From contig CAADGY010000438.1 in assembly GCA_900696665.1 (NCBI GenBank), forward strand, positions 1-34,190: a stretch of DNA of 34,190 nt. The letters run 5' to 3'. Below the pieces are notes generated by a model. The model did not search any database. It was not told the DNA's origin and saw only the letters and a list, made by a program, of their open reading frames with translations. Positions 1-34,190 of the stretch are shown one piece after another; the first letter of the stretch is position 1, and every line of letters starts with the position of its first letter. A program made the translations under genes and the position numbers. Source of the stretch: an uncultured Acidobacteriota bacterium. Its GTDB lineage: Bacteria; Acidobacteriota; Terriglobia; Bryobacterales; Bryobacteraceae.

Positions 1-810
1 CCCCGCCAGCGGGTGCCCGAGGAACAAGGGTGTGTGCCGGTGGTCGAGTTGCCGCTTGGCGCCACGGAAGACCGGGTGTGCGGAACGCTGGACATCGAGC
101 GGGCGCTCACGGCCGGCATCAAGGCCTTTGAACCGGGTCTGCTGGCATGGGCCAATCGGGGCTTCCTGTACATTGATGAGGTCAACCTCCTCGAAGATCA
201 CATTGTGGATCTGCTCCTGGATGTCGCGGCCAGCGGCCGAAATATTGTGGAGCGGGAGGGCATCAGCGTCAGCCATCCGGCGCGATTCGTACTGGTCGGC
301 TCCGGCAACCCGGAAGAAGGCGAACTGCGGCCTCAGCTTCTGGACCGGTTTGGATTATACGCCAGAATTCTCACCATCACCGATGTCAACGCCCGCGTGG
401 AGATCGTTCGGCGAAGGGAGCGGTTCGAGCGTGATCCTGCTCGGTTCAGGGCCGAAATGGACCGTCATCAACGTTCGCTCCGGCGCCGCATTGTCAACGC
501 CAAGCGCCTGCTCCCCGAAATAACGGTGCACGACAATCTTCTCTACAAAATCGGGGAGCTCTGCGTCCGCCTGCGAACTGACGGCCACCGTGGTGAGTTG
601 ACCATTCTGCGGGCGGCCAAGGCGCTCGCTGCCTTCGAGGGGCGCATGATGGTCACCGCGGCCGATGTCCGGACGGTCGCTCCGATGGCCTTGTGCCACC
701 GGTTGCGAAGAGATGCTTGGGAGGAGATAGACCCGGGGTTCCGCGTCACTCGGGCACTGGACGAAATCATTCCCGAAGACAAGCCACAAACCAGAGCGGT
801 AGCCGGATGA
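1..810 (+). CDS. bchI: Magnesium chelatase ATPase subunit I (BchI/ChlI), 5'-truncated by window edge
   Basis: This is the AAA+ motor subunit of the chelatase that inserts Mg2+ into protoporphyrin IX; it forms a ring with BchD and drives the H subunit in the cytoplasm. The frame is open to base 1, so the gene starts outside the window and the GTG at 13 is probably internal; the Walker A loop is missing for that reason. Visible family features are the [10 protein letters not shown] insert, the [10 protein letters not shown] segment, Walker B in [11 protein letters not shown], the sensor/arginine-finger region [16 protein letters not shown], and the C-terminal AAA+ lid. The stop overlaps the bchD start as ATGA, indicating translational coupling. 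Homology to BchI is clear; the magnesium assignment rests on the BchH-type partner downstream, since CobS-like and other chelatase ATPases look similar. Confidence 0.9.
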
Positions 811-2615
811 GGACGATCCCCAATCACCCCGAGGCGCTTGCTTTTCCCTTGCCGGCCGTTGCCGGAATGAGCCGGGTTACGCGAGCACTGTTGTTGTTGG
901 CGGTAGATCCCGTATTGAAGGGCATCGTCATCCAGGGGTTGGGTGGTATGGGCAAAAGCGTTTTGGCGCGAGCTTTCCGGTCCGTTGTATGCATCGCAGA
1001 CGGGGAACCGCCTTTTGTACAGATCACTCCCAGCGTCACCAAAGATCAATTGCTCGGGAGCTTGGATATCGAGGCCACGCTCCGGACCGGTAAGCCGCAG
1101 GCCTCACCGGGCCTGCTTGCCCGGGCGCATGGGGGCTTTCTGGTGGCGGATGACCTCAACCTCCTCGATGCGAGGGCGGCGTCATGCATACGCAGCGCCC
1201 TCACGCAGCACGAGGTGGCAGAGTTTTCCCTCATCGCAACCTGTAACCCAGAAGGAGGCGAACTCCGCCACTCGCTTGCTGATTCGGTGGCTCTCCACGT
1301 TACAGAAACGACATGCCTGCCACTCGGTGACAGGGTGGAGTTACTCCGCCGCATCACGGCATTCGATCGCGATCCGTTTGAGTTCTTACGCCGCTATGCG
1401 CCCGCGTTGGAATTGCTCAAAGAACGTGTCGCGGGCGCGCGGCGCCGCTTGCCGGATGTGCAAATGGCGCTTTCCGACTACAGCAGGTTGTGCACGGTAG
1501 CCCTTAACTTCGGAATCGAGGGCCATCGGACTGAAGTGTTTGCCGCGCGACTTGCCCGTGCGCATGCGGCCTGGAACGGACGGCTCCGTGTGGAGACGGA
1601 AGATCTGGAAGCGGCAGAGCGTTTGGTTCTGGAGCCTCGCGCTGCCATGCGCAAGGTTAGGAGTTCCGGTCTTGAGCCGGAGTATTCGTCAGAGGAAACA
1701 CTTTGTGAAGAGCCTGGCCAGGGCGCTGAAGATCGGGTTTTCCCCACTGTTCCCGCGAATCCGCCCGATGGCGTGATGGACTGGGCTTCGCCGAGGATTG
1801 CCAGGGATCGCAAAGGAACGGCGCGCAGGCTGAGCACAGGCGGCGACGCCATCAATTGGACCCGAGGCCGCTATGTGCGTCCGCTTTCCCGGAGGCCCCC
1901 CGGCGGCGGACGGCTCGCGGTTGAAGCAACCTTGCGCGTGGCGGCTCCGCTCCAGGCCCTGCGCTTGAAATCCGCCGCCGCCGCACCAGCCGTCCGAATC
2001 ACGAAAAACGATCTCCGGTTCAAAGAGTTCCGGGAAAAGCAAGGCATGCTGATCATCTTTGCTGTGGATGCGAGCGGCAGCATGGCGCTTCAACGCATCA
2101 GTCAAGCCAAGGGAGCCCTGATCCGCTTGCTTCACCAGGCGTACCTGCACCGGGACCAGGTGGCGCTGATCGCATTCCGGGGCGAGAAGGCCGAGGTTCT
2201 CCTTCCGCCCGGCCGGAGCGTAGAGCTGGCCAAGCGCGCCATCGATGTAATACCAACAGGCGGCGCGACACCGCTGGCCGCCGCACTGGAGAGCGCGCTC
2301 TACCTGGCTCGGTGGAGCACAACTCGTGGTGTTCGGCAAACACTGTTAGTACTGCTGACGGACGGTCACGGCAATATTGGTTCGCAGCAACTCCAGGCGG
2401 TGGCTGGGGCTCTGCGGGATGAGGGGATCGCATCCGTCGTGATGGACGCCGGCAATCGGTTTGCCGGACATTCGAAGTCCGGACAGGTTGCACAGATGCT
2501 GGGCGGCCGGCATGTTTTTCTTCCCTATTGGGAGGATGGCGCGGTGGCCGATGCGGTCTCCGGCGCCGCCGAAAGCTTGAGGAGGCAAATTGGCGGGACC
2601 TGCACGACCGGCTGA
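807..2615 (+). CDS. bchD: Magnesium chelatase subunit D (BchD/ChlD)
   Basis: This is the adaptor subunit that links the BchI ATPase ring to BchH. The start at ATG 807 overlaps the bchI stop (ATGA); an in-frame extension back to 693 would run inside bchI and is not needed. The product has 602 residues. The N-terminal AAA+ domain (about 1-270) has a Walker A loop GLGGMGKS with Lys50, but Walker B reads VADDLNLL with Asp in place of the catalytic Glu, as expected for a D subunit that is not the main ATPase. A basic, low-complexity linker (about 280-400) follows, then a von Willebrand A domain with the MIDAS motif DASGS at 421-425 and a later LLTDG. The 3' end overlaps the next gene by 26 nt. The assignment is secure from domain order and operon. 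Confidence 0.92.
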
Positions 2616-4326
2616 AGAGCGGGACCGGATCGTCCTGCGTCTCTATGAACAATTGCTCGAAATCGAGCAGCGGCTGATTCCCACTGGAATGCACGTATTC
2701 GGCAGACCGAACGCGCAAACCGAACGGGGGGACATGCTCCGAATGATCGCATCATTCGACCGGCCGGAGGTGGGATTCCGCTCGCTGCCCGGTCAGATCG
2801 CGGCGCGCCTGGGCTTTCCCGAGTACCAGATCCTGATGGAGGAGAGCGCAACGTGCGGCGAACGTCTCTTGCAGCGTGAACGGGTAGATGCAATCCTTCG
2901 CAGCGCGATAGAAAAGCTTCTGGCGGAAGATGGCGGCATCGAGGAGGCTGCTTCCCTGCTGGCCCGCGAGGCTTCCATTCCAACGGAAGACTCCACCGGG
3001 ATGCTTGCCTTTCTAAACGGCCTGAACCGGCAATTGGGTACTAACTCCGAAGTGGACGAATTGATGCGCGCCCTGCGCCGTGAATACATCGAGCCGGGCC
3101 CGGGCGGCGACCTGGTTCAGAATCCAAAGATTCTTCCCACGGGGCGGAACACGCATGCTGTCAATCCTTATGCCGTACCGTCCCACGTGGCGTTCCAGAA
3201 ATCCCGGGACACGATCAGGCGCTTGCTCAACCGCTGCCTCGACGAGCGTGGCCGCTACCCCGAAACCATCGGGATGGTCATCTGGGGCATGGACAATATC
3301 AAGACGCACGGCGAAGGCGTTGCACAAGCACTCTTATTGATGGGCGTGGTTCCGAAGCGCGATGGTATGAACCGTGTCACGGATGTGGAAATCATTCCGC
3401 CAGAAACGCTCGGCCGTCCGCGAATCGATGTGGTCTTCGTATTATCCGGTATCTTCCGCGATCTTTTCGGCGCCACTATAGAACTGCTGGATAAAGCGGC
3501 ACGCCAAGTCGCGGGCCTCGATGAACCGCCCGAAACAAATTTTCTTCGCAAACACGTTCAACAGGCGCAACAGGAGGGCTTATCCTGGTGTGACGCAGCG
3601 ACCCGCCTGTTTTCGAACGCGCCTGGAAACTACGGCACTAACGTCAATTTCATGGTCATCGGCGGTCACTGGGATCGCGCCGAACAGATTGGAGATCTCT
3701 TCGTGACGCGTAAGTGCTTCGCTTACGGCCGTGGGCTAGAGGGAGATCCTGCCGGGACGCTGATGGCTAAGGCTCTCTCGCGGGTCGAAGTCACGTATCA
3801 GAATCTCGATAACGCGGAGATCGGAATCACCGACGTCGATCACTATTTTGAATACCTCGGCGGCCTCACACAGGCCGTCAAGCAGCGCACCGGAGAGCGC
3901 CCGGCAACTTACGTTTGTGACAGCCTGAGTCCGCTCGTCAAGATCCGCTCGCTCAATGAGACGGTGCGTCTCGAAGTGCGTACAAAGCTTCTAAATCCGA
4001 AGTGGTATGGAGGAATGCTAAGGCACGGCTTTAGCGGAGTCGCCGAGATTGAGCACCACGTCAGCAATACCTTCGGTTGGAGCGCGACCGCCGGTGCGGT
4101 GGACGACTGGATCTACAGCGAGATCGCGAACACGTATGTAGTGGACGAAACAATGCGGAATCGCCTGGCGGAACTGAATCCTCATGCGACACGCAGTCTC
4201 GCCCAGCGCTTGCTGGAAGCGCACGGCAGAGGCTTCTGGGCCGCGCAGGAGAACGTTTTGGATCATCTGCACAACGCGCTCGACAAATTAGAGGATCACC
4301 TGGAAGGAGTCAACCGGCAAGCGTAG
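2590..4326 (+). CDS. bchH: Magnesium chelatase subunit H, C-terminal half encoded as a separate gene
   Basis: This 578-residue protein matches only the C-terminal part of the porphyrin-binding, catalytic BchH/ChlH subunit (CobN/Mg-chelatase superfamily). Diagnostic segments are EPGPGGDLVQNPKILPTG, FSNAPGNYGTNVNFMV, VEVTYQNLDNAEI, TKLLNPKWYGGMLRHG and GWSATAGAVDDW. It begins at the point where intact BchH reads ERDxxVxxxYxxLxEIExRL, so nothing from the N-terminal domain is present. The start is TTG 2590 behind AGGAGG at 2580-2585, inside the end of bchD. The missing N-terminal half is the next gene downstream, so the two halves are in inverted order. I infer two polypeptides that assemble into one H subunit. 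No frameshift or stop interrupts either half. Confidence 0.9.
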   Translation: MAGPARPAEERDRIVLRLYEQLLEIEQRLIPTGMHVFGRPNAQTERGDMLRMIASFDRPEVGFRSLPGQIAARLGFPEYQILMEESATCGERLLQRERVDAILRSAIEKLLAEDGGIEEAASLLAREASIPTEDSTGMLAFLNGLNRQLGTNSEVDELMRALRREYIEPGPGGDLVQNPKILPTGRNTHAVNPYAVPSHVAFQKSRDTIRRLLNRCLDERGRYPETIGMVIWGMDNIKTHGEGVAQALLLMGVVPKRDGMNRVTDVEIIPPETLGRPRIDVVFVLSGIFRDLFGATIELLDKAARQVAGLDEPPETNFLRKHVQQAQQEGLSWCDAATRLFSNAPGNYGTNVNFMVIGGHWDRAEQIGDLFVTRKCFAYGRGLEGDPAGTLMAKALSRVEVTYQNLDNAEIGITDVDHYFEYLGGLTQAVKQRTGERPATYVCDSLSPLVKIRSLNETVRLEVRTKLLNPKWYGGMLRHGFSGVAEIEHHVSNTFGWSATAGAVDDWIYSEIANTYVVDETMRNRLAELNPHATRSLAQRLLEAHGRGFWAAQENVLDHLHNALDKLEDHLEGVNRQA

Positions 4327-4343
4327 AGGGCGAGCCAGGGATT

Positions 4344-6500
4344 ATGAAAATCACTGTCTTCTATGTCGGATCCAGCCTGCTGGCGCCCCTCAAGAATGCC
4401 GAGCGGGAGATTAACAGGCAATGCCGGCTCGGGCTTGCCGTCGCTGCGCATAATTGCACACTGCGGGTTCCCGATGCCGAATGGCCGGCGATTGAACGCG
4501 ACATAGACGATGCCGCAATCGTTTTAATCATCCATGTAACCGACAATGACAACGCGGCACGGATCGTTGCGGCCCTGGACCGCTGCCGCTCACGCCATCG
4601 TGCGGTGATCGCCATCAATTGCATGCGCAGCCTGATGGTGCGCACCAGGCTCGGCAAGCTGGAAGGAATGAAGCTGTTCAATCTCTGGCGAGAAAGGGAG
4701 CGGGGCGCTATTTACCGGGCCGTGCGTGACGCGGGGTCCTGGATGGGCAGCTATGCACGCGCCCGAAACCGAGAGGATAAGAGCACGGGAGGACACAAGC
4801 ATTCCCTGCTTCTCAAGCAAATGCCGTCCCTTCTGCGGCTGACACCTTCGATAGGTATCCTGCGGGACGTCAAACACTATCTGACGGTTTTCTGCTATTT
4901 GCTTCAGCCCACACCAGGAAACATCCGGTCCCTGCTTCTCTACACCATCCGTCACTACATTCCCGAACTAGCAGGATGTATCCATCGTATCGACGCGCCG
5001 GAAAACAGACCCTCCACCGGAATCTATCATCCGGATGCGGCTTCGTTGTTCTCTTCTTTCGAAGAGTATTGCGCGTGGTACGAGGGGCGCCCGTTTGATA
5101 CCGGTGGCCACCCGCGCATGGACACAAACCGAGCTATCGGCCTGCTGCTGACGAGGCCGCAGATTGTGAGTGGCGCCTGCCGCCATTACGACTACCTGAT
5201 ACGGCTGCTCGAATCGGAAGGGCTTCCGGTAGTTCCGGTGCTGTCCACTTTCATGGACAACCGTGAAGCGTGCCAGGAATTTCTGGTGGATGCTCAAACC
5301 AACACCCCGCGTGTAGCCCAGATAGTTTCTCTTACGGGTTTCAGCTTTGTCGGTGGACCTGCGATGAACGACAGTGAGGCGGCCGTGGACTATCTCAAAG
5401 TTCTGAATCGCCCATTCCGGTCCATTGTCAGCCTGGAAATGCAGCGCATTGAGCAGTGGGAGGAGAGCGTCATTGGTCTGAACCCTGTGCAAACGGCCAT
5501 GCAGGTGGCTATCCCCGAGATCGACGGCGCCACGGAGCCTTTCGTGTTCGGCGGACTCGCGGCCGGTAAAGACGAACCGGAGGCGATCGAGGAACGGTGT
5601 GAACGGGTCGTTCGCCGCCTGGTTCGTTGGGACCGGCTGCGCCTGGCGCCCCGTTCCGAACGCCGCCTGGCATTCATCGTCTACTGTTTTCCTCCGGACA
5701 AAGGCAACCTGGGAACAGCGGCGGAGCTAGATGTGTTTCCCAGCATCTGGGATATTCTCCGGCGCCTTCAAACCGACGGATATCGCGTCGACGTACCCGA
5801 GACCCCCGATACCCTTCGCGGTCTCCTGCTCGGTGCAAACAGTGGTCTCGTTCCGGCAGGAGAACACCTGGCGTCGGTAGCCTATCGCATGCCTGTCGAG
5901 GAGTATTATCATTCGTGTCCTTATGTGCGCGAAATTGAAGAGGAGTGGGGATCTGCACCGGGCCGCATCAATGCTCACGGACGTGATCTTCTGATCCACG
6001 GCGTGCAGTTGAAAAATGTTTTTTTAGGTGTCCAGCCGACATTCGGTTACGAGGGCGATCCGATGCGGATGATGATGGCAAAGAACGGAACGCCCCATCA
6101 TGGTTTCATGGCTTTTTATTTGTATCTGGAAAACATCTTCCGCGCGGACGCCCTTATCCACGTGGGCACGCACGGGGCATTGGAGTTTATGCCTGGCAAA
6201 CAGACGGGACTATCGGGCTGCTGCTGGCCCGACCGCCTTATCAGGGAGTTTCCAAATATCTACATCTATAGTGTGAACAACCCGTCGGAAGGCTCTGTCG
6301 CCAAACGCCGATCCTACGCTGAGTTAGTGTCGTACCTTACACCGCCGATTGAGAACGCGGGGCTATATCGGGATCTGGCCGCACTGAAGGAATTGATTTC
6401 CAACTACCGGCAGGTTCAGGATGAGACTCAAAAGGAGCAGCTCTTCGTGTCCATCAAAGAAAAAGCCCGCGACCTCAACCTGGAACTCAAAGTATCGTAA
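4344..6500 (+). CDS. bchH: Magnesium chelatase subunit H, N-terminal half encoded as a separate gene
   Basis: This 718-residue protein carries the N-terminal part of BchH: the DUF3479-type head domain (MKITVFYVGSSLL..., about 1-160), then CobN-like domains containing LRLTPSIGILRDVKHYL, GVQPTFGYEGDPMR and HVGTHGALEFMPGKQTG. It stops at KARDLNLELKVS, just where the C-terminal half encoded upstream begins. Together the halves give 1296 residues, about the size of an intact H subunit. The head domain is typical of BchH and argues against cobaltochelatase CobN. The start is ATG 4344, 17 nt after the upstream stop; the open frame continues upstream to 4077, but that part lies within the other half-gene and has no family sequence. 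The Shine-Dalgarno is weak, so coupling to the upstream gene is likely. Confidence 0.9.
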   Translation: MKITVFYVGSSLLAPLKNAEREINRQCRLGLAVAAHNCTLRVPDAEWPAIERDIDDAAIVLIIHVTDNDNAARIVAALDRCRSRHRAVIAINCMRSLMVRTRLGKLEGMKLFNLWRERERGAIYRAVRDAGSWMGSYARARNREDKSTGGHKHSLLLKQMPSLLRLTPSIGILRDVKHYLTVFCYLLQPTPGNIRSLLLYTIRHYIPELAGCIHRIDAPENRPSTGIYHPDAASLFSSFEEYCAWYEGRPFDTGGHPRMDTNRAIGLLLTRPQIVSGACRHYDYLIRLLESEGLPVVPVLSTFMDNREACQEFLVDAQTNTPRVAQIVSLTGFSFVGGPAMNDSEAAVDYLKVLNRPFRSIVSLEMQRIEQWEESVIGLNPVQTAMQVAIPEIDGATEPFVFGGLAAGKDEPEAIEERCERVVRRLVRWDRLRLAPRSERRLAFIVYCFPPDKGNLGTAAELDVFPSIWDILRRLQTDGYRVDVPETPDTLRGLLLGANSGLVPAGEHLASVAYRMPVEEYYHSCPYVREIEEEWGSAPGRINAHGRDLLIHGVQLKNVFLGVQPTFGYEGDPMRMMMAKNGTPHHGFMAFYLYLENIFRADALIHVGTHGALEFMPGKQTGLSGCCWPDRLIREFPNIYIYSVNNPSEGSVAKRRSYAELVSYLTPPIENAGLYRDLAALKELISNYRQVQDETQKEQLFVSIKEKARDLNLELKVS

Positions 6501-6517
6501 ATATGGGAGGAGTCCAG

Positions 6518-6910
6518 ATGACAGAAAAGGCTGCTGAACTTGTCAGGCTGCTCGAAGCCGAACTCGACTTGATTGAAAGTGGAGCTTATGAGCCTTCGGC
6601 GGGGAGGCCAACCGAAGACAAGCCGATGTTCTACCATTCCCTGGTTTGTATCAATCACTGGTTCGTTCCCGGGCATGAACCGGAGTGTCACGATGACTGC
6701 GCGCTACTCGATGCCGTTCCTGACAAGCGCAAGGCGGAGGCGCTGCCCTGTCATCATATTCCCCTGAACGAGGCGGGAGACACGGTGAAATCCTTGGAAG
6801 AAAAAGGTCAGCATGAGCGTGTCAAGGAAGAAGTGGCAAACTGGCTGCGCAATGCCATTCGCCAGCTCAAGATGGAAGAAAAGCCGGTTCGTTCGGATGT
6901 GAAATACTAA
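6518..6910 (+). CDS. Small conserved-looking Cys/His-rich protein of unknown function
   Basis: I do not recognise a named family. The product has 130 residues. A helical, acidic N-terminus (EAELDLIESGAY) is followed by a Cys/His-rich middle with LVCINHW, GHEPECHDDC and LPCHHIPLN, and a charged helical C-terminus. Four cysteines and several histidines in about 55 residues could bind a metal or iron-sulphur cluster, but this is inference. ATG 6518 was chosen over the in-frame ATG 6503 because GGAGGAG at 6507-6513 sits just before it and overlaps the codons after 6503. It lies 17 nt after the bchH N-half and is probably the last gene of the chelatase operon; the next operon has its own promoter. 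Confidence 0.7.
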   Translation: MTEKAAELVRLLEAELDLIESGAYEPSAGRPTEDKPMFYHSLVCINHWFVPGHEPECHDDCALLDAVPDKRKAEALPCHHIPLNEAGDTVKSLEEKGQHERVKEEVANWLRNAIRQLKMEEKPVRSDVKY

Positions 6911-6989
6911 GCTGTAAGGCTTCCAAGCCGCCTCCTGCCGTTCTCGCACGCCTGAAATTCTACCGCCTCCGGCGCACAGATTCTGCTTA

Positions 6990-7018
6990 TTGACAAAAAG
7001 TTCATTCGCCAATATAAT
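6990..7018 (+). promoter_or_regulatory. Perfect-consensus sigma-70 promoter for the bc/cox operon
   Basis: TTGACA at 6990-6995 and TATAAT at 7013-7018 are separated by exactly 17 bases, an exact match to the housekeeping consensus. Transcription should start near 7025, leaving a leader of about 35 nt before the Rieske start at 7059. A TTG-initiated reading of the Rieske frame from 6990 would begin on the -35 box and is therefore unlikely. Confidence 0.85.
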
Positions 7019-7058
7019 GTTGCGGCAAGCCAATCTACTGGGAAGGATATGGCAAGGC

Positions 7059-7673
7059 ATGGAGACCACGCGTTCTCCGGGTCTGGGCGGCGGGACGATT
7101 CCAAAGCCGCCTTCGAAAGCAAAACTGGCCGCTAAACCCGCAGTGGTCGAAGCTGTAGGGGTAGCCAAGCCGCAGTCAGACGAAAAACCACCGCTGACGT
7201 TCCGGCGCCGGCTGGTCTGGACGGCGGTTGGCGGATTTCTGATAACCAACTTCCTGATGTTCCTTCGCTTCTTCTTCCCGCGCACTCTTTTCGAGCCTAG
7301 TTCCAGGTTTCGTATCGGCTATCCAGCGGATTTTAGTCTTGGTGTGGACGAGCGATTCAAACAGTCTCATCGTATCTGGGTCGTGCGGCAACCGGATAAA
7401 TTGTTCGTGGTTTATGCGAAGTGCACCCACCTCGGATGCACTCCGAACTGGGTGGAGACCGAAAACAAGTACAAGTGCCCGTGTCACGGAAGTGGATATG
7501 ACATGGAAGGAAGAAACTTCGAAGGTCCAGCTCCCCGGCCAATGGACCGCGCGCACGTCGAGTTCGACGCGGATGGCCAGATTGTTGTCGACATAGCCCG
7601 GTTATATTCATGTCCTCCGGGCGCGCCGTGTCAGTTTGAAACGGACCCTAATTCATACTTAGTCGTTTCGTAG
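7059..7673 (+). CDS. Rieske [2Fe-2S] protein of a cytochrome bc/b6f-type complex
   Basis: The protein takes electrons from quinol at the cytochrome b quinol-oxidation site and passes them to a c-type cytochrome outside the membrane. It has 204 residues from ATG 7059, preceded by GGAAGGA at 7041-7047. A Pro/Lys-rich cytoplasmic stretch is followed by one membrane anchor (about 50-68, after an RRR motif), then the soluble Rieske fold. Cluster motifs are CTHLGC at 122-127 and CPCHGS at 140-145: Cys122, His124, Cys140 and His143 bind the cluster and Cys127/Cys142 form the usual disulphide. It is the first gene after the consensus promoter and is followed 67 nt later by cytochrome b, which supports its place in that complex. 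Confidence 0.93.
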   Translation: METTRSPGLGGGTIPKPPSKAKLAAKPAVVEAVGVAKPQSDEKPPLTFRRRLVWTAVGGFLITNFLMFLRFFFPRTLFEPSSRFRIGYPADFSLGVDERFKQSHRIWVVRQPDKLFVVYAKCTHLGCTPNWVETENKYKCPCHGSGYDMEGRNFEGPAPRPMDRAHVEFDADGQIVVDIARLYSCPPGAPCQFETDPNSYLVVS

Positions 7674-7740
7674 TCACTTACCGGGTATCTAAGGATCGCT
7701 GCATCAGCGGTAAACGCTGTCTTTCTGGGGAGACACGAAG

Positions 7741-8619
7741 ATGGAGTCTGGGCGTCCCGACGAAGAGAGCAACATCGCTCTCAAAGAGAAGATCCGCGAA
7801 GACTGGAAGGAGCTACGTGAAGATCTGAAAGAGCCGCAGAAAACGCAGCTCTGGAAATCGGTCTTTCGCGTTAAGCACGAGCGGGCCGACCCGCGCACCC
7901 GGGCGCTTGGTGTTCTCACTAACGTCTTTCTGCACCTCCACCCGGCCCGAGTCAACCGTGACGCCGTCCGTTACAGTTACACCTGGGGAATGGGTGGTAT
8001 TACTTTCTATCTGTTCATTGTTCTGACATTTACTGGTGTGTTACTGATGTTCTATTATCATCCCACCAAGATCCAGGCGTTCCGGGACATACTATTTCTT
8101 GAACACGATGTGCCTTTCGGTAAATTGTTACGTAACATGCACCGGTGGGCCGCACATCTGATGATCATCACGCTCTGGCTTCACATGTTCCGTGTGGTTC
8201 TCACCGGATCATACAAGAAGCCGCGTGAGTTCAACTGGTGTGTAGGCGTCATTCTGCTGGTTCTCACTCTTCTGCTTTCGTTTACAGGCTATCTTTTGCC
8301 GGATGACCAGCTTGGTTTTTGGGCGGTGACCGTTGGAACGAACATGGCGCGTGCCACTCCGCTTCTGGGCAGCGAAGGGCCGTTAGGGCCGCAACTGGGC
8401 ATGACGCCATTCAACGATGTCCGTTTCGCATTGCTCGGGGGATCGATCGTTGACGCAAACGCGCTGCTCCGGGCGTATATTTGGCATTGCATTGCCATCC
8501 CGCTGATTGCCGGTGTGTTTATGGGCGTTCACTTCTGGCGGGTACGTAAAGATGGGGGGATCTCCGGGCCGGCGCCGGTGATGCTGGAGTCCGAGATCAA
8601 ACCGGTATTGAGGCGGTAA
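7741..8619 (+). CDS. Cytochrome b, N-terminal (b6-type) subunit
   Basis: This is the dihaem membrane subunit of a bc/b6f-type quinol oxidoreductase, carried as a split cytochrome b. The 292-residue product has a charged N-terminal extension of about 80 residues, then four membrane helices. Haem ligands are His134/His148 in helix B and His249/His264 in helix D; the 15-residue step in helix D (14 residues between ligands) is the b6 spacing rather than the bc1 spacing. GGITFYLF and the terminal RKDGGISGP also resemble b6. The Cys that holds the extra covalent haem in true b6 is not present at the matching place (the sequence reads YTWGMGG). ATG 7741 follows GGGGAG with good spacing. Confidence 0.93.
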   Translation: MESGRPDEESNIALKEKIREDWKELREDLKEPQKTQLWKSVFRVKHERADPRTRALGVLTNVFLHLHPARVNRDAVRYSYTWGMGGITFYLFIVLTFTGVLLMFYYHPTKIQAFRDILFLEHDVPFGKLLRNMHRWAAHLMIITLWLHMFRVVLTGSYKKPREFNWCVGVILLVLTLLLSFTGYLLPDDQLGFWAVTVGTNMARATPLLGSEGPLGPQLGMTPFNDVRFALLGGSIVDANALLRAYIWHCIAIPLIAGVFMGVHFWRVRKDGGISGPAPVMLESEIKPVLRR

Positions 8620-8671
8620 GAGAGCGGCCATCGGTATCAACGCGGCGCTGGCCGGTTCTGAAGGAGGGGGG

Positions 8672-9607
8672 ATGGACTGGGCGCAGTTGTGGAGTATCGT
8701 CTCGCTCCCGGACAACATACCGATTGTTGCGCTAGCGGTGCTCGTACCGTTTTACACGTGGTACGGGTTGCGGCAGGCGCAAGCTACCGACCGGCTAATC
8801 ACCCAACTCGAGAGCAACCCAAGTCTGGCGCAGACACACCATCGGAAAATCTATCCGTTCCAGCCCGGCTGGGCCCGCGAGCTACAGGTTTGGCCCTACT
8901 TGCTTCGCGTCGAGTTTCTGGCAGCCATCATCGTCACACTCGTGCTCATGATCTGGTCGATTACTTTGAATGCACCCCTCGAAGAGCCTGCAAATCCCAA
9001 CCACACAATGAACCCGTCCAAAGCTCCCTGGTATTTCGTCGGGCTTCAGGAGATGCTTGTCTACTTCGACCCGTGGTTTGCGGGTGTAGTGCTGCCGACA
9101 CTGATTGTCGTCGGGCTCATGGTGTTTCCATATATCGATACGAATCCCCTAGGTGTCGGCTATTACACGATCAAACAGCGGCTGATCCCATTGTTGGGGT
9201 TTGGGGTGGGCTTCCTCCTCTGGATTCTTCTCATCTTCATTGGCACCTTTGTCCGGGGTCCTGGTTGGATGTGGTTCTGGCCGGGCCAAACGTGGGACCA
9301 CACGCGCGTGATGTATGAAGTGAACCACAATCTCTCCGATCTTCTCCGTATAACGAATCCCTGGTTAGGCGCAATCGCCGGCGTTGCCGCAATTGGCTTG
9401 TTCTACACCGTTACAGGCTGGGGCATTCATAAGCTCGTTACAAGGACCAGGTTTGATCGAAAGATCTATGGCAGAACAAACCTGCTTCAATATCTTACTT
9501 TCCAATTTTTTGCCATCACGATACTGGTAGGGTTGCCGGCGAAGATGCTTCTTCGCCTGCTATTCAACATCAAGTACGTTCTGATAACACCGTGGTTCAA
9601 CATCTGA
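8672..9607 (+). CDS. Cytochrome b C-terminal (subunit IV-like) protein
   Basis: This is the second half of the split cytochrome b and completes the quinol-oxidation site. The 311-residue membrane protein has about six predicted helices, more than the three of plant-type subunit IV. The site normally reading PEWY is seen as SKAPWYFVGLQEML, so the usual Glu is replaced. The following segment YFDPWFAGVVLPTL is typical of the cytochrome b C-terminal domain of several soil and anaerobic phyla. AAGGAGG at 8661-8667 precedes ATG 8672. The gene lies 52 nt after the b6-type gene and 13 nt before the octahaem cytochrome, so all are likely co-transcribed. Confidence 0.88.
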   Translation: MDWAQLWSIVSLPDNIPIVALAVLVPFYTWYGLRQAQATDRLITQLESNPSLAQTHHRKIYPFQPGWARELQVWPYLLRVEFLAAIIVTLVLMIWSITLNAPLEEPANPNHTMNPSKAPWYFVGLQEMLVYFDPWFAGVVLPTLIVVGLMVFPYIDTNPLGVGYYTIKQRLIPLLGFGVGFLLWILLIFIGTFVRGPGWMWFWPGQTWDHTRVMYEVNHNLSDLLRITNPWLGAIAGVAAIGLFYTVTGWGIHKLVTRTRFDRKIYGRTNLLQYLTFQFFAITILVGLPAKMLLRLLFNIKYVLITPWFNI

Positions 9608-9620
9608 GATACCACCTGCT

Positions 9621-12600
9621 ATGGAAGACGAACGACAGGATGCCAGCCCGTTAACAGATCCAATCGCAGGGCACAGTCTCAGCGCCCCGATCCTGATTGC
9701 GTCAGTCCTGCTGTTCGTTTCACTCGTCTGGGCGCTTTATGACGAGCTGTTAGGCCAGCGGCCGTGGAAAGGCTATCAGCGGCAGTTTGTCCAACTGTAT
9801 AGCTCTTACCTGAAGAAGCTGGGCCCACGGCAGGCACAGGCTGAAGGAGTGGTCTATAACTCCCGGGAATATCGCGCGCTTGAGCAGCGGCTGACTGCCG
9901 CGGAGGAAGCCGTAGCTCCGCGGGTAAGAGAGATCGAGACAGAATTGACAGGCATCCGCCAGCAGCTGGAGTCGATCCGAATACCGTTTCAGGATGCACG
10001 GGCGAAGGTCGCCGCACTCACTTACCAACTGGAACACGCCTCCGCGGGCCGCAAAGAGTCTATTCGACGAGAGATTCGAGAGGCGAGGAAAGGACCTTTC
10101 CGGCTCGAGCTCGCATCCAGCGTTGGTAAGAGTCCGGCGCAGCCCCAGGCTCTGGATTTCAACAAGCTGGAAGCCATTTTCAATGGCTTGAAGGGCCGTG
10201 AAGCCCAGCTTAATGCCGAACAGGCAGAGATCACCAGAGAATCGAGAGAGCTTCGCCGCCTTCGTGCCGAGTATCTGAGTGATCATCTTGCCGGAGTAAG
10301 TCAAACGCAGATCGACGCGCTAATCCGCAAGATGGACACCTTCCGTTATGAGATCAAGCAGATTCATGTCGAAGAGGCTGGCCTGATTGATCGATGCCAG
10401 TCGTGCCATCTCGGCATTTTGGAGCCTGTTGCGCTCTCGGCCGCCGATATGGGAGGACAGCGTGCATTTGTCAGCCATCCGAATAAGCCGCTTCTGGCAC
10501 TTCACGATCCCGTCCGATTCGGTTGTACGCCTTGCCACAACGGAAACGGACTGGCCACAGCGAGTGTCGAGGACGGACACGGTAATTACAAGCATTGGCT
10601 CTGGCCTCTTTTCGCAAAAGAGAATAGCGAAGCCGGCTGCCTGCAGTGCCACTTCCACGACCGGGTGCTCGAATATGCGCCCACTCTTACCCGTGGCCGA
10701 GATCTTTACGAGTTGAAAGGCTGCATCGGTTGTCATCGCTACGAAGGGTTCGATCGCGAATCCGATGCTTTATCCAACAACTACAAGACTATCCAGGCGC
10801 TTGAGCAACAGCAAAAGGAAGCGCGGCTTGAAGCGGATCGGGAGATCAAGGCAGGTGACCTGGCCGAGTCGAACGAAGCGGCGCGGCGTCACTATGCCCG
10901 AGCCGAAAGTCTGCGAGTGCGCGCCAGCAACATGGATGCGAGGCTGGCGGAGCTCAATCAACAAAGCCGGTTCCTCATGCAGGACCAGAAAATGACCGGA
11001 CCCAATCTGAAGGACGTCCGGCTCAAGCTCCGGAAGGAATGGATTCCCGTCTGGCTGAAGGACCCACAAGCCTTTCGTCCGGGAACCAAGATGCCTCGCT
11101 TCCGGCTCTCGGAAGAGGAAATTCGTGCTCTGTCCGCATTCGTCTGGCAATCCGCGCTCGAAGGGCCGAAGCCCGAAATGCAAGCGAAAGGAGATCCAGC
11201 CGCTGGAAAGGAGTTGTTTGAGACGCGCGGCTGCATGGGCTGCCATTCCCTGGGCGAAGGTGAGAACCGTATAGGAGGAGAGTTCGCAGGAAACCTGTCC
11301 CGGCTGGGCGAAAAGGCAAACTACGATTACATCGTTCGCTGGATTCACAATCCGCGCGATCGCACGCGGCCTTACTGCCCGCACGAGAAGCGCGACCTCG
11401 GACCCGAGGATTATACCCGCCACGGGCTTCCATACAAGTTCGGACTCCACAACTCGAAGTGTCCGAATGACGGCCACGAGGTTCAGGTGCAGAACATGAC
11501 GGTGATGCCGAGTCTGCGGCTCTCCTGGCAACAGGCTCGTGACATCGCCATGTATCTGACGAATCTCAAACACGATGGCGCCGCTTACTCGCAAGATGTC
11601 TCGTACATGGACGACCCCAAATTGGCCGCACGAGGCCAGATGCTGATGAGCCGTTACGGTTGTGCGAGTTGCCATGAAGTACGCGGCCTCGAAGATGCAC
11701 CTCGCATCGGCACGGAGCTGACAAAGGAGAGCTCCAAACCGATGGAGCAACTCGATTTCGGCTTGCTCGAACACAGGGCTAAACGCGAGAACTGGTATAG
11801 CCACAAAGGCTTCTACGAAGCCAAACTTCGGGACCCGGCGTTCTTCGATCAGGGGCGTGAGAAGGCGCCTGAAGAACGGCTCCGCATGCCGAACATCCAA
11901 CTGACAGCAGATGACCGGCGCGCGCTTACAACATTCCTGCTCGGCAGCATGGACTCCGCATTCCGAGCCCAGTTCCGCACTATTCCAGAGCAGTTCCGCT
12001 ACATACCGACCGATCAGCAGAAAGACATTCAGGAGGGGTGGTGGCTGATCAAGAAATACAACTGCATGGGTTGCCACAATATTCAGATCGGGCAAAAGTC
12101 CATCCTTAGCGGTTTGCCGCGATACCAGGATCCGGATTGGAAAGAGCAGTTGCCGCCGACCCTGGTGCAACAAGGCGCGCGCGTCGATCCCGAGTGGCTG
12201 ACGCGCTTCCTGGCCGATCCGTCTCTTGGCAACACCGACTCAACGCGCAATGGTGTCCGCACTTATCTTCACGCGCGCATGCCCACGTTCAGCTTTTCTC
12301 CAAACGAAATTCAAAAACTGGTCCGGTTTTTCCTGGCGGCTGCCGGACAGAGTAGCCCCTACATCCCAAGCCGGCTCGAACCGCTGGATGACAAGGAGCG
12401 GCAAATGGCCCGCACCCTTTTCTCGTCGCAGGCAGCGCCTTGTTTAAAGTGCCACCTAGTAGGTGATCCCGGCCACGATCGGTTTGCAACAGCTCCCAAT
12501 TTCCTGATTGCGAAAGAACGGCTCAAACCCGATTGGACGGCCCGCTGGCTGACAGATCCTCAATCGATCAGTCCGGGAACAGCCATGCCATCGGGGCTCT

Positions 12601-12806
12601 TCCGGCGCGAAGGAGAACGCTGGGTATTTGCCGGGCCGGTCCCGGCGGCTTTCAAAGAATACTCGAAAGATCACATCGAGCTATTGGTACGGTACATGTT
12701 CCAATTGACGCCAGATGAGCAGCGCCGGCTGATTCAGACAATGCCCAAAGCCGCGCCGGCGGCTGCTACTCGAGAGGTGGCGGCGAGAACCGCCGGTTCC
12801 CGCTGA
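9621..12806 (+). CDS. Large membrane-anchored octahaem c-type cytochrome
   Basis: The 1061-residue protein carries eight CXXCH haem-attachment motifs starting near residues 259, 302, 340, 368, 538, 681, 815 and 941. One membrane helix near 20-37 anchors it with the bulk outside the cytoplasmic membrane. Residues of about 60-240 and 385-445 are rich in charged heptad-like sequence and probably form coiled coils. The last four haems sit in separate cytochrome-c-like domains, each introduced by a segment such as GKELFETRGCMGCH. Placed directly after the Rieske and cytochrome b genes, it is inferred to replace cytochrome c1/f and to collect electrons for the oxidase downstream. I cannot assign it to a named family; each haem motif is directly visible. 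Confidence 0.88.
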   Translation: MEDERQDASPLTDPIAGHSLSAPILIASVLLFVSLVWALYDELLGQRPWKGYQRQFVQLYSSYLKKLGPRQAQAEGVVYNSREYRALEQRLTAAEEAVAPRVREIETELTGIRQQLESIRIPFQDARAKVAALTYQLEHASAGRKESIRREIREARKGPFRLELASSVGKSPAQPQALDFNKLEAIFNGLKGREAQLNAEQAEITRESRELRRLRAEYLSDHLAGVSQTQIDALIRKMDTFRYEIKQIHVEEAGLIDRCQSCHLGILEPVALSAADMGGQRAFVSHPNKPLLALHDPVRFGCTPCHNGNGLATASVEDGHGNYKHWLWPLFAKENSEAGCLQCHFHDRVLEYAPTLTRGRDLYELKGCIGCHRYEGFDRESDALSNNYKTIQALEQQQKEARLEADREIKAGDLAESNEAARRHYARAESLRVRASNMDARLAELNQQSRFLMQDQKMTGPNLKDVRLKLRKEWIPVWLKDPQAFRPGTKMPRFRLSEEEIRALSAFVWQSALEGPKPEMQAKGDPAAGKELFETRGCMGCHSLGEGENRIGGEFAGNLSRLGEKANYDYIVRWIHNPRDRTRPYCPHEKRDLGPEDYTRHGLPYKFGLHNSKCPNDGHEVQVQNMTVMPSLRLSWQQARDIAMYLTNLKHDGAAYSQDVSYMDDPKLAARGQMLMSRYGCASCHEVRGLEDAPRIGTELTKESSKPMEQLDFGLLEHRAKRENWYSHKGFYEAKLRDPAFFDQGREKAPEERLRMPNIQLTADDRRALTTFLLGSMDSAFRAQFRTIPEQFRYIPTDQQKDIQEGWWLIKKYNCMGCHNIQIGQKSILSGLPRYQDPDWKEQLPPTLVQQGARVDPEWLTRFLADPSLGNTDSTRNGVRTYLHARMPTFSFSPNEIQKLVRFFLAAAGQSSPYIPSRLEPLDDKERQMARTLFSSQAAPCLKCHLVGDPGHDRFATAPNFLIAKERLKPDWTARWLTDPQSISPGTAMPSGLFRREGERWVFAGPVPAAFKEYSKDHIELLVRYMFQLTPDEQRRLIQTMPKAAPAAATREVAARTAGSR

Positions 12807-12842
12807 GGAATGGTCATTGATGTCAAACAGGAGGGTATGGCT

Positions 12843-13703
12843 ATGAAGAACTTACCGGAACTTACAAAAGCGGCGATCGCTGCGGTTGTAGGGCTCCTTT
12901 TGGTTACTTCCGGTTGCGGCGGCAGAGAGGAGCAAAAAGGCGAAACTGCCGAAGAAACAACAGCGCCAGGCGGGGCTGTCTGGACGCCGACGGGAGACGA
13001 AGGCACACTAACAGGCAAGGTGGCCTTTCAAGGACAGGCTCCTAAGTTCAGGGCAATCGCGATGGATGCCGATGCGGTGTGCGCGGCCAAACACTCAAAG
13101 CCTGTATATCCGGAAGCCGTGATCGTCAATAGCAACGGTACGCTGCGGAACGTTTTTGTTTACGTCAAGACTGGACTGGAAGACAAAAACTTTGCGGTGC
13201 CGGATGACCCGGTGGAACTCGACCAGGATGGGTGCATCTATAAACCGCATGTTCTCGGAATCCAGTCCCGCCAGAATTTGCGCGTTGTTTCGAGCGATAA
13301 CACAACTCATAACATTCACCCCATGCCGAAGGTGAACCGCGAATGGAATGTGTCGCAGCCGCCGGGCGCAGATCCGATTATTCAGGTGTTCAACCGGCCG
13401 GAAGCTACTATCCCGGTGAAATGTAATCAGCATCCGTGGATGAGAGCCTATATCCACGTAATAAGTCATCCTTTCTACGCCCTTTCCGGAGAGGACGGCA
13501 CGTTTGAGATCAAGGGTCTTCCTCCCGGTAAGTACCAGCTTGAAGCCGTTCACGAAGAGTATGGTGCCTCCACGCAGGAAGTAACTGTCGCAGCCAAGCA
13601 GTCCGTACCGGTGGAGTTCAAGTTCCAGGCTGCTCAGACCTACACCCCCAGTTCCTTGAAAGTTATGCCTGCGCTGGTGTTGCCTTGCTGTGCAGGTAAA
13701 TAG
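12843..13703 (+). CDS. Cupredoxin-like lipoprotein with a carboxypeptidase-regulatory-like domain
   Basis: The product is probably an exported, lipid-anchored copper protein and a candidate electron carrier. The N-terminus (MKNLPELTKA..., 286 residues) has a basic start, a hydrophobic core and Cys25 in the sequence VTSGC, a marginal lipobox. The central domain has His156 and His159 (TTHNIH), Cys194, His197 and Met200 in VKCNQHPWM, the Cys-x2-His-x2-Met spacing of type-1 copper sites. From about residue 210 a small beta-sandwich domain follows (DGTFEIKGLPPGKYQLEAVHE). ATG 12843 is preferred because GGAGGG lies about 8 nt before it; ATG 12837 is too close. The family resembles methylamine-utilisation-type cupredoxins. 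It lies between the bc-type genes and the oxidase genes, which fits an electron-shuttle role. Confidence 0.78.
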   Translation: MKNLPELTKAAIAAVVGLLLVTSGCGGREEQKGETAEETTAPGGAVWTPTGDEGTLTGKVAFQGQAPKFRAIAMDADAVCAAKHSKPVYPEAVIVNSNGTLRNVFVYVKTGLEDKNFAVPDDPVELDQDGCIYKPHVLGIQSRQNLRVVSSDNTTHNIHPMPKVNREWNVSQPPGADPIIQVFNRPEATIPVKCNQHPWMRAYIHVISHPFYALSGEDGTFEIKGLPPGKYQLEAVHEEYGASTQEVTVAAKQSVPVEFKFQAAQTYTPSSLKVMPALVLPCCAGK

Positions 13704-13729
13704 ATCGCGCCGCAGGCCAGGTAATCAAG

Positions 13730-14656
13730 ATGGATCTGAATTGCACTCAGGCAGCGCTCAATTCCCAGCCATCCCGTACCATCGGGGCGATGTCCTCAAG
13801 AGCCGTCATGCGGCGGCTTTGTGCCTATCTGGAACTTGCAAAGCCGCGAGTGACAGCCTTGATCCTTGTGGTTGCGTGGGCGGGTTTCTGGTGCGCATCC
13901 GAAGGTGTGCCGGACCGCAGATTGCTGCTGCTAACCATGGCGGGTCTGGCTCTGCTCGCCTCAGGGATGTTTGCGCTGAATCATTTCATGGAGCGGGATC
14001 TCGACGCGTTGATGCAGCGGACGCAGTCACGCCCGCTGCCATCTGGAAGGCTCAAGGCTTCAGAAGCGCTGTGGTTCGGGACCGGCACAACCATTGCCGC
14101 CTTGTTCACGCTCAGCGCGATTAACGCGCTGACGGTGGCGCTGGGTCTGTTGACACTAGCCAGTTACTTGCTGCTCTATACTCCCTTGAAGCGGCGGACG
14201 CCCCGTTGCACCTTCATCGGAGCCTTTCCCGGGGCAATGCCGCCGCTGGTAGGGTGGGTGGCGGCTCGCAATGCGTTAGACTTGGAGGCCCTGGGGCTTT
14301 TTGCCATCGTCTTTTTTTGGCAATTTCCCCATTTCCATTCGATCGCGTATCTTTACCGCGAGGATTATGCGCGGGGCGGCGTTCGTATGTGGCCCGTGGT
14401 CGAGCACGGTGGCAAGGTCATGGGACGCGAGATTGTGGCCGCCGCCGCACTGCTCGTTCCCGCGAGCCTCCTGCCCACACCGCTGGGCATGGCGGGGCAA
14501 TTCTATGCGTTCGCCGCATTCCTGCTGGGAGCCGCGTTTTTCCTTGTATGTCGCCAAATGGCTGTCTTGCCGGGGAGAAGGACAGCGCAACGCCTGTTAC
14601 TGGCTTCGGTTGTCTATCTCCCATCACTATTGTTACTGATGCTGTTGAACCGGTGA
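13730..14656 (+). CDS. ctaB: Protohaem IX farnesyltransferase (haem O synthase)
   Basis: This UbiA-family prenyltransferase adds a farnesyl group to haem b to make haem O, the precursor of haem A for the oxidase encoded next. The product has 308 residues with about eight to nine membrane helices. LELAKPRVT opens the catalytic domain, and the prenyl-diphosphate/Mg2+ site is seen as NHFMERDLDALMQRTQSRPL. The second conserved region contains WQFPHFHSIAYLYREDY. In-frame ATGs at 13790 and 13808 are also possible starts, because the first 30 residues carry no family sequence. No haem A synthase (ctaA) was seen in the window, so whether haem A is made must be judged elsewhere in the genome. Confidence 0.9.
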   Translation: MDLNCTQAALNSQPSRTIGAMSSRAVMRRLCAYLELAKPRVTALILVVAWAGFWCASEGVPDRRLLLLTMAGLALLASGMFALNHFMERDLDALMQRTQSRPLPSGRLKASEALWFGTGTTIAALFTLSAINALTVALGLLTLASYLLLYTPLKRRTPRCTFIGAFPGAMPPLVGWVAARNALDLEALGLFAIVFFWQFPHFHSIAYLYREDYARGGVRMWPVVEHGGKVMGREIVAAAALLVPASLLPTPLGMAGQFYAFAAFLLGAAFFLVCRQMAVLPGRRTAQRLLLASVVYLPSLLLLMLLNR

Positions 14657-14695
14657 TCACCGCCGTTGCGTGGCGGGTTGGGATTGGAGTGGAAC

Positions 14696-15490
14696 ATGAT
14701 CTTAGCGTTAGCTCTCTTTTTCGTGGTAATGGCTTCTGTCACCGTAGGGATTTTCGTTTTGCGTATCTGGTGGCTACCCGAGCAGGTTTCCGCCCACGGC
14801 GGGGCCATTGATCAGCAATTGATTCTCACCCTGACGATCGCCGGTATTGTCTTTTTTCTGGCACAGGTGGCGCTAAGTTACGTGCTATGGCGGTTCAGGG
14901 CTCGTGGAGACAAACGGGCGAGTTACTGGCATGAGAATTCAACGCTGGAACTGACTTGGACGTTGGCGACGGCTGCTCTTTTTGTGGGGCTTGGCGTTCT
15001 GGGAAACCGGGTCTGGGCGAATTACCTTTTTTCGCAGGAAGTTCCGGATGTAACAACCGTGGAAGTGACGGGTCAGCAATTTGCATGGAACATCCGATAC
15101 CCGGGAGTTGATAACACCTTTGGCCGAACGGACCCGGCTCTCATCAATGATGCCCAGGCAAACTACTTGGGGCTCGACTCGAAAGACAAAGCAAGCCGGG
15201 ACGACGTTATGACGCAAAATATCATGGCGGTACCGGTAAATCGTCCGATCCGGGTCATTCTACGGTCAAAAGATGTTACCCACAGTTTTCATGTGCCCCA
15301 ACTACGGGTGAAGCAGGACGCGGTGCCGGGAATGGCGATCCGAGTCCATTTCACTGCTCTCCGGACTGGAGAATACGAGATCGCCTGTGCCGAGCTTTGC
15401 GGCATGCAGCATTACAAGATGCGAGGCCGGCTGCTTGTAATGGAAGACGCCGACTTCAGAACCTGGCTCAAATCGCGGATCGAGTTTTGA
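14696..15490 (+). CDS. coxB: Cytochrome c oxidase subunit II (CuA protein)
   Basis: The subunit receives electrons from the periplasmic carrier at the binuclear CuA centre and passes them to subunit I. The product has 264 residues with two membrane helices (about 1-22 and 42-66), then the cupredoxin domain. CuA ligands are His199 (HSFHVP) and Cys231, Glu233, Cys235, His239 and Met242 in CAELCGMQHYKM. No C-terminal haem c domain is fused. ATG 14696 has GGAG about 7 nt upstream; the longer TTG-initiated reading from 14666 adds no family sequence. An insert of about 25 residues after FAWNIRYPG (around 135-165) is somewhat longer than usual. It is in an operon with coxA, 22 nt downstream. Confidence 0.93.
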   Translation: MILALALFFVVMASVTVGIFVLRIWWLPEQVSAHGGAIDQQLILTLTIAGIVFFLAQVALSYVLWRFRARGDKRASYWHENSTLELTWTLATAALFVGLGVLGNRVWANYLFSQEVPDVTTVEVTGQQFAWNIRYPGVDNTFGRTDPALINDAQANYLGLDSKDKASRDDVMTQNIMAVPVNRPIRVILRSKDVTHSFHVPQLRVKQDAVPGMAIRVHFTALRTGEYEIACAELCGMQHYKMRGRLLVMEDADFRTWLKSRIEF

Positions 15491-15512
15491 GGATATCGGA
15501 AGGAGAAGGACA

Positions 15513-17276
15513 ATGGCAGGTCCGGCAGCAGTTCACGAGGTCAGAAGAAGTTTTATCCGGCGCTACATTTTCAGTGTCGATCATAAGGTGATCGGTATTC
15601 AGTATCTATTGTTGGCGCTGGTTTCCGTCACGGTTGGAATGATACTGTCGGTGTTCATGCGGCTGAGGCTGGCCTGGCCGGAAGAGAAGTGGCCGCTGCT
15701 GCAGCAACTTATGCCTACAGCTTTTGCCGGTGGCCCGATGACGCCTGAGTTTTACCTGTCCATGATGACGATGCACGGAACTATCATGGTGTTTTTCGTC
15801 CTGACCACCGCACCGCTATCGGGGTTCGGCAACTATTTCCTGCCGATTCAGGTAGGCGCCCGCGATATGGCGTTCCCAACGATCAATATGCTGTCGTTTT
15901 GGGTGACATTCGTCGCATTGGGGGTGATGATCTGCGCGTTGTTTGTAACCGGTGGAGCGCCGATCTCGGGCTGGACCGGATATGCCCCTCTCAGCGCGTT
16001 GGGTGAAATCGCCGGCCCCGGTTTAGGTCTGGGGCAGACTCTATGGGTCATCAGCATCGCCATCTTCTGTGTGGCGTCACTCCTGACGTCACTGAATTTT
16101 CTCACCACGACCCTGAATCTGCGCGCTCGTGGAATGTCGCTGACACGGATGCCGCTGACGGTGTGGGCATGGTTTACAACGGCTATTCTGGCGCTCCTGG
16201 CATTTCCTGTATTACTCGCCGCCGGCATCTTACTCATTCTCGACCGCGTGGGCGGAACCAGCTTTTTTATCCCGGCCGGTCTGATAGTAAGTGATAGAGT
16301 AATTCCACACGAAGGGGGATCACCACTTCTCTGGCAGCATTTATTCTGGTTCTTCGGCCACCCGGAAGTATATATCGCCATCCTTCCCGGAATGGGGGTG
16401 ACCTCGCATATTCTCTCTACGTTTGCCCGGAAGCCGGTATTCGCCTATCGCGCGATGGTAGGTGCGATCTTCGCAATCGGCTTCATCAGCTACATCGTCT
16501 GGGGCCACCACATGTTCATGAGTGGTATGAGCCCATATTCCAGCATGGCATTCTCCATTACGACGCTCGCGGTCGGTGTACCTTCCGCCATCAAGACCTT
16601 CAATTGGCTGGCCACCCTCTGGGGCGGCCAGATCCGCTTTACGGCCGCAATGCTGTTCTCAATTGGCTTTGTATCGCTGTTCGTTTCGGGCGGGGTTACC
16701 GGACTCCTGTTGGCGCAACCGGCGGTAGATATTGCTCTGCATGATACCTACTTCGTCGTCGCGCATTTTCACATCATCATGGGCGTGGCGGCGATCTTCG
16801 GAATCTTTGCGGGCCTACATTACTGGTTCCCGAAGATGTTTGGCCGCATGATGAGCGAGACGCTCGGAAAGGTACACTTCTGGTTAACTCTTCTGGGCGT
16901 CTATTGCGTGTTCATGCCAATGCACTTCCTTGGCCTTGCGGGAGGGCTCCGCCGGTACGCGCAATTGACGGAGTTTGAGTTTTTGCGGCCTCTCCAGCCG
17001 ATTCACGTGTTCATTTCAGTAGCGGCATTCGTAACCATCGCGGCTCAACTGGTTTTCCTCTTCAACTTTTTTTGGAGCATGAAACGCGGCCAGGCGGTGG
17101 GTCCCAACCCATGGGATTCGACGTCTCTCGAATGGACTACGCCGTCTCCGCCCCCTCATGACAATTTCGGTCCGCTGGAACCTGTTGTTTACCACGGACC
17201 GTATGAGTATGGAGTTCCCGGAGCTAGCAAGGATTATGTCATGCAAACGGAACCGGAGGTGGAAGTTGGGCGATAG
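15513..17276 (+). CDS. coxA: Cytochrome c oxidase subunit I (haem-copper, A1-type)
   Basis: This is the catalytic subunit that reduces O2 to water and pumps protons. The product has 587 residues with at least twelve membrane helices. Key residues visible are His88 (haem a), His283-Pro-Glu285-Val-Tyr287 (CuB ligand, D-channel Glu and cross-linked Tyr), His332-His333 (CuB), and His418/His420 in VAHFHIIMG (haem a3 and haem a). The D-channel entry Asp is present in GARDMAFP and the K-channel Lys in PSAIKTF. The Glu in HPEVY places it in the A1 group. ATG 15513 follows GGAAGGAGAAGGA, a strong Shine-Dalgarno. Full length, no interruption. Confidence 0.96.
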   Translation: MAGPAAVHEVRRSFIRRYIFSVDHKVIGIQYLLLALVSVTVGMILSVFMRLRLAWPEEKWPLLQQLMPTAFAGGPMTPEFYLSMMTMHGTIMVFFVLTTAPLSGFGNYFLPIQVGARDMAFPTINMLSFWVTFVALGVMICALFVTGGAPISGWTGYAPLSALGEIAGPGLGLGQTLWVISIAIFCVASLLTSLNFLTTTLNLRARGMSLTRMPLTVWAWFTTAILALLAFPVLLAAGILLILDRVGGTSFFIPAGLIVSDRVIPHEGGSPLLWQHLFWFFGHPEVYIAILPGMGVTSHILSTFARKPVFAYRAMVGAIFAIGFISYIVWGHHMFMSGMSPYSSMAFSITTLAVGVPSAIKTFNWLATLWGGQIRFTAAMLFSIGFVSLFVSGGVTGLLLAQPAVDIALHDTYFVVAHFHIIMGVAAIFGIFAGLHYWFPKMFGRMMSETLGKVHFWLTLLGVYCVFMPMHFLGLAGGLRRYAQLTEFEFLRPLQPIHVFISVAAFVTIAAQLVFLFNFFWSMKRGQAVGPNPWDSTSLEWTTPSPPPHDNFGPLEPVVYHGPYEYGVPGASKDYVMQTEPEVEVGR

Positions 17277-17312
17277 TCCGGTAACAAGAGCCATTGACTG
17301 CTACGGTGTGCC

Positions 17313-18017
17313 ATGGTTGCGAGGACGTTGAAAGATACTGCCGGGATCAGGTTCGATACCGGAGGACCGGGACCTGGTGGCAACGGAGGAGAAGGCCGCG
17401 AGCCCGGCAAATCTCAGGTCCATTACACTGGCATGTTCTTTGCTCTGGCGGCCATCGGTATGTTGTTTGTAGCTCTGACCAGCGCCTATGTCGTGCGTCA
17501 GGGCTTGGACCCGGCATGGAAACCGGTTCGGATGCCGGCCATCCTGTGGTTTAATACCTTCGCGCTGATCACCAGCAGTTTTACTTTGAAAAAAGCGCGG
17601 TGGGCTTTGACGCGCGTCCGCGTGTCCACTCTGTCGGGCGGTGGTGCCACGGCAGCTCTTTACGGCTGGCTTACCCTTACTCTTGTACTTGGCTTCATCT
17701 TCCTTTGCGGGCAGTTAGTAGCCTGGCGACGACTATCTTTAGAAGGGCTGTATTTGAGTACAAGCCCACACAGCTCCTTTTTCTACCTTTTGTCGGGATT
17801 ACACGGTCTGCACTTACTGGGAGGTATTGCCGCTATCCTGTGGCTCGATCTAATCATCTGGCGGGATCACGGCTTTCCCATTCAGAGGGGCCTGAACTGG
17901 CTCGGAAAGCTTGAGCTTCCAGTTCTTAGGCGCAAAGTAGAGGCTACCGCTCTCTACTGGCATTCGATGGGCGCTTTGTGGGTTTATCTTCTGCTGTTAC
18001 TGTTTGCCTGGAGATGA
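17313..18017 (+). CDS. coxC: Cytochrome c oxidase subunit III, first copy
   Basis: Structural subunit that stabilises subunit I and its proton uptake. The product has 234 residues: a Gly-rich soluble N-terminus of about 40 residues (GGPGPGGNGG), then about five membrane helices. The subunit III signature is visible in SPHSSFFYLLSGLHGLHLLGG and the C-terminal ALYWHSMGALWVYLL. A loop of about 25 residues (HGFPIQRGLNWLGKLE...) sits before the last helix. It lies 36 nt after coxA. A second, shorter subunit III gene follows 32 nt downstream, so two different members of this family are encoded together. Confidence 0.87.
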   Translation: MVARTLKDTAGIRFDTGGPGPGGNGGEGREPGKSQVHYTGMFFALAAIGMLFVALTSAYVVRQGLDPAWKPVRMPAILWFNTFALITSSFTLKKARWALTRVRVSTLSGGGATAALYGWLTLTLVLGFIFLCGQLVAWRRLSLEGLYLSTSPHSSFFYLLSGLHGLHLLGGIAAILWLDLIIWRDHGFPIQRGLNWLGKLELPVLRRKVEATALYWHSMGALWVYLLLLLFAWR

Positions 18018-18049
18018 AATGAGGACTTGCTTACCGGGAGGTGAACACA

Positions 18050-18679
18050 ATGGCTGATTCCAGAGTACTGCCATTGGGTGAAGCGGAATGGGGCGGCGGA
18101 GTTTCACCATACGCTGTCGGGCACAAGAAACTGGGAATGTGGCTTTTCCTCCTGTCGGATTCGCTTACTTTCTCGGCATTGTTGATTGCCTACAGCTACG
18201 TGCGGATTGCAAGCGACCAATGGCCGCTTCCCTTTCATCTGTGGCCGTCAATTGCCATGGCCACGGTGATGACCTTTCTTCTACTCTCGTCTAGCCTCAC
18301 GATGGCCTTCGGCGTCGCTGCGGCAAAACGGGGCGATACCAGGAGCGCCGTCCGTTTCATTGTGCTCACGATCTTATGCGGAGTCGGATTTGTCGTCCTT
18401 CACGCCAATGAGTGGATGACGCTGATCGATGAAGGGGTGCGGTTGTGGAGCAATCCAATGGGCACACCCCTGTTTGGAGCGACCTTTTTTACCTTGACCG
18501 GCCTTCACATGGCACACGTGGCGAGCGGCGTCATTTATCTGGCGGTGATTGCCGCGGGGCTTCCGGGAAATCGCTTCCACCACGAGGATGTCGAGATCAG
18601 CGGCCTGTACTGGCATTTCGTGGACCTGGTCTGGATGTTTATCTTTCCGCTGGTCTATTTGCTGTCGGTAGCACCGTAA
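18050..18679 (+). CDS. Cytochrome c oxidase subunit III, second copy
   Basis: The product has 209 residues with five predicted membrane helices and belongs to the same haem-copper oxidase subunit III family as the gene before it, but the two are clearly diverged. Recognisable segments are GHKKLGMWLFLLSDSLTF near the N-terminus, FTLTGLHMAHVASGVIYL, and the terminal LYWHFVDLVWMFIFPLVYL. ATG 18050 was chosen over GTG 18041 because GGGAGG lies just upstream of the GTG and gives normal spacing only to the ATG. I infer that the two subunit III proteins occupy one oxidase or allow alternative assemblies; the sequence cannot decide. Confidence 0.88.
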   Translation: MADSRVLPLGEAEWGGGVSPYAVGHKKLGMWLFLLSDSLTFSALLIAYSYVRIASDQWPLPFHLWPSIAMATVMTFLLLSSSLTMAFGVAAAKRGDTRSAVRFIVLTILCGVGFVVLHANEWMTLIDEGVRLWSNPMGTPLFGATFFTLTGLHMAHVASGVIYLAVIAAGLPGNRFHHEDVEISGLYWHFVDLVWMFIFPLVYLLSVAP

Positions 18680-18708
18680 AGCTGTGCATTCAGAAAAGGG
18701 GTGATTCC

Positions 18709-19023
18709 ATGAATCAGGAACCAACACACGTGGAAAGCGACGGTTCCGCGGCTTATATATGGGTATGGATCTGCCTGCTGGCCCTGACCGCGGTAGAGAT
18801 TGTGTTTGCTTATGTGCACCTGCTCCCCGTCTCCGGTATGCTGTTGCTGCTGATGGCGCTCTCTATCGTCAAAGCAGGGCTCATCATGGCGTACTTCATG
18901 CACCTCCGGTTTGAAAGGCCAAGCCTTGTCGTATCCCTGATACCCGGTGCGGTTCTGGTGATTACTCTGCTTCTCGTATTCTTTCTGGATAGCTTCCGGT
19001 TGTTTGAGTTGAGGGTTCGATAG
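18709..19023 (+). CDS. Cytochrome c oxidase subunit IV (prokaryotic COX4 family)
   Basis: A 104-residue accessory subunit of the oxidase with three membrane helices. The family signature is visible as ALSIVKAGLIMAYFMHLRFE, in which the Lys and the YFMHL motif are typical of bacterial subunit IV, followed by a hydrophobic C-terminal helix ending in a charged tail. ATG 18709 follows AGGGGTG. An open frame reaching back to 18445 in the same phase runs inside the preceding gene and is not real. It follows the second subunit III gene by 29 nt. Confidence 0.88.
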   Translation: MNQEPTHVESDGSAAYIWVWICLLALTAVEIVFAYVHLLPVSGMLLLLMALSIVKAGLIMAYFMHLRFERPSLVVSLIPGAVLVITLLLVFFLDSFRLFELRVR

Positions 19024-19029
19024 GCGGAT

Positions 19030-19386
19030 ATGCGCGTGGCAATAATGGTTGGCGCTCTCGCAGCCACTTACGGCGGGCCGTTGTCCGGTCAGTGTTCGAT
19101 GTGCCGCACCGCACTGGCCGGACAGGGGCCGGTGGTCGCCAACACACTGAACACCGCGATTCTGATACTGCTCATTCCGGCAGTGACCCTGTTCAGCAGC
19201 GTTATTCTGTTGGCCTTCCGGTTCCAGAGTAAACAGACAGCCGAAGAGGCTGGGATGGCAAACGATGGCACTAACGATGAGAGAGCAAATGATTCTGAAC
19301 CTGATTTGTTCGGTGATTGCACTGGGCACGCTCGGTGCGGTGGCCTGGTATCTGATCACAGGGCGCGCGTCTCAAGAGGGCATTGA
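19030..19386 (+). CDS. Small exported membrane protein with CSMC motif; tail overlaps next gene
   Basis: I do not recognise a named function. The first 70 residues look genuine: a short hydrophobic leader ending at SGQCSMCRTALAGQGP, then a membrane helix (NTAILILLIPAVTLFSSVILLAF). The CxxC pair lies at the outer face and could bind metal or form a disulphide. Small proteins of this layout sit at the end of oxidase operons in some acidobacterial-type clusters, from memory. After about residue 75 the sequence becomes polar and unlike the rest, and the last 40 codons overlap the following gene by 122 nt in another frame. This suggests that the original stop has been lost or that a frameshift lies near 19250. 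Confidence 0.6.
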   Translation: MRVAIMVGALAATYGGPLSGQCSMCRTALAGQGPVVANTLNTAILILLIPAVTLFSSVILLAFRFQSKQTAEEAGMANDGTNDERANDSEPDLFGDCTGHARCGGLVSDHRARVSRGH

Positions 19387-19555
19387 TGGCCTGTTTTGGG
19401 TGCTCTCTTTCCTATTGGCGGCTATTCTGTTTTCCCTGATGCCTCTTCAATCTCTTCGAGCTGCTCTTCTGCGCGATCTCCTCAAGCGAGTACGGCGTAA
19501 AGCACAAACAGATCGGAAACAGCAGATCGCGCAGGCGGCCTCGCAGAAACAGTAA
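19265..19555 (+). CDS. Small two-helix membrane protein of unknown function
   Basis: The product has 96 residues (92 if the in-frame ATG 19277 is used). Two membrane helices (about 10-30 and 43-61) are followed by a strongly basic C-terminal tail (LLKRVRRKAQTDRKQQ). No motif gives a function. It overlaps the previous gene in another frame and joins the next gene through TAATG at 19553-19557, so translational coupling at its end is likely. Its place at the end of the oxidase operon suggests a role in oxidase assembly or stability, but this is inference only. Confidence 0.6.
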   Translation: MALTMREQMILNLICSVIALGTLGAVAWYLITGRASQEGIDGLFWVLSFLLAAILFSLMPLQSLRAALLRDLLKRVRRKAQTDRKQQIAQAASQKQ

Positions 19556-20427
19556 TGACACCGAATAGCATCCCGCCGCCCCAGCCAGCCAAAGCCCGGG
19601 CTCCCCGGCGCTGGCTTCTTATCGGAATGTGGGCGGTTGCTATCCCGCTTGTGTCCATGCCTCTGGTTTTTTGGTATCAAACATGGTTCGGCCGTGAACT
19701 GACAGACGAAGACCTCAGGCGGTATCTCCAGGACGAGCAACATCCCCGCCGCATCCAACACGCGCTTTCCCAAATATCGGACCGCATAGCGCGTGGCGGG
19801 GGCTCCGTCACCGGATGGTATCCACAGGTCCTTGCGGCAGCACGAAACTCCAGGCCGGAGATTCGTAGCACCGCCGCCTGGGTGATGGGCCAGGACAACA
19901 CCTCGCAGATGTTTCACGAGACGCTACTGAAGCTTCTCTCCGACCCCGAGCCGGCTGTCCGCCGGAATGCCGCGCTGTCGCTGATCCGGTTTGGCGATAG
20001 CCGGGGACGGCCCGAACTTCTCGATATCCTACGCCCCCGGTCCATCCGTGCGCCGGTTGACGGCGTCGTCTCTTTCAACACACCGGAAGGAGAGGCGGTG
20101 GTGGCGGGTATCGCTGTTGGCAGCATTGCAGGCTCTCAGGGTGAACCGGTCCCTCTGCGAGCCCCTTTTTCCGGGCGTCTCGAGAGTCTCGCCGTAAAGG
20201 ACGGCTCGCACGTCAAACGTGGGGACGAGGTCCTATTCGTTCGCGCCGATTCGCCGGAAATCTGGGAGGCACTGCGAGGATTGTACTTCATCGGAATTGA
20301 GAGCGATCTGGAACAGATCGATCAGTACCGCGGCGAACTGCCGGACATGGATGCCCGCATCCGGCAACAGGCTGCATTAACGGCGCAAGCTATACGTAAT
20401 CGCGCCGGACGTAGTCCCATTCCGTAG
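19555..20427 (+). CDS. Membrane-anchored HEAT-repeat / barrel-sandwich (HlyD- or biotinyl-like) fusion protein
   Basis: The 290-residue product has a Pro-rich start, one membrane helix (about 21-40), then HEAT-like helices (about 50-160, with RSTAAWVMGQDNTS and EPAVRRNAALSLIRFGD). A barrel-sandwich hybrid domain follows (about 162-232, with IRAPVDGVVSFN, LRAPFSGRLESLAVKDGSHV and KRGDEVLFVRADSP), ending in a helical tail. The two half-motifs of the lipoyl/biotinyl fold lack an obvious attachment lysine in an MKM-type turn, so a structural or membrane-fusion-protein-like role is more likely than a cofactor carrier. It starts inside the stop of the preceding gene (TAATG) and is the last gene of the respiratory block. 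Its function is unknown; assembly or scaffolding is a guess. Confidence 0.7.
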   Translation: MTPNSIPPPQPAKARAPRRWLLIGMWAVAIPLVSMPLVFWYQTWFGRELTDEDLRRYLQDEQHPRRIQHALSQISDRIARGGGSVTGWYPQVLAAARNSRPEIRSTAAWVMGQDNTSQMFHETLLKLLSDPEPAVRRNAALSLIRFGDSRGRPELLDILRPRSIRAPVDGVVSFNTPEGEAVVAGIAVGSIAGSQGEPVPLRAPFSGRLESLAVKDGSHVKRGDEVLFVRADSPEIWEALRGLYFIGIESDLEQIDQYRGELPDMDARIRQQAALTAQAIRNRAGRSPIP

Positions 20428-20803
20428 CGGGACGATCCGGTTCGGCTGGTAGAACGACTCCATGACTCTGTTCCCACTCGCCGATGGCGACCATTTCGAT
20501 TGCGTCCCACGGACAACCGTCGAGGAATGTGCCGTCCGGGCCTTTGCTGGTGCACTTGGCACATCCAATGCAAGTGGACTTGTCTACTTCAATTCTGCCG
20601 AACGGAGAATACTCCTCGTCCGGAACCCAAAACATACAAGCTTCCACCGGGCAGTATGCGACGCACGCCGGAGAACCGGCGCATCCGGTGCAGTTCTCAT
20701 TGATGATCGCAATCTGTTTCGGTTTGCGCTTGCGCAAATCGGTGCGCCCGCGCGAAAGCGGCTCCATCTTCTGGATCAGGTTCGTTTCGGCGACGGTCGA
20801 CAT
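20390..20803 (-). CDS. Ferredoxin with two [4Fe-4S] cluster motifs
   Basis: A small soluble electron-transfer protein of 137 residues. The first cluster motif reads CTGCAGSPACVAYCP and the second begins CIGCAKC and closes with DGCPW after a longer insert. ATG at 20803 (minus strand) was chosen because GGGGAG lies about 10 nt upstream and the family sequence begins soon after; the frame is open to 20872 but adds nothing recognisable. It is convergent with the HEAT-fusion gene and their 3' ends overlap by 38 bp. The partner is not shown by the sequence; FixX-like or reductase-associated ferredoxins are possible. Confidence 0.82.
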   Translation of the reverse strand: MSTVAETNLIQKMEPLSRGRTDLRKRKPKQIAIINENCTGCAGSPACVAYCPVEACMFWVPDEEYSPFGRIEVDKSTCIGCAKCTSKGPDGTFLDGCPWDAIEMVAIGEWEQSHGVVLPAEPDRPATEWDYVRRDYV

Positions 20804-20885
20804 GGTGTAGTTGCTCCCCGGGGAACATCCCAGCAACTCCACCGCCAGGTCGGCGGCATATGCCGACCCCATAATACAACGATTA

Positions 20886-20918
20886 TTGCTTTTCGTGAAC
20901 AGAATTTTCCGCTATAAA
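20886..20918 (+). promoter_or_regulatory. Weak candidate promoter upstream of the NmrA-type gene
   Basis: TATAAA at 20913-20918 lies in an AT-rich stretch between divergent genes. The best -35 candidates are TTGCTT at 20886 (spacing too long at 21) or TTTTCG at 20890 (spacing 17, poor match). Only the -10 element is convincing. Confidence 0.3.
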
Positions 20919-20975
20919 TAGGGGCAGTCGAATGCAACTGGGCATTTGCAGTGCGAATTTTCAGGAGGGCGGGCG

Positions 20976-21872
20976 ATGATTCTCGTTGTTGGCGCCACGG
21001 GGCTATTGGGGCAAGAAATCTGCCGGCGGCTGCGGGAGCACGGAGTGCCTGTGAGAGCACTGGTCCGGCCGACAGCCAATCCGGAACGGTTGAACAGTCT
21101 CCGTGAAATCGGAGTGGAACTCTTCGGCGGGGACCTGAAGAATATCGACAGCGTGTCCGCCGCGTGTCACGATGTCCATACGGTAGTGAATGCCGCTTCT
21201 TCGGTGTTTTCGCGCCAGGCGGGTGACTCTGTGGAAAGTGTGGATTGGGGCGGCTCTCTGAGTCTCGTCCGCTTCGCCCGTGTTCTTGGCGTCGATCGAT
21301 TTGTTTACATCACAGTGCCGCATGAGTTGCACTGCGATTGCGAGCTTTTCAAGGCGAAAAACGACGTGATCCGCGAATTGAAGTATCACGCCATGCCTTA
21401 CACCATCCTCTCGACAAACTACTTCATGGAGGTTTGGCTCAGCAGTACTTGTGAGTTCGACGCCATGAACAGGACGGTTACGATTTTTGGCGCTGGAACC
21501 GCGCCCGTCGCCTGGGTTTCCCGCAGCGATGTGGCGGAGATTGCTGTCCGCTCGCTTGATTCCGCCGCCGCGCTGAACCAGGATCTGAATGTGGGAGGTC
21601 CCGAGAATCTCTCACCTCTTGAAGTGGTTCGCATTTTCGAGGAGGTCTCCGGACAACGCTACTCGGTCACTCATATACCCGAGTCACGTCTCGAAGCCGA
21701 TTTTCGGGCGGCAAAGGATCCGAGCGAGCGGGCGATAGCGGCGTTCAAACTGGAATATGCCCGCGGCTGCCCCATGGACATGTCGGAAACCCTAGGGCGA
21801 ATCCCGATGGAGTTGACATCGGTCCGAACCTACGCAGGGCGCCTGCTGGCTTCCAAAACCGCAGCAGTCTAG
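20976..21872 (+). CDS. NmrA/Ycf39-like NAD(P)-binding reductase or epimerase
   Basis: A 298-residue short-chain-dehydrogenase-type protein of the atypical NmrA group. The nucleotide-binding motif GATGLLGQEI lies at residues 7-16, followed by the basic residues after the second strand (RALVRP) that favour NADP(H). A classical YxxxK catalytic pair is not evident, as is common in this group. Later segments (VSRSDVAEIAVRSLD, LNVGGPENLSPLEVVRIFEE) are typical of the family. ATG 20976 follows AGGAGGG with 6-nt spacing. The substrate cannot be named. It is transcribed alone and is followed by a decayed insertion sequence. Confidence 0.8.
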   Translation: MILVVGATGLLGQEICRRLREHGVPVRALVRPTANPERLNSLREIGVELFGGDLKNIDSVSAACHDVHTVVNAASSVFSRQAGDSVESVDWGGSLSLVRFARVLGVDRFVYITVPHELHCDCELFKAKNDVIRELKYHAMPYTILSTNYFMEVWLSSTCEFDAMNRTVTIFGAGTAPVAWVSRSDVAEIAVRSLDSAAALNQDLNVGGPENLSPLEVVRIFEEVSGQRYSVTHIPESRLEADFRAAKDPSERAIAAFKLEYARGCPMDMSETLGRIPMELTSVRTYAGRLLASKTAAV

Positions 21873-21890
21873 CCCGAAGTTCCACCCCAT

Positions 21891-23613
21891 TCATAGCCGT
21901 GTGCGTTGATACGAGGGGACTTGGCTCGAAATTTGGGTGGGTTTACTGACTACAGTTTGACACTGAAGGTCGAGGCCGTGTTGCTGTGAGGCAGTGGGGC
22001 GGGTGGTGGGTTGTATTCGGTTCTTGACGATGGTCGCCAGGTCCCGCATCCAATCAGAGAAGCTCTGGATCGTCCGTTTGTCCTCGCTGCGTTGGGTGCA
22101 CGCTTTGGACAGGGCGCGGGCGGACCTGCGGGCCGGGGAGACGGGGGATCTTCGCGGGGCGCCGCGTTGTTCGTCGTCAAACAGCACCGGCGCCAAGGCC
22201 CGGCGCATATGCCATTCGACGTAGTAGGCGAGCATCCCAATCAGAATGTGCGCGCGCACACGCTTTTCCAGCCGGTGATGAATCGGCCGCACATGCAGGT
22301 CGACGCTCTTCAGCGAGCGGAAAGCTCGCTCGACTTGCGCCAAACGCTTGTAGGCCAGCACCGTCTGATCACGGTCGAGCTGCCCGGCCGGGACGTTGGT
22401 GCGGAGGACGTAGATGCCATCCAGCGCCGTGTCGGCGTCGATGCGGCACTGGTCACGCTCCCAGTGGAGCCCGTCGGTGAACACATGCCAGCGAAAGTAC
22501 TTGCCGACCTTGGATGAGGCCAGCGCCTTTCCGATCAGGTAGCCGATTTTGTCTTCGCCGCGCAAGGGTTGGCGTTTGCGCCGGGTGGCGCTGGCGATCT
22601 CGCTCAGTTTCTTCTCGGCGGCGGCGATCAGTTCACCGCGCTTGCGCACACGTTCGGCGGCCAGCAATGGATTGCGGCACACGATGAGGCGTTCGCCGGG
22701 ATAGTCCGGATGCTCGATTTCGGCCAGATCCTGCTGGTCGAAGAGCGGCATCTGCAGCGCGTCTTGCGCCACCAGTTTCTGAATCTGGGAGGCGTGGAGT
22801 GCGCTCACCCTTTCCAGTCCTTCGTGGGTGCGAAGATCCTCTTCAATGCGTTTCTGCCGTGAGCATGCCGCGATCACCGACCAGGACGACGCGCTCCAGG
22901 TGAAAGCGCTGGCGCAGTTTGTTCACTTGCGTAGCCACGGTCTTTGGATCGCCCGTGTTGCCTTCGAAGACTTCAACGGCGACGGGCAGCCCTCGGGATC
23001 CGAGCGCAGCCCAAAAACGATCTGCGGGTTGGCGCGCCGCTCGTCGCGGGAGTAGCCGAGCTTGGCTAATTAGCGGGCAGTGGCGCCCTTCGAAATAGGT
23101 CGAAGTGAGATCCTAGAGCACCAGCGTGCCCTCCCGCAAATGACGGCGCGCCAGATGGGCTTCGATGGCGGACTGACGCTCCACCAGCCAATCCATGGCT
23201 GCGCAGAGATCGTCTTCCTGCAAGTGATCGAGGCCGAGCGACTCGCCCAGCGTGCTGTGGCAGGTTTCGGTGCGGAGCGCGCGGTGGGTGGCGAGTTTGG
23301 AGCCCGGTTCGAAGATGCGGGAAGCGATGAGGGCGAGCGCGGCACACCGGTGGCGGCCGTCGGAGGTGTCGAGCAGGCCGGCCAGTCCGAGTCGGTCGAA
23401 GGTGGCCAGCACCGCGGCACAATGGCCGTGCGGCCTGGAGCGGGTAATGGCGGGGGACTCGCCCTTCAGAGCCGAGCGCAGCACGGCAATTTTGGCCGGA
23501 GGCCAGTGCGAGAGGCTGGTGATGGTGCGATTGCAGACGTTGCCGTTTTCGCGAAAGCTCTCGCGGAGGAGGATGGCGGGAGCTACAATAACGAGCCCAA
23601 AAGCTGCTAACAC
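21891..23613 (-). pseudogene. Decayed IS1634-like (IS4-type DDE) transposase
   Basis: Translating the minus strand across frames gives one transposase: an N-terminal part (ILLRESFRENG, NRTITSLSHWPP), then LTSTYFEGRHCPL, then a DDE-region segment ERVVLVGDRGML, and a C-terminal part with YKRLAQVERAFRSLKSVDL and HHRLEKRVRAHILI. It is broken by an in-frame TAG at 23113-23115, where LxL-Tyr-DLTS would be expected, and by frameshifts near 23070, 22990 and 22865. No single open frame covers it, so it should be inactive. I could not identify terminal inverted repeats or a target-site duplication. The flanking genes are not interrupted. Confidence 0.8.
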
Positions 23614-23845
23614 CGTGAAAACAAGAAACCCTACATGCGATGAGGGGTGGAAATCCGGACTAGCCCAGGTGCGAAAACTCGCGAAAACCAGGGATTCGCA
23701 ACAAAATCAGGTACGGATGGTCTATTTTGTGTTAGACCTGATAGTTCTGGATCATTGCCTTTTCCTTTAGGCTTATCTAGTATGAAAGATCGTAGCAAAC
23801 ACTGGTGATTGCCAACTTACTACCGGGGAAGGAGTTCTTCCAGAG
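23614..23845. other. Intergenic stretch between IS remnant and bactofilin gene
   Basis: The 232 bases contain no convincing gene. The right part has a candidate promoter (separate entry). The left part probably contains the degraded outer end of the insertion sequence. A short direct repeat, CGAAAAC, occurs twice near 23670-23690. Confidence 0.4.
23755..23783 (+). promoter_or_regulatory. Candidate sigma-70 promoter for the bactofilin gene
   Basis: TTGCCT at 23755-23760 and TAGTAT at 23778-23783 are 17 bases apart; each matches four of six consensus positions. The site lies about 60 nt upstream of the first bactofilin start, in AT-rich sequence. Confidence 0.4.
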
Positions 23846-24442
23846 ATGTGGAATAGAAGGAAAGATGAGGATGTTCGCAAGCCGACCGCGGCACCGTTTC
23901 GTCCGGTTTCGAACCCGCAATCAAGTTCCACCGAATTTCCAAAGGAGGGGATGCCTATGTCAACCATGCCTACACGAGGTTTCGAGCCTGAGACGCCGCG
24001 AACCGGATCTGCTGTAATCGGCAAGTCCGTAGTCATAAAAGGTCAAATTCATAGTCGCGAAGATCTGGTCGTCGACGGTGAGCTTGAAGGCACAATCGAG
24101 GCGCACGAGCACCGCATCACCGTCGGCCCGAACGGCAAAATTCAAGCTAACCTGAAAGGCCGCGAAGTGGTCCTGCTCGGCCAGGTACATGGCAATGTCG
24201 AGGCCACCGACAAGATCGAGATCCGCAAGGACGCGCGGCTGGTCGGCGATATCAAAACAGCGCGGATTGTCATTGAGGATGGCGCATACTTTAAGGGAAG
24301 CATAGACATTTCGAAGACCGAACCGAAAGCTGCGCCGCAACCACAGCGTCCGGCGGGGCCGGCGCCGGAATCAGCGCCTGTCACAGCCCCGCCTCCTACA
24401 GCATCGAATCCGGCGTCCTTGTCCGCCGAACGGAAACGGTAA
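23846..24442 (+). CDS. Bactofilin (polymer-forming cytoskeletal protein)
   Basis: Bactofilins form nucleotide-independent filaments on the inner membrane that position cell-wall or morphogenetic enzymes. The 198-residue product has a basic N-terminus MWNRRKDED, a Pro/Ser-rich linker, a central beta-helix domain of about 110 residues (about 52-160: SVVIKGQIHSREDLVVDGEL, GREVVLLGQVHGNVEATDKI, KTARIVIEDGAYFKGSIDI), and a Pro/Ala-rich tail. Two starts are credible. ATG 23846 gives the MWxRR-type N-terminus that resembles known membrane-targeting ends. ATG 23957 has a much stronger Shine-Dalgarno, AAAGGAGGGG at 23941-23950, and would give a short form without that end. The methyltransferase-like gene follows 23 nt later. 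Confidence 0.9.
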   Translation: MWNRRKDEDVRKPTAAPFRPVSNPQSSSTEFPKEGMPMSTMPTRGFEPETPRTGSAVIGKSVVIKGQIHSREDLVVDGELEGTIEAHEHRITVGPNGKIQANLKGREVVLLGQVHGNVEATDKIEIRKDARLVGDIKTARIVIEDGAYFKGSIDISKTEPKAAPQPQRPAGPAPESAPVTAPPPTASNPASLSAERKR

Positions 24443-24465
24443 GCCAAGGAGGCTGGGACATACAA

Positions 24466-25149
24466 TTGTTGCGGGAGCGGTTGAAGAGCCTTATCCATGC
24501 CGGGCGGAATGGAGTGGATTCCACCGCTGGCGAAGCCGTACGTGGCCGCTACGGAGCAGCGCAGAAAGCGGCCATTCCGCGCCATAGCAATGGCCTCGAA
24601 CAGTTTTTTTTCGCGATCCGGGATACGGCCGGCCTGAATATCCTCGACCTTTCGGGCGCAAGTCAGGAGAATATCAACTTCATCACGAATTTGGGCCACC
24701 GTATCTATACGGAGAACTTCCTTCACATCGTCGACTCCACCTACCAGGCTGAGGATTCTCTTTCCGAACGCGCGCTTCAGGACCTGGGCAACCGCGTATT
24801 GCAACAATGTTTTGATTTTCCGGATCACTACTTCGACGGAGCGCTGGTGTGGGATAGTCTCCAGCATCTGAAGCCTCCCGTGCTTCAGATTGCGGTGGGT
24901 GGCCTTTTTCGGGTGCTGCGGCCCAATGCTTACCTTTTCGCCCTTTTCAGCGCACAGGAACGGGTGCAGGAGATGGAGGCCTGCTCCTATCGCATCGCGG
25001 ACTCCCAAACGCTGCTGCTGGCCTCCACCGGTTCGAGACCAATACAGTTTTTCAGCACACGAATGCTTGAAAAGATCTTCCAGCAGTATCAGACCGTGAA
25101 GTTCTTTCTCACGCGCGACCACCTGAGGGAAGTACTCGTAAAGCGATAA
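24466..25149 (+). CDS. Putative class I SAM-dependent methyltransferase-like protein
   Basis: The 227-residue product has the general layout of a Rossmann-fold methyltransferase: NILDLSGASQENINFITNLGH as a diverged SAM-binding strand-loop, FPDHYFDGALVWDSLQHL as the acidic strand 4 region, and a VGGLFRVLRPNAYLFALFSA segment typical of the post-motif helix and strand. The Gly-rich loop is degenerate (Leu-Ser-Gly-Ala-Ser), so activity is uncertain. The start is TTG 24466, with GGAGG upstream at about 24449. It probably shares the bactofilin transcript. Its stop (25147-25149) abuts the stop of the opposing epimerase gene with no gap. Confidence 0.68.
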   Translation: MLRERLKSLIHAGRNGVDSTAGEAVRGRYGAAQKAAIPRHSNGLEQFFFAIRDTAGLNILDLSGASQENINFITNLGHRIYTENFLHIVDSTYQAEDSLSERALQDLGNRVLQQCFDFPDHYFDGALVWDSLQHLKPPVLQIAVGGLFRVLRPNAYLFALFSAQERVQEMEACSYRIADSQTLLLASTGSRPIQFFSTRMLEKIFQQYQTVKFFLTRDHLREVLVKR

Positions 25150-26106
25150 TCACGCCAGCCGTCCGTCTGTCTTTAGACGCTCGAAGTGTGCCAGCGTCTT
25201 TTCCACGCCCTGCTTCAGCGGAGTGCGTGGAATATTGGCGATCTTCGCGCGCAATTGCGAATCGTCCATTCTGTAGGCCACCGGCACCTGCGGGCCCCTT
25301 GCGGTGATCAGCCGTGCCGCACCAGGGCGCATCGACTCGAGCAGCGCAATCAACTCGTTCATTTCGACGATATCGCCGGCGAGATTGAACACGTGTGCGC
25401 CTTCGAGCGGCGAGAACAGGCACGCGAGAAATGTTTCGGCAACGTCTTCGACGAATTGCAGGTCCATGTGTCCCGACAAGCGGATTTCAAAGGACTCGCC
25501 GCAAGCCACAGCGCGCATGGCGAGCGTTGGATCCGCGGTGAGTCCGCTATCGCGCCCTACGCCATAGACGCTCCAAGGTCTCAGGCCCACACTGGAAATG
25601 CCGTTTGAGTCGAAGAATACCCGTGCATTCCCTTCGTTGGACTGTTTGAAAACACCATAGTGCGTCGCGGGTTTGAGCGGATCGTCCTCATTCAGCTTAC
25701 GGCTCTCGTAGGCGTCCCCGGGGCCCCATACAGCCGAGGAGCTTGCATAGACGACACGGACAGGCCTGCCGGCGTCGCGTGCCGCTTCAAATACGTTGAG
25801 AGTACCGATGACGTTCACCATCGCACCCTGTACCGGATGCTGCTGGCAGAAGGGCATCAGCACGGCGGCGAGATGAATGATGTGAGTAATGCCACCGTCA
25901 CGAACCAGCGCCTTAACGCGGGCCGTATCTTCGATCGAACCCACCCGGGCCTCCACCCGGCGGAGTTCCTCTTCTGAGGCGATGAGCGAAAGCCTGGGCC
26001 GCTCGGCATTCACATCGTAAGTCACCACCTCAACGCCGCGATCCAGCAGCTTTCTTACGGACCAGGCGCCAATGCATCCCTGCGCCCCCGTTACCAATAC
26101 ACGCAT
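25150..26106 (-). CDS. NAD-dependent epimerase/dehydratase (extended SDR)
   Basis: A 318-residue extended short-chain dehydrogenase/reductase, of the type acting on nucleotide sugars or similar. The dinucleotide-binding motif GAQGCIGAWSV is at residues 7-17. The catalytic Ser lies in VVYASSSAVWGPGD and the Tyr-Lys pair in HYGVFKQSNE. LRPWSVYGVGRDSG is the usual substrate-loop segment. ATG 26106 (minus strand) is preceded by GGAG about 8 nt upstream; the open frame extends to 26262 but would run into the divergent gene. The substrate is not determined. Convergent with the methyltransferase-like gene and divergent from the sialidase-like gene. Confidence 0.86.
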   Translation of the reverse strand: MRVLVTGAQGCIGAWSVRKLLDRGVEVVTYDVNAERPRLSLIASEEELRRVEARVGSIEDTARVKALVRDGGITHIIHLAAVLMPFCQQHPVQGAMVNVIGTLNVFEAARDAGRPVRVVYASSSAVWGPGDAYESRKLNEDDPLKPATHYGVFKQSNEGNARVFFDSNGISSVGLRPWSVYGVGRDSGLTADPTLAMRAVACGESFEIRLSGHMDLQFVEDVAETFLACLFSPLEGAHVFNLAGDIVEMNELIALLESMRPGAARLITARGPQVPVAYRMDDSQLRAKIANIPRTPLKQGVEKTLAHFERLKTDGRLA

Positions 26107-26210
26107 CCCATCTCCAGAAATGAATCGATCGGTACGACCTCCGAATGTTAGCACGGCCCCGGCAGATGCTGGAGCAGGCCGTAAATTGATATTGTGTTCG
26201 GGGGGTAAGC

Positions 26211-27335
26211 ATGACCTCTCGCAGATCTTTTCTGGTGGCCGGGACCGCGGCCGCTTTGCCACTCCGGCCGCAGGACACGCCGGCGGCGCGTATCGAATCC
26301 ATTTCGGTCATCAGCCAGGAGCCCGGCTATTATTGCGGATGGGCCACGCTCGCAGCTCGCAAAAACGGCGATCTGCTGGTGGCGTACTCCGGCGGACGGG
26401 AAGCGCATGTCTGCCCGTTCGGCCGGGTTGAGCTGATCCGCTCTTTCGATGGAGGCGCCAGTTGGAGCTGGCCCGAAGTGTTGATGGACAGCGCAATCGA
26501 CGACCGTGACGCCGGCGTACTGGAAACGCCTGCGGGTACACTGTTGGTCACAACGTTCACATCGCTCGCTTACGAAGCTGTTCAAACCCGCTCCCAGGGG
26601 TGGGAACCGCAGCGTGTGGCCCGTTGGGAAGCCGTCCAGCGGCGGAGTACTCCGGAACAGCGCAACGCCCTGCTTGGGACCTGGATGCTGCGATCCACAG
26701 ACGGCGGCATGACCTGGACCGCGCCGTACCGCGTTCCGGTCAACAGCCCGCACGGACCCATCGCACTGAAAGACGGCCGCCTGCTCTATCCCGGTAAGAA
26801 GCTCTGGGACCCCGGAAAAGAAGTTGGCGTGGCGGAGTCTTCGGACGATGGCAAAACCTGGCGTTGGCTCTCGGCCATCCCAACGCGCCCCGGCGACAAG
26901 GCAGCGGACTACCATGAGTTGCACGGCGTTCAGGCGGATGATGGAACCCTCATCGTTCAGATTCGCAATCACAATCCCGAGAACGCGCGCGAGACCCTCC
27001 AGTGCGAATCGAGAGACGGCGGCAAGACCTGGACCACGCCTCACGCCATCGGTGTCTGGGGCCTGCCTTCGCATTTGCTGCGTTTAGGCAACGGACATCT
27101 GCTGATGAGCTACGGTTATCGCCGCGCCCCCTTCGGCAACCAGGCGCGCCTAAGTACGGATCATGGACGCACATGGTCCGGCCCAATTACGATCTCTGAC
27201 GACGGCATCGGCGGCGACCTCGGATATCCGGCTACTGTCGAGTTGCCTGGGGGAAAGCTTATCACCGTATGGTATGAACTGATGAAAGGATCTTCGCGCG
27301 CCGTGCTGCGTCAGGCGGTGTGGGCGCTGGTGTAG
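26211..27335 (+). CDS. Exported sialidase/BNR-repeat (Asp-box) protein
   Basis: A predicted six-bladed propeller of the sialidase superfamily (374 residues). The N-terminus MTSRRSFLVAGTAAA fits a twin-arginine export signal. Five Asp boxes of the form SxDxGxxW are visible: SFDGGASW, STDGGMTW, SSDDGKTW, SRDGGKTW and STDHGRTW. An early Arg and late Glu/Tyr (HELHG, VWYE) could match sialidase active-site positions, but many proteins of this kind have other or no enzymatic activity, so an exo-alpha-sialidase call is provisional. GGGGGG lies 7 nt before the start. The next gene begins 11 nt after its stop and is probably co-transcribed. Confidence 0.82.
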   Translation: MTSRRSFLVAGTAAALPLRPQDTPAARIESISVISQEPGYYCGWATLAARKNGDLLVAYSGGREAHVCPFGRVELIRSFDGGASWSWPEVLMDSAIDDRDAGVLETPAGTLLVTTFTSLAYEAVQTRSQGWEPQRVARWEAVQRRSTPEQRNALLGTWMLRSTDGGMTWTAPYRVPVNSPHGPIALKDGRLLYPGKKLWDPGKEVGVAESSDDGKTWRWLSAIPTRPGDKAADYHELHGVQADDGTLIVQIRNHNPENARETLQCESRDGGKTWTTPHAIGVWGLPSHLLRLGNGHLLMSYGYRRAPFGNQARLSTDHGRTWSGPITISDDGIGGDLGYPATVELPGGKLITVWYELMKGSSRAVLRQAVWALV

Positions 27336-27346
27336 CTCTCCGGTTT

Positions 27347-28729
27347 ATGAATCCTACAAGACGTGCAATTCTTTCATTACTCGGCGCGGCGGCTGCCCAG
27401 GCGCAGTCCGGTCTTCCCAATGCCGGTTTTCGCGCCAATACGGAAGGCCCCCGCTCGGAATGCGGTGTCGGCGCTCTCATGCCGTGGGCGGACTCCCTTT
27501 GGGCCGTCACCTACAACTCACATATGCGTGGAACCGGAACCGGACTCGGCCTCTTCCGGATCGACGAAACCCTGAAAGCCGAAATGGTGCATGAGCATAA
27601 CGGCACGCATGCCAACCGGTTTGTTCATCGCGAATCGAACAGTATGTTCATCGGCCCCTACCGGATCGACGCCAAAGGCAATATGACTTTCATGCCGGAG
27701 TTCGCCGGACATCGTCTGACCGCTACCATTCGCCATTTGAGCGACCCGGCGAACCGCGTGTACGCATTGACGATGGAAGGATTGTTCTTCGAATTCGATG
27801 TGAAGGATCTGAAGCCGCGCCTGTTGTTCGACCTGGCGAAGGAGATGAAACTCGCCAAACGCCCGCACTTCAAGGGCGGCTGTTCGGCACAGGGACGAGT
27901 GGCGGTTGCAAACAACGGATTCTACGAGTACGGGGAAGATCAGGCGGGACTGTTCGAGTGGGACGGCAAAATATGGAAACGGCTCAGCGGCAAGCCTCAC
28001 ATGGACTGCGCAGCGCGTGAAAACTTGGGACAGGTTCTGTTCTGCACCGGATGGGACGAGGCATCAGTACTGTTGTGGGCCCTGGTCAAAGGGAACTGGC
28101 AGCGCTATCGTCTCCCCAAAGCCAGCCACGCTTTCCAGCACGCCTGGCAAACCGAATGGATGCGTATTCGGGAAGTGGAAACCGAACATTACCTGATGGA
28201 CATCCACGGCATGTTCTATGAATTGCAACCCATTCCCTTCGAGAACGCCATCTGGGGCGTGAAGCCGGTATGCCAGCACTTGCGCATCATCCCGGACTAT
28301 TGCGCGTTCCGCGGGCTGCTCGCGCTTGGAGGTAACCAGACAACTCCGAACGGAGATAATAATCCCATCGTGGGTCAGCCGCAATCGGGTATCTGGTTCG
28401 GCAAAACCGACGATCTCTGGTCTTGGGGCAAGCCCCAGGGATGGGGCGGCCCCTGGCGCAAGGCATCGGTGGAGAAAGATGTCCCCTCCGATCCTTTTCT
28501 GATGACCGGTTTCCAATCAAAGATGATCCACATCGCCACGGATCGCCCGGCCGAGTTCGATATCGAGATCGATTTCCTGGGTGATGGAGGCTGGAAGCCT
28601 TACGAGTCAATCAGGTCTGGCAGCTTCGGCTATGCCCGCCACATTTTTCCGCAGGGTTTCTCCGCGCACTGGGTTCGTATTGTGCCACGGCAAGCCTGTA
28701 CGGCATCGGCAGAATTTTTCTATACCTAG
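27347..28729 (+). CDS. Unrecognised exported protein, probably beta-propeller-like
   Basis: I do not recognise the family. The 460-residue product starts MNPTRRAILSLLGAAAAQAQ, a twin-arginine-like or Sec signal with a likely cleavage near residue 20. The mature part is rich in short beta-strand-like units with Trp and Gly (GLFRIDETLKAEMV, GLFEWDGKIWKRLSG, GIWFGKTDDLWSWG), suggesting a propeller, and ends in a possible carbohydrate-binding-like beta domain (AEFDIEIDFLGDGGWKPYESI). The start at ATG 27347 was chosen because the earlier in-frame start (27320) lies inside the preceding gene and would hide the signal. Its pairing with the sialidase-like gene suggests a joint role in handling external glycans, which is inference. 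Confidence 0.65.
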   Translation: MNPTRRAILSLLGAAAAQAQSGLPNAGFRANTEGPRSECGVGALMPWADSLWAVTYNSHMRGTGTGLGLFRIDETLKAEMVHEHNGTHANRFVHRESNSMFIGPYRIDAKGNMTFMPEFAGHRLTATIRHLSDPANRVYALTMEGLFFEFDVKDLKPRLLFDLAKEMKLAKRPHFKGGCSAQGRVAVANNGFYEYGEDQAGLFEWDGKIWKRLSGKPHMDCAARENLGQVLFCTGWDEASVLLWALVKGNWQRYRLPKASHAFQHAWQTEWMRIREVETEHYLMDIHGMFYELQPIPFENAIWGVKPVCQHLRIIPDYCAFRGLLALGGNQTTPNGDNNPIVGQPQSGIWFGKTDDLWSWGKPQGWGGPWRKASVEKDVPSDPFLMTGFQSKMIHIATDRPAEFDIEIDFLGDGGWKPYESIRSGSFGYARHIFPQGFSAHWVRIVPRQACTASAEFFYT

Positions 28730-28760
28730 ACGATCGCGTTAAGCTGCTACCATCGTTTTC

Positions 28761-29270
28761 ATGAGCCAAGCATTACCCGAACCATGGCTTCGTGGGCCGA
28801 TAGAAGGGGTGCATCCCGCCATTGGCGCTGTTCTTCATTCGTTTCAGCAGGCGCGGGAAGATCTCGAGAAATGGACTGGAGACCTCTCCAAGGAACAGTT
28901 ATGGATGAAGCCGGCGGGCCTCACGCCCGTGGGCGGTCAGATACACCATATCGCCGGAAGTATCGACAGGTTGTCTACGTATCTGGAAGGCCGTCAGCTC
29001 AGTGACGCACAGCTTCAGGAGCTGAAAGGGGAAATGGAGCCAGGCGCGAGTTTGAGCGAACTTTCCGCGCATTTAGAGTCCGTTCTGCGCCGCGTGGAGC
29101 AGCTTTGCCGCGGGCTGGATCCCGCGAGTTTTCCTGAAGCGCGCGCCGTTGGACGCAAGCAACTGCCAACCACGGTCATGGGACTACTCATTCATATGGC
29201 GGAGCACACGCAGCGGCATGTTGGACAGGCGATTGTAACCGCCAAGCTGGTGCGCGGTGGGACCGCTTAG
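28761..29270 (+). CDS. DinB/YfiT-superfamily putative metalloenzyme
   Basis: A 169-residue four-helix-bundle protein of the DinB superfamily, whose members bind a metal through three histidines and include thiol-S-transferases. Metal-site candidates are the His pair in GGQIHHIAGSIDR (about residues 60-61) and the HMAEHTQRHVGQ motif near the C-terminus (about residues 146-156). The substrate is unknown. ATG 28761 lies 31 nt after the preceding stop. Its last 14 nt overlap the following lipoprotein gene in another frame, suggesting coupled translation. Confidence 0.82.
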   Translation: MSQALPEPWLRGPIEGVHPAIGAVLHSFQQAREDLEKWTGDLSKEQLWMKPAGLTPVGGQIHHIAGSIDRLSTYLEGRQLSDAQLQELKGEMEPGASLSELSAHLESVLRRVEQLCRGLDPASFPEARAVGRKQLPTTVMGLLIHMAEHTQRHVGQAIVTAKLVRGGTA

Positions 29271-29799
29271 CAGAACCGCCGGCACTCTCTGGATACCTGT
29301 GTTACTGCTGATGTGCGGTTGTCCGAATCAGCCGAATACCTACGCGTCGCACTTGCGCCGCGAACCGATCGAGATCCCGGAGCGCGAACTCAGACCGTAC
29401 GTCAAGATGGGAGCATTTGAAGCGTCCACGCATATCCTTCGCGGGATTTCGTATGACATCCGTGAACAGTCGTGGCGGTGGGCTGCTGATGACGCCGCGC
29501 TGCGCTTGCGAATGCCGGCGGCGTCCGGCGTGCGGTTCGTGATGCATTTCACAATTCCCGAAGCAACGTTTCAGCGCACAGGCCCCGTGACATCGTCCGT
29601 CTTCGTCGAGGGCCGCGAGATCGGATCGATGCGTTGCGATTCGCCCGGCAGCTACTATTTCGATAAGCCGGTGCCGGACGGAATAGTTCCCGCCGGTACA
29701 CGCGCCGAGGTTCGCATCCGCTCGGACAAAGCCTGGGTGGATCCGGTCAACAACGCGCGGCTGAGTCTTCAAATGGCCGAAGCGGGATTCGTGAAATGA
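29257..29799 (+). CDS. Predicted lipoprotein of unknown function
   Basis: The 180-residue product starts with GTG inside the end of the DinB-type gene. Its N-terminus has a hydrophobic core and the sequence LLLMCGCPNQ, giving a probable lipidation Cys near residue 22, although two cysteines make the exact site unclear. The rest is a beta-rich domain (GVRFVMHFTIPEATF, GPVTSSVFVEGREIGSMRC, PAGTRAEVRIRSDKAW) resembling a jelly-roll or galactose-binding-like fold, without a named match. The following gene starts within its stop (ATGA), so it was probably translated together with the membrane glycosyltransferase-like gene that is now truncated. Confidence 0.7.
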   Translation: MGPLSRTAGTLWIPVLLLMCGCPNQPNTYASHLRREPIEIPERELRPYVKMGAFEASTHILRGISYDIREQSWRWAADDAALRLRMPAASGVRFVMHFTIPEATFQRTGPVTSSVFVEGREIGSMRCDSPGSYYFDKPVPDGIVPAGTRAEVRIRSDKAWVDPVNNARLSLQMAEAGFVK

Positions 29800-29975
29800 C
29801 AAAACTCCAGGGACTAGGGTTGTTCGTGTTGATGACGCTGCTGTTCCTGGTGGCAAACCGCGGCGCCTACCAAGGCTACTTTCACGGCGACGATCTCGAC
29901 AATGTCAGTTGGACTCCCGGCCTCGAGAACTCGGAATACGCCTCCGCCCTGGTGTCACCCAAGCTCTCGCCGTAA
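29796..29975 (+). pseudogene. Truncated N-terminus of a GT-C-type membrane protein
   Basis: Only 59 codons remain: a membrane helix (GLGLFVLMTLLFLVANRG), then YQGYFHGDDLDNVSW, then a stop. The YFHGDDLDN motif matches in place and kind the DFHPDDIMN motif of the 518-residue protein at 31887-33443, i.e. the first extracytoplasmic loop with paired Asp found in GT-C-fold glycosyltransferases. Intact members are several hundred residues long, so the gene has lost about 90% of its length. It begins within the stop of the lipoprotein gene (ATGA at 29796-29799). The break coincides with the change to AT-richer sequence. A small real protein is possible but less likely. Confidence 0.65.
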
Positions 29976-30025
29976 TCTCAGGAATCAAGAAGTGTGAGCC
30001 TGTGTATATATCACGGATGCCAAGG

Positions 30026-30057
30026 CAGCGGGTCCCTCCAATAGAGGCGGCCCGCTG
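30026..30057. terminator. Hairpin between convergent genes, possible terminator
   Basis: CAGCGGG at 30026-30032 pairs with CCCGCTG at 30051-30057, with a further CTC/GAG pairing inside the loop. It lies 30 nt beyond the stop of the minus-strand beta-helix gene and 50 nt after the plus-strand truncated gene. No T-run follows on either strand, so intrinsic termination is likely but not certain. Confidence 0.5.
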
Positions 30058-30087
30058 ACCTCAATAACTCCGCTTTAAATGCTCTGC

Positions 30088-31212
30088 TTACCAATAAGTT
30101 GGACAGGACGCAGATCGATAATATGCACCAGGACTGTGAGAATCAATTGTGCCCACAGTTGTATCGTTCTGTAAGCACACAGCATTGCTAGAAACGTTTT
30201 CCCAGATTCGAAGGTCATACGTCGTATTGCTCTGCAAAGTACCTCCCTTTACTGAAACCGTAGGTGATAGAGTACCTAGGTAATTACTAACAAATAGTCC
30301 ATCCTCTCCGTTATAAGTTGCGCTTTCACCCGACAAAGTAATTTCAGTTGATGATGTGATGTAATACCCTGTTTTGCCATGATTACTCGCAGTATTAGAT
30401 TGTAAAGTAATGTGATGGCATTCGGGATCAATTTCTATTCCGTAATTGACCAATTGAGGTAATGTTCCAGGTCGCCATCTCTCGCCATCTATCCAGTTAC
30501 CAACTAAACGGATATAAGACGAGGATACACTATAGATCTGTCCTCCCCCTTGTACTGGCTGTCCGGCAGAAAGTCCGTGGGGATCGCCTTGATGATTATG
30601 ATTGAAAGAGTTATACGTAATCAAACTTTCTCCAGGGCGGCCGGTTATACTACTCAGCAAACGGATCGCTGACCCAATATAATCCCGGAACTAATTGTGA
30701 CTAATATTAAACGCCAGTGGTCCACTAATGCCCCCCCAGGCGCCAATTCCACAGTTCATACCATTATCAAAGAAAGAATCCCAGACATTTAGTGATCCCT
30801 CGAACTCAATCGCATTCCAGCCCGAGTTGATAAACTTCACGTTCGAGACTGTTACTGAAGTGTTGGCCCTGATTTTAAGGTCTTTTGTCGCGCTTGCGGT
30901 TGGATGATCCGGACTACTAGGTGGATACGGGTTCGACCAAAGAGTTTTTCGTCCATCGAGTGAAATATCACGGATCGTAATGCTATTCACATTGTTTGCG
31001 ACTTCGATAATATATGGCGTTGTCTTGTACTGACGAGCTAAAGTAGAGTAATCGCGACCGGCCCCAAAGATTGTAATATTTGAGGCTGTAATCCTTAGCG
31101 GTTGAGCGATCTGTAAACATTGAACAAAGGAAGTTGGAACCGGCTCACATATATGCAATTCGTCTATGTACGTAGGGGCGCAGTAGTTCCACAGCGACGG
31201 TGGTAGATCCAA
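30088..31212 (-). pseudogene. Right-handed parallel beta-helix protein, interrupted by an in-frame stop
   Basis: Two open stretches (31212-30691 and 30660-30088) are in the same frame, separated by one TAG at 30691-30693; reading through gives a continuous beta-helix protein of about 374 residues. Typical rungs are ITASNITIFGAGRD, NSITIRDISLDG, VTVSNVKFINSGWNAIEF, LITYNSFNHNH and HHITLQSNTASNHG. Such folds occur in pectate-lyase-like and other surface proteins. The 5' end is also defective: the frame opens after a TAA near 31226, has only a TTG start and lacks a signal peptide. Codon use and base composition are AT-richer than in the core. Recoding of the stop is conceivable, but decay or a base error is simpler. 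Confidence 0.68.
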
Positions 31213-31255
31213 TAATTCTCTTGAAGTTTAGGCGATAGCTCTGGTACGTTAGGGC

Positions 31256-31789
31256 ATGCTTAAAAGTCGTTTGGCTGTAGATATGTCGGCTACAAGTAGA
31301 GTTAATAGGAAAAGAGACATCGAAATGGTAGTAGTACTGTGGGGTATACAGTTGCAAAAATCTCTTCCTATTATCTCCATTCTTAAAAATCACGATGTAT
31401 TCATCTTTCCGCGGGTCGACCCAGGGTCCACGATGTTGCGTGAATTCGTCCAGCTACCGCCGGATCTGCTGGTGTGTGGCCGTGAGGTTGCCTCTAAATT
31501 GATCGCCTTAGCTCAAGATCAATACGACACCGAATGTCGTGCTGGAACTGGTGGAGCAATAGACGAAAGGAAGCCGGATGGCCTCACTAGCGGTGTATGC
31601 CTGTCACAAAGGGACGCGGAAGTGCTATTTTTGGTCTACAAAGGGTTGAGCAATCATGATATCGCTAGGCAGCTCGGCGTATCAATTCGGACTGTTAAAG
31701 GCTACCTTACGCGGCTATTTACACGATTCGATGTCACAAATAGGACTGAGATGGTCGGATCAGCTGTCGATCTGGGAATTGAGTTTTAG
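31256..31789 (+). CDS. LuxR/GerE-type transcriptional regulator with a short, degenerate receiver-like domain
   Basis: The 177-residue product ends in a clear GerE-type helix-turn-helix (about 115-175: LSQRDAEVLFLVYKGLSNHD, IARQLGVSIRTVKGYLTRLF). The N-terminal part of about 100 residues has the strand-helix rhythm of a response-regulator receiver (VVVLWGIQLQKSLPIISIL, DVFIFPRVD, PPDLLVCG), but no acidic pocket or phosphoacceptor Asp is evident. It is likely an atypical regulator acting without phosphorylation. ATG 31256 is weakly supported; in-frame ATGs at 31283 and 31325 are alternatives. It is divergent from the broken beta-helix gene and could have regulated it. Confidence 0.72.
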   Translation: MLKSRLAVDMSATSRVNRKRDIEMVVVLWGIQLQKSLPIISILKNHDVFIFPRVDPGSTMLREFVQLPPDLLVCGREVASKLIALAQDQYDTECRAGTGGAIDERKPDGLTSGVCLSQRDAEVLFLVYKGLSNHDIARQLGVSIRTVKGYLTRLFTRFDVTNRTEMVGSAVDLGIEF

Positions 31790-31886
31790 GGGAGACGCCA
31801 ATCCAAGATCCGTGTAAGGTGAGGTAATCTGATAGATTGGATCATTCAACGGAAGGGTTTGTCAATATTGAAAAATAGGAAGCACC

Positions 31887-33443
31887 GTGTTGCTACAGCG
31901 ATGGCGCACACATATTGAACGACACCAAAGCGGTGCAAATGCTGCGTTGGCCGTGTCAGTTGCGCTCTCTCTGCTTGGATATTTTCTTTTTCATACTTAC
32001 GCCGGCCTATTTGTCGATTTTCATCCAGATGACATCATGAACTTGCACCGCGCCTTGGTGGAACTGCGCGGTGCACGTGGAATCATTGCTAACATTCTGC
32101 GGTTTACAACTGTGTACAGACCATTAGGAGGCGTGTATTATCTCACCATCTACGCGATTGGCGGCCTCGACCCATTTGCGTTCCGAATTGTGACGTTCAT
32201 CCTGATGATTGTGAATATCGGGCTCGTATTCCTCTTGATACGGAGTCTGACGCAGAACACAGAAGCGGCCGCGCTTGGCGCTCTCATTTGGAGCTATCAT
32301 CCCCGTCTTGTCGATTTATATGCGAATAATGGAACTATTTATGATGTATTAAGTGTTATGTTTTTTGTCTCGGCTTTGATTATTTATGTGCAGGCACGCC
32401 ACAACGGGAACGACCTTTCAATTCGAGCGGCAGCGGCATACCTAATATCTTACGTAGCTTCTATTAACTCGAAAGAAATCGGAGTCACTCTTCCCGTAAT
32501 TACAATCTTTTATGAAGTCGTTTACAACAGGCGGGAACTTCGAGAATCGCCGCCTTACCGTGCTATCGTTTGTTTGTGTGTGGCTCTCGTGCTCGCTACC
32601 GGAGCGACAATTGTGAAGAGGGGAGAGCAGTCGGCCTTTCATGGCATACCCGCTTATGAGCAGCGGTTGAGCGGCGAGCAGTTTTTGAGGAATCAAGTTC
32701 ATTTTCTTGGCGAATTGCTGCTACAGGAGGAGGGTAACACCTCTACCAGCGAACTCATCGCTAGTTGGAGCCTTCTCGGTTTTGGAGCACTACTCTTTCG
32801 TAAAAGAGCTCTTCTGTTCGCTTTTGGATATATCTTGGTGACTCCACTTCCCGTTTCTTTCATTACAACGAGGAATTTCTTCGCTCTATATCTGACATAT
32901 GCTGGATGGGCTCTATATGCTAGTTGTGCAATTATTTTAGCTCGTGATTTTATTTGGCGGCAGATGATTTGGCTAATGCCAAACGCCGCTGCTTCCTCAC
33001 TCCAGAGAATGCTGCCGACTGGAACATTCGCAGTAGCGATTGTGTGCTTGTGTTTCTGGCACAGCGGAGATCCGTACGTTTTTCCGATCTTGACACCAGA
33101 TGAAGAACGCCTGCCGATCAGGCTTACTCTGGCGGAATTGCAGCGGCTCAGACCATGTCCAGACGCCGAGAGCATTGGGAAGGGCCACCGCATTTTGTTT
33201 GTCAATGACCGTTGGGGTCCCGGGAATTACAATGCTATTCTCTTGACACGCCTGGTCTGCCACAATCCCGACCTGGAAGTGGACTTGGGATGGCGGTTAG
33301 CGGCCGCAAACCCGAGCGTTGAGCCAGCGCTCTACGATTATGTATTGGAGTATCATCAAGATCGTCTCTATGTGAAACGTAACGTAGCAGTTCGGCCTCC
33401 TGAGTCAGGATCTGCCGCGCATAGCTCTGATGGGCAGCCATAA
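31887..33443 (+). CDS. Polytopic GT-C-fold-like membrane protein (putative glycosyltransferase)
   Basis: The 518-residue product has roughly ten hydrophobic helices between residues 15 and 395 and a soluble C-terminal part of about 120 residues. After the first helix the loop carries DFHPDDIMNLHRA, the paired-Asp motif typical of GT-C lipid-linked-sugar glycosyltransferases such as the GT39/PMT group. A conserved-looking FTTVYRPLGGVYY segment follows. The specific sugar or acceptor cannot be read. The start is GTG 31887 with AGGAAG just upstream. Base composition is lower in GC than that of the core genes. It resembles the truncated protein at 29796 and may be the surviving or incoming member of this family. 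Confidence 0.7.
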   Translation: MLLQRWRTHIERHQSGANAALAVSVALSLLGYFLFHTYAGLFVDFHPDDIMNLHRALVELRGARGIIANILRFTTVYRPLGGVYYLTIYAIGGLDPFAFRIVTFILMIVNIGLVFLLIRSLTQNTEAAALGALIWSYHPRLVDLYANNGTIYDVLSVMFFVSALIIYVQARHNGNDLSIRAAAAYLISYVASINSKEIGVTLPVITIFYEVVYNRRELRESPPYRAIVCLCVALVLATGATIVKRGEQSAFHGIPAYEQRLSGEQFLRNQVHFLGELLLQEEGNTSTSELIASWSLLGFGALLFRKRALLFAFGYILVTPLPVSFITTRNFFALYLTYAGWALYASCAIILARDFIWRQMIWLMPNAAASSLQRMLPTGTFAVAIVCLCFWHSGDPYVFPILTPDEERLPIRLTLAELQRLRPCPDAESIGKGHRILFVNDRWGPGNYNAILLTRLVCHNPDLEVDLGWRLAAANPSVEPALYDYVLEYHQDRLYVKRNVAVRPPESGSAAHSSDGQP

Positions 33444-33785
33444 CAAACTGACTTCAATAGGCGATTAGTCCCAGGGACTAGGTCCAGGGCGGTAAAGGGG
33501 CATAGCGGAGTGCTGAAGATTCACGAATTTGAGCACAGATCTCTTACGCTAATCAACTGAGAGGCTGAATCTGGAATTTCGGCGCCACGCGCATCGCGGG
33601 AATTTTCCAGCGAGCTGTTTGGTCGTTTGGTCGCGGTTAGTCGCCATTGTGCCGGTATCGAATGCAAAGATACTCGGCCTCGATAGCTTGCCCTTACTCT
33701 CTCATAATTCAAAATATTTGTACTAAGAATTGAGAATAGTGGGACGGATAGCCGCCCCACTATTCTGCCTGCTGAGATCCCTAAC
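33444..33785. other. Intergenic stretch with no convincing gene
   Basis: These 342 bases separate the GT-C-like gene (plus) from a minus-strand gene remnant. The only open frame of any length (minus, 33521-33760) has no recognisable sequence, and the strong hairpin at 33733-33766 lies inside it. Near 33468 there is a short perfect palindrome, AGTCCCAGGGACT. Confidence 0.55.
33733..33766. terminator. Strong hairpin, probable terminator of a minus-strand gene
   Basis: AGAATAGTGGG at 33733-33743 pairs perfectly with CCCACTATTCT at 33756-33766, and an inner CGG/CCG pair extends the stem with one opposed A/C mismatch. It is the strongest inverted repeat seen in the window. It starts 20 nt beyond the minus-strand stop at 33786, which fits a terminator for that frame. 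No uninterrupted T-run is present. Confidence 0.6.
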
Positions 33786-34113
33786 TCAGGACTTAAGCTC
33801 TACTAAGTACACTTCGTTCTGCTTCATTGCGCTGTATTTCACGCTGCCGTAATCACCAATGATTGAGGTGATAATTGTTATACGCTGTAGGTGGTGCGAC
33901 ATCTACCATACAGTTGGGCGTACCTTGTATAGGCCACTGCAAGAGGTAGCGTATTGACATATATGGCGCTGCGTTGTTCCATAAACTTTGCGCCTCTTGG
34001 GCATCGTTGTAATACGCCTCACCGAGTATATATTCTGCGTAAATACCGGCGGCCTTGAGTTTTTGGTTTTGGCAAGTATCCTTGGCCCACTTCGGCATTT
34101 TATTTTGGCCCAC
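33786..34113 (-). pseudogene. Probable frameshifted small gene of unknown function
   Basis: Two overlapping minus-strand frames look like parts of one protein. The upstream frame (34113-33853, 86 codons from GTG, or from ATG 34098) contains AAGIYAEYILGEAYYNDAQE and WNNAAPYMSIRYLLQWP and ends soon after YNNYHLNHW. The downstream frame (33902-33786, 38 codons from an ATG) contains ITIITSIIGDYGSVKYSAMK and ends in YLVELKS, followed at once by a strong hairpin. A +1 shift near 33860-33900 would join them. No Shine-Dalgarno precedes the GTG, so the 5' end may also be lost. No family is recognised, and the 86-residue frame could be a complete small gene. Confidence 0.35.
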
Positions 34114-34131
34114 CCTAAGTGATTGATTTTT

Positions 34132-34172
34132 CGGCGAGGCGGTTTTCAGCCTCGCCGGGGTGTTTTGTCTTT
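34132..34172 (+). terminator. Rho-independent-type hairpin
   Basis: CGGCGAGGC at 34132-34140 pairs perfectly with GCCTCGCCG at 34149-34157 around an 8-nt loop. On the plus strand it is followed by a T-rich run (TGTTTTGTCTTT). No plus-strand gene ends nearby, so what it terminates is unclear. Confidence 0.55.
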
Positions 34173-34190
34173 ATATACTAGGAACAGTCG

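Follow-up and report, generated by a model that had tools for sequence, protein, structure and literature searches.

An octahaem Rieske/cytochrome b complex of Acidobacteriota related to the anammox complex Kustd1480-1485 and its probable connection to aerobic respiration through a blue-copper lipoprotein

The DNA analyzed here, designated as the window, is a stretch of 34,190 nucleotides from an uncultured Acidobacteriota bacterium. It probably encodes a complex of the Kustd1480-1485 kind, known from Kuenenia stuttgartiensis, that is joined to aerobic respiration in the order quinol, Rieske protein, octahaem cytochrome, copper lipoprotein, and the CuA center of an oxidase. The genes and motifs concerned are as follows.

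6990-7673, forward strand: Rieske [2Fe-2S] subunit (PF00355; motifs CTHLGC and CPCHGS)
7741-8619, forward strand: b6-like, four-helix cytochrome b (PF00033; ExtP-like NCBIfam match)
8672-9607, forward strand: subunit IV-like membrane protein (weak ExtQ match; kept in the loci of relatives)
9621-12806, forward strand: octahaem cytochrome c subunit (open reading frame from ATG to stop, 1061 aa, N-terminal anchor)
10395-10736, forward strand: haem motifs 1-4, residues 259, 302, 340, and 368 (invariant alignment columns)
10764-10988, forward strand: predicted coiled-coil hairpin at residues 382-456, separating haem motif 4 from its Met ligand (motif spacing and model helices)
11232-12455, forward strand: haem motifs 5-8, residues 538, 681, 815, and 941 (alignment)
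12810-13703, forward strand: lipoprotein with a predicted plastocyanin/amicyanin-like cupredoxin domain and a CarboxypepD_reg-like domain (ligands and fold)
13730-14656, forward strand: haem O synthase CtaB (TIGR01473)
14666-15490, forward strand: CoxB with the CuA motif CAELCGMQHYKM and without a haem c domain (TIGR02866)
15513-17276, forward strand: CoxA, haem-copper oxidase subunit I (PF00115)
17313-18679, forward strand: two subunit III-like genes, 17313-18017 and 18041-18679 (PF00510)
18445-19023, forward strand: oxidase subunit IV (COX4_pro, PF03626), whose true start is probably after the listed start of the open reading frame

The translation of the open reading frame 9621-12806 agrees with the preliminary description of a 1061-residue protein with eight CXXCH motifs. 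Shuffled versions of this protein contain 0.009 such motifs on average and never more than one. Its sole hydrophobic segment spans residues 20-38, as expected from the single N-terminal anchor described earlier, and the two coiled-coil-like regions reported at the same time are supported by long helices predicted at residues 48-139, 180-239, and 382-456. The local pLDDT of these helices is mostly 70-88, in a model of the protein alone, built with 17 sequences, whose overall confidence (pLDDT 59) is too low for estimates of haem distances or a fold comparison. According to Pfam, the C-terminal part contains class I cytochrome c domains, and the region of approximately haems 1-3 is MtrC/c7-like. 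The PDB sequence search returned weak cytochrome c matches only, and one haem domain showed a partial QcrC-like match of 44 bits against a cut-off of 200.

Axial ligands were assigned to haems from their order and spacing. H286, H295, and H320 are invariant among the 17 aligned octahaem sequences, and haems 1-3 are probably bis-His coordinated through these residues. A Met-Pro pair is likewise invariant at M491, M629, M756, M887, and M989, which fits five class I-like domains with His/Met coordination for haems 4-8. Counterparts of both sets of residues are present in the alignment of the remote set. Two extra cysteines, C586 and C614 (11376-11462), are nearly invariant in an insertion of haem domain 5, and they perhaps constitute a disulfide or a metal site.

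The genes for Rieske, cytochrome b, subunit IV, and the octahaem protein follow each other in the window with no intervening gene. The first three were found directly upstream of the octahaem gene, on the same strand, at all 29 usable loci of Acidobacteriota and Planctomycetota, that is, those with enough sequence upstream of the octahaem gene. Thus, homologues of the octahaem protein are not always distant from bc genes, and the gene order is shared by the relatives. No cytochrome f and no c1 match were found in the window, where the octahaem protein is present instead and no other open reading frame contains CXXCH. Cytochrome b and subunit IV are split rather than forming a single chain of 7-8 helices, and hydropathy indicates approximately five or more hydrophobic segments in subunit IV. 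Subunit IV has the Qo motif APWY, not PEWY, in the window and in all aligned relatives that cover the motif. The gene order at the 29 loci, together with the multihaem equivalent Kustd1485, supports the earlier proposal that the octahaem protein stands in for c1 or f. The earlier placement of its gene between cytochrome b and the oxidase genes holds insofar as subunit IV and the cox operon flank it, but the immediate 3' gene encodes the cupredoxin lipoprotein, which had been overlooked.

Two other features of the surroundings were recognized. A BchH-like magnesium chelatase large subunit at 2590-6500 is split into two open reading frames in swapped order, the C-terminal half (2590-4326) lying upstream of the N-terminal half (~4330-6500), and a BchD-like gene (693-2615) precedes them; the same swapped split stands beside the octahaem complex at loci L010 and L019. 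A HEAT-repeat protein with a lipoyl-like stretch (19555-20427) is a conserved neighbor of the octahaem complex in Acidobacteriota as well as Planctomycetota.

In the Kustd1480-1485 complex, cytochrome b is b6-like and is accompanied by a subunit IV-like protein, cytochrome f is replaced by a cytochrome with six or eight haems, and the long helices of Kustd1485 wrap half around the complex (PMC12954380). The best PDB match of the window Rieske protein is 9rk3, which is Kustd1480, with the E-value 9e-40, compared with 7e-22 for Kuste4569 (9rk4). Orthologous clusters were found in genomes with hydrazine synthase, including the anammox locus L069. The Rieske protein of L069 matches all 117 residues of 9rk3 with 234 bits, and the cytochrome b of this locus contains the residues H62, R266, and K267 that were published for Kustd1481 (PMC12954380). 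The homology between the window octahaem protein and Kustd1485 was assessed via the anammox orthologue at L069. This orthologue, 939 aa in length, is homologous to the window protein with the E-value 1e-65 and has the same pattern of CXXCH motifs and ligands. By sequence comparison, Kustd1480-1485 is the closest known system to the window complex, sharing the b6-like cytochrome b, the subunit IV-like protein, the anchored multihaem cytochrome with long helices, and the nearest Rieske protein. Because of this kinship, seen in the Rieske protein and in the octahaem orthologue, the architecture with an octahaem protein in place of c1 or f is not new; it is already known from anammox.

The octahaem protein family is real and widespread across Acidobacteriota and Planctomycetota. 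The scan of the genome collection revealed 19 close relatives, each with exactly eight CXXCH motifs, and the number is also eight in all full-length relatives retained after filtering. Matches at E ≤ 1e-30 were found in 68 of 297 sampled Acidobacteriota genomes, approximately 18 of which have a full-length protein of the window type. In planctomycetes, 110 of 294 genomes have a match at E ≤ 1e-20, partial and remote matches included. The tree of 49 octahaem proteins is divided into three groups: anammox proteins; acidobacterial proteins plus one planctomycete protein, about 950-1110 aa in length; and a clade of 39 rows (SH-aLRT 100) that contains the window. A second anammox cluster, at L072, encodes a further octahaem relative of 849 aa (5930-8476), which has a long branch in the tree.

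The window protein belongs to a separate, aerobic clade, apart from the anammox group. The distance from haem motif 4 to Met-Pro is 123 residues in the window and 108-135 in its clade, while it is 46-57 in the other two groups; the coiled-coil hairpin of ~75 residues at 382-456 is extra to the window clade and absent from the anammox group and the group with the haem c(n) Cys. Wherever cytochrome b is readable, the haem c(n) position is Gly in the window clade, including the window itself in the alignment of relatives, and Cys in the other two groups (TWGMGG versus TWCMGG in anammox). Clusters of the window clade lack the NAD(P) oxidoreductase gene, and they are linked to the copper lipoprotein and usually to an aa3 oxidase.

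Production of NAD(P)H via electron bifurcation was proposed for the anammox complex, and a novel haem b at an interface of the anammox complexes is proposed to be bound by His, Arg, and Lys residues. It is extremely unlikely that the window complex also makes NAD(P)H, with the high-potential electron passing through the octahaem subunit. Such a role would agree with the homology to Kustd1480-1485 and with the predicted interface-haem His/Arg/Lys residues conserved in the window cytochrome b (His65 and the RKDGG end). However, the Rieske-to-octahaem run contains no further gene, Gly occupies the position of the haem c(n) Cys, and no Pyr_redox/Fer4 protein was found among the window open reading frames scanned, unlike at L069, which encodes one.

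The protein encoded at 12810-13703, directly after the octahaem gene, has a lipobox and is predicted to be a type-1 copper protein. The His-Cys-His-Met ligand set is conserved among 40 aligned homologues: H167, C205, and H208 in 40/40, and M211 in 38/40. The AF2 model (pLDDT 88) shows similarity to cupredoxins with Z 12.9 and to plastocyanin 7pcy with Z 12.6, at rmsd 1.6-1.7 over ~85 residues (1.7 over 84 residues for 7pcy). The cupredoxin domain was not recognized in PDB and Pfam sequence searches of this protein, and its identification is based on ligand conservation and the predicted fold. At 26 of 35 loci, the gene is the immediate 3' neighbor of the octahaem gene. It is absent from the anammox loci, and none was found in the available locus sequence of the planctomycete relatives L020 and L073.

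This copper protein family is also associated with alternative complex III, of which ActD is the marker. Members lie within ~5 kb of ActD in at least 19 sampled genomes, and at L094 and L098 the gene is just 5' of a CoxA-like gene in alternative-complex-III operons. Cupredoxin lipoproteins were observed in alternative complex III-oxidase clusters of Acidobacteriota at L094, L095, L096, L098, and L099, sometimes as two copies flanking ActD. The copper protein does not strictly accompany the octahaem gene, since it is found in many genomes that lack the latter, often beside ActD. The presence of one copper family beside two unrelated quinol-oxidizing complexes supports a role as electron acceptor, and the copper lipoprotein may accept electrons from both types of complex. 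One alternative complex III, of a phototroph, feeds the blue-copper protein auracyanin (PMC8552683).

The lipoprotein could instead be a copper chaperone for CuA, with soluble cytochrome c from elsewhere shuttling the electrons. The copper gene is beside cox genes in many loci, and a 111-aa soluble monohaem cytochrome c is encoded on another contig (C91) of the genome. This is nevertheless quite improbable: the copper gene stays next to the octahaem gene at L008, L016, L021, and L067, where no cox genes were found within the ~7 kb or more available on both sides, and the His-Cys-His-Met set with a plastocyanin-like fold is typical of electron-transfer type-1 sites.

An aa3-type cox operon is located within ~12 kb of the octahaem gene in most loci with enough sequence, in both phyla; with the four loci just mentioned, the cox linkage is common but not universal. 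No CXXCH, and hence no haem c, is present in the linked CoxB proteins, and the CuA motif, in the form searched, is found in all but one. Given the frequent adjacency of cox genes and the presence of CuA without haem c in the linked CoxB proteins, a link from the octahaem complex to the oxidase is plausible.

In the actinobacterial bcc-aa3 supercomplex, the dihaem QcrC passes electrons directly to CuA. The multihaem c subunit of the window might feed CuA in the same way, by docking on CoxB as a direct wire in an obligate supercomplex with the copper lipoprotein as an accessory. The large size, eight haems, and long helices of the octahaem protein are compatible with this, as are the frequent adjacency of cox and the CoxB proteins free of haem c, and alternative complex III with its multihaem subunit forms supercomplexes with aa3 (PMC8552683). 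Against it stand the conserved type-1 copper lipoprotein gene directly downstream, the soluble cytochrome c in the genome, and the relatives without adjacent cox. The window also differs from the actinobacterial system in its eight haems, its split b6-type core, and its copper lipoprotein, and its genome encodes a soluble cytochrome c. A direct wire in a supercomplex is thus possible but rather unlikely, and transfer via the copper lipoprotein is the likelier route. The preliminary description had suggested that a separate cytochrome c could be unnecessary and reported no small soluble one nearby. The latter is confirmed, as the window contains no further CXXCH open reading frame of 50 aa or longer; the former cannot be claimed, since the genome provides carrier candidates in the copper lipoprotein and the 111-aa cytochrome c.

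The same genome includes other quinol-oxidizing complexes. Alternative complex III is represented by ActD on contig C192, near which a CoxB-like protein with a haem c is encoded. Contigs C307 and C72 encode two more complexes of Rieske protein and cytochrome b, in which cytochrome c is fused. The octahaem complex is therefore not the sole route to oxygen. Mutual exclusion with alternative complex III was rejected, as ActD is present in this genome and in many octahaem genomes. A sulfate-reducing acidobacterium is reported to have, in addition to alternative complex III, a cytochrome bc complex that is induced by oxygen (PMC10564751). The open-licence literature search revealed no paper describing the octahaem complex in Acidobacteriota.

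With these parallel complexes in the genome, cox missing at some loci, and a chain of three probably bis-His and five His/Met haems, the octahaem subunit could be a junction or store for several periplasmic partners, or oxidize an external donor, the cox neighborhood reflecting co-regulation. This is improbable, because the cox linkage recurs in both phyla and, with the axial ligands conserved, none of the haems is an obvious candidate for substrate binding.

The remaining known systems are less similar to the window complex. It resembles b6f and bc1 in the Rieske and cytochrome b core, and b6f in the split between b6 and subunit IV, but the window lacks cytochrome f or c1, has APWY instead of PEWY at Qo, and lacks the Cys for haem c(n) of b6f. 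Alternative complex III is likewise a multihaem quinol oxidizer linked to aa3 or caa3, with the cupredoxin family in both operons, but its catalytic core is unrelated, with no Rieske protein or cytochrome b. The Ext cluster of Geobacter, named for selenite/tellurite reduction, shows matches in ExtP and ExtQ, but these are below the family cut-offs: 262 bits against a cut-off of 290 for cytochrome b, and weak for subunit IV.

In the favored route through the copper lipoprotein, quinol would be oxidized at the Qo site of the Rieske/cytochrome b6-subunit IV complex, and one electron would pass from the Rieske cluster to the octahaem subunit. This subunit has five His/Met haems in addition to three that are probably bis-His coordinated and close to the anchor, and its long helices probably keep the haem domains in place around the Rieske/b dimer. 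The electron would exit to the lipid-anchored, putative blue-copper protein of the next gene, which would deliver it to the CuA center of the neighboring aa3-type oxidase. A wider reading, which is tentative and somewhat doubtful, is that Acidobacteriota and many Planctomycetota share a previously undescribed aerobic module forming one supercomplex: a Rieske/b6 complex that has an octahaem subunit but no haem c(n), a lipid-anchored blue-copper carrier replacing soluble cytochrome c, and an aa3 oxidase, with the carrier family common to alternative complex III.

Soil Acidobacteriota are abundant, and their route from quinol-oxidizing complexes to the oxidase is little studied. If the proposed path is true, the module connects oxygen respiration with a type of complex that had been reported from anammox, and it provides a candidate for the carrier. 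It also concerns the NAD(P)H proposal for anammox: since the interface-haem residues are conserved in complexes without an NAD(P) module, the interface-haem site need not be specific to the production of NAD(P)H.
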